From Chromatiales bacterium (GTDB taxonomy: Bacteria; Pseudomonadota; Gammaproteobacteria; Steroidobacterales; GCA-2729495), in contig CP070671.1 in the NCBI GenBank assembly GCA_020351875.1, positions 2,667,766 through 2,731,765 of the forward strand: DNA of 64,000 bases, read 5' to 3'. Shown here one piece after another: positions 1 to 64,000 of the stretch; within the stretch, counting starts at the first letter, position 1, and each line of letters starts with the position of its first letter. Under the pieces are notes generated by a model. That model saw only the letters and a program-made list of their open reading frames with translations, did not search any database and was not told the origin of the DNA. A program made the translations under genes and the position numbers.

Positions 1-114
1 TCGGCCCTGGCGCCGCTGATTCGCCTGTCCTACGGCCGCATGGTCCTGCTGGCCCTGCCGTACACCATCACCATGAGCGCCTCGGGCCTGTTGGCCGTCA
101 TTTATCTGTTGTAG
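1..114 (+). CDS. nhaB: Na+/H+ antiporter NhaB, C-terminal fragment (cut by window edge)
   Basis: Frame 1 is open from the window edge to a TAG at 112-114 and encodes the last 37 residues of a membrane protein. The stretch [15 protein letters not shown] followed by a hydrophobic helix matches, from memory, the C-terminal region of NhaB-type sodium/proton antiporters. NhaB exchanges cytoplasmic Na+ for protons in the inner membrane. This copy appears to stop soon after the last helix, without the longer tail of the E. coli protein. The rest of the gene lies left of the window, so the call rests on a short segment. Confidence 0.72.
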
Positions 115-452
115 TGTGACGCGGCGGGTGGCGCTGGATGTTGCAAATCGGCAAAATGCACGCCGCTGTGGTCCACCGTATCTGGCTTGCTGCGACTTCT
201 CGCGAGGCCCCGGCGAACAATAGCTTTGACATAAACAAGAAAGGAATCTGTAGTTTGCATGTCGGTCAGGATTCGACTCTCAAGTCTGCCGTCAAAAAGC
301 TGGCGCCTGCCGGCCGCGACATGCTCCAGATCGTGAGCCGCTGTGAAACTAAGAATTTTACAATGCGCCTATCGCTGTACCAGGCAGCGTCCGATTTGCG
401 GACCCATTATCTGGCATAGGCGCGCGCCGATCGTGTCGCGGGGAGAGGGGCC
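115..452. other. Intergenic region (338 bp) upstream of the sugar-nucleotide genes
   Basis: No convincing gene is present. A 93-codon open frame at 138-419 has no recognisable motif, no good ribosome binding site and no family resemblance. The stretch is visibly richer in A+T than the genes downstream and contains one good sigma-70-type promoter (226-254). A sequence resembling a sigma-54 site lies at 129-146 but its spacing is one base too long. Confidence 0.6.
226..254 (+). promoter_or_regulatory. Predicted sigma-70 promoter for the epimerase/ugd/manC/manB genes
   Basis: A perfect -35 hexamer TTGACA (226-231) is followed after 17 bases by TGTAGT (249-254), which matches four of six -10 positions. 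It points at the epimerase gene and would leave a leader of about 190 nt. The call is by pattern only. Confidence 0.5.
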
Positions 453-1469
453 ATGCGTGTACTCGTAACGGGTGCGGCCGGATTCATTGGCTATTTCGTA
501 TCCCGCCTGCTGCTGGAGAGAGGTGAGGAGGTAGTTGGCTTCGACAACCTGAACGACTACTACGACGTCAATCTTAAAAAGGCCCGGCTGGAGCTTCTGG
601 AGCCTTATGCTAATTTCAGCTTCAGGAAGCTGGATCTTGCGGACCGCGCCGCGATAGACGAATTATTCGCGCGCGAGCGCTTTGCACGAGTCGTGCATCT
701 GGCCGCTCAGGCAGGTGTCCGTTACTCGCTACAGAATCCGCATGCGTACGTAGACAGCAACGTTGTCGGCACCCTGCACGTGATGGAGGGCTGCCGAAAA
801 AACGGAGTGGAGCACCTGGTTTACGCATCAACGAGTTCTGTATATGGGGCCAACACGCGGATGCCCTTCTCGGTACACCACAATGTGGATCACCCCCTGT
901 CTATTTACGCAGCGACCAAGAAGGCCAATGAACTCATGGCCCACAGCTACTCATCGCTGTATGGATTGCCCACGACCGGTCTGCGTTTCTTTACCGTCTA
1001 TGGGCCTTTCGGCAGGCCGGATATGGCTCTGTTCCAGTTCACCAGAAACATGCTGGAAGGCAAACCCATCGATGTCTTCAATTATGGTAAGCATCAACGG
1101 GACTTTACATTTGTAGATGACATTGCCGAAGGGGTAGTCCGAGCCATGGATCATATTGCAGAGCCTGACGTTAACTGGAATCCGGTCGCGCCAGACCCAG
1201 GCACTAGCAACGCGCCATACCGCCTCTACAACATCGGCAACGGCAAACCGGTAGAATTGGCCAAATATATAGAACTGCTTGAAGATGCTCTTGGTCTGAA
1301 GGCAGAACTTAACCTGCTACCAATGCAGGCAGGCGACGTGCCCAACACCTGGGCCGACGTCCACGACTTGGCGGACATTGTTGGCTACCGGCCAGCAACT
1401 CCCGTGGAGGAGGGTGTCCGCCGCTTTGTCGACTGGTATCTGGAGTTCTACGACGTGCAGTTGCACTGA
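453..1469 (+). CDS. UDP-glucuronate 4-epimerase-type NAD-dependent sugar epimerase
   Basis: This is a 338-residue extended short-chain dehydrogenase/reductase, a normal length for the family. It shows the NAD-binding GxxGxxG turn (residues 7-13), a Ser-rich catalytic strand (about 126-130) and the YxxxK pair (Tyr152, Lys156). The [16 protein letters not shown] stretch after the Rossmann strand is typical of UDP-glucuronate 4-epimerases (CapI/LspL type) rather than GalE. It should interconvert UDP-glucuronate and UDP-galacturonate in the cytoplasm. The gene is followed by ugd, which makes UDP-glucuronate, so the two probably form a pathway feeding a surface polysaccharide. The ATG at 453 follows a purine-rich GGGAGAGGGG. 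Its A+T content looks somewhat higher than that of its neighbours. Confidence 0.85.
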
Positions 1470-1543
1470 GCAGCGTCCCACATGGGACGATTTGGCCCAA
1501 GTGTCCGTGGTACACAGGGAATGACAACCGAAAGGGAACAAGG

Positions 1544-2878
1544 ATGAAACTGACGATACATGGTGCTGGCTACGTTGGCCTGGTCACCGGAGCCTGCCTG
1601 GCGGAGGTCGGCAACCACGTCGTCTGCGTGGACGTGGACGATGCCAAGATCAACGGTTTGAACGAGGGCCGCTTGCCCATTTACGAGCCGGGTCTGGAAG
1701 AGCTGGTTCAGCGCAACCACGAGGCGGGGCGACTTCGTTTCACGACGGATGTCAGCAACGGTGTCCGGCATGGCGTAGTCCAGTTCATCGCGGTCGGTAC
1801 GCCGCCGGACGAAGATGGCTCGGCAGACCTTCAGTACGTGGTCGCCGTCGCGCGCAACATTGGCCAGTGGATGGAGGATTACACGGTCATCGTCGACAAA
1901 TCGACGGTACCGGTGGGTACCGCTGACCGGGTTCGAGAGACGGTGCGCGCCGTGCTGGACGAGCGGGGCCGGGACCTGGACTACGACGTGGTCTCGAATC
2001 CCGAATTCCTGAAAGAAGGTGCGGCCGTCGGTGACTTCATGAAGCCCAACCGTATAGTCGTGGGCACGGACAGTGACCGGGCCGCGAAGCTGCTGCAACG
2101 TGTGTACCAGCCCTTCAGTCGTAACCACGACAAGCTGATCATGATGGATATCCGGTCAGCGGAACTCACGAAGTACGCGGCTAACGGCATCCTGGCGACC
2201 AAGATCAGCTTCATGAATGAGCTGGCAAACATGGCGGAGCTGTACGGCGCCGATATCGAAAAAGTCCGACTCGGAATCGGTTCTGACCCGCGGGTAGGCT
2301 ACTCGTTCATTTATCCAGGCTGTGGTTATGGCGGGTCGTGTTTTCCGAAAGATGTCCGGGCGCTGGCGCGCTCTGCGGCAGAAGTCGGCTACCGGGCCCG
2401 GTTGATCGAAGCCGTCGAAGACGTCAACAATGTGCAGAAACATCGGCTGTTCGAGAAAATCGCCGGCCATTTCAGCGATGGGCTCAAGGGCCGTACGCTC
2501 GCCCTCTGGGGTCTGTCTTTCAAGCCGGACACTGACGATATGCGCGAAGCGCCCAGCCGGGCTTTGATGGAGTCTGTGTGGGCGGCAGGTGGGCACATCC
2601 GTGCCTACGATCCCCAGGCTGGTCACGAGATGCAGCGCATCTATGGCGACCGCCCCGACCTTGAGTTGTGCGATTCGGCCGAAGCAGCTCTTGAAGAGGC
2701 AGATGCATTGGTCATCGTGACCGAGTGGCAGCAATTTCGCAGCCCGGATTTTGACCTCGTTAAGGCTCACCTGAGCGAACCGGTAATTTTTGATGGCCGC
2801 AACATCTACGACCCGGAGACGATGGCTGAACTGGGCATCACTTATTACGGCATTGGCCGGGGTAACTCCACGGCCTGA
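1544..2878 (+). CDS. ugd: UDP-glucose 6-dehydrogenase
   Basis: This 444-residue protein oxidises UDP-glucose to UDP-glucuronate with two NAD+. An N-terminal Rossmann fold begins with [10 protein letters not shown] (residues 7-16). The central-domain segment around Lys210-Asn214 (TKYAAN) and the catalytic-cysteine loop [12 protein letters not shown] with Cys266 are intact. A C-terminal UDP-binding domain follows. It lies 74 bp after the epimerase gene and 26 bp before manC, all in the same direction, which suggests one transcription unit for sugar-nucleotide supply. The ATG at 1544 is preceded by a purine-rich AAAGGGAACAAGG. Confidence 0.95.
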
Positions 2879-2904
2879 AGACAAGCAGAAGCAAGGAAGC
2901 GGGC

Positions 2905-4326
2905 ATGTCTGTAATTCCAGTGATACTCTGCGGCGGCTCGGGCACGAGGCTCTGGCCATTATCAAGGGCTGGCTTGCCCAAGCAACTACTGCCGCTGGCG
3001 GCGGAACGCACGATGCTCCAGGATACCGCGGCCCGTTTGGAGCATCTCGATGACGTCGCGGCGCCGCTGGTAATTTGCAACGAGGCGCATCGCTTCCTGG
3101 TGTCGGGACAGCTCGAGGCGCTTGGCATGAATCCAACGCTGGTGCTGGAACCCGAGGGCCGGAATACGGCCCCGGCGGTTGCGCTGGCCGCCCTGGAGGC
3201 GCAGCGCGCCGGGTTGGGTGCTGTGCCAATGCTGGTTCTGCCCGCAGACCACGTGATCAGGGAACCGAAAGCCCTGGCGCTGGCGGTTGAAACGGGTCTG
3301 CAGGCCGCTCGATCCGGGCAACTCGTGACATTTGGGATTGTGCCGACGGCTCCGGAGACGGGCTACGGATACATTCGTGGTGCTGCGGAAGCCGGCGGGG
3401 TGCGACCCGTGGAGCAGTTTGTCGAGAAGCCAGACACCGCGACGGCGCAACAGTACCTGGACGACGGCAACTACTTCTGGAACAGCGGCATGTTTCTATT
3501 CACTGCCGATGCATACCTTCAGGAGCTGGGCCGCCAGGCGCCCGACATGGTGGCGGCTTGCCACCGAGCAATGGGCGCAGCCAGCGACGACGGGCTCCCG
3601 CGGCGTCCGGACCCGGAAGCCTTCCGTGCCTGCCCTAAAGACTCCATCGACTACGCCGTGATGGAGAAGACCAGCCTGGCCAGCATGGTGCCGCTGGATG
3701 CCGGCTGGAGCGACGTCGGTTCCTGGTCCGCACTGCATGATGTGTCGGCCCGGGACGAGGACGGCAACACGCTGCTCGGTGACGTGCGCGCGGTGCAGAC
3801 CCGTGATAGCTATGTGCGCGCCGAAAGCCGGCTCGTGACGACAGTTGGCCTGGAAGGTTGCATCGTCGTCGAGACCAAGGACGCAGTGCTCGTGGTTCCC
3901 AGGGAACGCGCGCAGGACGTCAAGGCGATTGTCGACGCTCTGGGCGCTGACGAGCGGGAAGAGGTGAAGCTGGGGCGCGAGGTCTTTCGCCCCTGGGGCA
4001 GCTACGACAGCCTCGAGTCGGTACCGGGTTACCAGGTCAAGCGATTGACGGTTCTGCCCGGGGCCGTGTTGTCCCTGCAGCTGCATCATCATCGCGCGGA
4101 GCACTGGGTGGTGGTCGCCGGCACAGCGCGGATAACCCGGGACGATGAGGTATTTGACCTGGAGAAAAATCAGCATACCTTCATCCCGATTGGCGCACGG
4201 CACCGCATCGAGAATCCGGGGCAGGAGTTGCTGCACATCATCGAGGTGCAGGTCGGCGACTATCTTGGCGAGGACGACATCGTTCGCTTCGAGGACAAGT
4301 ACGGTCGTGAAGGCCGCACTGACTAG
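2905..4326 (+). CDS. manC: Mannose-1-phosphate guanylyltransferase / mannose-6-phosphate isomerase
   Basis: The 473-residue length fits the bifunctional type II AlgA/ManC/XanB family. The N-terminal nucleotidyltransferase carries the signature GGSGTRLWP (about residues 10-18) and a later FVEKP motif. The C-terminal cupin domain, roughly residues 355-470, holds the metal-site histidines in LHHHRAEHW. The enzyme makes GDP-mannose from mannose-1-phosphate and may also isomerise fructose-6-phosphate and mannose-6-phosphate. A good ribosome binding site (AAGGAAG) precedes the ATG. The adjacent downstream phosphomannomutase completes the GDP-mannose route. Confidence 0.94.
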   Translation: MSVIPVILCGGSGTRLWPLSRAGLPKQLLPLAAERTMLQDTAARLEHLDDVAAPLVICNEAHRFLVSGQLEALGMNPTLVLEPEGRNTAPAVALAALEAQRAGLGAVPMLVLPADHVIREPKALALAVETGLQAARSGQLVTFGIVPTAPETGYGYIRGAAEAGGVRPVEQFVEKPDTATAQQYLDDGNYFWNSGMFLFTADAYLQELGRQAPDMVAACHRAMGAASDDGLPRRPDPEAFRACPKDSIDYAVMEKTSLASMVPLDAGWSDVGSWSALHDVSARDEDGNTLLGDVRAVQTRDSYVRAESRLVTTVGLEGCIVVETKDAVLVVPRERAQDVKAIVDALGADEREEVKLGREVFRPWGSYDSLESVPGYQVKRLTVLPGAVLSLQLHHHRAEHWVVVAGTARITRDDEVFDLEKNQHTFIPIGARHRIENPGQELLHIIEVQVGDYLGEDDIVRFEDKYGREGRTD

Positions 4327-4344
4327 GACCAGGCGGAAGTTCAG

Positions 4345-5748
4345 ATGAGCGATACCGGCGGCTCTCCTTACAACATGTCGAAAGCAGCGACGCTCGACCT
4401 CGACTGCTTCAAGGCCTATGACATTCGCGGCCGGATCCCGGATCAGCTGAACGAGCAGATTGCCGAGCGGATTGGCCGCGCGTTTGCCGCGTTCGTGAAG
4501 CCTGACACCGTCGTGATTGGCTATGACATTCGCGAATCCAGTCCGGCCCTTGCAGAGGCCGTCGCGCGGGGCCTGCAGCGTTCGGGGGTCAATGTGCTCG
4601 ACATCGGCCTGGGAGGCACCGAGCAGGTCTACTTCGCCACGCCGCACCTCGAGGCAGGGGGCGGCATCATGGTGACCGCGAGCCACAACCCGGCCGACTA
4701 CAATGGCATGAAGTTTGTCCGTGAAGGCTCGCGCCCCATCAGCGGCGACACCGGACTGGACCAGATTCGCGCGATGGCCGAGGCCGGTGAAGGCCGCGAT
4801 GCGCCCAGCCCGGGTTCATGGGCAACGGTCGGCATCATGCCGGCCTATGTGGAGCACCTGCTCGGCTACGTGGACCAGAAGACTCTTAAGCCACTGAAAA
4901 TCGTGGTGAATCCTGGTAACGGGGGCGCTGGCCTGGTGATCGACGAGCTGGCTGAGCGGCTGCCTTTCGAGTTCGTCAAAGTCAATTTCGAGCCGGATGG
5001 CAGCTTTCCCAACGGCGTGCCCAATCCGCTGTTGCCGGAAAACCGCGGTTCGACGGTGGAGGCCATCCGTGCCACCGGCGCCGACCTGGGTGTAGCCTGG
5101 GATGGTGACTTTGATCGGTGCTTCCTGTTCGACGAGCAGGGCGTTTTCGTGGAAGGCTACTACATCGTCGGGTTGCTGGCGCGCTCGTTGCTGGCCCGGC
5201 ATCCAGGGTCTCGCATCGTGCATGACCCCAGGCTGACCTGGAACACACTGGACGAAGTGGTCGCGCACGGGGGTGCCCCCGTGCAATCCAAGACCGGGCA
5301 TGCGTTCATCAAGGAACGGATGCGTGCCGAAGACGCGCTCTACGGCGGCGAGATGAGCGCCCATCACTACTTCCGGGACTTCGCCTACTGCGACAGCGGC
5401 ATGATTCCGTGGCTCCTCGTCGCAGAACTCCTCAGCACGAGTGGGCAGGGGCTCTCGCAGCTGGTCGAGGAGCGTATCCAGCGTTACCCGGTGAGTGGTG
5501 AAATCAATCGCCGCGTGAAAGACGCGGCCGCCGCGATCGACGCGGTTCGGGAACGTTTCGAACCGACTGCGCTGGCGGTAGACGAGACGGACGGTGTCGG
5601 GCTGGAGTTCTCCGACTGGCGGTTTAACCTGCGGATGTCTAATACGGAGCCGGTGATCCGGCTGAACGTGGAATCGCGCGGGTCCCGCACCCTGATGGAG
5701 CGTCGCACCGCCGAAATCCTTGATCTGATCGATCGGTTGAATGCCTGA
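4345..5748 (+). CDS. manB: Phosphomannomutase / phosphoglucomutase
   Basis: This 467-residue alpha-D-phosphohexomutase resembles Pseudomonas AlgC. It has the phosphoserine loop TASHNP (Ser113), the metal-binding DGDFDR (Asp253, Asp255, Asp257), the [10 protein letters not shown] sugar-binding loop and the C-terminal phosphate-binding RMSNTEP. It converts mannose-6-phosphate to mannose-1-phosphate for ManC and may supply glucose-1-phosphate as well. The gene starts 18 bp after manC. A second in-frame ATG at 4375 is an equally plausible start. Confidence 0.93.
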
Positions 5749-5800
5749 CGGGCCGCGATTGCCTGGCTTGTTTGCCGGCTTCCTGATGCGGGTCACCCAC

Positions 5801-5828
5801 TTGCCGCCTCAGCGGCTTGGGGTATCAT
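5801..5828 (+). promoter_or_regulatory. Predicted promoter of tRNA-Val
   Basis: TTGCCG (5801-5806) and TATCAT (5823-5828) are separated by 16 bp and lie 13 bp before the mature tRNA 5' end. The spacing fits a direct tRNA promoter with a very short leader. Confidence 0.55.
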
Positions 5829-5841
5829 TTGTCTTTCGAGG

Positions 5842-5917
5842 GGGCGATTAGCTCAGCTGGGAGAGCGCTGCAGTCACATTGCAGAGGTCACTGGTTCGAT
5901 CCCAGTATCGCCCACCA
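5842..5917 (+). tRNA. tRNA-Val (anticodon CAC)
   Basis: The 76-nt sequence folds into a standard cloverleaf. The acceptor GGGCGAT pairs with ATCGCCC, the D arm is GCTC/GAGC and the anticodon stem is CTGCA/TGCAG around the loop GTCACAT, which gives anticodon CAC. The T arm ACTGG-TTCGATC-CCAGT is complete and CCA is genome-encoded. It reads GUG codons. It stands alone between the mannose genes and the outer-membrane export genes. Confidence 0.96.
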
Positions 5918-6130
5918 CCCTCCCACCGAGATTCACTCCCGCAAGGGCCATATTGGCTGCGTACCTGCCGTGGCGAAAGCGCCGTTCATTTCCCGCTGCG
6001 GATTGTGGGCGGTTTCCTCCCACCCGCCGCCGCCAGGTCCTGGTTATGACGGCTTCGGGGCTTGGGCGCCATGTGGCCAAAGCGCCGCTGGCTTGCCGCG
6101 CAGGGCCTTTGGGCGGCCCGGCATCAAACC

Positions 6131-7396
6131 CTACCGTCGCCAGCCCCTGCCCTTGTAGCGCGCGCCGACGAAAAAGTAGTGGTTGGTCGCATCTTCGTTG
6201 AAGCCGTTCAGGTTCTCGTCATCGTCGTTCACGAATCGGTACGCACCAAACACACTCCATTCCCTTGCAAGTTGCCAGCTGAGCCGCACGTTGGCGCTGA
6301 TGTAGTCGCTGCTGCGGCTGGTCAGGTCGGCTACGTCTTCCTGGCTGAAATACAGTAATCCAACACGGCCAGTTAACTTCTGGGTGAGCTGTCGCGACAC
6401 GACCGCGTCGATGCTGTCACGTACCTGCTCGCCGCCATTGGAATTCGGGGTCACGGCCCGGGACACGCTCAGATCGAAGTTGGTCCGCTTGGCTTCCTTG
6501 CGCAGCGACGCACTGCCGACGAAATTCGTATCGTCAGTATTCTCTTTACACGGCACGACAAAGATCCCCGCGCTCAGGCACAGCGGGCTCCCGTCCGGCA
6601 GCGTCCCGACCTGTTGTCGTTCGAGCTCCACATCGGTGGCCCTGGCCCCGAAATAGGCGGAACCGGTCAGTGTTTCATTAAATCGGTAATTGCCAAACAC
6701 GCTGCCGCCATAGGTATCGCTGGTGTTGTCTATGCTGGCGCCGGACGCACTGGATTCGAAACGCGAGAGCTCCAGCTGGATGCCGGCGTCGGTTTTCTGG
6801 TTCAGCGTCCGCTGGAAAGCGGCCCTGCCGTCCCAGTACTCGTAGGGCAGACGCCCGGTTTGCAGGGTGTCTTTGTCGAAATCGACGTCCGTGTAAGTGC
6901 CGGATAACGAAAAGAGGTTGCGGGCACCCAGCCGGCGGGACCACCCGGGGCCAATCCGGAAGGTTTGCCGGGAGTCGTCGGCCCTGCGGACGTTGCCGGA
7001 TCCCGTTCCACCCCCGTCACCGGCGGACTCCACTTCGCTGGAGCGTACGCCAACCGTCGAGTAGCCGGCATCCAGCGTGTATTCTGATAACGCAGTCTGG
7101 TGGCTCAGCAGGCTGTCGATCCAGAAGTCCTCGTCCTCCAGGTCGTCGTCGTCGCCGTCGGCATACCAGGAAAAGCGGGCGCGAGGTTTCAAATCGAGGC
7201 TCGTGCGCGCGGTGGCCCATTGCATGTTCAGGCGGCCGTCGAGCACCAGGCCGGTTGCATCGTCTTCATCGTCTTCGTCGAGGCGCGGGTTGGTTTCATG
7301 AAGTGCACCGACTTCCAGGATAGGAATGGCCTCGAACACGTCGGCTTGAACCGGCGCGGAAACAACGAGTAGCGACAACCACAGCAGCTTTCGCAT
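6131..7396 (-). CDS. Outer-membrane beta-barrel protein of an exopolysaccharide system
   Basis: The protein has about 421 residues from the ATG at 7396; an upstream in-frame ATG at 7441 is also possible. I prefer 7396 because it places a clean signal peptide (MRKLLWLSLLVV, cleavage near VQA) at the N terminus. The mature part consists of alternating polar/aromatic strands typical of a large beta-barrel and ends in a strand with aromatic residues. Two acidic runs are present, DEDDEDD near residue 40 and DGDDDDLEDED near residue 80. It resembles the barrel proteins encoded beside PEP-CTERM/XrtA exopolysaccharide genes. It lies just downstream of the Wza-like gene on the same strand, so the two probably work together in polysaccharide export. 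The exact function is unknown. Confidence 0.75.
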   Translation of the reverse strand: MRKLLWLSLLVVSAPVQADVFEAIPILEVGALHETNPRLDEDDEDDATGLVLDGRLNMQWATARTSLDLKPRARFSWYADGDDDDLEDEDFWIDSLLSHQTALSEYTLDAGYSTVGVRSSEVESAGDGGGTGSGNVRRADDSRQTFRIGPGWSRRLGARNLFSLSGTYTDVDFDKDTLQTGRLPYEYWDGRAAFQRTLNQKTDAGIQLELSRFESSASGASIDNTSDTYGGSVFGNYRFNETLTGSAYFGARATDVELERQQVGTLPDGSPLCLSAGIFVVPCKENTDDTNFVGSASLRKEAKRTNFDLSVSRAVTPNSNGGEQVRDSIDAVVSRQLTQKLTGRVGLLYFSQEDVADLTSRSSDYISANVRLSWQLAREWSVFGAYRFVNDDDENLNGFNEDATNHYFFVGARYKGRGWRR

Positions 7397-7481
7397 CGAT
7401 GATTGCCAGGATAAGGTGGAATCAGGAATTCGATTTCGCATGACTAGGCTCGGTGGATGATTCTCTGCCCGTCGGGCTTCC

Positions 7482-8066
7482 TCAAGGAACGATGATCACG
7501 TCCCCGGGCTCGAGAATCAGGTTCTGACCAAGATTACGGCCTTTTTCAACTTCGCCGTACCGAAAAGACAGATCGTCCAGGACGCCGTCGGGTCGCCGGC
7601 GCAAAATCCGAACGTCATTTTTTTGCGCAAATGGCGTGAACCCGCCGGCAATACTCAAGGCCTGAACGACGTCGATACGCGCCGCTGCAATGAATTCACC
7701 TGGCCGGTTCACCTGGCCGATGACATAGACTTTGTTGCCCTGGATACTTTCCGTGGCCACGGTCACGACAGGATCGGGGATGTATTCTGACAGCCGCTTG
7801 ACGAGCTCCGTGCGTATGTCTTCCACGGACTGGCCCGTCGCCTGGATCTCTCCCGCGAGCGGGAAAGAAAAGGCGCCGTCGGGCCGGACCAGGACCTGTC
7901 GCTGCAGGTCTTCTTCCTTCCAGACGGTCACTGACAGTAGGTCGCCCGGATTGATCGTGTACGGCGCGATGCCGGAATCCTGAGAATAGACGGGCGGACA
8001 AATGACAAGCACAAGCAAATTAGCGGCCACGATTGCCGGCTTGATCCACTCTGCGCGCTGATTCAT
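7482..8066 (-). CDS. Polysaccharide export protein (Wza/EpsD-like, short OPX family)
   Basis: The protein has 194 residues with an N-terminal signal (hydrophobic segment about residues 10-26, cleavage near YSQ). The Poly_export domain begins at YTINPGDLLSVTVW, followed by an SLBB-type segment around KVYVIGQVNRPGEF and ending at LEPGDVIIVP. This length corresponds to short OPX proteins, which lack the C-terminal helix that forms the outer-membrane pore in E. coli Wza. A separate barrel protein may therefore supply the pore, which fits the downstream gene. AGGGG lies upstream of the ATG. I see no lipobox cysteine, so it is probably periplasmic rather than a lipoprotein. Confidence 0.85.
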   Translation of the reverse strand: MNQRAEWIKPAIVAANLLVLVICPPVYSQDSGIAPYTINPGDLLSVTVWKEEDLQRQVLVRPDGAFSFPLAGEIQATGQSVEDIRTELVKRLSEYIPDPVVTVATESIQGNKVYVIGQVNRPGEFIAAARIDVVQALSIAGGFTPFAQKNDVRILRRRPDGVLDDLSFRYGEVEKGRNLGQNLILEPGDVIIVP

Positions 8067-8447
8067 CGCGTTTCCCCTGCGTGCCTGAATTTCGGTCTTA
8101 TGGTATCTGGCCCTGGCGCCCGGGTATTGCCGGCAGTCGCGTCTCGGAGGAGCAGTTCTGCCGCTTCAGGGCCTGACGGGGGTTGGTTGGGCCCGCCAGT
8201 TTGTCCTTGGGCTGTCTGATGGCAGATAATACTACGAAATTTCTATAAGCAGTGTCGACAACAGCCCAGAAACACAAAGAAAACTTGGCCAGAATGTCTT
8301 CTGTCAAAACGCGATGTGAGACCCTTTCCAACCCGCCAATGGGCATCGCGCTCCTGGTGCTAGCAGCCAGGGTCGGTGCTGCGGTGGGCATGGACCAGAT
8401 AGTCTGACCAGGTCTCGCCTGAACATGGCTGAGTCAACGACAGCACG
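8067..8447. other. Divergent intergenic region (381 bp) between the export genes and the WecA-type gene
   Basis: No gene is visible. The right half (about 8220-8300) is markedly A+T-rich compared with the surroundings, as expected for promoter DNA serving both directions. A possible plus-strand promoter is listed separately. A weak reverse-strand GG-N10-GC pair (8160-8173) is not convincing as a sigma-54 site. Confidence 0.5.
8201..8230 (+). promoter_or_regulatory. Possible sigma-70 promoter of the WecA-type gene
   Basis: TTGTCC (8201-8206) and GATAAT (8225-8230) are 18 bp apart. The match is moderate and would leave a leader of about 210 nt. Confidence 0.3.
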
Positions 8448-9728
8448 ATGATTTTTTTTGCCGGACCCCTGATCGCCTTTGCCGCTACGGTGCTGATCAT
8501 CCTGATCCTGCGCCCGGTGTCGGAGCGCATCGGGTTGCTCGACCAGCCGAATGTCCGCAGCAGCCACGAGACGCCAACGCCGATGGTCGGGGGCCTGTCG
8601 ATCTACCTGGCCTTGTGCGTCGGCGCCGCCGCGGCCGTGTTCAGTGGGCTCCTGCCCTGGGACTCCTACACGGCGAGCCTGCTCGGTGGCGGCCTGCTGC
8701 TGGTGACCGTCGGTGCGATAGACGATGCCCACGACCTGTCGCCGCTGCTGCGCTTCGCGGTGCAGATCGTCGCGTCCCTCGTCATGGTCTACGGCGGGGG
8801 CGTGGTGCTGAGCGACCTCGGGCGAATGTTGCCGTCGGGCGAGGTGCTGGAACTGGGGATCCTCGCCGTGCCTTTCACGGTTTTTGCGACCCTCGGCGTG
8901 ATCAACGCGCTGAACATGTGCGACGGCCTGGACGGCCTGAGCGGCACGCTGGCCATCATCTCGATTACCGGCCTGATGATCGTGGCGGCCGTCAATGGTG
9001 GTCCTGCGGATGTGGTGCTGCTCGCCGTGCTGGCCGCCGCGATCCTGGGCTTCCTGTTGTTTAATTTCCGGCTCCCCGGGCGCCCGCGCGCCGCTGTATT
9101 CATGGGCGACGCGGGCAGCATGTTCCTCGGCTATGCGCTGACCTGGTTTGCGATCTCGCTGTCCCAGGGCGAGCAGCGCGCGATGGTGCCCGCCGCCGCC
9201 CTCTGGTTCCTGATGCTGCCGCTATTCGACACGGTGTCCATGATGCTCAGGCGTATCGCCAGGGGCAGGTCACCTTTTTCCGCCGACCGGGAACATATTC
9301 ACCACGTGTTCCTGATGGCGGGTTTTACGGTCAACGAGACGGTCACGGTGATGGCTGCCGCCGCGCTCATTGGCGCGGGCATTGGCTTGCTCTGCCTGGA
9401 CGTGCGGGTACCGGAGTTCTCCATTGCCGGGTTCTTCCTGATCTGCGGCATCCTGTATTTCTGGATGGTTTTGCGCTCGTGGAAGGTCATGCGTTTCATC
9501 GAGCGCTCGTTCTCCCGGCGGCGTGCGCGCGCAGATCGCCGACGGGGCAGCGATCGCCGCGTTTACCGCGACCCCGACTACGCCGGGCCGGAGCGTCGCG
9601 TGAACGCTGACCGTCGTGTCGAGGCTCGTCGCCGTGTCGACCGGGGTGGGGGCGAGTTGCTGTCCGACCCCGACGCGGCACCGGTTGCCGTGCGGGGTCA
9701 TCAGAGTGCCGGGGCGGAGGGCAGGTAA
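8448..9728 (+). CDS. Undecaprenyl-phosphate sugar-1-phosphate transferase (WecA/MraY family) with Arg-rich tail
   Basis: This is a 426-residue polytopic membrane protein of the WecA family, which starts surface polysaccharides by linking a sugar-1-phosphate (GlcNAc in WecA) to undecaprenyl phosphate. Conserved cytoplasmic motifs are present: Asp92-Asp93 in AIDDAHDLSP, the NALNMCDGLDGLSG loop (residues 153-166) and the REHIHH motif (281-286). Hydrophobic helices fill residues 1-345. After them comes an unusual basic tail with 18 Arg in residues 354-399, containing repeated DRR/ERR units and a GPERR motif. The 3' end overlaps the convergent phosphopantetheinyl transferase gene by 28 bp. The sugar specificity cannot be read from the sequence. 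Confidence 0.88.
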   Translation: MIFFAGPLIAFAATVLIILILRPVSERIGLLDQPNVRSSHETPTPMVGGLSIYLALCVGAAAAVFSGLLPWDSYTASLLGGGLLLVTVGAIDDAHDLSPLLRFAVQIVASLVMVYGGGVVLSDLGRMLPSGEVLELGILAVPFTVFATLGVINALNMCDGLDGLSGTLAIISITGLMIVAAVNGGPADVVLLAVLAAAILGFLLFNFRLPGRPRAAVFMGDAGSMFLGYALTWFAISLSQGEQRAMVPAAALWFLMLPLFDTVSMMLRRIARGRSPFSADREHIHHVFLMAGFTVNETVTVMAAAALIGAGIGLLCLDVRVPEFSIAGFFLICGILYFWMVLRSWKVMRFIERSFSRRRARADRRRGSDRRVYRDPDYAGPERRVNADRRVEARRRVDRGGGELLSDPDAAPVAVRGHQSAGAEGR

Positions 9729-10390
9729 GCGCTGGCATAGATCAGGCCGCCGGCCTCCAGCCAGCCGCCGTTGATCGCCGCCACGACCGACGCGTCGAGT
9801 CCGGGCCCCGTGGCCCTGGCGACGTAGCGGCGGCCCGCCGGCCGCAAATCGATCTCCACCTCCTGGAAGTCGATGTAGCGGCGCACCCGCGGCCACAGGC
9901 ACTTGTAGACGCTCTCCTTGATCGCGAAGATCGTGCGAGCCAGTTGCGCGTTGCCGGTTTGTGCGAGCCAGTCGCGTTCGGCCGGCGTGCAGACGAGTTC
10001 CAGCACGCCGCGTTCCAGGCTACCGGCTTGTTCGAGGTCGACGCCGACACCACTGGCCACCTCGACACGGGCGGCCACTGCAATTGCGCGACCGGCGCAA
10101 TGGGCGATGCTGCCGGTGACACCCGGTGGCCACAGCGGCGCGCGCTGCTCTGCCACGGGCACGGCGACGTTCCCGTAGCCGATCTGCGCCAGCGCGAAAC
10201 GGGCGCATGCGCGTCCCTGGGCGAAGGCTTGTTGCCTGGCCGGCGCCATCCAAGATATGGCCTGTTGTTCAGCAGGCAACAGGCACCCGCCGGGCACCGG
10301 CGCGACACACCAGGCGATGCCGGTGCCGACAGGGAACAGGTCACTGAGCCCGGGCGTGGCGGGCACCGTTGCCGGATGGGATGGGTCCAT
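9701..10390 (-). CDS. 4'-phosphopantetheinyl transferase (EntD family)
   Basis: The 229-residue protein has the EntD-type motifs: GSIAHC (residues 93-98), the Mg-binding GVDLE (Asp118, Glu120) and FAIKESVYKCLWP (Lys158, Glu159, Lys163). It transfers phosphopantetheine from CoA to a serine of carrier proteins. No polyketide or peptide synthetase gene is nearby, so it may serve general acyl carrier protein or a distant cluster. It is divergent from gltX. The 3' end overlaps the WecA-type gene by 28 bp. Confidence 0.88.
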   Translation of the reverse strand: MDPSHPATVPATPGLSDLFPVGTGIAWCVAPVPGGCLLPAEQQAISWMAPARQQAFAQGRACARFALAQIGYGNVAVPVAEQRAPLWPPGVTGSIAHCAGRAIAVAARVEVASGVGVDLEQAGSLERGVLELVCTPAERDWLAQTGNAQLARTIFAIKESVYKCLWPRVRRYIDFQEVEIDLRPAGRRYVARATGPGLDASVVAAINGGWLEAGGLIYASAYLPSAPAL

Positions 10391-10444
10391 AGGGTGCAGT
10401 CTGCCATCAGCCGGGGCGCGCGATCACCGGTGTCCGCGCCCTGC

Positions 10445-10450
10445 TAAAAT
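10445..10450 (+). promoter_or_regulatory. Candidate -10 element of gltX
   Basis: TAAAAT lies 31 bp before the gltX ATG in the divergent gap. No good -35 hexamer is present at the right distance. Confidence 0.3.
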
Positions 10451-10480
10451 GTGCGGCCGCCGACCGGAACTCCACCCGTC

Positions 10481-11896
10481 ATGACCGTCAAGACCCGTTT
10501 CGCGCCAAGCCCCACCGGCTACCTGCACATAGGCGGCGTGCGAACGGCGCTGTTCTGCTGGCTGTACGCGCGGCACCACGGCGGCCGCTTCGTCTTGCGC
10601 ATCGAGGACACTGACCGCGAGCGGTCCACCCGGGAATCGGTCGATGCGATTCTGACTGGCATGCAATGGGTCGGGCTGGACTGGGACGAGGGGCCCTTCT
10701 ACCAGTCGCAGCGTTACGACCTCTACACGGCTGCGCGGGACAGGCTGCTCGACACGGGGCATGCCTACCATTGTTACTGCACGCCGGAAGAACTCGAGGC
10801 CATGCGGGCGGAACAACTCGCGGCCGGCCAGAATCCCCGCTATGACGGCCGCTGCCGTGACCGCACGACCGCGCGCGATGGTGTCGATCCGGTGATCCGC
10901 TTTCGCACCCCGGACAGCGGTGAGATCGCTGTCGACGACCTCGTGCACGGCAACGTCGTCTTCGACAATGCCGACCTGGATGACCTGGTCATCGTCCGCA
11001 GCGACGGCCATCCCACCTATCACTTCAGCGTCGTCGTCGACGATGCCGACATGGGTATCACACACGTGATTCGTGGCGACGATCACTTGAAGAACACCCC
11101 CCGGCAGATGCACATCATCGACGCGCTGGGATACCAGCGCCCTGTTTACGGGCACCTGCCGATGATTCTTGGTGCCGACGGCGCCCGCCTGTCCAAGCGC
11201 CACGGGGCGGTGAACGTGCTCGAGTATCGGGAGCAGGGCTACCTGCCCCAGGCCCTGCTGAACTACCTGGCGCGCCTGGGGTGGTCGCATGGCGATCAGG
11301 AACTGTTCAGCCTCGCCGAACTGGTCCAGCTGTTCGATGTCGGTGCGGTCCACCGGTCAGCCGCGCGTTTCGATGCGGACAAGCTGACCTGGCTGAACCA
11401 GCAGTACATCATGCATGAGCCGGCCGGCACGCTGGTACCGGGCCTGCGCGCGCACCTGGAGGGGGAGGGGCTCGACCCGGCGGCAGGTCCGCCGCTGGAG
11501 GCCGTGGTGGAGGCGTATCGGGAGCGGGCCCGCACGCTGCGGGAAATGGCCGAAGCCTGCTGGTACCTGTTTCGCGACTTCGACCGACCCGATGCGGCCG
11601 CGGCAAAGAAGCACCTGCGGCCCGTCATTGCGGAACCACTCAAGGCCGTGCGTGAGCGCCTGGCCGGGCTGGAGCATTGGCGCCGTGACATGATTCATGC
11701 GGCGATGCACGAAACCGCCGAGTCATGCGGGCTCGGCTTTGGCAAGCTCGGCCAACCGCTGCGGGTGGCACTGGCGGGCGGGCCGGTCTCGCCGCCCATC
11801 GATGTCACGGCGGAGCTGGTGGGCCGCGACCGTGCCCTGAAACGCCTGGACCACGCGCTGCAGCTGATCGCCGAGCGCGCGGCGGCCGCCGGGTAG
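10481..11896 (+). CDS. gltX: Glutamyl-tRNA synthetase
   Basis: The enzyme has 471 residues from the ATG at 10481, matching the usual family length. An upstream in-frame GTG at 10451 would add ten residues not expected in the family. Class I signatures are FAPSPTGYLHIGG at the N terminus (HIGG at residues 16-19) and LSKRHG for the KMSKS loop. It charges tRNA-Glu with glutamate. The gene is followed after 55 bp by tRNA-Ala and tRNA-Glu genes, so enzyme and one cognate tRNA are neighbours. Confidence 0.96.
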   Translation: MTVKTRFAPSPTGYLHIGGVRTALFCWLYARHHGGRFVLRIEDTDRERSTRESVDAILTGMQWVGLDWDEGPFYQSQRYDLYTAARDRLLDTGHAYHCYCTPEELEAMRAEQLAAGQNPRYDGRCRDRTTARDGVDPVIRFRTPDSGEIAVDDLVHGNVVFDNADLDDLVIVRSDGHPTYHFSVVVDDADMGITHVIRGDDHLKNTPRQMHIIDALGYQRPVYGHLPMILGADGARLSKRHGAVNVLEYREQGYLPQALLNYLARLGWSHGDQELFSLAELVQLFDVGAVHRSAARFDADKLTWLNQQYIMHEPAGTLVPGLRAHLEGEGLDPAAGPPLEAVVEAYRERARTLREMAEACWYLFRDFDRPDAAAAKKHLRPVIAEPLKAVRERLAGLEHWRRDMIHAAMHETAESCGLGFGKLGQPLRVALAGGPVSPPIDVTAELVGRDRALKRLDHALQLIAERAAAAG

Positions 11897-11907
11897 CGGC
11901 GGAATTC

Positions 11908-11937
11908 TTGACACTTCGCGGCGGGCTCGCGTAGAGT
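11908..11937 (+). promoter_or_regulatory. Promoter of the tRNA-Ala/tRNA-Glu pair
   Basis: A perfect TTGACA (11908-11913) is followed after 18 bp by TAGAGT (11932-11937) and a GC-rich discriminator. It lies 14 bp before the tRNA-Ala 5' end, a typical strong stable-RNA promoter layout. Confidence 0.65.
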
Positions 11938-11951
11938 CTCGCCGCTTTCGT

Positions 11952-12027
<76 letters not shown>

Positions 12028-12041
12028 GATCACACCTTCCC

Positions 12042-12116
12042 GTCCCCATCGTCTAGCGGTTAGGACTCCGCCCTTTCACGGCGGCAACAGGGGTTCGAGT
12101 CCCCTTGGGGACGCCA
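12042..12116 (+). tRNA. tRNA-Glu (anticodon TTC)
   Basis: A 75-nt cloverleaf: acceptor GTCCCCA/TGGGGAC, anticodon stem CCGCC/GGCGG around the loop CTTTCAC (anticodon TTC), T arm CAGGG-GTTCGAG-TCCCCT region and encoded CCA. It lies 14 bp after tRNA-Ala and is presumably co-transcribed with it. Confidence 0.97.
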
Positions 12117-12126
12117 TCGTCTGACC

Positions 12127-12145
12127 GGCCCGCCGAGTGCGGGCC
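12127..12145 (+). terminator. Hairpin after tRNA-Glu, possible terminator
   Basis: GGCCCGC (12127-12133) and GCGGGCC (12139-12145) form a perfect 7-bp stem with a 5-nt loop. It begins 10 bp after the tRNA. The following bases (GAGTCGTGTCT) are only weakly T-rich, so intrinsic termination is uncertain. Confidence 0.4.
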
Positions 12146-12274
12146 GAGTCGTGTCTGCAGCCTTGCGGCGGCGATCATGGCCCATGATTGGTTTACTATT
12201 CGAGGCGGGTTATTTGTCGCAGGAGTGTCGCGATCCCGGCGCCGCGCAGGCGGTGGCCGTTTCGTCATCGGACG

Positions 12275-14383
12275 ATGCTCGACCTGATTCCTGACTGGGC
12301 CAGCTGGTACTGGATTGCGGCGCTTGCGTATGCCGCGCTCGGCACGCAGGTGTTTCTGCCGTCCACTGGCAGCCTGCTTCGCCAGCATCGGCTCGCCCTG
12401 GCAGCCGCCGGCCTGGCGTGGGGGACATGGTTCGCCCTGGCGCCGAGGCTGGCATGGACCGGCCCGCAGCTCCAGCGGGCGGCCTTTGTGGTCGAATTCC
12501 TGTTCCTGCTGGCGTGGTTCGCGCTGCTTTATCGCCTGCTGCGTGGCCCCTACAAGCAATCGATGCCGGAGACGGTGCGCCGTGGCCTGTACCTCTTCTG
12601 GGGACTGCTGGTCGCGATTGGCGCCGGGGCAGCGTCGCTGGACAGTGCCGGCGGCATCAGCCTGGTAGTCCTGTCACCCATCCTGATGGCTGCCGCGCTG
12701 GCCTGCCTGGCCTTGCTGACCCAGCTACAACGCGACTCGCCGCTGGAGGATCGCCGGATGATGCTGGCGTTTGTCGCCGGTGGCACGCTGGTGGCGGGCA
12801 CGCAGGCCGTCCATTTCACCCTGGCAACACTCGGTGTCGTGCCTGGCGAAGCCTGGAAGCTCGCCCGGGTCATACCGCTGGTCCTGGCGGCTGCGTTGCT
12901 GATTCACGCGGCACGCCAGCGTCCGCAGTGGTCCCTGGCAATCTTCGTCTCGCCCCAGGCGCGGGCGTATGCCCCGCGGCTGCTCGGCACGCTGGGGCTC
13001 CTCGCGGCGCTGCTCGCTCTCGCGCCGGTTCTCGCAACGCTGCCGCCTGGGATAGCCCGCGGACTTGCCCTGACCGCCGTGTTCGGCGTCGGCCTGCCCG
13101 TGTTCGTCGTGCTGTTTTCCGAAGGGCTGGGGGCGCGACTGCGCGTATTCATCAGCAAGCATTTCCTGCCTTTTCGCTACGACTATCGGGAAGAGTGGCT
13201 GCGGCTGATCGACACGCTCGCCGCGCCGGTGCATCGTCGGCCCCTGCCCGAACGCACCATCAAGGCGCTGGCGCAGATTGTCGGCAGTCCCGCCGGCATC
13301 CTGTGGCTGCGCCGCCAGGAAGACGACCCCTTTGTCTGCGCCGCGAACTGGAAAACCCGCAGCTGGCCCGAAACCGCGGTTCCCGGCGATGACCCGGTAC
13401 TGGCATTCATGCGGGAACGCCAATGGATTTTGGATACGGCCGAGCTGAACCGGGACCCGGAACTGTACTCGGGCTTGCGGCGCCCCGACTGGCTCGATGC
13501 ATTGCCGGATGCGCTGCTGGTGGTCCCCCTGATCAGCCGGGAGTTCATGATTGGTTTCATCGTGCTGTTCCAGAGCAGCTCGGCCTTCCGGCTGACCTTC
13601 GAGGAGATCGACTTGCTGAGAACGTCCGGCAGGCAGGTAGCGGCCTACCTCGCGCAATACCAGTCGGACCAGCAACTGGCAGAGGCGCAGCAATTCGAGG
13701 CGTTCAATCGGTTGACCGCTTTCGTGATGCACGACCTGAAGAACCTGATTGCCCAGCAGTCCCTGGTGGTCAAGAACGCCGCCAAGCACAAGGGGAATCC
13801 GGACTTTTTCGAAGACGCGATACGCACGATCGACAACTCGGTGGCCCGCATGAGCCGTCTGCTCAAGCAACTGCAGAGCGGCGAAGCCGTCGGGCCCCTG
13901 CAACGGGTCCGCCTGTCAGATGCGCTGAAGACGGCCCTGGAGCGTGCAGGCGGACGCGAGCCGGCACCCGAGTTCGAGCCCCACGATCACGAGCTGGTGA
14001 GCCGGCTGGACCGCGAGCGTTTCGTCGACGTCGTCAGTCACCTGGTGCGCAATGCCCAGGAGGCAACACAGAAGAACGGCCAGGTGCGCGTGGCGCTGGA
14101 ACACGAGAACGGCGAGGCGGTGATCTCCGTCGAAGACGATGGCATGGGCATGGACCCGGAGTTCGTTCGTACCCGGTTGTTCAGGCCGTTTGACAGCACG
14201 AAGGGCAGCCAGGGCATGGGGATCGGCGCCTACCAGGCCAGGACCTTCGCCGTCGCCGCGGGCGGCCGCCTCGAAGTCTGGTCACAGCCCGGTATGGGAA
14301 CGCGCGTTAAGATGCGCCTGCCCGTCGTCGAATCTGACCAGTCGGGTGCTACCGACGAGGTGGTGGCCGCAGCCACGAACTGA
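12275..14383 (+). CDS. prsK: PEP-CTERM/XrtA-system sensor histidine kinase PrsK
   Basis: The protein has 702 residues from the ATG at 12275. The frame extends upstream to a TTG at 12188, but that would prefix an Arg-rich stretch to the membrane domain. The N-terminal 290 residues form about eight to nine transmembrane helices. A GAF-like region follows (about 330-490). The dimerisation helix carries the phospho-acceptor in VMHDLKNL, and the ATP-binding domain has NAQEAT, DDGMGM and a G2-type GIGAY. This layout matches PrsK, the kinase found with exosortase/PEP-CTERM exopolysaccharide loci. PrsR lies 72 bp downstream and is the likely phosphorylation target. The signal sensed is not known to me. 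Confidence 0.85.
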   Translation: MLDLIPDWASWYWIAALAYAALGTQVFLPSTGSLLRQHRLALAAAGLAWGTWFALAPRLAWTGPQLQRAAFVVEFLFLLAWFALLYRLLRGPYKQSMPETVRRGLYLFWGLLVAIGAGAASLDSAGGISLVVLSPILMAAALACLALLTQLQRDSPLEDRRMMLAFVAGGTLVAGTQAVHFTLATLGVVPGEAWKLARVIPLVLAAALLIHAARQRPQWSLAIFVSPQARAYAPRLLGTLGLLAALLALAPVLATLPPGIARGLALTAVFGVGLPVFVVLFSEGLGARLRVFISKHFLPFRYDYREEWLRLIDTLAAPVHRRPLPERTIKALAQIVGSPAGILWLRRQEDDPFVCAANWKTRSWPETAVPGDDPVLAFMRERQWILDTAELNRDPELYSGLRRPDWLDALPDALLVVPLISREFMIGFIVLFQSSSAFRLTFEEIDLLRTSGRQVAAYLAQYQSDQQLAEAQQFEAFNRLTAFVMHDLKNLIAQQSLVVKNAAKHKGNPDFFEDAIRTIDNSVARMSRLLKQLQSGEAVGPLQRVRLSDALKTALERAGGREPAPEFEPHDHELVSRLDRERFVDVVSHLVRNAQEATQKNGQVRVALEHENGEAVISVEDDGMGMDPEFVRTRLFRPFDSTKGSQGMGIGAYQARTFAVAAGGRLEVWSQPGMGTRVKMRLPVVESDQSGATDEVVAAATN

Positions 14384-14455
14384 GCGGCCGGTCGTGCAGC
14401 AGAAAGTCTGAGCCCTTATCATCGACAGCCCGTTGAAGGGGAGGCCGGTGACCCC

Positions 14456-15817
14456 GTGACCGATCAACAAAGAAAGCTGCTCGTGGTCGAGGACGACCCG
14501 GGGCTGCAGAGCCAGCTGCGCTGGTGCTTTTCCGACTATGCGGTGTTGTCGGCCGAGGATCGGCCGTCGGCGCTTGCCGAGTTGCGGCGCCATGAGCCGC
14601 CCGTAGTGCTCCAGGACCTGGGCCTGCCGCCCGATGCCGAAGGCGTGTCCGAGGGGCTCGCAACCCTCGAAGAAGTGCTGGCACTGGCCCCCGGGACCAA
14701 GGTGATTGTGGTCACCGGTCACGGCGACCAGGAAAACGCAGTGCGCGCAGTGGGAATGGGTGCCTACGACTTTTACCAGAAGCCGGTCGACACGGACACG
14801 CTGCAGCTGATCGTGGATCGTGCTTACCAGATCTACGAACTCGAACAGGAAAACCAGCGGTTACTCCGTCAGCAGAGTACGTCGCCCCTGGATGGCATCG
14901 TCGCGGCCAGCGACAAGATGCTGAATGTGTGCCGCATCATCGAGAAGGTGGCGCCCACCAGCGCGACGACCCTGTTGCTGGGAGAGAGCGGCACCGGCAA
15001 GGAATTGCTCGCCCGGGCGTTGCACTCACTGAGCCCGCGGGCGGGTGAGAGTTTCGTGCCTATCAATTGTGCGGCAATTCCGGAGAACCTGCTCGAGAGC
15101 GAACTGTTCGGCTACGAGCGCGGGGCTTTTACCGGCGCGATGAAACAGACGCCCGGCAAGGTCGAGATGGCTGACAGCGGCACACTGTTCCTCGATGAAA
15201 TAGGTGACATGCCCATAGCCCTGCAGGCGAAGCTGTTGCGTTTTCTGCAGGAGCGAGTGGTTGAACGCGTGGGTGGCCGGGAAGAGATTCCGGTGGACGT
15301 GCGCGTGATCTGCGCGACGAACCAAGACCTGCAGACCGCGATTCGCGAGGGCCGTTTCCGGGAAGATCTTTATTACCGGATCAGCGAGATTACGATCCAG
15401 ATTCCGCCGCTGCGCGAGCGAGAGGGCGGCCGGTTGATTCTGGCGCGCACGCTGCTGGCGAAGTACGCTGCGCAGCACGGCAGGCCGATCAAGGGGTTCA
15501 GCAAGGAAGCGCAGACCGCGATACAGAACTACCAGTGGCCCGGTAACGTTCGCGAACTGGAGAACAAGATCAAGGGTGCGGTCATCATGGCCGAAGGCAA
15601 GCAGGTCACGGCGCTGGACCTGGGCCTGGCCGATGCAGAAACCGACGGGCCAAACCTGAACCTGCGCGAGGTGCGGCGAGATGCAGAGACCCGCGCGATT
15701 CACCGCGCACTGGTCTACGCGGCTGGGAACATCTCCCAGGCCGCCAAGCTGCTCGGTATCACCCGGCCCACGCTTTACGACCTGATCGACAAGTACGCGA
15801 TCGACGTCGAACGCTGA
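14456..15817 (+). CDS. prsR: PEP-CTERM-box response regulator PrsR (sigma-54 activator)
   Basis: This 453-residue protein has the three-domain NtrC layout. The receiver has the acidic pocket Glu12-Asp14, phosphorylatable Asp54 and Lys109. The AAA+ domain has Walker A GESGTGKE (176-183), the sigma-54 contact loop GAFTGA (223-228) and Walker B LFLDEIGD. A C-terminal Fis-type helix-turn-helix lies around NISQAAKLLGITRPTLYDL. Length and sequence fit PrsR, which activates RpoN-dependent promoters of PEP-CTERM and exopolysaccharide genes. The start is GTG at 14456. The gene ends 7 bp before the convergent galE stop. Confidence 0.87.
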   Translation: MTDQQRKLLVVEDDPGLQSQLRWCFSDYAVLSAEDRPSALAELRRHEPPVVLQDLGLPPDAEGVSEGLATLEEVLALAPGTKVIVVTGHGDQENAVRAVGMGAYDFYQKPVDTDTLQLIVDRAYQIYELEQENQRLLRQQSTSPLDGIVAASDKMLNVCRIIEKVAPTSATTLLLGESGTGKELLARALHSLSPRAGESFVPINCAAIPENLLESELFGYERGAFTGAMKQTPGKVEMADSGTLFLDEIGDMPIALQAKLLRFLQERVVERVGGREEIPVDVRVICATNQDLQTAIREGRFREDLYYRISEITIQIPPLREREGGRLILARTLLAKYAAQHGRPIKGFSKEAQTAIQNYQWPGNVRELENKIKGAVIMAEGKQVTALDLGLADAETDGPNLNLREVRRDAETRAIHRALVYAAGNISQAAKLLGITRPTLYDLIDKYAIDVER

Positions 15818-15824
15818 TCCCGCA

Positions 15825-16820
15825 CTAGTCTGCCGGTTGCTGCTGCAGCCGGCGCTCCCACGCGAGGGACGTCGCTACGATGAAGTCCAGGTCGTCGTGG
15901 CGCGGTTCCCAGCCCAGCACCTCCCGGATGCGTGTCGCTTCGGCCACCAGCGTCGGTGGATCGCCCGCGCGCCGGGGCCCCTCTTCGATGTTGAGGGGTT
16001 TGCCGTTGGCCTTTTCCACCGCCCGCAATACTTCGCGCACGCTGTAGCCGTGCCCGTAGCCGCAGTTCAGAATCTGTGACTCGCCGCCCTTGCGCAGGTA
16101 GGTAAGGGCATCCAGGTGCGCCCGGGCGAGATCTTCCACGTGAATGTAGTCGCGCACGCCCGTGCCGTCAGGCGTGTCGTAGTCCGTACCAAATACGTAG
16201 ACCTTGTCGCGTTTACCCACCGCGGCTTCGCAGGCCACTTTCGTCAGCAGAGTTGCCTTCGGCGTGGACTGACCGATACGGCCTTCCGGGTCGCAGCCCG
16301 CGACGTTGAAATAACGCAGTGACACGTAGCGGAAATCCGTGGCCGCAGACAGGTCCCGCAGCATCCATTCCGTCATCAGTTTCGATGTGCCATACGGGTT
16401 GATCGGGGCCGTCACGCTGTCTTCGCCGGCGCGCCCCGCGGCAGGTATCCCGTACACGGCAGCGGTGGATGAGAATACGAAGTGCCTGACGCCCCCGGCC
16501 AGCGCGCATTCAAGCAGGTTGCGGCTGGAACAGGTGTTGTTGCGGTAGTACTTGAGCGGATCGGCCACTGATTCCGGCACCACCGTGTGTGCAGCAAAGT
16601 GCATGATGGTGTCGACACCGTGCTCGGCAAGCAGCCGCGTGACCAGTTCCCTGTCGCCGGTATCCCCCACGACCAGGTCACCGTGCAGCACCGCGGACCG
16701 AAACCCGGTGCAGAGATTATCCAGCGTCAAAACGCGTTCCGCGCCCTCGCCAAGCTGCCTGACGACGTGGCTGCCTATGTAGCCGGCACCGCCGGTTACC
16801 AGGATCGTTCCGTGGCTCAT
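15825..16820 (-). CDS. galE: UDP-glucose 4-epimerase
   Basis: The 331-residue enzyme interconverts UDP-glucose and UDP-galactose. It has the NAD turn GGAGYIG (residues 10-16), the catalytic SSTA strand (117-120) and the YxxxK pair Tyr143/Lys147, with the typical RYFNVAG and HVEDLA segments. It probably supplies UDP-galactose for surface polysaccharide, extending the sugar-nucleotide set at the left end of the window. It is convergent with prsR and divergent from the amidohydrolase gene. Confidence 0.93.
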   Translation of the reverse strand: MSHGTILVTGGAGYIGSHVVRQLGEGAERVLTLDNLCTGFRSAVLHGDLVVGDTGDRELVTRLLAEHGVDTIMHFAAHTVVPESVADPLKYYRNNTCSSRNLLECALAGGVRHFVFSSTAAVYGIPAAGRAGEDSVTAPINPYGTSKLMTEWMLRDLSAATDFRYVSLRYFNVAGCDPEGRIGQSTPKATLLTKVACEAAVGKRDKVYVFGTDYDTPDGTGVRDYIHVEDLARAHLDALTYLRKGGESQILNCGYGHGYSVREVLRAVEKANGKPLNIEEGPRRAGDPPTLVAEATRIREVLGWEPRHDDLDFIVATSLAWERRLQQQPAD

Positions 16821-16955
16821 TATGTCTGCCTGTGCTGCGCGGAGCGGGGACCATACCGTATGGGCTCGCCTCTATCCAAGGCACGTATCACGGTTGCCCA
16901 CTATTGACGATGGCACTCTGTCCCCACGAATATGCCGTTGATGCCGGAGGAGCCC

Positions 16956-17774
16956 ATGACGACAGCGAGCCAGCCATCCCTGGGTAACGGTGCGGGCCTG
17001 CTGGCGCCGCACGAACCTGCGCCCTTTGAGGTGGTGCCCGCTGCGATCCGCCATCCGGCCTTGCTGGTCTGCGACCACGCGGCTGCCCGGATGCCTGCTG
17101 GTCTCGGCACACTGGGGTTGCCGCCGGCGAAACTGGCCGATCACATTGCGCTGGACATCGGCGCTGCCGCGCTGACCGAGCAACTGGTCCAGCGTCTGCA
17201 GATTCCCGCGGTGCGGGCCACCTACTCCCGGCTCGTAATCGACTGCAATCGACGACTGGATGACCCGACCGCGTTTCCCGAAGTCAGCGACGGCGTCGAG
17301 GTGCCGGGCAACGTGCGCCTGGGGCACCCCGAGCGCCAGCAGCGTGCCGAGACCATCTACTGGCCTTACCATCATGCGATTCGCGATCAGCTGGCCGGGC
17401 TCGAGGCTCACGCGCCGGCGCCTGCGCTGATCGCGATTCACAGCTTCACGCCACACATGAACGGTCTTTCGCGCCCTTGGCAGATCGGGATCCTCTGGGA
17501 CAAGGATCCGCGCGTACCGGTGTCGCTGCTTGAGGGGTTGCGGCAGGTCCCGGGACTGGAGGTGGGTGACAACGAACCGTACTCCGGCAAGCATCCGGCC
17601 GACTTCACCGTGGACCACCACGCTGAGGCGGAGGGTCTGCCCCACGTATCCATTGAAGTGCGCCAGGACCTGATCTGCACGGACGAGGGTGCGGAACACT
17701 GGGCGAATATCCTGGCGGAAGCCCTGCTGCCCATCCTGGGCGACCCATCACTTTACGTTCACTGGTCCGGCTGA
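16956..17774 (+). CDS. N-formylglutamate amidohydrolase family protein
   Basis: The protein has 272 residues from the ATG at 16956, chosen because GGAGGAG lies 6 bp upstream; an ATG at 16932 lacks such a site. It belongs to the FGase family (zinc-dependent hydrolases of N-formylglutamate). Characteristic stretches are LLVCDHA, AIHSFTPHMNG and a late HVSIEVRQDL. Classical HutG acts in histidine breakdown, but no hut genes are near. The stop codon overlaps the start of the YbdK-like ligase by one base, so the two are translationally coupled. The substrate may therefore be a gamma-glutamyl or formyl amide other than formylglutamate. Confidence 0.82.
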   Translation: MTTASQPSLGNGAGLLAPHEPAPFEVVPAAIRHPALLVCDHAAARMPAGLGTLGLPPAKLADHIALDIGAAALTEQLVQRLQIPAVRATYSRLVIDCNRRLDDPTAFPEVSDGVEVPGNVRLGHPERQQRAETIYWPYHHAIRDQLAGLEAHAPAPALIAIHSFTPHMNGLSRPWQIGILWDKDPRVPVSLLEGLRQVPGLEVGDNEPYSGKHPADFTVDHHAEAEGLPHVSIEVRQDLICTDEGAEHWANILAEALLPILGDPSLYVHWSG

Positions 17775-18913
17775 TGCCCGTTCGCGAGCCCAGTTTCACC
17801 ATCGGCATCGAAGAGGAATACCTCCTCGTCGACCGCACCACGCTCGACCTGGTCAGCGATCCGCCGAACTCCATCCTCGCCGAGTGCCAGCGCCTGACCA
17901 GCAAGCAGGTGACGCCCGAATTCCTGCGCTCGCAGATCGAAGTGGGTACCCGCGTGTGCCGCACCGTTGCAGAGGCCCGGGACGACCTGCAGCGCCTGCG
18001 CCGTGTCGTCGTGGACGTGGCAGGCAGCGAGGGCCTGGCGCCCATCGCGGCATCCACCCACCCCTTCGCGCTGTGGACGGAGCAGCAGACCAGCCAGGTC
18101 AGCCGCTACAGCGACCTGTCCGAAGAAATGCAGGCGGCAGCGCGGCGCCTGCTGATCTGTGGCATGCATGTGCACGTTGGCGTCGAAGACGACGAACTGC
18201 GCATCGACCTGCTGAACCAGATGCGCTACTTCCTGCCGCACCTGCTGGCCCTCAGCACGTCGTCGCCCTTCTGGGAAGGGCAGACCACCGGGTTGCGCTC
18301 CTACCGCCTGACGATTTTCGACAACCTGCCGCGCACCGGCTTGCCGGAGTACTTCGAGAGCTACGCCGAGTATCAACGCCATGTGGACGTGCTGATCAAT
18401 GCGGGCCTGCTGGAAGATGCCACGAAGATCTGGTGGGACCTGCGCCCGAGTGCGCGTTATCCCACCCTGGAAACGCGAATTTTCGACGTCTGCACGCGTC
18501 TCGACGACGCAGTCTCGCTGGCGGCCATCACGATCTGCCTGTTGCGCAGCCTGTTCCGGCTCCGCCAGGCGAACCAGCGCTGGCGAATCTACAGCCCGAT
18601 GCTGCTGAACGAGAACCGCTGGCGGGCCATGCGGTACGGCATGGATGAAGGGTTGCTGGATCTGGCGAAGGGCACCATCGTGCCGTTGCCACAACTGATC
18701 GACGAGATCATCGACCTGATCCGGGAAGACGCCGAAGCACTGGGCTGCGTCGACGAGGTTTTGCACGCGCGTGAGATCCTGAGCCGCGGCACCAGCGCGC
18801 ATCGCCAGCTCCAGGCCTACGAGCGAGCTTGCCAGGCCGGGGCCAGCGAAAAAGAGGCCTTGCGCGAGGTCGTGGACTTCCTGATCGAGGAAACCGCCCG
18901 GGGCCTCCGTTGA
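17774..18913 (+). CDS. YbdK-family carboxylate-amine ligase (GCS2)
   Basis: This 379-residue member of the glutamate-cysteine ligase 2 family starts with the ATP/glutamate-site motif FTIGIEEEYLLVD and includes CGMHVHVGV and a late RYPTLETRIFD stretch. Family members join amino acids or weak amines to glutamate; the YbdK subgroup has only weak glutamate-cysteine ligase activity. The start overlaps the upstream stop by one base. Pairing with an FGase-like hydrolase is a recurring arrangement whose biological product is not settled. The DusA start codon, TTG 18910 or ATG 18937, follows directly. Confidence 0.87.
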   Translation: MPVREPSFTIGIEEEYLLVDRTTLDLVSDPPNSILAECQRLTSKQVTPEFLRSQIEVGTRVCRTVAEARDDLQRLRRVVVDVAGSEGLAPIAASTHPFALWTEQQTSQVSRYSDLSEEMQAAARRLLICGMHVHVGVEDDELRIDLLNQMRYFLPHLLALSTSSPFWEGQTTGLRSYRLTIFDNLPRTGLPEYFESYAEYQRHVDVLINAGLLEDATKIWWDLRPSARYPTLETRIFDVCTRLDDAVSLAAITICLLRSLFRLRQANQRWRIYSPMLLNENRWRAMRYGMDEGLLDLAKGTIVPLPQLIDEIIDLIREDAEALGCVDEVLHAREILSRGTSAHRQLQAYERACQAGASEKEALREVVDFLIEETARGLR

Positions 18914-18936
18914 CAGCGGGTCCCGGCACTGCGGCC

Positions 18937-19911
18937 ATGCAGCGGCGGGTCTGCGTGGCCCCGATGATGGACTGCACGGATCGCCACTGTCGGTATTTTC
19001 ACCGGCTGCTCGCGCCGAAGGTCGGCCTGTACACCGAAATGATCACGGCCAGGGCGATCGTGCATGGTGACCCGGAGCGACTACTGGCTTTCGCGCCCGT
19101 CGAGCATCCCGTGGCGCTGCAGCTCGGCGGCAGTGAACCGGAGTTCCTGCGTCGGGCGGCAGCCATTGTGCGGGCCGGATTTCCATATGACGAACTGAAC
19201 CTGAACGTGGGTTGCCCGAGCGACCGGGTGCAGTCGGGTCGTTTTGGCGCCTGCCTGATGGCCGACCCGGAGCTCGTCGCGGACTGCTTGCGGGCGCTGG
19301 CCGCCGAATGGGATGGGCCGGTGACCGTGAAATGCCGGATCGGTATCGACGCGCAGGACGACTATGGCTTCCTGGCCGCGTTCGTCGGGACGATGGCCGC
19401 CGCCGGTTGCCGCGTGGTCATCGTTCACGCCCGCAAAGCCATCCTGCAGGGCCTGTCGCCGAAAGAAAACCGCAGCATCCCGCCGCTGCGCTACGACCGG
19501 GTGCACCGGCTGAAGCGCGATTTTCCGGACCTTGAGATCATCCTGAACGGGGGAGTCGACAGCATCGACAAGGCGGAGCACGAACTGAACCGTGTGGACG
19601 GGGTCATGATCGGGCGCAAGGCCTACGCCGATCCCTGTTTTCTTGCCGGGCTACAGGCCCGGTGCCTGGACGGGGCCACGCCGCCAGTGCCCGATCGGGC
19701 CGGTGTGGTCCGCAAAATGGCCGCCTATGCCGCCACGCACGTGGCAGGCGGCGGGCGCCTGCAACAGGTCACTCGGCACATGCACGGGCTGTACGCCGGG
19801 CAACCGGGCGCCGCGCGATGGCGGCGTTACCTGGCAGAAGCTGCAGCGTGCCGGGACGCCGATGCAGACACCTTGTTGCGATCGCTCGAGCTTTTTGAAG
19901 CCGCTGCTTGA
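18937..19911 (+). CDS. dusA: tRNA-dihydrouridine synthase A
   Basis: The enzyme reduces uridine to dihydrouridine in the tRNA D loop (U20/U20a) with FMN and NADPH. From the ATG at 18937 it has 324 residues, close to the E. coli length. A TTG at 18910, overlapping the upstream stop as TTGA, is an alternative start adding nine residues. Visible are VAPMMDCTDRH near the N terminus, the NLNVGCPSD segment, the catalytic cysteine in GACLM, VKCRIGID and the phosphate-binding GVMIGRKAYADP. The DusA subgroup is indicated by YTEMITARAI. The gene may be co-transcribed with the two preceding genes. Confidence 0.93.
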   Translation: MQRRVCVAPMMDCTDRHCRYFHRLLAPKVGLYTEMITARAIVHGDPERLLAFAPVEHPVALQLGGSEPEFLRRAAAIVRAGFPYDELNLNVGCPSDRVQSGRFGACLMADPELVADCLRALAAEWDGPVTVKCRIGIDAQDDYGFLAAFVGTMAAAGCRVVIVHARKAILQGLSPKENRSIPPLRYDRVHRLKRDFPDLEIILNGGVDSIDKAEHELNRVDGVMIGRKAYADPCFLAGLQARCLDGATPPVPDRAGVVRKMAAYAATHVAGGGRLQQVTRHMHGLYAGQPGAARWRRYLAEAAACRDADADTLLRSLELFEAAA

Positions 19912-20027
19912 TGTTTGCGCCAACAGTAGGCGACACTGCGCCTGCCCGCGGCAACTCACCACGGCATGCGGCAAACGGACCTTGCATTACGCGGGCAGTT
20001 AACGGCTATTAACAGGAGTTCGACACC

Positions 20028-20864
20028 TTGGCTGCAAGAAAAGATGAAGTTTTGCGCGCGGAAACGCGTCCCCGGACCATGGCTGAACAGGCCGACCGCC
20101 ACGCACTGTACGAGCAGTCCGTGCAGAACGTGGAGTCGGAGGTGGAGTTCATCCGCGACACCTTCAAGGAGCTCCGCGGTCGTGTGCCGGTGAGCTTTCG
20201 CGAAGATTTTTGCGGGACCGCTGCCGCGGCCTGCGAATGGATTCGCCAGGGGCCAGAACAGTCTGCCATCGGCGTAGACATCGATGAAGACGTGCTGGAC
20301 TGGGGTCGCCGTCACAACGTGGCGGCCATGGAGCCCGAACAGCAGGCCCGTTTGAAGTTGCACCAGGACAACGTACTGGAGGTGGTGACCGAGCCCGTCG
20401 ACGTCGTGGGGGCATTCAATTTCAGTTACTACCTGTTCAAGACTCGCGACGAGATGCGTGCCTATTTCCGGGCTGCCTGTCGCGGTCTGAAGCCGGACGG
20501 CATCCTGTTCCTCGACGCCTTTGGCGGGCATGAAGCCTTCGAGGAAATGAAGGAGAAGACCAAGTACGACAACTTCACCTACATCTGGGACCAGGCGAGC
20601 TATCACCCGATCTCGGGGGACATGCTGTGCCACATTCACTTCAAGTTTCCCGATGGTTCCAGGATGAAAAAGGCCTTCACGTATGACTGGCGGCTGTGGA
20701 CCCTGCCCGAGATTCGCGAAGTGCTCGCCGAGGCCGGCTTCCGCCGAATCACGGTGTACTGGGAGGGCACCGATGAGGACGGCGAGGGCGACGGAGAATT
20801 TACGCCGGACGAGCAGGGTGAGGCCGACGCCGGCTGGATCGTCTACATAACAGCCGAGCGCTGA
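20028..20864 (+). CDS. Class I SAM-dependent methyltransferase, substrate unknown
   Basis: The 278-residue protein shows a Rossmann methyltransferase core. The SAM site lies around EDFCGTAAAACEWI and the acidic strand end IGVDIDEDVLDWG. It is followed by the DNVLEV, FNFSYYLF and LKPDGILFLD segments. A C-terminal acidic region (EGTDEDGEGDGE) precedes the final strand. The first in-frame start is TTG at 20028, with AGGAG 9 bp upstream; an ATG at 20079 would remove the first 17 residues. I do not recognise the substrate and the neighbours give no clue. Confidence 0.75.
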   Translation: MAARKDEVLRAETRPRTMAEQADRHALYEQSVQNVESEVEFIRDTFKELRGRVPVSFREDFCGTAAAACEWIRQGPEQSAIGVDIDEDVLDWGRRHNVAAMEPEQQARLKLHQDNVLEVVTEPVDVVGAFNFSYYLFKTRDEMRAYFRAACRGLKPDGILFLDAFGGHEAFEEMKEKTKYDNFTYIWDQASYHPISGDMLCHIHFKFPDGSRMKKAFTYDWRLWTLPEIREVLAEAGFRRITVYWEGTDEDGEGDGEFTPDEQGEADAGWIVYITAER

Positions 20865-20903
20865 AGCGGATGGGGGCTGGCTTTGCGCCCCGGCGCTGTG
20901 CCG

Positions 20904-20909
20904 TATAAT
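20904..20909 (+). promoter_or_regulatory. Perfect -10 element before the cyclase-FHA gene
   Basis: TATAAT lies 34 bp before the predicted start. The -35 region at the right distance (CTTTGC at 20881-20886, 17-bp spacer) is weak. Confidence 0.4.
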
Positions 20910-20943
20910 CACGGTTGGTTTTACATATTCTGGTGTCGTTGAC

Positions 20944-21858
20944 TTGACTGCCGTGGCCGAAGACCAGCAAATCGCCATTGTCTTTGCCGACGTGGTGGGC
21001 AGTACCCACCTTTACGAGGCCATGGGTGATGATCAGGCCCGTGAGACGGTCACGCGTTGCCTGGACGTGATGAAGGAGGCTACCGAGCAGTTCGGCGGCA
21101 CCGTCATCAAGACCATGGGCGACGAGGTGATGTCCACCTTTACCACGGCTGACGATGCGATGAACGCGGCAGCCCAGATGCAGCAGCGCATCACCAATAA
21201 TCCGCAGATCGCCGGCGGCGGCACCCACGTGGCGATACGGATCGGGTGCCACTTTGGCCCGGTGGTGAATCAGGACCGCGATATTTTCGGGGCCTCAGTG
21301 CACACGGCCAACCGTATGACGTCCCAGGCGAAGTCCGGCCAGATCCTGACCACGGCGGCAACCGTAGAACAGCTGAGTGGCGAATGGCGCGGTCTCGTGC
21401 GCCAGATCGACGTGGCTGCAGTCCGCGGGCGCAGCGACGAACTGGCGGTCTTTGAAGTGCTCTGGCAGCCGGAAGAAGCCACCAGCATGCTGCCGTCTGT
21501 CAACGTCGGCCCGAAGGCGGTACCGGCGGAGCAACGCCTGCGTCTACGTTACCAGGACAACGAGCTGTTGCTGACGCAGGATTCCAGCGGCGATGTCACG
21601 ATCGGGCGGGCGGATGAGAACAACCTCGTGGTCAAGGGCAACCTGATCTCGCGCATTCACGCTCGTGTCGAAGTCGTGAAGAATCGATACATGCTGGTGG
21701 ATGAAAGCACCAATGGCACCTTCATCCAGCGCGACGACGGTGAAGAGATCTACGTCCGTCGCGACAGCGCCGAACTGAGCGGTTCCGGCGTAATCAGCCT
21801 GGGGCGGGTGGCGCCGCGCGGCGCACCACTGGCCATCGAGTACAGCCTGGAGTCTTGA
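20944..21858 (+). CDS. Class III nucleotide cyclase domain fused to an FHA domain
   Basis: The 304-residue soluble protein begins at TTG 20944. The cyclase homology domain covers residues about 8-175. It has metal-binding Asp16 (FADVVGST) and Asp60 (MGDEV), adenine-contact Lys56 and Asp113, and the arginine Arg124. The position of the catalytic asparagine is occupied by His120 (GASVHTANR instead of the usual VN-x-A-x-R). An FHA domain follows (about 217-290) with intact phosphothreonine-reading residues IGR, SRIH and NGT. The protein therefore links cyclic nucleotide chemistry, or binding, to recognition of a phosphorylated partner. The cyclase may be weak, inactive or specialised. Confidence 0.85.
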   Translation: MTAVAEDQQIAIVFADVVGSTHLYEAMGDDQARETVTRCLDVMKEATEQFGGTVIKTMGDEVMSTFTTADDAMNAAAQMQQRITNNPQIAGGGTHVAIRIGCHFGPVVNQDRDIFGASVHTANRMTSQAKSGQILTTAATVEQLSGEWRGLVRQIDVAAVRGRSDELAVFEVLWQPEEATSMLPSVNVGPKAVPAEQRLRLRYQDNELLLTQDSSGDVTIGRADENNLVVKGNLISRIHARVEVVKNRYMLVDESTNGTFIQRDDGEEIYVRRDSAELSGSGVISLGRVAPRGAPLAIEYSLES

Positions 21859-21871
21859 GGCCGCCGCGTAT

Positions 21872-23614
21872 CTACTTCAGCGTCTTCAGGATTTTCTGGT
21901 GCTCCGCGGTGAGCAGTTCCGGCACGCGGTGCTCGTACTCGGTGAAGTACTCCCCGACGGTTTGCATTTCCTCGCGCCAGGCAGCGTGGTCGACCGTCAG
22001 CAGTTGTTTCAGCGTGTCGGGATCCAGGTCGAGGCCGTCAAGGTCCAGGTCGGCCGGCCGTGGCAGGTAGCCGATGGGCGTATCTTCTGCTTCAACCTGG
22101 TTTTCACAGCGGTCGATGATCCAGCGCATGACCCGGAGGTTCTCGCCGAAGCCGGGCCACAGGAAGCGCCCGTCCGCATCCTGCCGGAACCAGTTCACGT
22201 GGAAGATCTTCGGTAGTTCATCGGCACGGGCGGCGAAACTGAGCCAGTGGCCCCAGTAGTCGGCAAAGTTGTAGCCGCAGAAGGGCTTCATCGCCATCGG
22301 ATCACGACGGGTGACGCCGACCTTACCCGCCGCTGCAGCCGTCGTCTCCGAGGCCACGCTGGCGCCGATCAGCACGCCGTGGTTCCAGTCCTTGGCTTCA
22401 TAGACCAGTGGCGCCAGTTCACGGCGGCGACCGCCGAAAATAATCGCGCTGATCGGCACGCCTGCCGGATCATCGGCCAGCTCTGAGTAGCACGGGTTCT
22501 GTTGCGCGCTCACGGTGAACCGGGAGTTGGGGTGCGCCGCTGGTTCACCTGAACCGTTCACCGCCCGGCCCTGCCAGTCAGTGACCGGCTGGTCGTCGTC
22601 CTTGCCTTCCCACCAGGGTTCATTGTTCGCGTTGACCGCGACGTTTGTGAAAATCGCATCGTGCTTGATCATGTCGAAGGCGTTGCGATTGGTCTGCACG
22701 TTGGTGCCCGGCACCACGCCGAAATAGCCGGATTCCGGGTTGATCGCGCGCAGCTGGCCGGCGTCATCGACGTGCAGCCACGCGATGTCGTCGCCCAGTG
22801 TGCGAACTTTCCAGCCATCCTGCGATTCCGGCGGGATCAGCATCGCCAGGTTGGTCTTGCCACAGGCCGACGGAAACGCCGCCGCCAGGTAGTGCTTGTC
22901 GCCCTGCGGGCTTTCCACTTCGACCAGCAGCATGTGCTCCGCGAGCCAGCCCTCCTGCGAGGCCTGCCAGCTGGCGATCCTGAGCGCGTGGCATTTCTTG
23001 CCCAGCAGCGCATTACCGCCGTAACCGGAACCGAAGCTCTGAATCTGCAGTTCCTGTGGAAAGTGCATGATGAAGCGCTGGTCGGGGTTCAGGTCGCCGA
23101 TGGAATGCAGGCCGCGCACGAACTTGCCTTCTCTCTCGATCCGTTCGAGGGCTGCCTGGCCCATACGGGTCATCAACTTCATATTGATTGCCACATACGG
23201 GCTGTCCGTGAGTTCCACGCCGCAGCGGGAGTAGGGCGAATCGATCGGGCCCATACAGTACGGGATGACGTACATCGTGCGGCCCTGCATACAGCCGTCG
23301 AACAGCGAGTCCATCTGGGCATGCGCTTCCGACGGGTGCATCCAGTTGTTGTTCGGCCCGGCGTCCTCGGCGTGCTCCGTGCAAACGAACGTCAGGTGCT
23401 CGACGCGGGCCACATCGTGCGGATCCGAGCGGTGCAGGTAACAGTTCGGATGCGTTTCCTGGTTAAGTTCAATCAGGTCGCCGGTCTCCAGCATCTCGCC
23501 GACCAGGCTGCGGTACTCGGCTTCGCTGCCATCACACCAGACGATGCGGTCCGGTTGCGTCATATTGGCGACTTCATCGATCCACTGCTGGAGCGCCTGG
23601 TTGCTCGTGGTCAT
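21872..23614 (-). CDS. pckG: Phosphoenolpyruvate carboxykinase (GTP)
   Basis: This 580-residue enzyme converts oxaloacetate plus GTP to phosphoenolpyruvate, the entry step of gluconeogenesis. It is the GTP type, unlike the ATP-dependent PckA of enteric bacteria. Visible are the P-loop AAFPSACGKTNLAML with the reactive cysteine, GDDIAWLHVD, HPNSRFTVSAQQNPC and the late VLRW-like segment MRWIIDR. The gene is convergent with the cyclase gene, 13 bp apart, and divergent from the helicase gene. Confidence 0.95.
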   Translation of the reverse strand: MTTSNQALQQWIDEVANMTQPDRIVWCDGSEAEYRSLVGEMLETGDLIELNQETHPNCYLHRSDPHDVARVEHLTFVCTEHAEDAGPNNNWMHPSEAHAQMDSLFDGCMQGRTMYVIPYCMGPIDSPYSRCGVELTDSPYVAINMKLMTRMGQAALERIEREGKFVRGLHSIGDLNPDQRFIMHFPQELQIQSFGSGYGGNALLGKKCHALRIASWQASQEGWLAEHMLLVEVESPQGDKHYLAAAFPSACGKTNLAMLIPPESQDGWKVRTLGDDIAWLHVDDAGQLRAINPESGYFGVVPGTNVQTNRNAFDMIKHDAIFTNVAVNANNEPWWEGKDDDQPVTDWQGRAVNGSGEPAAHPNSRFTVSAQQNPCYSELADDPAGVPISAIIFGGRRRELAPLVYEAKDWNHGVLIGASVASETTAAAAGKVGVTRRDPMAMKPFCGYNFADYWGHWLSFAARADELPKIFHVNWFRQDADGRFLWPGFGENLRVMRWIIDRCENQVEAEDTPIGYLPRPADLDLDGLDLDPDTLKQLLTVDHAAWREEMQTVGEYFTEYEHRVPELLTAEHQKILKTLK

Positions 23615-23742
23615 AGGAATCCTCGGATGAGCTGTCTGCTGGCCTGGAATGAGAAAATCCGCTGCTTCTGATGGTTTTCAGCGGAACCCGCGAGGGGCGT
23701 TGCGCGTATTATACAGATGGCACGTAACGGGTCAGCCGCTGC

Positions 23743-25764
23743 GTGTTCCCCGTCAACCCGAAGCCGGCGCCCAACCGGGCGGTCGCAGCGGTGCCCGAGG
23801 ACTGGAGAGTGGACACGCTGGCAGCAACTCCCAAGGCCGAGCCCGACGCGGGCCTGGAATCCCTGTTCGGCGCGGACGGGGCGCTGGCGGCTTGCCTGGA
23901 AAATTTCGCGCCGCGCCCGGAGCAACTCGCGATGGCGCAGGCCGTTGCCGCCGCGATTCGGGAGGGACGGCACCTCGTGGTCGAGGCTGGCACCGGCACG
24001 GGCAAGACTTTGGCATACCTGGTGCCACTGTTGCTCGCGGGGCAGCGCAGCGTTGTGTCCACGGGTACCCGGACACTGCAGGATCAGCTGTTCCATCGCG
24101 ACCTGCCGATGCTCGGCGCCGCGCTCGGGCGCCCGGCCCGGGTCCGCCTGCTGAAAGGCCGTTCAAACTACCTGTGCCACTATCGCTTCGAGCAGCTGGC
24201 CGGTGACGACAGGCCGGCGCAGGTGACAGCCGCGACGCTGCGGCGGGTCCGGGACTGGGCCAGGCAGACGGACTCCGGTGACGTGGCCGAACTGACCGGT
24301 ATCCCGGAGGCCTCGCCGTTATGGCCAAGGATCACCTCCACCGCTGACAACTGCCTGGGCACCCACTGCCCGTTCCTGGGTGAGTGTCACGTGGCAAGGG
24401 CGCGGCAGGCGGCCCGTGAAGCGGACATCGTCGTCGTAAATCATCACCTGCTGATGGCGGACCTGACCATGAAGGAGGAAGGCTTTGGGCGGCTGCTGCC
24501 CGGAGCCGAAGCCGTGGTGGTCGACGAGGCCCATCACTTCCCGGACGTCGCCCAGGGATTCCTGAATCTGACACTGGGCGCCGGCCAATTGCTGGACCTG
24601 GCCGGGGATGTGCGCGCGGAAGCCCTGGCGGCAGGCGCGTGGAGCACCGACCTGGGCGCGGTCGTCGATCAGCTCGACACGGCGACTCGCTCGGCGCGCG
24701 CCGGCCTGCAGGGTGCGGCCCAGGAGCTGGACTGGGACGCGGCCGGCGCCGATTTCCAGGCCGCACTGGAGGTCGTGACGGATGATCTCGATACGCTGGC
24801 CGGCGAACTGGAACCGCTGGTGGAATACAGTAGCGGCCTGGCTCGTTGCCGGGAGCGGGCGGCAAGCCTCGCGTCGTCGGCCAGGCGCCTGCTCGACGCA
24901 CCAGCTGACGAGTACGTTCGCTGGGTGCGCGTCACCGCCCGGGGCTTCAACGTGAATGCGACCCCGCTGGATGCGTCCGGCCAGATCCACGCGTTGCTCG
25001 AATCGCAGGCGTCCACCTGGGTGTTCACGTCCGCGACGCTCGCGGTGGGCGAGGATTTCACACACTTCACCGGTCGCCTGGGCCTGGGCGAGGTGGCGAC
25101 ACGCCAAGTACCGAGCCCCTTCGACTTCGGGCGCATTGCCCGGTTGTATCTGCCCGCGGGGCTGCCGGATCCCGCCCAGCCGGATTACACGGACCGGGTC
25201 ATCGACGCCGTGTTACCGGTCGTGGCTGCAAGCCGCGGGCGCGCGTTTCTGCTGTTCACTAGCCATCGTGCGCTGCGCCGCGCTGCGGAGCTGATTCGTG
25301 CGGTTCCCGATTTCGGGTTGCCGCTGCTGGTGCAGGGGGAAGCGCCGCGTTCCCGCCTGCTGGATGAGTTCTCCAGACGCGACAATGCAGTGTTGTTGGG
25401 TACCGCGACATTCTGGGAGGGCGTGGACATACGCGGCCATGGGCTGGTAGTCGTGATGATCGACCGCCTGCCGTTCGCATCCCCGGGTGAACCGCTGCTT
25501 GCGGCGCGCCTGCAGGCGATTCGCAACGCCGGCGGCAACCCGTTCCGCGACTACCAGTTGCCGCAGGCAGTGCTGAGCCTGAAGCAGGGGGCAGGCCGGC
25601 TGATTCGCGATTACAGTGACTACGGTGTCGTGATGCTCTGCGATCCGCGTGTGCAGTCCAAGTCTTATGGCCGGGTATTCCTGCGCAGCCTGCCGCCAAT
25701 GCCCGTGATCCGGGAGCTTGCCGAGGTGGAAGACTTTCTTGCGGCATGCGAGGCCCGCGCGTGA
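23743..25764 (+). CDS. yoaA: ATP-dependent DNA helicase YoaA (DinG/XPD family)
   Basis: The frame gives 673 residues from a GTG at 23743; the true start may lie somewhat later because the first 40 residues are poorly constrained. It is an XPD-like iron-sulfur helicase. Walker A is EAGTGTGKT (82-89), the Walker B box is VVDEAHH (Asp261), and four cysteines placed for a 4Fe-4S cluster are Cys145, Cys204, Cys209 and Cys215. The C-terminal motor has FTSHRAL, ATFWEGVDI and QGAGRLIRD. In E. coli YoaA works with HolC on stalled forks. The 3' end overlaps tsaB, the same neighbour as in E. coli. Confidence 0.92.
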   Translation: MFPVNPKPAPNRAVAAVPEDWRVDTLAATPKAEPDAGLESLFGADGALAACLENFAPRPEQLAMAQAVAAAIREGRHLVVEAGTGTGKTLAYLVPLLLAGQRSVVSTGTRTLQDQLFHRDLPMLGAALGRPARVRLLKGRSNYLCHYRFEQLAGDDRPAQVTAATLRRVRDWARQTDSGDVAELTGIPEASPLWPRITSTADNCLGTHCPFLGECHVARARQAAREADIVVVNHHLLMADLTMKEEGFGRLLPGAEAVVVDEAHHFPDVAQGFLNLTLGAGQLLDLAGDVRAEALAAGAWSTDLGAVVDQLDTATRSARAGLQGAAQELDWDAAGADFQAALEVVTDDLDTLAGELEPLVEYSSGLARCRERAASLASSARRLLDAPADEYVRWVRVTARGFNVNATPLDASGQIHALLESQASTWVFTSATLAVGEDFTHFTGRLGLGEVATRQVPSPFDFGRIARLYLPAGLPDPAQPDYTDRVIDAVLPVVAASRGRAFLLFTSHRALRRAAELIRAVPDFGLPLLVQGEAPRSRLLDEFSRRDNAVLLGTATFWEGVDIRGHGLVVVMIDRLPFASPGEPLLAARLQAIRNAGGNPFRDYQLPQAVLSLKQGAGRLIRDYSDYGVVMLCDPRVQSKSYGRVFLRSLPPMPVIRELAEVEDFLAACEARA

Positions 25765-26438
25765 CGGTCACCGGCTTTTGCTGCCTGGCCATCGACACAG
25801 CGAGCGATACGCCGACCGTGGCGGCTTGCCGCGGCGACAACGTGGCCGAACGCCAGGTGGACGAGGGCGGTCGCACGGAACAGATCTTCCGCTATGTCGA
25901 CGAGGTGCTGGCCGCCACGGGCCTGGCGTTGCAGGCCCTGGATTGTGTGGCGGTGGGCCGGGGCCCCGGCAGTTTCACGGGCCTGCGGGTTGGCATGGCG
26001 GCCGCCCAGTCCCTGGCCTTTGGGGCCTCGCTGCCGGTTTGCCCGGTGTCCAGCCTCGGTGTGCTGGCCTACGGTGCTGCGCGGCGTGCGGGAGTGGAAC
26101 GCGTCGTGGCCGCGCTGGACGCGCGCATGGGCGAAGTTTACGCAGGTGGTTACCGGGGCCGCGGCGCGGCCGTTGAGTGCGTGGACGCAGACTGCGTGAT
26201 GCCCCCGGGCAGGCTCGAGATTTCCGGCACCGAAGCGTTTCTGGCTGCCGGCCCCGGGTGGGCCGCATACCCGGAACTCGCTGCCCGCTTCGCCGACCGT
26301 ATTGAATCACTGGACCCGGCGGCCAGGCCCCGCGCAGCCGATCTGCTGGTGCTGGCACACGCGGCCTTTCAGCGCGGCGAGTCCGTTGCACCGGCCGACG
26401 CGCTGCCCGTTTACCTGCGTGATCGCGTGACCGGCTGA
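25746..26438 (+). CDS. tsaB: tRNA threonylcarbamoyladenosine biosynthesis protein TsaB
   Basis: The 230-residue protein belongs to the ASKHA-fold partner of TsaD and TsaE, needed for t6A37 in ANN-decoding tRNAs. It shows AIDTASDTPTVA near the N terminus, GRGPGSFTGLRVGMA and ALDARMGEVYAG. It overlaps the helicase gene by 19 bp if the ATG at 25746 is used. A GTG at 25761, overlapping the helicase stop as GTGA, is an alternative. TsaB is essential in many bacteria. Confidence 0.94.
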   Translation: MRGPRVTVTGFCCLAIDTASDTPTVAACRGDNVAERQVDEGGRTEQIFRYVDEVLAATGLALQALDCVAVGRGPGSFTGLRVGMAAAQSLAFGASLPVCPVSSLGVLAYGAARRAGVERVVAALDARMGEVYAGGYRGRGAAVECVDADCVMPPGRLEISGTEAFLAAGPGWAAYPELAARFADRIESLDPAARPRAADLLVLAHAAFQRGESVAPADALPVYLRDRVTG

Positions 26439-26479
26439 CGACTTTTTGAAGCACCGGCGCAAACAACCCACGCTCGGAC

Positions 26480-26485
26480 TACAAT
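26480..26485 (+). promoter_or_regulatory. -10 element very close to the dsbB start
   Basis: TACAAT lies 6 bp before the dsbB ATG (26492). If used, transcription would begin at or next to the start codon and give a leaderless message. No convincing -35 hexamer was found. Confidence 0.3.
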
Positions 26486-26491
26486 TTACCC

Positions 26492-27001
26492 ATGAAACTG
26501 CTGCTGAACCCTCGCATTGCCAACCTGCTGGGCGCCCTGGTCTGCGCGGGCATGATGGGCTTTGCACTGTTTGCACAGTACGGCCTGAAACTGGAACCGT
26601 GCCCGCTGTGCATCCTGCAGCGCGTGGCGGTAATCGCGATGGGTATTGTCTTCGCGGTAGCAGCGCTGCACGGCCCCGGCCGCGCCGGGGGGTTCGTCTA
26701 TGGCGCGCTGGTGGCCGTTGCCGCGGGCGCCGGCGCCGGTGTGGCCGGCCGCCAGGTCTGGCTGCAGAACCTGCCAAAAGACCAGGTCCCCGCATGCGGG
26801 CCGGGCCTGGATTTCATGCTGGATACCTTTGGCCTGGGCGAAGCGCTGCAGATGGTGCTGTCCGGCTCCGGCGAATGCGCCGACGTGGCGTGGCGCTTCC
26901 TCGGCTTGAGCATGCCCAGTTGGGTCTTGCTGTGGTGCGTGGTCCTGGGCCTGTTTGCGCTGTGGGCGAACTTTCGGCGCCGGGACGAAGCCGCCGCCTA
27001 G
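26492..27001 (+). CDS. dsbB: Disulfide bond formation protein DsbB
   Basis: This 169-residue inner-membrane protein has four transmembrane helices. It reoxidises periplasmic DsbA and passes electrons to quinones. Both cysteine pairs are present: Cys37-Pro-Leu-Cys40 in the first periplasmic loop, and Cys102 and Cys129 in the second. The conserved arginine follows the first pair in ILQRV. The stop overlaps the convergent dapE stop by four bases. Confidence 0.95.
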   Translation: MKLLLNPRIANLLGALVCAGMMGFALFAQYGLKLEPCPLCILQRVAVIAMGIVFAVAALHGPGRAGGFVYGALVAVAAGAGAGVAGRQVWLQNLPKDQVPACGPGLDFMLDTFGLGEALQMVLSGSGECADVAWRFLGLSMPSWVLLWCVVLGLFALWANFRRRDEAAA

Positions 27002-28125
27002 CCGAGCATCGACTTCAGGACATGGCCGTAGACCTCGCGCAGTCGCGGGATATCCGCCACCGGTATCTGCTCGTTGACTTTGTGGATGGTCCGGTTGACC
27101 GGTCCGAACTCCACCACATGCGTGCCCGCGGGCGCAATGAATCGCCCATCGGACGTGCCGCCCCCGGTTGACAGCTCCGGCTCGATACCTGTGACGGCAT
27201 GCACGGCTTCTGCCAGGCGATTCACCAGCGTTTCCACCGGCGTCAGGAAGGGCTTGCCGGACAGGTGCCAGTCCAGTGTGTAGTCCAGTTCGTGCGAGTC
27301 GAACAGTTCCTTCACCCAGGCCTGCAGCTGGTGGTGGTCCCAGACCGTCGAGTAACGAAAATTGAAGCGTGCGCGCAACGCGCCGGGAATCACGTTGGGC
27401 GCCCCCGCGCCGGCTTCCACGTGCACGACCTGGAAGCTCGACGGCGGAAAGAACTCGTTGCCGTCGTCCAGGTTACGGGCGTATAGCTCGGCGAGCACGG
27501 GCGCGAAAGTCTGGATCGGATTGCTGGCCAGCTGCGGATAGGCCACGTGCCCCTGCTGGCCGTGCACGGTGAGCATGCCGCTCAGGGAACCGCGGCGGCC
27601 GATGCGGATCGTGTCACCGAGCCGGGTAGCGCAGGACGGCTCACCGATCACACACCAGTCGATGTGCTCGTCCCGCTCCGTGAGCCTCTCCATGACCTTC
27701 AGGGTGCCTTCCCGGGCGCGTCCCTCTTCATCGCTGGTGATCAGGAACGCGATGGACCCCCTGTGCTTCGGGTGCTCTGCAACGAACTCCGTCACCGCAT
27801 CCACCATGGCCGCCAGGCTCGCCTTCATGTCGGCCGCGCCCCGTCCATAGAGGATCCCGTCGGCGATTTCCGCGGAGAAGGGGTCCCGGTCCCACTCGTC
27901 CATCGGGCCCGGCGGTACCACGTCCGTGTGGCCGGCGAAGCACAACACGGGGGCACCGGTGCCGCGGCGGGCCCAGAAGTTCGTGACTTCGCCGAACGGC
28001 ATGGCTTCGATCGTGAAACCGGCGCGCGCCAGCCGCTCGGCCATCAGCTCCTGGCAGCCGGCATCCTCCGGCGTGACGGACGGCCGCCGGATCAGTTCGC
28101 GGGTGAATTCGAGAGTGTCGCTCAT
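26998..28125 (-). CDS. dapE: Succinyl-diaminopimelate desuccinylase
   Basis: The enzyme has 375 residues from the ATG at 28125, the normal length. The open frame runs further upstream across dapD, but that part is out-of-frame dapD sequence. It is an M20-family zinc hydrolase that releases LL-diaminopimelate from its N-succinyl form for lysine and peptidoglycan. Metal and catalytic motifs are CFAGHTDVVPPG, the GRGAADMK segment, SDEEG and a late STGGGTSDGRF. It lies 11 bp after dapD, which makes the preceding intermediate. Confidence 0.96.
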   Translation of the reverse strand: MSDTLEFTRELIRRPSVTPEDAGCQELMAERLARAGFTIEAMPFGEVTNFWARRGTGAPVLCFAGHTDVVPPGPMDEWDRDPFSAEIADGILYGRGAADMKASLAAMVDAVTEFVAEHPKHRGSIAFLITSDEEGRAREGTLKVMERLTERDEHIDWCVIGEPSCATRLGDTIRIGRRGSLSGMLTVHGQQGHVAYPQLASNPIQTFAPVLAELYARNLDDGNEFFPPSSFQVVHVEAGAGAPNVIPGALRARFNFRYSTVWDHHQLQAWVKELFDSHELDYTLDWHLSGKPFLTPVETLVNRLAEAVHAVTGIEPELSTGGGTSDGRFIAPAGTHVVEFGPVNRTIHKVNEQIPVADIPRLREVYGHVLKSMLG

Positions 28126-28136
28126 GCGTTGCGTGG

Positions 28137-28958
28137 CTAGTCCATGCGCAGCAGTTCGTTGATGCCGACCTTGGCGCGGGTCTTTGCATCGACACGCTTC
28201 ACGATGACGGCGCAATACAGGTCGCAGTGGCCGGTCTTCGACGGCAGCGTTCCGGGCACCACGACGGCACCGGCCGGCACGCGTCCGTAGAACACTTCGT
28301 CTCGCTCCCGGTCGTAGATGCGTGTGCTCTGGCCGATGTAAACGCCCATGGACACGACGGCACCGCGCTCGACGATCACACCCTCGACAATCTCCGAGCG
28401 GGCACCGATGAAACAGTCGTCTTCGATGATCGTCGGGTTGGCCTGCAACGGTTCCAGTACACCGCCGATACCAGCGCCACCAGAGAGATGCACATTGCGG
28501 CCGATTTGCGCGCAGCTGCCCACCGTCGCCCACGTGTCCACCATGGTGCCGTCGCCGACATAGGCGCCAATGTTGACGTACGACGGCATGAGCACCACGC
28601 CCTTGCCGATGTAGGCGCCGCGCCGCACCAGCGCATGGGGCACCACGCGGGCACCGCCGGCGGCAAACCCGGCTTCGTCCATGCCGGCATACTTCAGTGG
28701 CACCTTGTCGTAGAAATTCGTAAAGCCGGCATCGATCGGGACATTGGGTTCCATACCGAAAGACAGCAGCACGGCCTTTTTCAGCCACTGGTTCACGACC
28801 CAGTTGCCGTCACGGGGTTCGGCGACGCGCGCCGCACCCGAATCGAGCAGGTCCACGGCTGCCTGCACGGCTTCGCGCAGCGCGGCCGGCGCTGAAGCCA
28901 GGTCCAGGTCCTGCCGCTGTTCGAACGCGGTCTCGATGGTCTGCTGCAAGTCGTTCAT
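28137..28958 (-). CDS. dapD: Tetrahydrodipicolinate N-succinyltransferase
   Basis: The 273-residue protein is a left-handed beta-helix acyltransferase. It shows hexapeptide-like repeats through the middle ([28 protein letters not shown]) and the family stretch [20 protein letters not shown]. It succinylates tetrahydrodipicolinate in the lysine/diaminopimelate pathway. It lies between glnD and dapE on the same strand; glnD-dapD linkage is typical of gammaproteobacteria. Confidence 0.97.
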
Positions 28959-28978
28959 GGTGTGCTCGTGAGTGAAGT

Positions 28979-31714
28979 CTAGTCCTGGGTCGACAGGGCG
29001 CTGAGCAGCGCCGCCTGCAGATCATCGCACGTGTCCCGGGACAGTGGCTGGTGATCAGCATTGGTGACGTAGAAGGCATCCTCGGCCCGCTCACCCACCG
29101 TGGCGATCTTGGCCGTCTGAATCTTGATGTCGTAGTCGCGGAACAGGTTCCCCACCATGCTCAGCAGGCCCGGGTGATCCGCGGCAACCAGCTCGATCAC
29201 CGTGCGCTGGTTCCGTTCGTCGGTCGTGAACGACGCGACCGGCTGGGTCGGGAACATACGGATCTGACGCGGCGCGCGCCGGCGCACGGTCGGCGAGAAC
29301 TCACCACCGGCGTGTAAATCGGACTCCAGCCGACTCTTCAGTTGCTGCAGCCGTTCCGGGTCGACCACCGGGCCACCATCGGCTTCCAGGAACACGTACG
29401 TGGACAGGCTCTGGCCCTTCGGCAGCGGAACGATGCGGGCATCGGTGACGTTCAATCCCATTTCGTCGAAAATCGCCGTCGCAATTGCGAAGGCGGGGGT
29501 CGTCTGCGGTGTAAACAGGAAGACTGCATTGCCGCTCCCGGTGAGCTGCCGGCGCAGATCGACGAGCACCTTGCGGCCGACATTGGCGGGGTCGGCCAGC
29601 ATCTGCGTGTGGGCGACGATCTCCCCGGGATCGCAGCGCAGGAAGTAATCCTCGCTGAAGGCCAGCCATGTATCTTCGATCGTACTGTCGTCCATGCCCT
29701 CCGCCGACAGCCTTGCCTTCGCGGCCGAGCGCCGCGCCTGCAGCAGTTCGTCTCTGTCGATCGGCCGTTCCAGGCCGCGCCGCAAGGCCTGCCGGGTGAG
29801 CGCCTGCAACTCTTCGAACAGCTGGGCCCGCCAGGAGTTCCAGAGCTTCGGGTTCGTGCCGCGCACGTCCGCTACGGTCAACAGGTACAGGCAATCCAGG
29901 TGCTGCTCGTCGCCGACCAGCTCAGCGAACTCGCGAATGACCTCGACGTCGCTCAGGTCTTTCTTCTGCGCGGTCAGGGACAGTGCCAGGTGATGGCGCA
30001 CGAGCCACGCCACGAGGCGGGCGTCATAGCGGTTCAGGCCGTGTTCCAGGCAGAAGGACTCCGCATCCATGGCCCCGAGTTCCGAGTGGTCACCGCCACG
30101 GCCCTTGGCAATGTCGTGGAACAGCGCCCCGAGATACACGAGCTCCGGGTTCGGCAGCGCCTGCATGATTTCCGAGCAGCGCGGAAATTCGTTGTTGAAC
30201 TGGGGCAGGGCAAAACGCCGCAGGTTGCTGACGACGAACAGCGTGTGCGCGTCGACGGTATAGGCGTGAAACAGGTCGTACTGCATTCTGCCGACGATGC
30301 GGCCGAAGGCCGGGATGTACTGGCCAAGCACTCCGTAGCGGTTCATGCGCCGTAACTCGTGCGTCACGCCGGTCGGCGCACGGACGATGTCCAGGAACAG
30401 GCGGTGATTGCGCGGGTCCTGTCGGAACTCATCATCAATCAGGTACAGGTACTGGCGGATCGCCGTAATCGTGGCGGCGCCCACGCCCCTTATCTCCGGG
30501 TGCGACTGGAGCAGCAGGAAGACTTCCAGCAGTGCTGAAGGATAGTCCCGAAATACCACCTCGTCCGTGACTTGCAGAAAGCCGTTCCTGAGTTCGAAGC
30601 GTTCGTTCAGGCTCTCCGGTGGCGCTTGCGGGTCCAGCAGGATGGTTTCCTGGAAAATCTGCAGCACCATTTCGTTCAGTCGGCTCACCTCCATTGCCGT
30701 CCGGTAGAAGCGCTGCATCAGCTGCTCGACAGCGAGCATGTAGGACGCATCCTCGTAGCCAAAGATGGTGGCGATACGCGCCTGGTGGTCGAACAGCAGG
30801 CGGTCTTCCCGGCGCCCGGTCAGGGAATGCAGGGCGAAACGCATTCGACAGAGAAATTCCCGACCCTCTTCCAGCAGGCGCAGCTGTGTCACGGTAATAA
30901 ATCCCCGGTCACACAGGTCGCGCAGGGTCGTCGCGCCGCAGCGGCGGCGCCCCACCCACACGATGTTCTGGATGTCGCGCAGGCCGCCCGGACCGTTTTT
31001 CACGTTTGGCTCGAGATTGTGGGCCGTGTCGTCGTACTGGGCGTGGCGAGTTGCCTGTTCGCGGAGCTTGGCCCGCAGGAAGTCCGGTGCCGGCCACAGC
31101 GCTGAGGGTCCGACGGCCTCGCGCATGCGCGCAAAGAGTGCGTCGGGTCCGGTGAGAAGCCGCGCTTCCATGAGCGTGGTCGCCACGCCCAGGTCACGGC
31201 GGCATTCGGCCGCACATTCGTCGACAGAACGCGCGCTGTGACCAATGTCCAGGCCCAGGTCCCACAGCAGCGTCAGGAAGCGAGCCAGGTTGTCGCTCGC
31301 CCGGTCGTGGCTGCAGCCGTCCAGCAGAACCAGCAGGTCGATGTCGGAGGCAGGATGCAGTTCGCCCCGACCGTAGCCGCCCACGGCCACCAGCGAGACG
31401 TCGGGCAGGTTGGCAGCAGCCGTGCCGTTCCACGCCGACAGGACGATGGCGTCCATCAAGCGTGCGCGGTCAATCATCAGCTGCCCGGCCGGCTCCCCTT
31501 CCAGGAAGCGTATTGTCAGCGCGGCCGTCCCGCCGCTGAGAATGTCCTGCAGGCGTTCCCGGTCCGCCCCGGCCGCTGCCACGACCCCGTCCAGGTACTC
31601 CCAGTCGAGGTTCTCACCGTGACTGCCCAGGTAGGCCTGGGCGTGCCGGATGGCTTCCGGGGCCAGAAACGGTGCCTGGTCACCCGACGCCGGCACCTGT
31701 ATCGCGACGTTCAT
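28979..31714 (-). CDS. glnD: Bifunctional [protein-PII] uridylyltransferase / uridylyl-removing enzyme
   Basis: The protein has 911 residues from the ATG at 31714. It uridylylates and deuridylylates PII proteins according to glutamine level. The nucleotidyltransferase domain has [19 protein letters not shown] (Gly112 to Leu130, Asp124/Asp126). Further on there are a linker, an HD domain with [17 protein letters not shown], and two C-terminal ACT glutamine-sensing domains (about residues 690-900). The start overlaps the map stop as ATGA, so the two are translationally coupled. The open frame extends upstream through map, but that part is shadow. Confidence 0.96.
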
Positions 31715-32478
31715 GACCGTTCTGCCGCGCCGAGCGTCAGCACTTCGTGCCCGTCTGCCGTCACCAGGATCGTGTGCTCCCACTGGGCCGACAGCCGCCC
31801 ATCCTTGGTCACGACGGTCCAGCCGTCGGGCTTCAGGCGCACGTGGCGTTTGCCCGCGTTCACCATGGGTTCGATCGTGAAGGTCATGCCTTGCACCAGC
31901 TCGACGCCAGTGCCGGGCCGCCCGTAGTGCAGCACCTGGGGATCCTCGTGAAACTGCCGGCCGATGCCGTGGCCGCAGTATTCGCGCACGATGCTGGTGT
32001 GCTGCGCTTCGGCGTAGGTCTGTATCGCGTGCCCTATATCGCCCAGGCGCGCGCCGGGCCGCACCTGGCGAATGCCGAGCCACATGGCCTCGTGGGCGAT
32101 GGCCGCCAGCCGTTGGCTGGCCGGCGCAACCTTGCCCACGGGGAACATGCGGCTGGAGTCACCGTGAAAGCCGTCCTTGATGACGGTGATATCGATGTTG
32201 ACGACGTCGCCGTTCCCCAGCCGCTTGGGGCCCGGAATGCCATGGCAAACCACGTGGTTGACAGACGTGCAGATGGATTTCGGGAACCCCCTGTAGTTCA
32301 GGGGTGCCGGAATCGCCTTCTGCTCGTTAACGATGTATTCGTGGCAGATCGCATCCAGTTCGTCGGTGGTGACGCCCGGTTTGACGTATTCGCCAATCAT
32401 ATCGAGCACGTCAGCGGTCAGCCTGCCGGCAACCCGCATCTTGGCCTGTTCGTCCGGGGTCTTTACGGTGACATTCAT
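31711..32478 (-). CDS. map: Methionine aminopeptidase type I
   Basis: The enzyme has 255 residues from the ATG at 32478 and removes the initiator methionine from new proteins. The dinuclear metal site is visible: Asp in VNIDITV, Asp in GDSSRMF, His in GHGIGRQFHEDP, and Glu in TIEPMV and AQWEHTIL. It is divergent from rpsB, as in other gammaproteobacteria, and overlaps glnD by four bases. Confidence 0.96.
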   Translation of the reverse strand: MNVTVKTPDEQAKMRVAGRLTADVLDMIGEYVKPGVTTDELDAICHEYIVNEQKAIPAPLNYRGFPKSICTSVNHVVCHGIPGPKRLGNGDVVNIDITVIKDGFHGDSSRMFPVGKVAPASQRLAAIAHEAMWLGIRQVRPGARLGDIGHAIQTYAEAQHTSIVREYCGHGIGRQFHEDPQVLHYGRPGTGVELVQGMTFTIEPMVNAGKRHVRLKPDGWTVVTKDGRLSAQWEHTILVTADGHEVLTLGAAERS

Positions 32479-32630
32479 CGTGTGGTCCGGGGCAGCTGGC
32501 GTGAGTGATCGGCGGGGCCTTGCCAGCCATCCACGGTGCCCCATGGGCCGCAGCACAGCGCATCGTCGGCGCGCGTCTCGCAGCCCGGACGCTGGCCATG
32601 GCAACGCCAGCCGCGGCTGGCGCCGGCGCG

Positions 32631-32659
32631 TTGTTGCTAAAAACGGTCTATGGTATAAA
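32631..32659 (+). promoter_or_regulatory. rpsB-tsf promoter
   Basis: TTGTTG (32631-32636) and TATAAA (32654-32659) are 17 bp apart, followed by the GC-rich discriminator GCGCGCGCC. Such a discriminator is typical of promoters repressed by ppGpp during amino-acid starvation. It is the only strong promoter seen between map and rpsB. Confidence 0.6.
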
Positions 32660-32665
32660 GCGCGC

Positions 32666-32772
32666 GCCTTTCAGGCAATAAATCCACACATGTGCCGTCA
32701 CATTCGGCTGGGTGCCCAGGCTTTGCCAGGGTTGCCGCTTGGGGCACATGGAGGCTCAACCCAGGAGAGACC
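32666..32772 (+). promoter_or_regulatory. Probable S2 autoregulatory mRNA leader (t44-like)
   Basis: The transcript leader is about 107 nt and can fold on itself. CTGGGT (32708-32713) is complementary to ACCCAG (32759-32764), which includes part of the ribosome binding site, and GTGCCC (32712-32717) is complementary to GGGCAC (32742-32747). Gammaproteobacterial rpsB genes carry a structured leader (Rfam t44) through which S2 represses its own mRNA. The base pairing is seen; the regulatory role is inferred. Confidence 0.5.
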
Positions 32773-33774
32773 ATGAACGACATCAGCATGCGCCAGATGC
32801 TGGAAGCTGGCGTGCACTTCGGGCATCAGACCCGCTACTGGAACCCCAAGATGGCACCGTTCATCTTCGGGTCCCGTAACAATATTCACATCATCAACCT
32901 GGAGCAGACGCTGCCGCTCTTTGGGTCTGCATGCACGTTCTTACGCAACGTGATTGCCGACGGTGGCAAGGTGCTTTTCGTTGGCACGAAGCGGTCGGCT
33001 CGGGAAGCGGTGCGAACCGAGGCACGGCGTTGCGGTATGCCTTTCGTCAGCCACCGCTGGCTCGGTGGGATGCTGACCAACTTCAAGACCATTCGCCAGT
33101 CGATCAAGCGGCTGGAGAACATCGAGGAGATGGAAGAAAACGGCACCTTCGAACAGCTGACCAAAAAAGAGGTGCTGAACCTGCGGCGCGAGCAGGAGAA
33201 ACTCGAGCGAAGTCTCGGTGGCATCAAGGACATGAAGGCGCTGCCGGATGCGCTGTTCGTCATTGACGTCGGTCACGAGAAGATTGCGGTGCACGAGGCC
33301 CGCGTGCTGGGCATTCCGGTGGTTGGTGTAGTGGATACGAACTGTTCGCCAGAGAAGGTCGACTACGTGATTCCGGGTAACGACGATGCAATGCGGGCCG
33401 CCCAGCTCTATACGAGCGGTGTTGCCGACGCGGTGCTGCAGGGCAAAGAGTCCATTCCTGCCATTCCCGGTGGCGAGGACGAGTTCGTCGAACTGGACGA
33501 AGAGGGCAAGCCCCGCGAGCGCACGGCGAAGCGCGCCCCCGCGCGCAAGACCACGCGCAAGAAGCGGGCCAGCGCGAAGCCGGCTGCCAAGGCGGCTGCC
33601 AAGGCCAAAACAGATAAGGCCCCGGTGGTAGAAGCGTCAAAAGCCGCGGCTGCAGACGCCCCCGCGGAGAGCGACGAGGAAGCAGCCGCACCGGCAGCGG
33701 AGACGGCGGCAGCGCCCGCAGAACCTGCCGCCGAGGCGGCAACGGACAGCAAGGACGACAAAGACGCATCGTGA
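32773..33774 (+). CDS. rpsB: 30S ribosomal protein S2 with long basic/acidic C-terminal tail
   Basis: The protein has 333 residues from the ATG at 32773, placed behind CCAGGAGAG; the frame is open further upstream but that is the leader. Residues 1-250 are a standard S2 ([41 protein letters not shown]). Typical S2 has about 240 residues. Here a tail of about 83 residues follows: first Lys/Arg/Ala-rich (251-285), then Ala/Glu/Pro-rich and acidic (286-333). The tail looks disordered and of low complexity. tsf follows after 24 bp, the usual operon. Confidence 0.97.
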
Positions 33775-33798
33775 GCGCATGAGCGCAGGGACATAGCA

Positions 33799-34674
33799 AT
33801 GGCAATTACAGCAAGTCTGGTTAAAGAACTGCGCGAGCGCTCCGGCGCCGGCATGATGGAGTGCAAGAAGGCGCTGGTGGAAACGGACGGCGATCTGGAC
33901 GCCGCGCAGGAACAGCTGCGGAAAAAGGGCCAGGCCAAAGCCGAGAAAAAGGCCGGGAGGATTGCGGCCGAAGGTCGCATCGAGCTGGCGAGCGCCGCCG
34001 GCCGCGCCGTGCTCGTGGAAGTGAACTGCGAAACGGATTTCGTGGCGAAGGACGAGAACTTTCTGGCGTTCGCGCGGCGGGCCGCGGAACTCGCCCTGCA
34101 GCACGACTGTGACGACGTGGCGGCGCTGATGGCCCAGCAGGTGGACGGGGGTACGCTGGAGGAAGCGCGCCTGGCGCTGGTGGCCAAGATCGGTGAGAAC
34201 ATCAACGTGCGGCGCCTGCATGTGTTGCGCCCGGCCGGTGAGGTGGGTGCCTACCTGCACGGTACCAGGATCGGTGTCGTGGTCGACGTCGACGGGGCCG
34301 ACGAGGGGCTGCGCAAGGACCTCGCCATGCATATCGCGGCGACCAATCCGCGCTGCGTGTCGGCAGACGACCTGCCCGCGGCGGAGGTGGAGAAGGAGCG
34401 GGCGATCCTGGCCGACCAGGCCGCCCAGGAAGGCAAGCCGCCCGAGATAGTTGCAAAAATGGTCGAAGGCCGGCTCAGGAAGTACCTGAACGAAATCACG
34501 TTGCTGGGACAGCCTTTTGTGAAGGATCCCGATATCAGCGTCGGCAAACTGCTTGACCAGCAGGGGGCCAGCGTGCATGCCTATCTGCGGCTTGAAGTCG
34601 GTGAAGGCATTGAAAAGAAGGCCGAGGACTTCGCTGCAGAAGTCCAGGCCCAGGTCGAAGCGTCGGGGGGTTGA
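33799..34674 (+). CDS. tsf: Elongation factor Ts
   Basis: This 291-residue guanine nucleotide exchange factor recycles EF-Tu. The N-terminal UBA-like domain has ELRERSGAGMMECKKAL, and the core has VEVNCETDFVAKDENF and the late LLGQPFVKDP. Length and position after rpsB are as expected. A strong terminator follows. Confidence 0.97.
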   Translation: MAITASLVKELRERSGAGMMECKKALVETDGDLDAAQEQLRKKGQAKAEKKAGRIAAEGRIELASAAGRAVLVEVNCETDFVAKDENFLAFARRAAELALQHDCDDVAALMAQQVDGGTLEEARLALVAKIGENINVRRLHVLRPAGEVGAYLHGTRIGVVVDVDGADEGLRKDLAMHIAATNPRCVSADDLPAAEVEKERAILADQAAQEGKPPEIVAKMVEGRLRKYLNEITLLGQPFVKDPDISVGKLLDQQGASVHAYLRLEVGEGIEKKAEDFAAEVQAQVEASGG

Positions 34675-34720
34675 GAAACAGTTCGCAGGAATCCCTGCCG
34701 ATTGCGTTAGACTGGTAGAA

Positions 34721-34746
34721 AACCCCGCCCCGGCGGGGTTATTTTT
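34721..34746 (+). terminator. Intrinsic terminator of rpsB-tsf
   Basis: AACCCCGCC (34721-34729) and GGCGGGGTT (34732-34740) form a perfect 9-bp GC-rich stem with a minimal loop, directly followed by ATTTTT. It lies 46 bp after the tsf stop and 24 bp before pyrH. Confidence 0.9.
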
Positions 34747-34769
34747 GGGTAACTCGGAGCAGTAGCCGC

Positions 34770-35495
34770 GTGGACAGCCCCCCATTGCCCTATCGTCGGA
34801 TCCTGTTGAAGCTCAGCGGCGAAGCGCTGCTGGGCGGCGAAGACTACGGCATCGACCCGGCCGTGCTGTCGCGCATTGCCGAAGAGGTCAAGCAGGTCCT
34901 GGCCCGGGGCGTGCAGGTCGGTATCGTGATCGGCGGCGGCAATATCTTTCGCGGTGCGGGCCTCGCGCGGGCTGGCATGGACCGCGTGACCGGCGACCAC
35001 ATGGGCATGCTTGCCACGGTGATCAATTCGCTGGCGATGCAGGATGCGATGGAGCGCGTCGGTATTTACGCGCGCGTCATGTCGGCGCTGCAGATCAACG
35101 AAGTCTGTGAAGACTACATCCGCCGGCGGGCCGTCCGTCATCTTGAGAAGGGGCGTGCGGTGGTCTTTGCAGCCGGCACCGGCAACCCGTTCTTCACCAC
35201 GGACACGGCCGCGGCGCTGCGGGCCATCGAGATCAGCGCCGACGTGCTGATCAAGGCGACGAAAGTGGATGGTGTCTACGACGACGATCCTGCGAAGAAT
35301 CCGGCGGCGAAACGTTACGATCTGTTGTCCTTCGACACGGTCATCAGCGACAAGCTGAACGTGATGGATACAACGGCCGTGGTGATGTGCCGGGACAACG
35401 GGCTTCCCATCCGGGTTTTCAATCTCACCGAAGAGGGAGCGCTGCTGCGGCTGGTCGGCGGTGAAGACGTGGGTACGCTGGTGTCCGCCGGCTGA
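34770..35495 (+). CDS. pyrH: UMP kinase
   Basis: The 241-residue bacterial UMP kinase of the amino-acid-kinase fold phosphorylates UMP to UDP. Motifs: [12 protein letters not shown] near the N terminus, [30 protein letters not shown] and [13 protein letters not shown]. It begins with GTG at 34770. It lies behind the rpsB-tsf terminator and 26 bp before frr, the conserved order. Confidence 0.97.
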
Positions 35496-35521
35496 CGCAA
35501 CGGGACGGAGGGCTGGAACAG

Positions 35522-36079
35522 GTGATCGAAGATATCAAGAAAGACGCTGCTCAGCGCATGCGCAAGAGCGTCGAGTCGCTTGGCCACGCAATGCGCAAGT
35601 TGCGCACCGGGCGCGCCCAGCCGAGCCTGTTGGAACACCTGGTCGTGGACTATTACGGATCGGAGGTGCCGCTGACACAGACGGCGAATATCGCCGTGGA
35701 GGACTCCCGGACGCTCACGGTCACCCCCTGGGAGCAGAAGATGATCCCGGTGATTGAGAAAGCCATCATCAACTCGGACCTGGGCCTGACCCCCGCATCG
35801 GCCGGGGTAGTGATTCGGGTGCCGTTGCCGCCGCTGACGGAAGAGCGGCGCAAGGACCTGGCCAAGCTCGTCAAGCAGGAGGCGGAGAACGCGCGCATCG
35901 CCGTGCGAAACATCCGGCGTGATGCGCTGCACGACCTGAAAGAACTGCTCAAGGACAAAGAGATCACGGAAGACGAAGAGCGGCGCGGGCAGCAGTTAAT
36001 GCAGGAAATCACCGATCAGCATGTGGCCGAGATCGACAAGGTATCGGAAGAAAAACAGCAGGAAATCATGAGCTTCTGA
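35522..36079 (+). CDS. frr: Ribosome-recycling factor
   Basis: This 185-residue protein splits post-termination ribosomes together with EF-G. The three-helix bundle ends are recognisable from [12 protein letters not shown], the [12 protein letters not shown] segment and the C-terminal [14 protein letters not shown]. The start is GTG at 35522 with a purine-rich GGAACAG upstream. Confidence 0.97.
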
Positions 36080-36100
36080 AAGTTTTATCAATTACTTTCT

Positions 36101-36853
36101 ATGTCTAAATCAGCCGCAAAACCGAATGGCCAGACGCCCCGGCACATCGCCATCATCATGGACGGCAACGGCCGCTGGGCCGCAGCACACGGGCGGGCGC
36201 GGCACGCGGGCCATCGCGCGGGCGTGAAAGCAGCGCGAGCCGTGGTCGAGGCGTCGATCGAGGCGGGCGTCGACGTGCTGACGTTGTTCGCTTTCAGCAG
36301 CGAGAACTGGAGCCGCCCGACGGACGAGGTGAACGGCCTCATGCGCCTGTTCATCGAGGTGCTCCAGCGCGAGATGGACGCGTTGCACGACAACGGTATT
36401 CGTTTGCGTTTCGTCGGGGCGCGGGACCAGTTGCCGACGATTCTGCAAAAACGCATGGCCGACGCAGAAGCCCGAACGGCGGGCAATTCGCGCCTCACGC
36501 TGGTCGTGGCCATTGCGTATGGCGGCCGTTGGGACGTGTTGCAGGCCATGCGCCGCATTGCGGCCAAGATCGAGGCCGGTGAACTCAACGCGGGCGAGCT
36601 GGACGAGGGAGTCATCGCTCGCCACCTGTCCCTTGCGGGCTTGCCGGCCCCTGATCTGTTGATTCGGACCGGCGGGGAATACCGGGTCAGCAATTTCCTG
36701 CTGTGGGACCTGGCCTATACCGAGGTTTTCTTCTGTCCCACGCTCTGGCCAGATTTCGACCTGGCGCAACTGCAGGCGGCGCTGGCATTCTTCGCCCGCC
36801 GCCAGCGGCGCTTCGGCCGCACCGCCGAGCAGCTGGAAGTCATCGCCGATTGA
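36101..36853 (+). CDS. uppS: Undecaprenyl diphosphate synthase
   Basis: This 250-residue cis-prenyltransferase builds the C55 lipid carrier for peptidoglycan and O-antigen from farnesyl and isopentenyl diphosphate. It has HIAIIMDGNGRWA with the catalytic Asp21, FAFSSENWSRP and the C-terminal LLIRTGGEYRVSNFLLW. It lies 21 bp after frr. Its isoprenoid substrate comes from a pathway whose usual neighbouring genes (dxr, ispD, ispF) are not in this window. Confidence 0.96.
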   Translation: MSKSAAKPNGQTPRHIAIIMDGNGRWAAAHGRARHAGHRAGVKAARAVVEASIEAGVDVLTLFAFSSENWSRPTDEVNGLMRLFIEVLQREMDALHDNGIRLRFVGARDQLPTILQKRMADAEARTAGNSRLTLVVAIAYGGRWDVLQAMRRIAAKIEAGELNAGELDEGVIARHLSLAGLPAPDLLIRTGGEYRVSNFLLWDLAYTEVFFCPTLWPDFDLAQLQAALAFFARRQRRFGRTAEQLEVIAD

Positions 36854-36908
36854 CGACCGGTATGCGCAACCCGGTGCTCTTCGCGCTCAGCATGGAACCC
36901 GGCGCCCG

Positions 36909-37721
36909 ATGAAAAGGCTCCTGACTCGCGTCGTGACCGCCCTGGTGCTGGTGATCATTCTCTTGGTCGTCTTCTTTCGCTTGCCGCCGGCGGCTGCGGC
37001 GGGGCTGCTGACCGTGTTTACGGTGGCAGCGGCCTGGGAATGGGGTGGCTTCGTGAGTGCGAACGCGACGCCCTGGCGGATCGGATTCGCCGTCACAGTC
37101 GCGTTAATTATCGGCCTCCTCGGGCTGGCTAATCCGGAAAAAATACCCGTGATGCCAATACTTTATGCGGCATTGCTTTGGTGGTGTCTGGCTTTGGTGC
37201 TGGTGCTGCGTTTCCCGGTCAGCCTGCCGACGGCCTGGCGCCTGCCCTGCGGCCTGCTGGTCCTGGTGCCGGCCTGGGTGGCGATGCTGACTGTGCTGCG
37301 CAGCCCGTCAGGTGGCCCGGAACTGCTGCTGCTGGCACTGGCCGTCGTGTGGGCGGCAGACGTCGGCGCCTATTTCACCGGGCGGCAGTTCGGTCGCACG
37401 CGCCTGGCGCCTCGAGTGAGCCCGGGCAAGACCTGGGAAGGGGTCGGGGGCGGACTGGTCGCCACGGCACTGGTCGCCACAGCCGGCGCTGCGCTGCTGC
37501 AATTGCCCGCACCCGGGCTGGTGCTGATTTCCGTCGCGGCCGCGGCAATTTCCATCATCGGCGACCTCACCGTCAGTATCTTCAAGCGCACGGTGGGCCT
37601 GAAGGACAGCGGCAGCCTGTTCCCCGGGCATGGTGGTGTGCTGGACCGGATCGACAGCCTGACCGCTGCGATGCCGCTATTCGTGGTCTGCGCGGTCTGG
37701 CTCGGGTATTTGCAGCTGTGA
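36909..37721 (+). CDS. cdsA: Phosphatidate cytidylyltransferase
   Basis: The 270-residue inner-membrane enzyme makes CDP-diacylglycerol for phospholipid synthesis. It has about eight transmembrane helices and the C-terminal signature from SPGKTWEG through IGDLTVSIFKR to KDSGSLFPGHGGVLDRIDS. It follows uppS by 55 bp. rseP comes next; no dxr lies between them. Confidence 0.95.
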   Translation: MKRLLTRVVTALVLVIILLVVFFRLPPAAAAGLLTVFTVAAAWEWGGFVSANATPWRIGFAVTVALIIGLLGLANPEKIPVMPILYAALLWWCLALVLVLRFPVSLPTAWRLPCGLLVLVPAWVAMLTVLRSPSGGPELLLLALAVVWAADVGAYFTGRQFGRTRLAPRVSPGKTWEGVGGGLVATALVATAGAALLQLPAPGLVLISVAAAAISIIGDLTVSIFKRTVGLKDSGSLFPGHGGVLDRIDSLTAAMPLFVVCAVWLGYLQL

Positions 37722-37845
37722 GTGGACAAGTGTTGCAACCGGGGACCGCGGGTTGCGATCATCCGCAGTTGAGACACCGCACCCTGGGGTGCCACACAGG
37801 GCCGCCCGGCCGCGGCGCGCTTCCAACGGGTTTTTGCCAACACTG

Positions 37846-39213
37846 ATGTCCGGTTTCCTGACTTCCCTGCTGTCTTTTCTCGTGGCGATCGCGGTGCTGG
37901 TGGCCGTCCACGAGTGGGGGCATTACATCGTCGCGCGACTGGCCGGTGTGAAGGTACTGCGCTTTTCCATTGGTTTCGGCAAACCCTTGTGGCTGCGACG
38001 CGGGGGACCGGATCAGACCGAGTATTGCCTGTCGGCCATTCCGATCGGCGGTTACGTCCGGCTGCTCGACGAGCGTGACGGCACCGTCGGCGAAGCCGAG
38101 CGCGACCGGGCTTTCAACCGCCAGTCCGTGCCCGCGCGCGTGGCGATTCTGTTTGCCGGCCCCGGAATGAATTTTCTGTTTGCGATCCTGGCTTACTGGG
38201 TCATGTTCGGTCTCGGGGTGCCGGGACTGAAACCGGTCATCGGCGAAGTCGAGCCACGATCGATCGCCGCTACCGCCGGTATCCGGGCGGAAGACGTCAT
38301 CGTCTCCGTAGGCGATCGACCGGTGGCAACGTGGGAAGGCACCGTGATCGCGATGCTGGATGACATGCTCGCTAATGGCGACATTCGGATGCGTGTGGAG
38401 GGTGCTGACGGTGGGCAGCGGGGCGTGCGCCTGGCAACCGGTGGTCGCGAGGCCGAGCTGACTGAACCCGGACAGCTGTACAAGGTGATCGGGCTCGAAC
38501 CTTGGCGCCCCACGCTCGATCCGGTGATCGATGAAGTTACCCCGGGCGGAACCGCAGAGAGTTCGGGGCTGTTGTCCGGCGATCTCATCCTGTCGGCGGA
38601 AGGCGAGGCCTTCGCGGACTGGAGTGCGTGGGTTGAATTCGTGAAGGCCCGCCCCGGTCAGGTGGTCGATGTGACCCTCCGCCGGGACGGGAGCATCCTG
38701 GAGTTGCCGCTGGAGATCGGTGTGCTGGAAGCCGACGGTGAGCGGATCGGGAGAATCGGCGCGGGCCCCCGGGTGCCGGATGATCTTTACGAAGGCCGGC
38801 GTGCCCTGCAGCGTTACGGGTTTTTCGAAGGTGCCGCAGCGGCCGTGACGAAGACCTGGGACATGTCCGCGCTGACGGTACGCATGATCCTGCGCATGAT
38901 CACCGGTGATGTGTCCGTGAAGAACATCAGCGGCCCCATCAACATCGCGCAGTTTGCCGGCTACAGCGTCAGCGGTGGTCTGACAACTTTCCTGGGCTTT
39001 CTCGCGATCGTCAGCGTAAGCCTCGGGATATTGAATTTGCTGCCGGTGCCCATGCTCGACGGTGGCCAGATTCTCTATCAACTGGCAGAAGCGGTGAAGG
39101 GGAGTCCATTGTCGGAGCAAACCCAGGTGATCGGTCAGCAGGTCGGCATCCTGTTCCTGTTGATCCTGATGAGCTTCGCGTTCTACAACGACCTGTCGCG
39201 CCTGTTCGGCTGA
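37846..39213 (+). CDS. rseP: Site-2 protease RseP
   Basis: The protein has 455 residues from the ATG at 37846. This inner-membrane zinc metalloprotease cuts RseA within the membrane in the sigma-E envelope stress response. HEWGH (His22-His26) is the zinc site, two periplasmic PDZ domains fill the middle, and the C-terminal LLPVPMLDGGQ completes the active site. The open frame runs upstream to 37753 but that part has no family counterpart. It precedes bamA by 5 bp. Confidence 0.95.
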   Translation: MSGFLTSLLSFLVAIAVLVAVHEWGHYIVARLAGVKVLRFSIGFGKPLWLRRGGPDQTEYCLSAIPIGGYVRLLDERDGTVGEAERDRAFNRQSVPARVAILFAGPGMNFLFAILAYWVMFGLGVPGLKPVIGEVEPRSIAATAGIRAEDVIVSVGDRPVATWEGTVIAMLDDMLANGDIRMRVEGADGGQRGVRLATGGREAELTEPGQLYKVIGLEPWRPTLDPVIDEVTPGGTAESSGLLSGDLILSAEGEAFADWSAWVEFVKARPGQVVDVTLRRDGSILELPLEIGVLEADGERIGRIGAGPRVPDDLYEGRRALQRYGFFEGAAAAVTKTWDMSALTVRMILRMITGDVSVKNISGPINIAQFAGYSVSGGLTTFLGFLAIVSVSLGILNLLPVPMLDGGQILYQLAEAVKGSPLSEQTQVIGQQVGILFLLILMSFAFYNDLSRLFG

Positions 39214-39218
39214 TATTC

Positions 39219-41633
39219 ATGGCTGGTTTTATTTGCCACCGGTGCACACGGTCAGTCGGTCATACCTCGGTGATCGCGTTGTTGCTGTTACTGGCCGCGC
39301 TGCCTGCGCTGGCGCAGCAGCCGGACGCGCTTGTCGTGCGCGACATTCGTGTTGAGGGTCTGCAGCGCATTTCCGAGGGCACGGTATTCAATTACCTGCC
39401 CGTCAACATCGGTGACACGCTCGATGCGCAGCGGGTGCAGGAAGCCTTGCGCGCGGTCTATCGAACGGAGTTTTTCCGGGACGTGGAGCTGCGCTGGGAC
39501 AGGGGCACCCTGATCATCGCCGTGGCCGAGCGGCCGTCCATCGAGTCGCTGACCATCACCGGCAACAAGGACATCAAAACCGAAGACCTCCAAGACCCGC
39601 TGGCCAAAATCGGCCTGAAGACCGGCCGCATCTTCAATCGATCGGTGCTGGAGGAAGTCGAGCAGTCCCTGACCGACCAGTACTTCAGCCAGGGCAAGTA
39701 TGGCGCCAGCGTGAAGGCAGAGGTCGAGAACCTTGCCGACAACAAGGTGGCGATCGAGATCAAGGTCAAAGAGGGCGATCGCGCCCGTATCCGGCAGATC
39801 AACGTGGTGGGCAATACCAGCTACGACGACGAGAAGTTGCTGGACAAGTTTGCACTGCGAACCCCGAACCTGTTGTCGATGATTCGCCAGGACGATCGTT
39901 ATTCGCGCGAGGCCTTGTCCGGCGACCTGGAAACCTTGCGTTCTTTCTATATGGACCGGGGTTTCGCGGACTTTCGGATCGATTCCACGCAAGTCGCGAT
40001 TTCGCCGGACAAGAAAGATATCTTCATCACCGTCAACATCACCGAGGGCGATCGCTACATCGTCGATGACGTGCGCCTGGCCGGCGAACTCATCCTGCCC
40101 GAGGAGAGCCTGAACCCCTACGTCGCCATCAAGCCCGGCCAGACCTATTCGCAGCGGCTGATCGCCCAGAGTGCTGACCTGATCCGCCTGCGCCTCGGCG
40201 AAGAGGGCTATGCCTTCGCGTCGGTGGAGCCGGTGCCCGAACTCGACCGTGAGGCCAAGACCGTTGGCGTGACCCTGTACGTAGAACCCCAGAATCGGGT
40301 GTACGTCCGGCGAGTGGTCTTCAACGGTGCCGACTCCACGAACGACGAAGTCTTCCGTCGCGAGATGCGCCAATTCGAGGGCGCGTACCTGTCCAACAGC
40401 AAGCTCGAACGCTCGCGGGTCCGGTTGCAGCGTCTGCCGTACGTGGAGGAGGTCAGCGTCGAGAACGTACCCGTCCCGGGCACGCCGGACGTCGTGGACG
40501 TGGAGTTCGACATCAAGGAAGGCCTGCCTGGGCAGTTTGGTGGCGGACTAGGCTTTTCCGAGTCCCAGGGCGTGGTGCTGAACGGCAACTTCGTGCACAC
40601 GAATTTCCTCGGCACGGGCAACCGGATTTCGGCGGACATCAACACCGGCCGTTACCGGACCGTCTACAGCCTGGCCCACACGAACCCGTACTGGACGATT
40701 AACGAGGTCAGTCGCACGATTCGCGCGTCCTACCGGGAGATTACGCAGTTCACGTCGGACGCATCGGACTTCAGCACCGAAACCTACTCGCTGGCGATGG
40801 AGTTCGGTTACCCGTTGACGGAATACCAGCGGCTCCTGTTCGGTGTCAGCTTCAACAGCTCGGAGCTGCTGGCCAACACCTTCAGCACCTTCCAGGCACT
40901 GGAATGGGTCACCAACAACGGTGGCTTGTTCCAGGCCGACATCAATACAGTCGGCTCGGAATTCAATACGATCGAACTCACCGGTGGCTGGATCTACGAC
41001 AGCCGCAACCGGGCACTGTTTGCGGACCGGGGCAGTCGTCAGCGCCTGCTCTTCGGTGTGACCAGTCCGGCCGGCAGCGATGTCGATTTCTACACGCTCA
41101 CCTACAACGCCAGGAAATACCTGCCGTTAACACGCTACTTCACGCTGTCGCTGAACGGCGAGGTTTCTTACGGTGACGCGTTCTCGGGCACCACGTCGAT
41201 TCCGCCGTACCGCAGGTTCTTTGCCGGCGGGCCGGATTCCGTGCGTGGCTACCGGGAGAACAGCCTCGGGCCCGTCGATACTTTCGGTAATCCGTATGGC
41301 GGCAACCTGGTGATCACCGGCCAGGCGGAACTGATTCTGCCCCTGCCGCAGGCCTGGTCGTCCAGGGCACGCCTGGCGGCGTTCCTCGATGCGGGTAATG
41401 TTTACGACACCGGTGGTGTGACATTTTTCGAACGCGATGGCGTGACCGAGTTAGAATACGACCTCGACGATTACGGATTGAGGTACTCGGTGGGTCTGGG
41501 CGCGCAGTGGCTCGCGCCGCTGGGTCTCTTCCGCTTCAGTTACGGTATTCCTCTGAATGCCGAAGATGGTGATGATCGGATTTTTGGCGACGAGACGGAG
41601 AAGTTCCAGTTCTCGATCGGCGGAGCTTTCTAG
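39219..41633 (+). CDS. bamA: Outer-membrane protein assembly factor BamA
   Basis: This 804-residue Omp85 protein is the central insertase for outer-membrane barrels. A signal peptide (hydrophobic residues about 18-30, cleavage near ALA-QQ) is followed by five POTRA domains starting at VVRDIRVEGLQRI, then a 16-stranded barrel from about residue 425. The VRGYRENSLG motif of the lid loop is present. Length is normal. It belongs to the conserved rseP-bamA-skp envelope cluster, usually controlled by sigma-E. Confidence 0.97.
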   Translation: MAGFICHRCTRSVGHTSVIALLLLLAALPALAQQPDALVVRDIRVEGLQRISEGTVFNYLPVNIGDTLDAQRVQEALRAVYRTEFFRDVELRWDRGTLIIAVAERPSIESLTITGNKDIKTEDLQDPLAKIGLKTGRIFNRSVLEEVEQSLTDQYFSQGKYGASVKAEVENLADNKVAIEIKVKEGDRARIRQINVVGNTSYDDEKLLDKFALRTPNLLSMIRQDDRYSREALSGDLETLRSFYMDRGFADFRIDSTQVAISPDKKDIFITVNITEGDRYIVDDVRLAGELILPEESLNPYVAIKPGQTYSQRLIAQSADLIRLRLGEEGYAFASVEPVPELDREAKTVGVTLYVEPQNRVYVRRVVFNGADSTNDEVFRREMRQFEGAYLSNSKLERSRVRLQRLPYVEEVSVENVPVPGTPDVVDVEFDIKEGLPGQFGGGLGFSESQGVVLNGNFVHTNFLGTGNRISADINTGRYRTVYSLAHTNPYWTINEVSRTIRASYREITQFTSDASDFSTETYSLAMEFGYPLTEYQRLLFGVSFNSSELLANTFSTFQALEWVTNNGGLFQADINTVGSEFNTIELTGGWIYDSRNRALFADRGSRQRLLFGVTSPAGSDVDFYTLTYNARKYLPLTRYFTLSLNGEVSYGDAFSGTTSIPPYRRFFAGGPDSVRGYRENSLGPVDTFGNPYGGNLVITGQAELILPLPQAWSSRARLAAFLDAGNVYDTGGVTFFERDGVTELEYDLDDYGLRYSVGLGAQWLAPLGLFRFSYGIPLNAEDGDDRIFGDETEKFQFSIGGAF

Positions 41634-41649
41634 GAAATACACGGTGAAA

Positions 41650-42174
41650 ATGAAATTGGGGATTCGTTCGGGTCTTATTCTCGTGACCGCGCTGCTGGCC
41701 ATGCCGGGTGCGGTGCTGGCACAGGACATCAAGATTGGCTTCGTGAACATCGCGCGGTTGATCAGCGAAGCGCCGCAGGCGACCGCGGCCATGGCCGCGT
41801 TGCAGGAGGAATTCGCGCCGCGGCAACGTGAACTCGTGTCGATGCAGACCAGCTTCCAGGAACGCCAGGAGCAGTTGCAGCGCGACCTGGAAGTCATGGG
41901 GCCCGATGAGCGGCAGAACGCCGAGCGCGACCTGCGCAAGGAAGAGCGACAGCTCGCACGCAGCCTGGAAGAACTCAACGAAGACGCCAACCTGCGGCGT
42001 AACGAAGAGTTGGCGAAACTGCAGCGGGAGATTCTTCGCGAGGTTGCAACCTATGCCAGGGAAGCGGGTTACGACCTGGTGCTGGGCGAAGGCGTGTTCT
42101 ACGCGAGCTCTGCCGTAGACATCACGTCGGATGTGCTGACCCGGTTGCAGAACCAGTCGGGCAGCGCCGAGTAG
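41650..42174 (+). CDS. skp: Periplasmic chaperone Skp/OmpH
   Basis: The protein has 174 residues from the ATG at 41650; a GTG at 41644 is also possible. A signal peptide ends at VLA-QD. The mature part starts with the family strand IKIGFVNIARL, then a long charged coiled-coil arm (about residues 50-120) and a C-terminal strand segment YDLVLGEGVFYAS. Skp trimers hold unfolded outer-membrane proteins for BamA. In most relatives lpxD follows; here rnhB is next. Confidence 0.92.
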   Translation: MKLGIRSGLILVTALLAMPGAVLAQDIKIGFVNIARLISEAPQATAAMAALQEEFAPRQRELVSMQTSFQERQEQLQRDLEVMGPDERQNAERDLRKEERQLARSLEELNEDANLRRNEELAKLQREILREVATYAREAGYDLVLGEGVFYASSAVDITSDVLTRLQNQSGSAE

Positions 42175-42341
42175 TTTCACCACCGTTCCGCGCTGCAAGC
42201 CTTGGCGGCACCGGAACCAGGCGCGACGCGGCAAGACTCGGCCACCGGCGGGGAACCGGCACCGGCCTATAATCGCCGGATGGGGAAGAACAGGCGGTTG
42301 CCGACCAGCATGTCGTACCGGCACGCCCGGGGGGTAGCGGG

Positions 42342-42944
42342 GTGAACACGTTGTTGCCCGGTGTCGGGGGCGTGGACGAAGTCGGGCGCGGACCGCTCGC
42401 AGGGCCGGTGGTGGCAGCGGTCGTCGTGCTGGCACCCGGCCAGACCATCGCCGGCGTACGCGATTCCAAGCTGCTGACGCCCAGGCGCCGCGAGGCCCTC
42501 GCGGCAATCATTCGCGCCGAGGCGGCAGGCTGGGCAATTGCCCGCTGCAGTCCAGCCGAGATCGACGAACTGAATATCCTCAACGCATCGCTTCTCGCGA
42601 TGCAGCGCGCTGTCGAGCAGCTCGAGCAGTGTCCCGCACGCCTGCGCATCGACGGGAATCGTGCGCCGGACCTCGGCGACTTTCAGGGCCGGGTAGAAAC
42701 CGTCGTGGGCGGCGATCGCAGTTGTATTGCGATCGGGGCGGCGTCCATCCTCGCCAAAGTCAGTCGCGATGCAGAAATGACCGCGCTGGACGCCCGCTAT
42801 CCCGGTTACGGCTTCGCGCGCCACAAGGGGTACCCGACCTCTGCCCACCGCGACGCCCTTGAGCGACTGGGACCGTGTGACGTCCATCGACGCAGCTTCG
42901 CGCCCGTGCGTGCGGCAGCAGCAAACCCGAGGCCGCACCCGTGA
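42342..42944 (+). CDS. rnhB: Ribonuclease HII
   Basis: The 200-residue enzyme removes single ribonucleotides and RNA from RNA-DNA hybrids. It has the catalytic start [13 protein letters not shown] (Asp12, Glu13), [10 protein letters not shown]-like [13 protein letters not shown], and [11 protein letters not shown]. It begins with GTG at 42342. The stop overlaps the dnaE GTG as GTGA. A TATAAT at 42268-42273 may give it a promoter of its own after the gap behind skp. Confidence 0.95.
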
Positions 42945-45900
42945 GCGCCGGCTTCGTGCATCTGCACCTGCATACCGAGTATTCCATCGGCGACAGCGTG
43001 GTGCGGGTCAAAGATCTCGCCCAGGCGGCCGCAGGCACCGGGATGCCGGCCGTGGCGATGACCGATCGCGCGAATCTTTTCGCGATGGTGAAGTTCTATC
43101 GCTTGGCCATGGCCCGCGGGGTGAAGCCGATCATCGGCGCTGAAGTCCTGGTGCAGGATCCGGAAATCCGGGACGAACCGTCACCGCTGGTCCTGCTTTG
43201 CAAGTCGCAGGACGGCTATCACCTGCTGTCGCGACTGCTCACCCGCGCCTACCTGGAAGGCCAGCAGGGCGGAGTACCGGTTGTCAGCCTCGACTGGCTG
43301 CGCCCGGCCGGTGGGCTGCTGGCCCTGTCCGGCGGGCGGGAAGGGGCCCTTGGTCGCGTGATCCTGACCGGCCGCGACCAGGACGCGCGGGCGCATGTCG
43401 CGCGCATGACCGAGTTGTTCGATGGCGACTACTACCTGGAGCTGCAACGCACCGGCCGACCGGGTGAAGAGCGTTACAACCAGGGTGCCGTGGCCCTGGC
43501 CGTGGCTTTGGGCACACCGGTTGTCGCGACGAACGATGTGCGCTTTCTCCGCCGCGAGGATTTTGCTGCCCATGAAGCGCGTGTGTGCATTCACCAGGGG
43601 CGAATTCTCGGCGATAACAGCCGCCCGCAGGAGTATTCCGCAGAGCAGTACCTGCGCACTGCGGAAGAGATGGCCGAGCTGTTCGCAGACTTGCCGGAAG
43701 CGCTGGAGAATTCCGTAGAAATTGCGCGCCGCTGCAATCTCGTTCTGAATCTCGGTGAGACACACCTGCCGGCCTACGCGGTGCCTGACGGCTACGACGT
43801 GGAAAGTTTCCTGGTCTTCGAGGCCACGCGCGGTGTTGCCCGGCGCCTGAAGCTGAGCGAGAACACGGCACTGGAAGACCTGCCGAAGGTATACCGGGAG
43901 CGCCTGCAGCACGAACTGAAGGTCATTGGCCGCATGGGTTTCCCGGGTTATTTCCTGATTGTGGCTGACTTCATTCACTGGGCGCGCGAGCACGCGATTC
44001 CCGTGGGGCCCGGCCGTGGTTCCGGTGCCGGCTCCCTGGTGGCCTATGGACTGGGGATTACCGACATCGATCCCATCGAGCATGCGCTGCTGTTCGAGCG
44101 TTTCCTGAATCCCGAGCGCGTATCGATGCCGGACTTCGACATCGACTTCTGCATGGAAGGGCGCGATCGGGTGATCGATTACGTGGCCGAACGCTACGGG
44201 CGCGACCGGGTGTCCCAGATCATTACCTACGGCCGCATGGCGGCAAAGGCCGTGGTGCGTGATGCGGGCCGCGTGCTGGGTCACGCCTACGGGTTCGTCG
44301 ACCGCGTGGCGAAACTGATTCCCCACGATCTCGGCATGACGCTGGACAAGGCCCTGGCGTCGGAGCCGGAGCTGAAGCAGCTCTACGGGACGGATGAAGA
44401 GGTTCGCGCCATTCTTGACCTCGCTCGCAGCCTGGAGGGGCTGGTGCGCAACGCCGGCAAGCACGCTGGCGGCGTGGTCATCGCCCCGGCTGACATCACC
44501 ACCTACTCGCCGTTGTACCGGGTGGAAGGCGAAAAAGGCGCGGTCACGCAATTCGACAAGGACGATGTCGAAGCCGCCGGGCTGGTGAAGTTCGATTTTC
44601 TCGGCCTGCGGACACTCACGATCATCGACTGGGCCGTGCGCACCGTGAATGCCGAGCGGGCCCGGCGCAACGAAGCACCGCTGGATATCGCGGCCCTGAC
44701 CCTCGACGATCCCGACGCGTTCCGGCTGTTGCGCGAATGTCGGACGACCGCCGTGTTCCAGCTGGAATCCCGCGGTATGCGGGACCTGATCAAGCGACTG
44801 CAGCCCGATACCTTCGAAGACATCGTGGCCCTGGTCGCGCTGTACCGACCCGGCCCGCTGCAGTCGGGCATGGTGGACGACTTCATCGCCCGCAAACACG
44901 GCGACAGTGACCAGTCCATCGACTACCTGCACCCGGATCTCGAACCGGTGTTGAAAGCGACTTATGGCGTGATCCTGTACCAGGAGCAGGTCATGCAGAT
45001 CGCGCAGGTCCTGGCCGGTTACTCCCTCGGCGAAGCCGACCTGCTGCGGCGCGCGATGGGCAAGAAAAAGCCCGAAGAAATGGCCAAGCAGCGATCGGTG
45101 TTCATGGCCGGCGCCGCCAGGCGCGAGATCCGGTCCGCGACTGCCGGCCGGATCTTCGACCTGATGGAGAAGTTCGCGGGCTACGGCTTCAACAAGTCAC
45201 ACTCTGCCGCCTACGCGGCGTTGTCCTACCAGACGGCCTGGCTGAAGGCGCACTACACCGCGGCGTTCATGGCGGCGGTGCTGACATCTGAACTCGACGA
45301 CACGGACAAGCTGAACGTACTGCGCAGGGACTGCGAGGCCGAGGGGCTGCAGCTGTTGCCGCCGGAAGTGAATGATTCCGCCTACGCGTTCGAGGTGCGG
45401 GGCGACCAGGCGATTCGTTACGGGTTGGGGGCCATCAAGGGGCTCGGGCGCAACGCAGTCGAGTCGATTGTCGCCGCGCGGGCCGACGGCCCGTTCGCGA
45501 GCCTGGACGAGTTTTGCCAGCGTGTCGATGCGCAGCGCATCGGGCGACGAGGGCTGGACGCTCTTGCCAAGGCCGGGGCCCTCGACGCGTTTGGCCCCAA
45601 TCGCCCGTCACTGCTGGCGGCCCTGCCGGCAGCGCTGGCGCGGGCGGAACGCATGGCCCAGGACCGGGATTCCGGCCAGGGCGACATGTTCGGTGACGGC
45701 GGTGCGGCTCCGCAGCCGCCGCCCTCCGTCCCTGCAGTAGAAGACTGGGGCTTTGCCGCGCACCTGGAAGCCGAACGGGAGAGCCTGGGCCTGTACCTCA
45801 GCGGGCACCCGTTCGACCAGTACCGCAGCGACGGCCCCTTCGTTGCGACCGGTACGATCGCGGCCCTGACCAGCGGGCCGCCGCCAAAGAGCAACGGCGA

Positions 45901-46429
45901 GGGCTGGAACGCCGGCCGCGAGGTCTCGCTGGCCGGCCTGGTGACGGGATTGCGCAAGCGCGGCGGGCGCGTGACCTTCGACCTGGACGACGGCCGAGAG
46001 CGGGTAGAAGTCACGCTGTTCCAGGAGGCCTTCGAGCGCTTCCGCCACCTGCTGGTGAGCCACGCCATCGTCGTGATTACCGGCAAGCTGCGCTTTGATG
46101 ACTTTATCGGCGACTGGCGGCTCACCGCGCGCGAGGTCGTCGATATCGACCGGCTGGTCGAAGATCGGGCCTCCGGACTGGTCATCCGCTGGTGCGGCCG
46201 TGAGGGGCGCGCGCTCGATCCCGGCCGACTGCGCGAGACCCTGGATCCTTACCGGCCCGGGCGCTGCGACGTGAGCCTGCACCTGGAACGCGCCGACGCC
46301 CAGGCACGGGTTCGCTTCGGTGACAGTTGGTCTGTGCGTCCCAGCCGCGAGCTGCGCGAGCGGCTGTCGGCCCTGGTGGGTGCCGAGGGCTATCGGTTCC
46401 TGTACGACGCGTCGTCGCCGCCCGTTTGA
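42941..46429 (+). CDS. dnaE: DNA polymerase III subunit alpha
   Basis: This 1162-residue replicative polymerase catalytic subunit is of normal length. An N-terminal PHP domain starts at [11 protein letters not shown]. The polymerase core has the catalytic PDFDIDFCM and [16 protein letters not shown], with the later [16 protein letters not shown] helix-hairpin-helix region, an OB domain ([11 protein letters not shown] onward) and a C-terminal tau-binding part follow. The GTG start overlaps rnhB; accA begins 42 bp downstream. Confidence 0.97.
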
Positions 46430-46471
46430 AGTTGCTTGTCTGACCGCGTTTCTGCGTTTACCGTTCCCGGC

Positions 46472-47431
46472 ATGGAACAGAAGTTTCTGGATTTCGAGCA
46501 ACCGATCGCAGAGCTGGAAGCGAAGATCGACGAATTGCGTTTCGTTGGCGATGACTCCGAGGTCAATATCAACGATGAGATCGAGCGGCTCAAGACCAAG
46601 AGCAAGTCCCTGACCCGCAGCATTTTCGCCGACCTCGATCCCTGGCAGATTGCGCAACTCGCCCGTCACCCGTCGCGGCCCTATGCGCTCGACTACCTGA
46701 AAATCATCAGCCCGGATTTCCAGGAGCTGCACGGCGACCGGATGTATGCCGACGACCCGGCCCTGATCGGCGGGCCGGGGAGGCTCGATGGGCGGCCCGT
46801 GATGTTCATCGGCCACCAGAAGGGCCGGGACACCAAGGAGCGCGTGCACCGGAACTACGGCATGCCGAAGCCCGAGGGCTACCGCAAGGCGCTGCGGCTG
46901 ATGGCAATGGCCGAAAAGTTTCGCCTGCCGGTCATTACGCTGATCGATACGCCAGGTGCCTACCCGGGAGTCGGCGCAGAAGAACGCGGACAAAGTGAAG
47001 CCATCGCCCGCAATCTGTTCCGCATGGCCCAGCTGAACACGCCGATTATCAGTGTGGTGATCGGCGAGGGTGGTTCTGGCGGGGCGCTGGCCATCGGCGT
47101 GGCCGACCGCGTGGTGATGCTCCAGTACAGCGTGTACTCGGTGATTTCGCCGGAAGGTTGCGCCAGCATCCTGTGGAAGAGCGCCGAGCACGCGGCCGAG
47201 GCCGCCGAGGCCATGGGCATCACCGCGCCGCGTTTGCGGGAGCTCAGCCTGGTCGACGAGGTGTTGCCGGAGCCCCTCGGCGGCGCGCATCGTGACCTGG
47301 ACGCCATGGCCCAGACGCTGCAAAACGCGCTGATCACCCACCTGCGCGAACTGGAAGTCCTCGATCCTCCGGAACTGCTGCGTCGCCGGTCCGAGCGCCT
47401 GGCCGGGTTTGGCCGCTTCAAGGAGAACTGA
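46472..47431 (+). CDS. accA: Acetyl-CoA carboxylase carboxyltransferase subunit alpha
   Basis: The protein has 319 residues from the ATG at 46472, identical to the E. coli length and starting in the family manner ([12 protein letters not shown]). An upstream TTG at 46436 would add 12 residues without family support. With AccD it transfers carboxyl from biotin to acetyl-CoA. The crotonase-like core has [19 protein letters not shown] and [15 protein letters not shown]. It follows dnaE in the conserved order. Confidence 0.96.
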
Positions 47432-47450
47432 CCGGCGGTTGGCCCCAGCC

Positions 47451-48773
47451 ATGCAGCCGCTGGCCGACATTCTCACGAACGCACTGGCTCGCGGTGACGC
47501 TGAGCCCACGGGTTTGTGTGTCGCATTCAGCGGTGGTCGCGATTCCAGCGTGCTGCTGCACGCGCTGCATGGTCTGGCGTTGCCGGTGCCGCTGCGCGCG
47601 ATTCATATCGATCATGGCCTGCTCGCCGAATCGGCGGGCTGGGCGGCACACTGCGAGACCGTCTGCCGACAATGGCAGATTCCTATGCAGGTCACCCGCG
47701 TCGACGTGTCATCGGCCGCGGCCGACGGCGGCCTGGAAGCCGCCGCCCGCGATGCGCGTTACGCGGTTTTCCGCGCCGAACTTCGCCCCGGCGAGTTCCT
47801 GCTGACCGCGCACCACAGCGACGACCAGCTGGAGACGGTGTTGCTGCGCCTGATGCGGGGCAGTGGACCAGCCGGGGTCGCCGGTATCCGGCCCTTCGCG
47901 CCGTTCGGACCGGGTTACCTGGTCCGCCCGTTATTGCAGGCAGGCCGCGCACAGCTTGTTGACTACGCGCGGCAGCACGCGTTGAAGTGGGTCGAAGACC
48001 CGTCGAACCGCGACGAGGGTCGCGATCGGAATTTTCTGCGCCACCGCGTGTTGCCATTGCTGCGCGAGCGCTGGCCGGCGGCGCCGGACACGGTCACCCG
48101 CACCGCGCGGTTGGCGGACGAAGCCGTGCACCTGCTGGACGAACTGGCGGAGCTGGACGCCGGCGCGGTGGTTGACGGTGACACGCTGCACCTCGGCCTG
48201 CTGCGCGAACTGAGCGCGCGTCGGCAGCGCAACCTGTTGCGCTGGTTCCTGCATCGGCACGAGGTGCCGCCACCTTCGGCCGCGGCGCTGCATGACGGCC
48301 TGCGTCAGCTCTGCGAGGCCCGGGCTGACTCCGCGCCGCGACTGAGCTGGTCCGCCGGCGAACTGCGCCGCTATCGCGACCGGCTCTACCTGCTGAAATG
48401 CCACCCGGACAGCGAACCGGTGCCGGAGTCGCGACGGTGGGACGGCCAGGCGCCGCTGGAACTCGGTTCACTGGCCGGCCAGCTGGCGCTGCGCCAGGGC
48501 ATCGGCGGTACCCCGGACGTGGGTGGGCAGGCGCTGACCGTGCGCTTTCGGCGCGGCGGGGAACGTTTGCTGCAACACGGCCAGCACGTGAGCCTGAAGA
48601 GCCTGTACCAGTCTGGTGGCATCGTGCCGTGGATGCGCCCGCACGTGCCCCTGGTATTCCACGGCGACGAACTGCTAACGGTCGGGGGCCTGTGGTATGC
48701 GGAAAACCCGCCGGGAAGCGGCGTGGCCACTGGGCTGGAGGTTGCCTGGACACCCCGGGAACGGCTGCGTTAA
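47451..48773 (+). CDS. tilS: tRNA(Ile)-lysidine synthase
   Basis: The protein has 440 residues from the ATG at 47451; TTG 47439 and an earlier frame extension to 47409 are alternatives. It modifies C34 of tRNA-Ile to lysidine so that AUA is read. The PP-loop ATPase motif SGGRDSS (residues 27-33) is intact, followed by HIDHGL and LLTAHHSDDQLET. The C-terminal TilS substrate-binding domains follow (LTVRFRRGGERL). Order accA-tilS-pyrG is Pseudomonas-like. Confidence 0.94.
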   Translation: MQPLADILTNALARGDAEPTGLCVAFSGGRDSSVLLHALHGLALPVPLRAIHIDHGLLAESAGWAAHCETVCRQWQIPMQVTRVDVSSAAADGGLEAAARDARYAVFRAELRPGEFLLTAHHSDDQLETVLLRLMRGSGPAGVAGIRPFAPFGPGYLVRPLLQAGRAQLVDYARQHALKWVEDPSNRDEGRDRNFLRHRVLPLLRERWPAAPDTVTRTARLADEAVHLLDELAELDAGAVVDGDTLHLGLLRELSARRQRNLLRWFLHRHEVPPPSAAALHDGLRQLCEARADSAPRLSWSAGELRRYRDRLYLLKCHPDSEPVPESRRWDGQAPLELGSLAGQLALRQGIGGTPDVGGQALTVRFRRGGERLLQHGQHVSLKSLYQSGGIVPWMRPHVPLVFHGDELLTVGGLWYAENPPGSGVATGLEVAWTPRERLR

Positions 48774-48999
48774 CGGGATGTCAGCGGGCCGCGTTCATTG
48801 AGCCAACGGGGCCGTTCTAGTAACATTCTGACACTGGAAACAGCCTCTGATGCGGAGTCTGCAATAGGCCGGAGCGAGCTTCCCAGTCCAAGGCGCCCCA
48901 TGGGCAGCGGGACAGGAACCTCTCCGGCCCATGTGTTTTTGCGTCTTGCTGTCGCGGCACGGCCGGCGCCGCAAGTCTTTCTGGCCCAGTTTGAGTTGA

Positions 49000-53120
<4,121 letters not shown>

Positions 53121-53125
53121 ACGCG

Positions 53126-54142
53126 ATGTTGCCGGACGCAGAGCTCGAGCGGCTGCATTTTGCCGCCGATTTTTCATTGCTCCCCCGGGCTCATGGGCTG
53201 TCCCTGGCCACCGGGGTCATCCGTCACACGCCGACGGATTTCGAAGTCGTCGAGCGCCTGAGCTTCGCGCCCTCCGGCGAAGGTGAGCACCTTTACCTGC
53301 GCGTGCGCAAGACCGGCCAGAATACGCGCTGGGTCGCGAAACGCCTGGCGGACAGCGCCGGGGTGCCTTACGGGGCCGTCGGCTACGCCGGACTGAAAGA
53401 TCGCCACGCTGTCACCGAACAGTGGTTCAGCCTGCACCTGCCCGGCCAGCCGGATCCGGAACTCGATGTACCCGAGGGCGTGGAGATACTCGACGCGATA
53501 CGCCACACGGCCAAGCTGCGCACCGGGCAGGTCGAGGCGAATCGTTTCCGCGTCGTGATTCGGGAGCTCGACAGGGACGCCGATACGCTGGCGACCGGGG
53601 CGGCGCTCCTGGCGGCGCACGGCGCGCCGAATTATTTCGGTGCCCAGCGCTTCGGCCGGGACGGTCGCAACCTGGAGCTGCTGAACCGGCCGGGGCGCCC
53701 GAATCGCGAAGTGCGGGGTTTTGGCCTGTCGGCGCTGCGGGGAGCCTTGTTCAACGGGTATCTTGCGATGCGCATCGTGCAGCACAGCTGGGATGCCACC
53801 GTTGCCGGCGAGGTCCCGTCGCGTGACGGCGGTGGCACCGGGCTGATGTGGGGCGCCGGCGAGAATCGTGCCAGAGACCGCGCGCTGGCGCTGGAGCGGG
53901 CCTGGTTCGAACTCTTTCCGGAAACCACCGCGCTACTCGAACAGCAGCGAGTACGGATGATGCGGCGTGCACTCACGCTGCAGCCGGCGCAGTTGTCCTG
54001 CGAACCCTGCGAAGGTGGGGTGGCGTTGCGCTTCGAGCTGCCGCGCGGCGCTTTTGCTACGGTACTGCTGCGCGAACTCGGCGAGTTTCGCGATGCCAGC
54101 GCGGCACCGCCGCCGGAGGACGACAATGCTGGACCTGATTGA
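53126..54142 (+). CDS. truD: tRNA pseudouridine(13) synthase TruD
   Basis: The 338-residue enzyme isomerises U13 of tRNA-Glu. The catalytic aspartate is Asp92 in YAGLKDRHAVTEQW. N-terminal DFEVVE and the NYFGAQRFGRDGRN segment before the TRUD insertion domain are also present. It overlaps the following enoyl-CoA hydratase-like gene by 17 bp. The usual partner ispF is missing upstream. Confidence 0.95.
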   Translation: MLPDAELERLHFAADFSLLPRAHGLSLATGVIRHTPTDFEVVERLSFAPSGEGEHLYLRVRKTGQNTRWVAKRLADSAGVPYGAVGYAGLKDRHAVTEQWFSLHLPGQPDPELDVPEGVEILDAIRHTAKLRTGQVEANRFRVVIRELDRDADTLATGAALLAAHGAPNYFGAQRFGRDGRNLELLNRPGRPNREVRGFGLSALRGALFNGYLAMRIVQHSWDATVAGEVPSRDGGGTGLMWGAGENRARDRALALERAWFELFPETTALLEQQRVRMMRRALTLQPAQLSCEPCEGGVALRFELPRGAFATVLLRELGEFRDASAAPPPEDDNAGPD

Positions 54143-54866
54143 GCACGGCAACATCGCCGAGGTGCGCATGAACCGCTCGCCGGCAAATGCGCTGAACGCG
54201 GCCCTGGTCATGGACCTGACGGACGGCTTGCGCCAGGCCATAGACCAGGATGTGGATGCGATCATGATCTCCGGCCAGCCGGGCATGTTCAGCGGTGGCC
54301 TGGACGTGCCGGAACTGCTGCCATTGCCGCGCAGCGCGATTCGCGAATTCTGGGAACTGTTTTTCGGGCTGATGCGCACGGTGGCAACCAGCCCCGTGCC
54401 GATGGTGGCGGCGATCACCGGGCACAGTCCGGCGGGTGGAGCAGTCATCGCGGTGCACTGCGATTACCGCGTGGCCGCGGAAGGCGACTTCAAGATCGGT
54501 TTCAACGAAGTGCAGGTGGGCCTGCCAGTGCCATCCACGATTATCGCCGCGCTGACGGACCTGGTCGGTGCGCGGCACGCGCGGCGTCTCGCCACCCGTG
54601 GCCTGCTGATCGATCCGGCCGAAGCCTGCGAGATCGGGTTGGTGGACGAACTGGCTCCGGTGGCCGACGTGGTGCCGCGCGCGCTGGACTGGTGTCGTGA
54701 ACTCGCGTCGCTGCCACCCGTCGCGATGAACGAAACGCGCCGCCAGGCAAAGTCCGGCCTGTTGCAGAACCTGTCGGACTCGGCAGACGCCGAGGTGGCG
54801 ACGAATTACTGGTTCAGCGAAGAAACCCAGCGCGAAATGCACAAGCTGGTCGCCCGCCTGAAGTAG
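54126..54866 (+). CDS. Enoyl-CoA hydratase/isomerase family protein
   Basis: The protein has 246 residues from the ATG at 54126, which lies inside the end of truD. The crotonase fold is shown by FSGGLDVPELL (first oxyanion-hole segment) and GHSPAGGAVIAVHCDYRVA. The acidic GFNEVQVGLPVP follows. The sequence is closest to delta-3,delta-2-enoyl-CoA isomerases used in oxidation of unsaturated fatty acids. Classical hydratase glutamates are not both obvious, which fits an isomerase. It is an unusual neighbour for truD. Confidence 0.82.
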   Translation: MLDLIEHGNIAEVRMNRSPANALNAALVMDLTDGLRQAIDQDVDAIMISGQPGMFSGGLDVPELLPLPRSAIREFWELFFGLMRTVATSPVPMVAAITGHSPAGGAVIAVHCDYRVAAEGDFKIGFNEVQVGLPVPSTIIAALTDLVGARHARRLATRGLLIDPAEACEIGLVDELAPVADVVPRALDWCRELASLPPVAMNETRRQAKSGLLQNLSDSADAEVATNYWFSEETQREMHKLVARLK

Positions 54867-54872
54867 CGGCCC

Positions 54873-55418
54873 CTAGCGTCGCAACAGCACATACACCGCG
54901 CCGGTGCCGCCGTGACGGGGCTGCGTCGTGCAAAAGGCCAGCACCGGATCCCAGCGGCGCAGCCACTTGTTCACGAGATTCCTGAGCACGGGCCCCCGCG
55001 GCCCGGAGCCGAGGCCCTTGCCATGCACGATGCGCACGCAACGGGACCCGTGCGCGGTTGCATCGGCAATGAATTCCCGCATGGCCTGCAGGGCTTCGTC
55101 GGCGTTCAGGCCGTGCAGGTCCAGTTCGTCGCGCACGGCAAACTGGCCGCGCTTCAGCTTGCGAAATTCGCGTATCGGCAGCCCCGGACGCCGGAAGGCC
55201 ATTTCCTCGCCTGTCTCCAGGTCGGCGCCTTCCGGTGGTGGGGCCAGGGACTCCTGCAGTGCCTGCGCTTCGTCCCGCCGGCGGGAATAGGCGCGGGCCT
55301 TTGGCACCGGCTTGTCCACGTTGCGCCGCGCGCCGGTCAACGGCTGCACGTCGCGCATCGCCTCGCGGAATAGCGTGGCCTCACTCGACTTGCTATCTTT
55401 GCGCCTTTCCTTGCTCAT
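54873..55418 (-). CDS. Smr-domain protein
   Basis: The protein has 181 residues from the ATG at 55418 (an ATG at 55442 would add eight). A charged N-terminal half is followed by a C-terminal Smr domain with LDLHGLN (residues 99-105) and the HGKG loop (132-135). Smr domains bind or cleave nucleic acids; in E. coli SmrB acts on mRNA between collided ribosomes. Length and layout resemble SmrA/SmrB, but I cannot decide which. It is divergent from surE. Confidence 0.88.
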   Translation of the reverse strand: MSKERRKDSKSSEATLFREAMRDVQPLTGARRNVDKPVPKARAYSRRRDEAQALQESLAPPPEGADLETGEEMAFRRPGLPIREFRKLKRGQFAVRDELDLHGLNADEALQAMREFIADATAHGSRCVRIVHGKGLGSGPRGPVLRNLVNKWLRRWDPVLAFCTTQPRHGGTGAVYVLLRR

Positions 55419-55476
55419 GGCCCTCGTCGCGTGGTCTTCCATGCCGCCGGCGTGATCGGTAGCGGGTGCGACACGC

Positions 55477-56232
55477 TTGAGAATACTGCTGAGTAATGAC
55501 GACGGCTACCAGGCCGAGGGCCTGGCGACCCTGGCCCTGTCGCTGTCGGACCTGGCCGATCTCGTCATCGTGGCCCCGGACCGCAACCAGAGCGGCGCCA
55601 GCCACTCCCTGACCCTGACCACGCCGCTGCGGGCCGGGCAGACCCGGGACGGCATGTATTTCGTGAACGGCACGCCGACGGATTGCGTGCACCTGGCCAT
55701 CACCGGTCTGCTGAAGGACGAGCCCGATATGGTCATCGCCGGCATCAACCATGGCGCGAACCTGGGTGACGACGTGCTGTACTCCGGCACCGTGGCCGCG
55801 GCCGTGGAGGGCCGCTTTCTCGGCCTGCCGGCCCTGGCGGTGTCGCTGGTGGGCATCGATCCGAGGCACTTCGACACGGCCGGCCGGGCCGTGCGAACGT
55901 TGCTCACCCGGCTGATCGAGGACCCGCTGCCATCGGACACGATCCTGAACATCAATGTACCGGATGTGCCGGCGGACGAACTGCGCGGTTTTCAGTCCAC
56001 ACGCCTGGGCTATCGTCACAAAGCCGAGCCGGTCATTACGGCAGCAGACCCGAAAGGCCAGACCGTCTACTGGGTGGGCGCTGCCGGGCCGGGCCAGGAT
56101 GCCGGTCCCGGGACCGACTTCCACGCGGTGGAGCACGGTTATGTATCGGTCACGCCGCTGCAGATCGACCTGACCCGCCACGAGGCCGTGGAGCGTCTGG
56201 CAGACTGGTTGCCGGACTCGGACTCGGTCTGA
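55477..56232 (+). CDS. surE: 5'/3'-nucleotidase SurE
   Basis: The 251-residue phosphatase of nucleoside monophosphates starts with RILLSNDDG (Asp8, Asp9 bind the metal). It continues with [16 protein letters not shown] and [17 protein letters not shown]. The start is TTG at 55477, fixed by the invariant N-terminal motif. surE-pcm-nlpD is the usual stationary-phase cluster. Confidence 0.96.
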
Positions 56233-56248
56233 GCGCGCGAGGGAGCAC

Positions 56249-56929
56249 GTGGTAACCGACGACCGCGACCCGCAGGGCATCGGGATGACTTCGGCGCGGA
56301 CCCGCGATCGCCTCGTGCAGCGTCTGGCGCGCCAGGGTATCCGGGAACCGTCGGTGCTCGAACGCATTCGCAACGTGCCGCGGCACCTGTTCGTCGACGA
56401 AGCGCTGGCATCTCGGGCCTACGAAGACAGTGCCTTGCCCATCGGCCACGGGCAGACCATTTCACAACCCTTCGTGGTGGCCCTGATGACGCAGGCCCTG
56501 GTGGAAACCGGCAACGGGGTGCGCCAGCTGGGCAAGGTACTGGAAATCGGCACCGGCTGCGGTTATCAGACGGCAGTGCTGGCGCCGTTCTGCCAGCAAC
56601 TCTTCACGATCGAGCGGGTCGGTGCGCTCCTGAAGCTGGCGAAGCAGCGCGTCGGCAGCCTGGGTATCGGCAATGTGCGCTACCGCCATGGCGACGGCAT
56701 GGAAGGCTGGCCGGGCCAGGCGCCCTTCGCCGGCATCCTGGCGGCGGCAGCGCCCGTTGAGGTGCCCGAAGTGCTTTTGCAGCAGCTGGCCGCTGATGGG
56801 CGTTTGGTGATTCCGGTAGGTCCGGGTGGTCACCAGTCACTGCTGCGCATTACGCGAACCGCCTCCGGCTTCGAACGGGAACATCTTTGCGACGTCAGTT
56901 TCGTGCCGCTCGTGGAGGGCCGTGGCTAA
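56249..56929 (+). CDS. pcm: Protein-L-isoaspartate O-methyltransferase
   Basis: This 226-residue enzyme repairs isoaspartyl residues in ageing proteins using SAM. Motifs: RHLFVDEALASRAYEDSALPIG, GQTISQPFVVALM and the SAM-binding EIGTGCGYQTAVLA. The GTG start at 56249 follows GAGGGAG. The stop overlaps the next start by one base. Confidence 0.95.
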   Translation: MVTDDRDPQGIGMTSARTRDRLVQRLARQGIREPSVLERIRNVPRHLFVDEALASRAYEDSALPIGHGQTISQPFVVALMTQALVETGNGVRQLGKVLEIGTGCGYQTAVLAPFCQQLFTIERVGALLKLAKQRVGSLGIGNVRYRHGDGMEGWPGQAPFAGILAAAAPVEVPEVLLQQLAADGRLVIPVGPGGHQSLLRITRTASGFEREHLCDVSFVPLVEGRG

Positions 56930-57507
56930 TGCGATTATTTTCCCAGCTTTACGACCGGGTAATGAGCTGGTCGAAACACCGCCACGCACCGGCCTACCTG
57001 GGTGCGCTGAGCTTCGCCGAATCCTCGTTTTTCCCGATTCCGCCCGATGTAATGCTGGCGCCAATGGTCCTCGCGCGGCCGGAGCGCGCGATGTGGCTGG
57101 CGAGTCTGACGACGGTCGCATCGGTGATCGGCGGTCTGGCCGGTTTCGCCATCGGTATCTGGGCCATCGACGCCGTCATGCCCGTGCTGGAACGCTTTGG
57201 TTACGCGGACGAGTTCGAGCGTGCCAGTGACTGGTTCCTGAAGTGGGGATTCTGGGCCGTGCTGCTCGCCGGGTTTTCACCAATTCCGTACAAGGTGTTC
57301 ACGATATCCGCCGGTGCGCTGGCGATGAACCTGCCCGCATTCGCCGCGGCGTCGCTGGTGGGCAGAGGCGGGCGCTTTTTCCTGGTGGCCGGGCTGGTCG
57401 CGTGGGGTGGCCCGCGAGTCGAGGCGCAACTCAAACGCTATGTGGACGTGATCGGATGGGCGCTCGTGGTCTTGCTGGTCGCCGCCTATTTCTTGTTGCG
57501 GCACTGA
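56929..57507 (+). CDS. YqaA/DedA-family membrane protein
   Basis: The protein has 192 residues from the ATG at 56929 and belongs to the VTT/SNARE-associated (DedA) superfamily. It has four to five hydrophobic segments, the early FAESSFFPIPPDVML and the conserved FSPIPYKVFTISAGAL. Some relatives flip polyprenyl phosphates or phospholipids; the YqaA branch has no settled role. The ATG overlaps the pcm stop, and the gene overlaps the nlpD start by 52 bp. Confidence 0.86.
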   Translation: MRLFSQLYDRVMSWSKHRHAPAYLGALSFAESSFFPIPPDVMLAPMVLARPERAMWLASLTTVASVIGGLAGFAIGIWAIDAVMPVLERFGYADEFERASDWFLKWGFWAVLLAGFSPIPYKVFTISAGALAMNLPAFAAASLVGRGGRFFLVAGLVAWGGPRVEAQLKRYVDVIGWALVVLLVAAYFLLRH

Positions 57508-58157
57508 GCGGCCTGCTGGCTGCCGGTCTGAGTGGCTGCGCTGGCGCCCTGCGCTGGGAGCCCGACTATCACACCGTGCGCGAGGGCGAGACGCTGTACT
57601 CCATCGCGTTTCGCTACGGACTGGATCAGCGCCAGCTCGCGGCGTGGAACGGCCTGGGCGACGGCAGCCTGATCTATGTCGGCCAGCGCCTGCGCCTGAC
57701 GCGCCCCGATGGCCGGGTGGCTGCCAGCAGTCGCAGCCCGAGCCAGTCCCGGCCGAAGGCGGCGCCACCGACTCGCCACGTCCCGGTCGGCGACTGGCGC
57801 TGGCCCGTGGACGGGCAGGTCATCGCGGCGTTTGGCGCCTCACCGCGCACCCAGAGCGGCATGCAGATCGGCGGCCGGCGCGGGCAGGCGGTCCGGTCTG
57901 CGTCCGGCGGCCAGGTCGTCTATGCGGGCAGCGGCCTGAAGACTTACGGGCAGCTGATCATCATCAAGCACAACGCCACTTACCTGAGCGCGTACGGGCA
58001 CAACCAGGAACTGCTGGTGAAAGAGGGTGACCGGGTCAGCGGCGGTCAGCAGATTGCGCGGATGGGCGAGGGGCCGGGGCGCAAGCCGCTGCTGCACTTC
58101 GAGATCCGGCGCGACGGCAAACCCGTCAATCCCCTGGCCTATCTGCCGCGGCGCTGA
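57456..58157 (+). CDS. nlpD: Murein hydrolase activator NlpD-like lipoprotein
   Basis: The protein has 233 residues from the ATG at 57456, chosen because it gives a clean lipoprotein signal (basic MGARGLAGRR, hydrophobic core, lipobox LSGC with Cys28). A LysM domain follows (about residues 36-80) and then a LytM/M23 domain (from about 110). The LytM zinc ligands are degenerate: GMQIGG replaces the H-x-GxDI start and LLHFEI the HxH. This fits a non-enzymatic activator of amidase AmiC rather than a peptidase. Translation is probably coupled to the overlapping DedA gene. Confidence 0.88.
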   Translation: MGARGLAGRRLFLVAALSGLLAAGLSGCAGALRWEPDYHTVREGETLYSIAFRYGLDQRQLAAWNGLGDGSLIYVGQRLRLTRPDGRVAASSRSPSQSRPKAAPPTRHVPVGDWRWPVDGQVIAAFGASPRTQSGMQIGGRRGQAVRSASGGQVVYAGSGLKTYGQLIIIKHNATYLSAYGHNQELLVKEGDRVSGGQQIARMGEGPGRKPLLHFEIRRDGKPVNPLAYLPRR

Positions 58158-58223
58158 TTGCCACGAATGGATCAGACACGCACCGCCAGGCCGACGTGTG
58201 GTCGTCAGGGTCCGGGGTGCAGA

Positions 58224-58592
58224 TCAGTCCAGCAGCAGCGCTGCCATCACGCGCCGGCCTTCAGCGGCGAGCACGTTGAACGTGCGGCACGCGGCGCGGG
58301 TGTCCATGACTTCGAAACCGATGCCGGCCCGCATGATGTGCACGCCGATCTCCGGCGCCGGAAATCGTTGCCGGGTGCCGGTACCCAGCAGCAGCAGCTC
58401 CGGCTCGTGTTCCAGTGCCAGCGCGAAATCGTCTATGCTCATCGCGCCGACGTCCGGCGGTGCCCATGAAGTGATGACTTCGGTCGCCGTCAGGATCACC
58501 GCCGAGGTGATCTCCCGGTCTGCCAGGCGGAGGGTGCCAGGGCGGAAAGACCGGACAAAGACGCCGGCTGAAGGTTCGCGATCCAGTTGCAT
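58224..58592 (-). CDS. Mth938-like domain protein (DUF498)
   Basis: This 122-residue protein belongs to the Mth938/NDUFAF3-like fold family. It contains LLLLGTGTRQRFPAPE, the AGIGFEVMDTRAACRTFNVLAAEGR stretch in two parts, and a final AALLL. The eukaryotic relative helps assemble respiratory complex I; the bacterial role is unknown. It lies alone on the minus strand between nlpD and recJ, where rpoS would be expected in relatives. Confidence 0.85.
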   Translation of the reverse strand: MQLDREPSAGVFVRSFRPGTLRLADREITSAVILTATEVITSWAPPDVGAMSIDDFALALEHEPELLLLGTGTRQRFPAPEIGVHIMRAGIGFEVMDTRAACRTFNVLAAEGRRVMAALLLD

Positions 58593-58665
58593 GTACGGGG
58601 GTCTCCTTGACGAAGTCTAGCCTGACGGCCGGTGGGCCCGCAGCCGCGATGCAGGTGGTTAGCCG

Positions 58666-60390
58666 TTGAGCCGCCAGATCTACCGTCGCGAAACTTCCGA
58701 CGCGGAGCTCGACCAGCTGCCGGCCCGGCTGCACCCGGTGTTGCGTCGGATTTACGCCGCCCGACGGGTGGGCCCCGCGGAGCTTGAACCGAGACTGTCC
58801 AGGCTGTTGCCGGTGGGGAGCTTCCGGGCCGCGGCCGCGGCGGCGGAACGCCTGACCGTGGCGCGCGCGAAGGGGGAGCGCATTGTCGTGATTGGCGACT
58901 TCGACGCGGACGGCGCGACCGCGACGACACTGGCAGTCAGCACACTCCGGGCCCTTGGTTTCGACGACGTTCACTTCCTGGTGCCGGATCGCTTTCGTTT
59001 CGGTTACGGCTTGTCGCCGGCGATCGCGGGGCAGGCGGCCAAGCTCGGCCCGGCACTGCTGATGACGGTCGACAACGGCGTGTCGAGCATCGACGGTGTG
59101 GCCCGCGCCAACGAACTCGGTCTGCAGGTGATCGTGACCGATCACCACCTGCCGGGACGCGAGCGGCCGGCAGCGGCCGTGATGGTCAATCCAAACCTGC
59201 CGGAGGATGATTTTCCTGGCAAAGCCCTCGCCGGCGTCGGTGTCGTGTTCTACGTAATGGCCGCGCTCGCGCGCGAACTCGGCGAGTCCGGCCTGCTGGA
59301 TGCGCGCGACGCGCAACGCAGGGTCCTGGAGGGTCTCGACCTGGTGGCGCTTGGGACCGTGGCCGATCTGGTGCCGCTGGACTACAACAATCGCATCCTG
59401 GTTGCCGAGGGACTGCGGCGTATTCGTGCCGGTCGTGCCCGGCCGGGTATCCAGGCCTTGTTTCGCGCAGCCGGCAGAGACATCAGTCATGCCAACAGCA
59501 GTGACCTGGGTTTTGGTATTGCGCCAAGATTGAATGCTGCCGGTCGATTGGACGACATGGCCATCGGGATTAACTGTCTGCTGGCGTCGTCGTTGCAGGA
59601 GGCTTTGCCGCTGGCGGAACAGCTCGACGCGTTGAATCGGGAGCGGCGCGAACTGCAGGTGCGAATGGAAGGCGAAGCGCGCGCGCACTTTGAAGCGGCG
59701 AAGGCGGCAGTTGCGCGCGAACACGCCGACGCGTATTGCCTGTTCGACCCCGCCTGGCACGAGGGGGTGGTGGGCCTGGTCGCGAATCGGATCAAGGACC
59801 AGGCCAGGCGCCCGGTGGTGGCCTTCGCCGAATCCGGCGAGCCGGGCGTGCTGAAGGGTTCGGCTCGATCGGTGCCGGGCGTGCACATACGCGATGCGAT
59901 CGACGCGGTAGCCGCACGCCACCCTGGCTTGGTGCTGCGTTTCGGCGGTCACGCGATGGCTGCCGGCCTGAGCCTGCGCGCGGAAGACCTGGACCGTTTC
60001 AGGGACGCGTTACGCGCCGAACTGGAGGCCCATCGCGAAGTCCTGGAGCAACCTGACGCGGTCTGGAGCGACGGTGACCTGCAGCCGGACGAGCTGGGGC
60101 TGGACCTCGCCAGACAACTCGCCGCAGCCGGGCCGTGGGGTCAGGCATTTCCCGAGCCGCAGTTCGACGGTGAGCTGAAGGTGATCGAATCCCGGGTGCT
60201 GAAGGACCGGCACCTGAAAATGACGGTCAGGCACCCGGCAGGCGGGGCACCGATCGATGCGATTGCCTTCAATCGACCCGAGCTGCCGGCGGGGCAAACG
60301 CTGCGTTTCGTCTACCGGCTGGACATCAATCGCTACCGCGGGCTCGACCAGCCCCAGCTCGTTGTAGAGTACGTACAAGCTGCAGATTAG
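58666..60390 (+). CDS. recJ: Single-stranded-DNA-specific exonuclease RecJ
   Basis: The 574-residue 5'-3' exonuclease works in RecF repair and mismatch repair. DHH-family motifs: GDFDADGATAT (Asp78, Asp80, Asp82), TVDNGVSS and VTDHHLPG (Asp159-His161). The DHHA1 part has the RFGGHAMAAGLSL motif near residue 425. The start is TTG at 58666. In many relatives recJ is directly followed by prfB; here five genes lie between them. Confidence 0.95.
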   Translation: MSRQIYRRETSDAELDQLPARLHPVLRRIYAARRVGPAELEPRLSRLLPVGSFRAAAAAAERLTVARAKGERIVVIGDFDADGATATTLAVSTLRALGFDDVHFLVPDRFRFGYGLSPAIAGQAAKLGPALLMTVDNGVSSIDGVARANELGLQVIVTDHHLPGRERPAAAVMVNPNLPEDDFPGKALAGVGVVFYVMAALARELGESGLLDARDAQRRVLEGLDLVALGTVADLVPLDYNNRILVAEGLRRIRAGRARPGIQALFRAAGRDISHANSSDLGFGIAPRLNAAGRLDDMAIGINCLLASSLQEALPLAEQLDALNRERRELQVRMEGEARAHFEAAKAAVAREHADAYCLFDPAWHEGVVGLVANRIKDQARRPVVAFAESGEPGVLKGSARSVPGVHIRDAIDAVAARHPGLVLRFGGHAMAAGLSLRAEDLDRFRDALRAELEAHREVLEQPDAVWSDGDLQPDELGLDLARQLAAAGPWGQAFPEPQFDGELKVIESRVLKDRHLKMTVRHPAGGAPIDAIAFNRPELPAGQTLRFVYRLDINRYRGLDQPQLVVEYVQAAD

Positions 60391-60432
60391 TTCTCGCGTA
60401 TCCGGCCGGTCGTTAGTGGAGGAGACCCGACG

Positions 60433-60981
60433 ATGACTGCGCACTCATGGCTGCATGAAACCCCATGGCCCACGAAGCAGTTGCCGCGAGCGGAACTGTC
60501 GGAACGTATCGAACACCTGCTTGCGACGCACTGGATGGGCGTGCTGTCTACGGTCGGCAAGGGTGGGCCTATCGGCAGCCCGGTGGAGTACTACGCTGAC
60601 GCAAAGACCATCTACATCCTGCCGCAACCCGGTAGTCCGAAGTTGCAGGCCCTGCAGCAGGACCCGCGAGTTTGCTTTTCGATTTATGCCGAGAACTCCG
60701 GCTGGGCCAGCGTGCGCGGTGCGCAGCTGTTCGGCAACGCGCAACTTCTCGATCCAGGGACCAGTGAACATGTCCATGCAATGACGATCTATCGGTGGCA
60801 ATCGTCTGCGCTGCAGTTGGGCAAGCCGTTGGACGAACCGCCGCAGATGCAATTGTTGAAGATCGATCCGGAACGAGTGGTCTACACGGAGCAGTGGCTC
60901 CGGAAAGGCGGTTTCGGACCGCGACAGATCTGGCACAAGGACGCATCGAAAGCCGCGGCCGCTCGGCGTTACGGTCACTAG
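60433..60981 (+). CDS. Pyridoxamine 5'-phosphate oxidase-like (FMN split-barrel) protein
   Basis: The 182-residue protein has the split-barrel flavin-binding pattern. An N-terminal helix is followed by WMGVLSTVGKGGPIGSPVEYY, the YILPQPGSPKLQALQQDP segment, then VCFSIYA and a later VYTEQWLR. Such proteins bind FMN, F420 or haem. It lacks the full set of PdxH residues I would expect, so pyridoxal synthesis is unlikely. It is immediately followed (4 bp) by the C39-peptidase lipoprotein gene and may be co-transcribed. Confidence 0.72.
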   Translation: MTAHSWLHETPWPTKQLPRAELSERIEHLLATHWMGVLSTVGKGGPIGSPVEYYADAKTIYILPQPGSPKLQALQQDPRVCFSIYAENSGWASVRGAQLFGNAQLLDPGTSEHVHAMTIYRWQSSALQLGKPLDEPPQMQLLKIDPERVVYTEQWLRKGGFGPRQIWHKDASKAAAARRYGH

Positions 60982-60985
60982 GCAG

Positions 60986-61942
60986 TTGCGAGTCCTTGTC
61001 GTTGTGGTTGGCGTGTCGTTGCTCGCCGGGTGCGGCAGCAGCAGTCGATTGCTCGGCGAAGAGCAGGCGCAACAAGGCCTGCCTCGGTCCGTTGAGCTGC
61101 AACGGACACCGTTTTACCCGCAGCAAGACTACCAGTGCGGACCGGCGGCCCTGGCCACGGTGCTGACGGACTCGGGTATCGCAACGTCGCCCCAGGATCT
61201 GGTTGCGCAGGTTTACATTCCAGGGCGTGCCGGCAGCCTGCAGATCGAACTCCTGGCAGCCGCCCGCCGCGCCGGCCGCCTGCCCTACCTGATCGAGCCG
61301 AATCTCGGCGCGCTGCTGGCAGAACTGGCAGCGGGTCGGCCGGTCCTGATACTGCAGAACCTCGGCCTGGGCTTTGCGCCTGTCTGGCACTACGCGGTCG
61401 TCGTCGGATATGACACGGACAGCGGTGAGTTGATCCTTCGCTCGGGCACAACCGAGCGGCGCAGGGTGCCGGCAGCAAAGTTCGCGCGCAGCTGGCGGGC
61501 CAGCGAGCAATGGGGTGTCGTGGTCCTGCGCCCGGGTGAATTGCCGGTGGCGCCGTCGCGGAAGAGATACCTGCAGGCAGTCAACGCCCTGGAGCAAGCG
61601 GGCCATGCCGACGCGGCGCTGGCTGCCTACCTGGCGGCAGCAGAGCGCTGGCCCGATAGTGCCAACGCGTGGTTTGCGCTGGCGAACGCTTACTACGCGG
61701 CGGGTCAGTGGGGTGCCGCCGAGCGTGGTTATCGGACTGCGCTGGAGCGCTCGCCTGACGATGCGGCCGCGTGGAATAACCTTGCGCAGTTGCTACTGAG
61801 TCAGCATCGCTGCACCGACGCGCAAGCCGCGCTCGACCGGGGGCTTGCGGTTGAGGATACCGCGCCGGCCATCAGCTCGGCGCTGGCCAGCAGTGCCGAC
61901 GCCATTGCGAATCGTTGCCCAGGCACGCAGGCCGGGCAATGA
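60986..61942 (+). CDS. PA2778-like C39-family cysteine peptidase with TPR repeats (lipoprotein)
   Basis: The protein has 318 residues from a TTG at 60986. A short lipoprotein signal ends at LAGC (Cys16). The C39-like domain (about 38-185) has the catalytic Cys51 in DYQCGPAAL, His135 in WHYAVVVGYD and a following Asp. Two to three TPR repeats occupy about 190-275 (ANAWFALANAYYAAGQWGAAERG). C39 peptidases usually cut double-glycine leaders inside ABC transporters, but this one stands alone in the periplasm. It resembles the Pseudomonas PA2778 family. The PA2779-like partner lies 18 bp downstream on the opposite strand. Confidence 0.82.
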   Translation: MRVLVVVVGVSLLAGCGSSSRLLGEEQAQQGLPRSVELQRTPFYPQQDYQCGPAALATVLTDSGIATSPQDLVAQVYIPGRAGSLQIELLAAARRAGRLPYLIEPNLGALLAELAAGRPVLILQNLGLGFAPVWHYAVVVGYDTDSGELILRSGTTERRRVPAAKFARSWRASEQWGVVVLRPGELPVAPSRKRYLQAVNALEQAGHADAALAAYLAAAERWPDSANAWFALANAYYAAGQWGAAERGYRTALERSPDDAAAWNNLAQLLLSQHRCTDAQAALDRGLAVEDTAPAISSALASSADAIANRCPGTQAGQ

Positions 61943-61960
61943 CGCTGACTATTGCGAGCC

Positions 61961-62359
61961 CTAGGTCTTGCCCGGACCGATCGTGGGGAATACGTTGGTG
62001 ACGCCCGTCAGGTCCAGGATCAGCAACAGCAGGAACACGAGCAGGACAACCTCCAGCGCGCCTGCACCGGCCGGCAATTCCTGGAATTTCTCGTCGAGTT
62101 GCACGAGTTCCGAATCGCTCAGGGCAGCCACGCGCTGGGTGGCCTGGGCCGGGTCGACACCGAGTTCAGTGAGCCGTGCGCTGATCCGTTCCTGCATCAA
62201 TGCGGCCTGCACGCGCTCGAGCCGTGCCTGCCGGTCTTCGGCAGCCAGGTAGTCGGCGGTGGCAATGAAATTCGCACTCGCGCTGATCGGGTAAGCTAGC
62301 CCCGACAGCATCAGGCAGACGATGGCGACGATCGTGTTTCGACAGAACAGGCGGATCAT
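61961..62359 (-). CDS. PA2779-like membrane protein
   Basis: The protein has 132 residues from the ATG at 62359. A signal peptide (residues about 1-29, cleavage near ASA) is followed by a charged helical stretch (ARLERVQAALMQERISARL). A C-terminal transmembrane helix (about 105-120, VVLLVFLLLLIL) ends in NVFPTIGPGK. It resembles the PA2779 family, usually encoded beside a PA2778-type C39 peptidase. Here the two genes are convergent rather than in line. The helical stretch could be an inhibitor or substrate of the peptidase; this is a guess. Confidence 0.78.
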   Translation of the reverse strand: MIRLFCRNTIVAIVCLMLSGLAYPISASANFIATADYLAAEDRQARLERVQAALMQERISARLTELGVDPAQATQRVAALSDSELVQLDEKFQELPAGAGALEVVLLVFLLLLILDLTGVTNVFPTIGPGKT

Positions 62360-62479
62360 GTTCGGGTCCCTCGTTGGCGCACAGTGCACCGATTCAACAA
62401 TTCCAATGTTACGTAATCTAGGCCGGCCCGCCGAGAGGATCTGTGAAACAGTCGGCACTTCCGGTCGATTGGCCCGCCC

Positions 62480-62887
62480 CTAAGCCCGCACCTGGCCTTC
62501 CGCCAGCGCGACGGCCTCGATCTCGATCTCGAGTTCGGGCAGGGCCAGCGAAGACACCTCGACGACGGTGTCAGCCGGGTAGGGCGGCGTAAAGTAGCGC
62601 TCCCGCAGGTCCAGGATCTTCGGGAAATTAGACATGTCCCGCAGGTAGATCGTCACCTTGATGACCTTCGACAGATCTGAGCCCCCCGCCGTGAGCAACT
62701 CGTCGAGATTCGCGAAGGTCTGGGCGGCCTGGGCGTCGAAATCGCCGACGCCGACGATGTTGCCTGCCTTGTCGATCGCGGCCTGCCCGGAAGTGATGAT
62801 CAGGTCGCCGACGCGGTAGGCTTGGGCAATTCTGAACGGCTCGTAGTAGTCGGGATCCGTCTGGATACGCTTGGCATCGACCGGCAT
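62480..62887 (-). CDS. RidA-family (YjgF/Rid) protein, catalytic Arg not conserved
   Basis: The protein has 135 residues from the ATG at 62887. The Rid fold shows IITSGQAAID, AAQTFANLDELL, KVTIYLRDM and the final EIEIEAVA. True RidA enzymes hydrolyse reactive enamines and imines with a conserved Arg near the C terminus (VEVARLP in E. coli). Here the segment reads VEVSSLALPE, so that Arg is missing. The protein probably belongs to a divergent Rid subgroup with another activity. Confidence 0.88.
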   Translation of the reverse strand: MPVDAKRIQTDPDYYEPFRIAQAYRVGDLIITSGQAAIDKAGNIVGVGDFDAQAAQTFANLDELLTAGGSDLSKVIKVTIYLRDMSNFPKILDLRERYFTPPYPADTVVEVSSLALPELEIEIEAVALAEGQVRA

Positions 62888-62953
62888 GATTGACTCCAGC
62901 AGGGGGCAGACCACTGCAGTCTAACGGGTCGCCAGGTGCAACGGAGGTGAGTG

Positions 62954-63505
62954 ATGGCGAAGAAGGCTCGCCGCAAGAAAATGCGTGGTAAACGCCGGGT
63001 CACGCGCAGGGCAGTGCGCCTGCGAGTGGCTCACGCGCCGAGGCTGGGTGGCTACCTCCGGTCCGTGATCGAGGAAACCTATTTCCTGCGCTTCATCGTG
63101 CTGCTTGGTGGGCTGTGGCTGTTGTTCGCGGCGGCAATATTCCTTGCCGAGCAGGGGGTGGAGGGCGCCCCGATCCAGACCTTCGGCCAGGCGCTGTACT
63201 GGGGCGTTGCGGCGCTGTCGACGGCGGGTATTGCCGACACGCCAGTGTCCGGTGCGGCCCAGGCCATTGGCGCGGCGTGGATCCTGATCGGCTCGGTGCT
63301 GTTCTTCGGCATCATCGTCGCGAGTATCACCGGCTACTTCATGCGCCCGGTGCAGCGGCCGGCCCGCCAGATCATCGACACCATCGAGTACAACCTGGAG
63401 CACCTCGCGGACCTGTCCGTCGATGAGCTGGACCTGCTGAAACGGACCACGGACAACCTGATCCTGCACATGGAGCGGATGAAGCAGCGCGAAGCGGGCA
63501 GCTGA
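62954..63505 (+). CDS. Two-helix channel-like membrane protein with degenerate pore filter
   Basis: The protein has 183 residues from the ATG at 62954, 6 bp behind GGAGG; a GTG at 62951 is possible. The N-terminal 24 residues are strongly basic. A TM-pore-TM unit follows: TM1 about 46-66, pore helix about 78-90, TM2 about 104-128. The filter position reads STAGIAD (89-95) where potassium channels have T-V-G-Y-G-D. A cytoplasmic helical tail (131-183) may be a coiled coil. It looks like an Ion_trans_2 family member, but potassium selectivity is doubtful. Confidence 0.72.
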   Translation: MAKKARRKKMRGKRRVTRRAVRLRVAHAPRLGGYLRSVIEETYFLRFIVLLGGLWLLFAAAIFLAEQGVEGAPIQTFGQALYWGVAALSTAGIADTPVSGAAQAIGAAWILIGSVLFFGIIVASITGYFMRPVQRPARQIIDTIEYNLEHLADLSVDELDLLKRTTDNLILHMERMKQREAGS

Positions 63506-63570
63506 CCACTTCCCTAGGGGACAGGAACTGACTAGCATTACGCGCTTTCGCGCACCGCCAGGACAGGCCG

Positions 63571-64000
63571 ATGGAACTCAACCCGCTTCGAGCGACGATC
63601 AGGGATCTGCAGGAACGCAGCCAGGCCCTTAGGGGGTATCTTTGACTTCGAGGGTGGCCAGCGGCGCCTCGAAGAGGTCAATCGCGCGCTTGAGAATCCT
63701 GATGTCTGGAATGATCCGGCCCAGGCCGAAGCGCTTGGCAAGGAGCGCGCGCGCCTGGAGGGTGTGGTCGGCGAGCTGATCCGGCTGGACCAGGGGCTGA
63801 CCGATGCGGCGGAACTGCTGGACCTGGCGGACGCCGAGGACGACGAGGCCACAGTGGCGGAAATCGAAACCGACGTGGGCGGTTTCAGCGAAGCCGTCGA
63901 ACGGCTGGAATTCAGGCGCATGTTCAACCGCAGTGCCGATGCGTCCAATGCCTTCGTCGACATCCAGGCCGGGTCCGGCGGCACCGAGGCGCAGGACTGG
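63571..64000 (+). CDS. prfB: Peptide chain release factor 2, 5' part, with programmed +1 frameshift
   Basis: RF2 ends translation at UGA and UAA. The ATG at 63571 opens a 24-codon frame ending in CTT (63640-63642) and TGA (63643-63645). The sequence AGGGGG-TAT-CTT-TGA-C is the classical RF2 frameshift site, with an internal Shine-Dalgarno (63631-63636) and a UGA that RF2 itself reads. After a +1 shift (skipping 63643) the frame continues from GAC at 63644 to the window edge with RF2 sequence, including the helical domain and the start of the core (IQAGSGGTEAQDW). The gene is cut by the window end. Confidence 0.95.
63631..63646 (+). promoter_or_regulatory. prfB programmed frameshift signal
   Basis: AGGGGG (63631-63636), three spacer bases, the slippery CTT and in-frame TGA followed by C. 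Spacing and sequence match the E. coli site. It lets RF2 levels control their own synthesis. Confidence 0.95.

Follow-up and report, generated by a model that had tools for sequence, protein, structure and literature searches.

A PA2778-family C39-type peptidase without a transporter and its PA2779-family partner, a candidate membrane-anchored substrate

Leaders removed by the C39 domains of transporters have GG, GS or GA as their last two residues (PMC10986499), and GG or GA is the leader end described for class II microcins (PMC5311971). Members of the Pfam family PF13529 are described as single-domain peptidases (PMC10318531), and in the functional amyloid system of Pseudomonas the C39-type peptidase FapD is periplasmic and works without a transporter; mutation of its Cys abolishes amyloid secretion, and the account of this system leaves the target of FapD open and suspects GG/GA sites in its partners (PMC5557850). 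FapD demonstrates activity of a C39 peptidase in the periplasm and so provides a precedent for the PA2778 family. In the GlyGly-CTERM/rhombosortase system a glycine motif precedes a C-terminal helix, and the genes for the protease and for its single target are described as lying side by side (PMC3237569). A search of 5.39 million papers, a set short of most subscription journals, found no functional or experimental study of the PA2778/PA2779 pair.

The stretch of DNA that we analyzed (64,000 nucleotides; hereafter the window) contains at positions 60986-62359 two intact ORFs lying end to end, where the initial annotation had placed a convergent PA2778/PA2779-like pair, and both proteins exceed curated family cut-offs, so that annotation stands and a chance pair of ORFs can be ruled out. 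The first gene, P0001 (60986..61942, forward strand; 318 aa, TTG start), scores 331.5 bits against NF033920, the PA2778 family of cysteine peptidases (cut-off 150), and 32.3 bits against PF13529 Peptidase_C39_2 (gathering cut-off 24); its score against PF03412 Peptidase_C39, that is C39 proper, is 19.9 bits, below the gathering cut-off of 22. The second, P0002 (61961..62359, reverse strand; 132 aa), scores 112.1 bits against NF033919, the PA2779 family (cut-off 40), and 87.0 bits against PF20332 DUF6627 (cut-off 27). In NCBIfam at E values up to 1, NF033919 was the sole match of P0002, with no leader or GlyGly-CTERM model among the matches. The two stops are 18 bases apart (61943..61960), so the genes converge without overlap, and no terminator-like site was found in the gap. 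Because the TTG start of P0001 lies just 4 bases past the stop of a PNPOx-like gene, itself preceded by a RecJ-like gene, P0001 may be transcribed as part of that unit. (Note that a promoter and terminator scan of the locus returned nothing exceeding shuffled sequences.) The genome from which the window derives has a single copy of the pair and no second PA2779-like protein, the next match reaching only E 0.12.

Roles in defence or in phage biology were considered and set aside: PADLOC gave one TPR-driven PrimPol match for P0001 (E 3.3e-05) and none for P0002, and PHROGs gave weak endolysin matches alone for P0001 (E 0.00075 and 0.0029) and none for P0002. Elsewhere in the window, a small membrane protein that matches ion channel models below threshold is encoded at 62951-63505 on the forward strand.

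P0001 begins with a lipoprotein signal peptide whose lipobox reads LLAG-C16 (60986..61033, forward strand). The lipobox is conserved in homologues, being recognised by pattern in 103 of 113 paired PA2778 proteins (the pattern failed in 10), and the residue following the lipid Cys was never Asp in the 103 recognised. Under the E. coli rule, a non-Asp residue at that position directs a lipoprotein to the outer membrane. The peptidase had been annotated initially as periplasmic; it does appear to face the periplasm, but as a lipoprotein it is probably tethered to a membrane and not free. The C39-type site consists of Gln46 (oxyanion), Cys51 (61136..61138), the presumed nucleophile, and His135 (61388..61390), the presumed catalytic base, all on the forward strand, and thus provides the Cys, His and Gln expected of such a site. 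Both the Cys and the His motif are kept in 113/113 uninterrupted paired homologues; in the alignment the His column is H in 98 of 105 rows, the remaining 7 being inactive homologues, and the oxyanion Gln is present in 93 of 104 aligned PA2778 rows. Where an Asp would be expected as the third catalytic residue, most PA2778 rows read [RH]SG, and a mostly conserved Asp lies 8 residues after the His.

The remainder of P0001 is a TPR region (approximately 61554..61890, forward strand, residues about 190-300), recognised by Pfam TPR models and modelled as helices with pLDDT of about 66-96. No ABC transporter is fused to this 318-aa protein, the TPRs being the sole added region, and thus the absence of a transporter reported in the initial annotation holds. 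The surprise expressed there is lessened by the FapD precedent and the PF13529 single-domain peptidases as described in the accounts cited above. The TPR half of the P0001 model resembles the peptide-binding TPRs of CHIP, SycD and PcrH (Z 17-18), a likeness that counts for little since repeats match easily. (Note that this two-sequence model is poor over the C39 half, with block pLDDT of about 32-66, and TPRs fill the list of similar folds.)

To compare the distribution of the two families, the same 397 genomes of a phylum sample were searched with both models. PA2779, which like PA2778 has no name beyond a locus tag or DUF number, is common in this sample: it occurred in 46/397 genomes, and all 46 also had PA2778. 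PA2778 was found in 54/397 (E 1e-20); the 8 genomes with PA2778 and no PA2779 comprise seven truncated homologues, all from one genus, and one distant match of 77.5 bits. Among 147 genomes of the order, PA2779 occurred in 44 and PA2778 in 46, and 44/44 genomes with PA2779 had PA2778; of the two extra PA2778 genes, that of G473 has an internal stop and no PA2779, and that of G397 reaches a contig end. The initial annotation had reasoned that families occurring independently of each other would speak against a functional pair; such independence was not found save for a few exceptions, namely the inactive PA2778 homologues described below and G659, which has an orphan PA2779 and no active PA2778 seen, one of two PA2778 matches in this genome having been read. 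In the order sample, G540 has a PA2779 without an adjacent PA2778 and a pair elsewhere in the genome. Dropped from the counts were genes with an internal stop (L078, L166) or at contig ends (L167, L140), the distant 77.5-bit match (L168), duplicates (L193, L209, L217), a second ORF at L153 that encodes a separate TPR protein, and L162, with a frameshifted PA2779. Five weak PA2779 matches below the cut-off (G574, G575, G615, G635 and G695) were taken as chance because both of those that were read cross a stop into another frame, one that resembles the start of a sensor kinase.

Across 107 loci the pair has no conserved third neighbour, and no transporter is among its conserved neighbours; the next neighbour cluster spans 12 genera and consists of generic signalling genes. 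Two loci are of separate interest. At L078 (G112 contig 9, 4054-5055) PA2778 is split by an in-frame TAG, next to an intact PA2779 and with a second pair in the genome, and on G739 contig 25 three PA2779-like genes cluster in a stretch of about 16 kb (32073-48347).

The truncated homologues belong to genus g14, presumably Pseudomonas. Of 199 g14 genomes, 192 had a PA2778-family match, which was full length in 23, and exactly those 23 carried an adjacent PA2779 (the 24th g14 genome with a PA2779 is G659, with its orphan alone). Among the matches listed, the other g14 genes align to no more than roughly the first 185 positions of the model, and about 169/199 genomes, again among the matches listed, hold a similarly truncated form. 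We read 20 of the truncated homologues (L109-L115, L190-L192, L194-L196, L208 and L211-L216): 20/20 had lost the Cys and His motifs together with the TPRs, and no PA2779 lay in the stretch read. (In L109 the His pattern matched an unrelated stretch; the aligned column is Gln.) In the peptidase tree these 20 form a single clade nested within the active homologues (99/99*), so they record one loss event and not twenty. The inactive gene of G214 occupies the same chromosomal place as the active pair of G167, with thrS and an FAD oxidoreductase gene as neighbours (names assigned by eye), but PA2779 is gone; seven inactive loci yielded no convincing PA2779 remnant (best E 0.024). Since G630 carries an active pair and an inactive homologue together, the inactive form is not simply waste, and the wide retention of this TPR-less clade suggests, by analogy with C39-like domains, a non-catalytic role.

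P0002 is predicted to carry a Sec signal peptide (approximately residues 1-29, 62273..62359, reverse strand) cut after ASA, an AxA position conserved in the family. Its C-terminal part contains a hydrophobic helix (approximately residues 101-121, 61997..62059, reverse strand), assigned from hydropathy and from a conserved acid, D116 in P0002, which is acidic in 95/96 rows. Just before the helix lies a leader-like segment running from R76 to A99 and ending P96-A97-G98-A99 (62063..62134, reverse strand), delineated from family conservation and a low-confidence model. In an alignment of 116 PA2779 rows, 112 of them different, the dipeptide at positions 159-160 is GG in 54, GA in 50, GS in 6, GE in 3, AG in 2 and GQ in 1; thus GG, GA or GS directly precedes the membrane helix in 110/116, the window having GA. 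G occupies position 159 of the P-A-G motif in 114/116 rows and G, A or S position 160 in 112/116, the following residue is variable, and mean hydropathy past the candidate site is 2.49. The segment upstream has L or M at 141 in 116/116, T or S at 142 in 106/116, E at 145 in 111/116, and hydrophobic residues at 146, 149 and 153. Mean pairwise identity is highest over the segment that ends in the site (0.47), lower over the helix and tail (0.42) and lowest over the N-domain (0.32). In a two-sequence model of low confidence (mean pLDDT 65), the LPAGAG stretch takes a coil conformation, with a helical bundle before it and the last helix after it. From these features we propose a cut by PA2778 after A99, or after G98.

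The spacing L-[ST]-x-x-E-L-x-x-L of the PA2779 segment is that of the double-glycine leader consensus, but its glycines lie 8 residues further from ELxxL, and ELxxL is also a common helix-capping pattern. Because of this offset and the commonness of the cap, we do not claim homology of the segment to double-glycine leaders. (The exact consensus string did not occur in the 12 papers listed by a literature search.)

PA2779 genes also occur away from the peptidase. Eight of the 23 active g14 genomes carry an additional PA2779-like gene at a distance from the pair; G659 has such a gene too, and these nine orphans form one clade (100/99*); in the five loci read, they adjoin trpS- or scpA-like genes (names assigned by eye). 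Identity between the orphans and the paired g14 PA2779 proteins is 0.42 over the leader-like segment, 0.35 over the N-domain and 0.23 over the helix. That the segment is best kept is what would be expected if the peptidase reads it; G659, where the orphan is kept without a visible active peptidase, is a counter-case. In the orphans (L197-L205) the leader-like site is retained, the helix is different and the tail is absent.

Beyond the family memberships, the tight co-occurrence, the retention of catalytic residues with the partner and the conserved C39-like site before the helix, we infer cleavage, its exact place, help from the TPRs and which of the products matters. We consider it somewhat better than an even chance that Sec exports PA2779 and that PA2778 then cuts it, as its substrate, next to the membrane. 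After export by Sec, the helical domain of PA2779 would lie in the periplasm with its C-terminal helix in the inner membrane; PA2778, as a lipoprotein facing the periplasm, would grip the juxtamembrane helical segment, possibly via its TPRs, and would cut after PAG[GA], so that the periplasmic domain is freed from a hydrophobic C-terminal peptide. A part for the TPRs is suggested by their loss together with PA2779 and, weakly, by the resemblance of the model to TPRs that bind peptides. Some findings sit poorly with a substrate: in 6/116 PA2779 rows the site reads GE, AG or GQ; going by the position next to its lipid Cys, PA2778 would be an outer-membrane lipoprotein, whereas PA2779 would sit in the inner membrane; P0001 falls short of the C39-proper cut-off, with an ambiguous third catalytic residue; the ELxxL module is offset from the glycines, and P0002 matches no NCBIfam leader model; G659 and G540 keep a PA2779 apart from any PA2778; and the support from co-loss is one event, the 20 homologues being one clade. 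The candidate cut site, the presumed catalytic residue and the clade inactivated by nature make the pair easy to test.

The initial annotation had offered substrate, anchor or inhibitor as roles for the small protein. The GG, GA or GS before the helix favors the substrate; anchor and inhibitor belong to an alternative that we regard as possible but rather unlikely, in which PA2779 is devoted to the control of PA2778 (as inhibitor, chaperone or membrane anchor), its PAG[GA] loop occupies the active site uncut, and the real substrates are other proteins. Such control would fit the co-occurrence and the co-loss equally well, and would suit both the single partner gene found in most genomes and the resemblance of the TPR model to peptide-binding TPRs. 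It would account less readily for orphan paralogues that, far from the pair, keep the site and not the helix, for the small residue (G, A or S) almost always found at position 160, or for the transcript level of the PA2779 gene in one species: in P. stutzeri DSM4166 it is reported as one of 39 genes whose transcripts rank in the top 3% in each of four samples (PMC10155442). Such high levels are more natural for a substrate than for an inhibitor. Thus, while the distribution of the families fits all of these readings, transcript abundance and site composition lead us to prefer a substrate over an inhibitor or adaptor.

Less probable again is a stable PA2778/PA2779 complex acting on a third, unlinked protein in envelope assembly or surface-protein maturation, with PA2779 recruiting the peptidase to the inner membrane. 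The good conservation of the PA2779 helix and tail, with their near-invariant acid, suggests more than an anchor, and the target of FapD is likewise an envelope component and not settled; against this, the 107 loci show no conserved third neighbour, although an unlinked target would be invisible to a test of neighbours. A further possibility, which we think similarly improbable, makes the freed peptide the active product. PA2779 would be a double-glycine-type precursor exported via Sec, with its periplasmic half as an oversized leader; PA2778 would release a hydrophobic peptide some 30 residues long, which has the conserved acid and a GxTxxF-like tail and would act either in the membrane or on neighbours, and in one clade the peptidase would have become an inactive stand-alone protein after the substrate was lost.

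Among 93 pairs located, 91 are tandem with PA2779 upstream and 2 are convergent, namely those of the window and of G476. The 30 loci closest to the window PA2779 comprise 26 tandem pairs, these same 2 convergent pairs and 2 without PA2778 in a short flank. For P. aeruginosa, a divergent orientation of PA2779 and PA2780 has been reported (PMC3985676), which fits PA2779 reading toward PA2778. The convergent pairs of the window and G476 are sisters in the peptidase tree (99/94*), and the tandem pair of G484, a relative of the same genus, lies elsewhere on that tree. The PA2779 of the window belongs to a subtype with the tail FPxIGPG that was found in 3/396 order genomes (G000, which is the genome of the window, G476 and G540); these three members form one clade (100/99*) in a PA2779 tree that includes only about half of the L169-L189 rows. 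Because the three carriers come from three families of the order, the subtype was likely spread by transfer or is an old paralogy. A wider contig search for it returned only CP070833.1, which matches the G476 pair. (In G540 the gene of this rare subtype, at L165 2581-3222, has no adjacent peptidase, and the tandem pair lies elsewhere.) The convergent layout is therefore a local oddity, and the initial suggestion that it allows antisense or opposed expression does not extend to the family: regulation of the pair by opposed transcripts or antisense RNA, to which the 18-base gap free of terminator-like sites would lend itself, is highly improbable when both convergent pairs are sisters and the same-genus pair is tandem.

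How, then, does the locus compare with the systems described? Both window proteins pass the cut-offs of the PA2778 and PA2779 families, which are neighbours nearly everywhere sampled, but the usual arrangement is tandem with PA2779 upstream, whereas in the window the genes converge and PA2778 follows a PNPOx-like gene by 4 bases. In common with C39 ABC transporters and their double-glycine substrates, the pair has the Cys/His/Gln site, the GG/GA/GS dipeptide at the candidate cut and a preceding helical segment; it differs in lacking a transporter, in a proposed cut that would take place in the periplasm, ahead of a membrane helix, and in its sub-threshold PF03412 score. Catalytically dead C39-like domains (CLDs) of HlyB-type transporters are described as having lost the Cys in a retained domain (PMC8277102), and so have the truncated PA2778 homologues, but CLDs are transporter parts and the truncated homologues are stand-alone lipoproteins. 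The nearest precedent for the layout is GlyGly-CTERM/rhombosortase as described, which shares the glycine motif, the C-terminal helix and the adjacent genes; rhombosortase, however, is an intramembrane serine protease, its motif and the basic tail differ from PA2779, and P0002 has no GlyGly-CTERM match. FapD, according to its published description, resembles PA2778 as a Sec-exported C39-type peptidase without a transporter, but it sits in a multigene amyloid operon, whereas PA2778 has one partner gene and TPRs, and the 18 NCBIfam matches of P0001 include no FapD-type model. Should cleavage of PA2779 prove true, the pair would join FapD as the second periplasmic C39 system to work without a transporter, and its peptidase would be devoted to one substrate anchored in the membrane.
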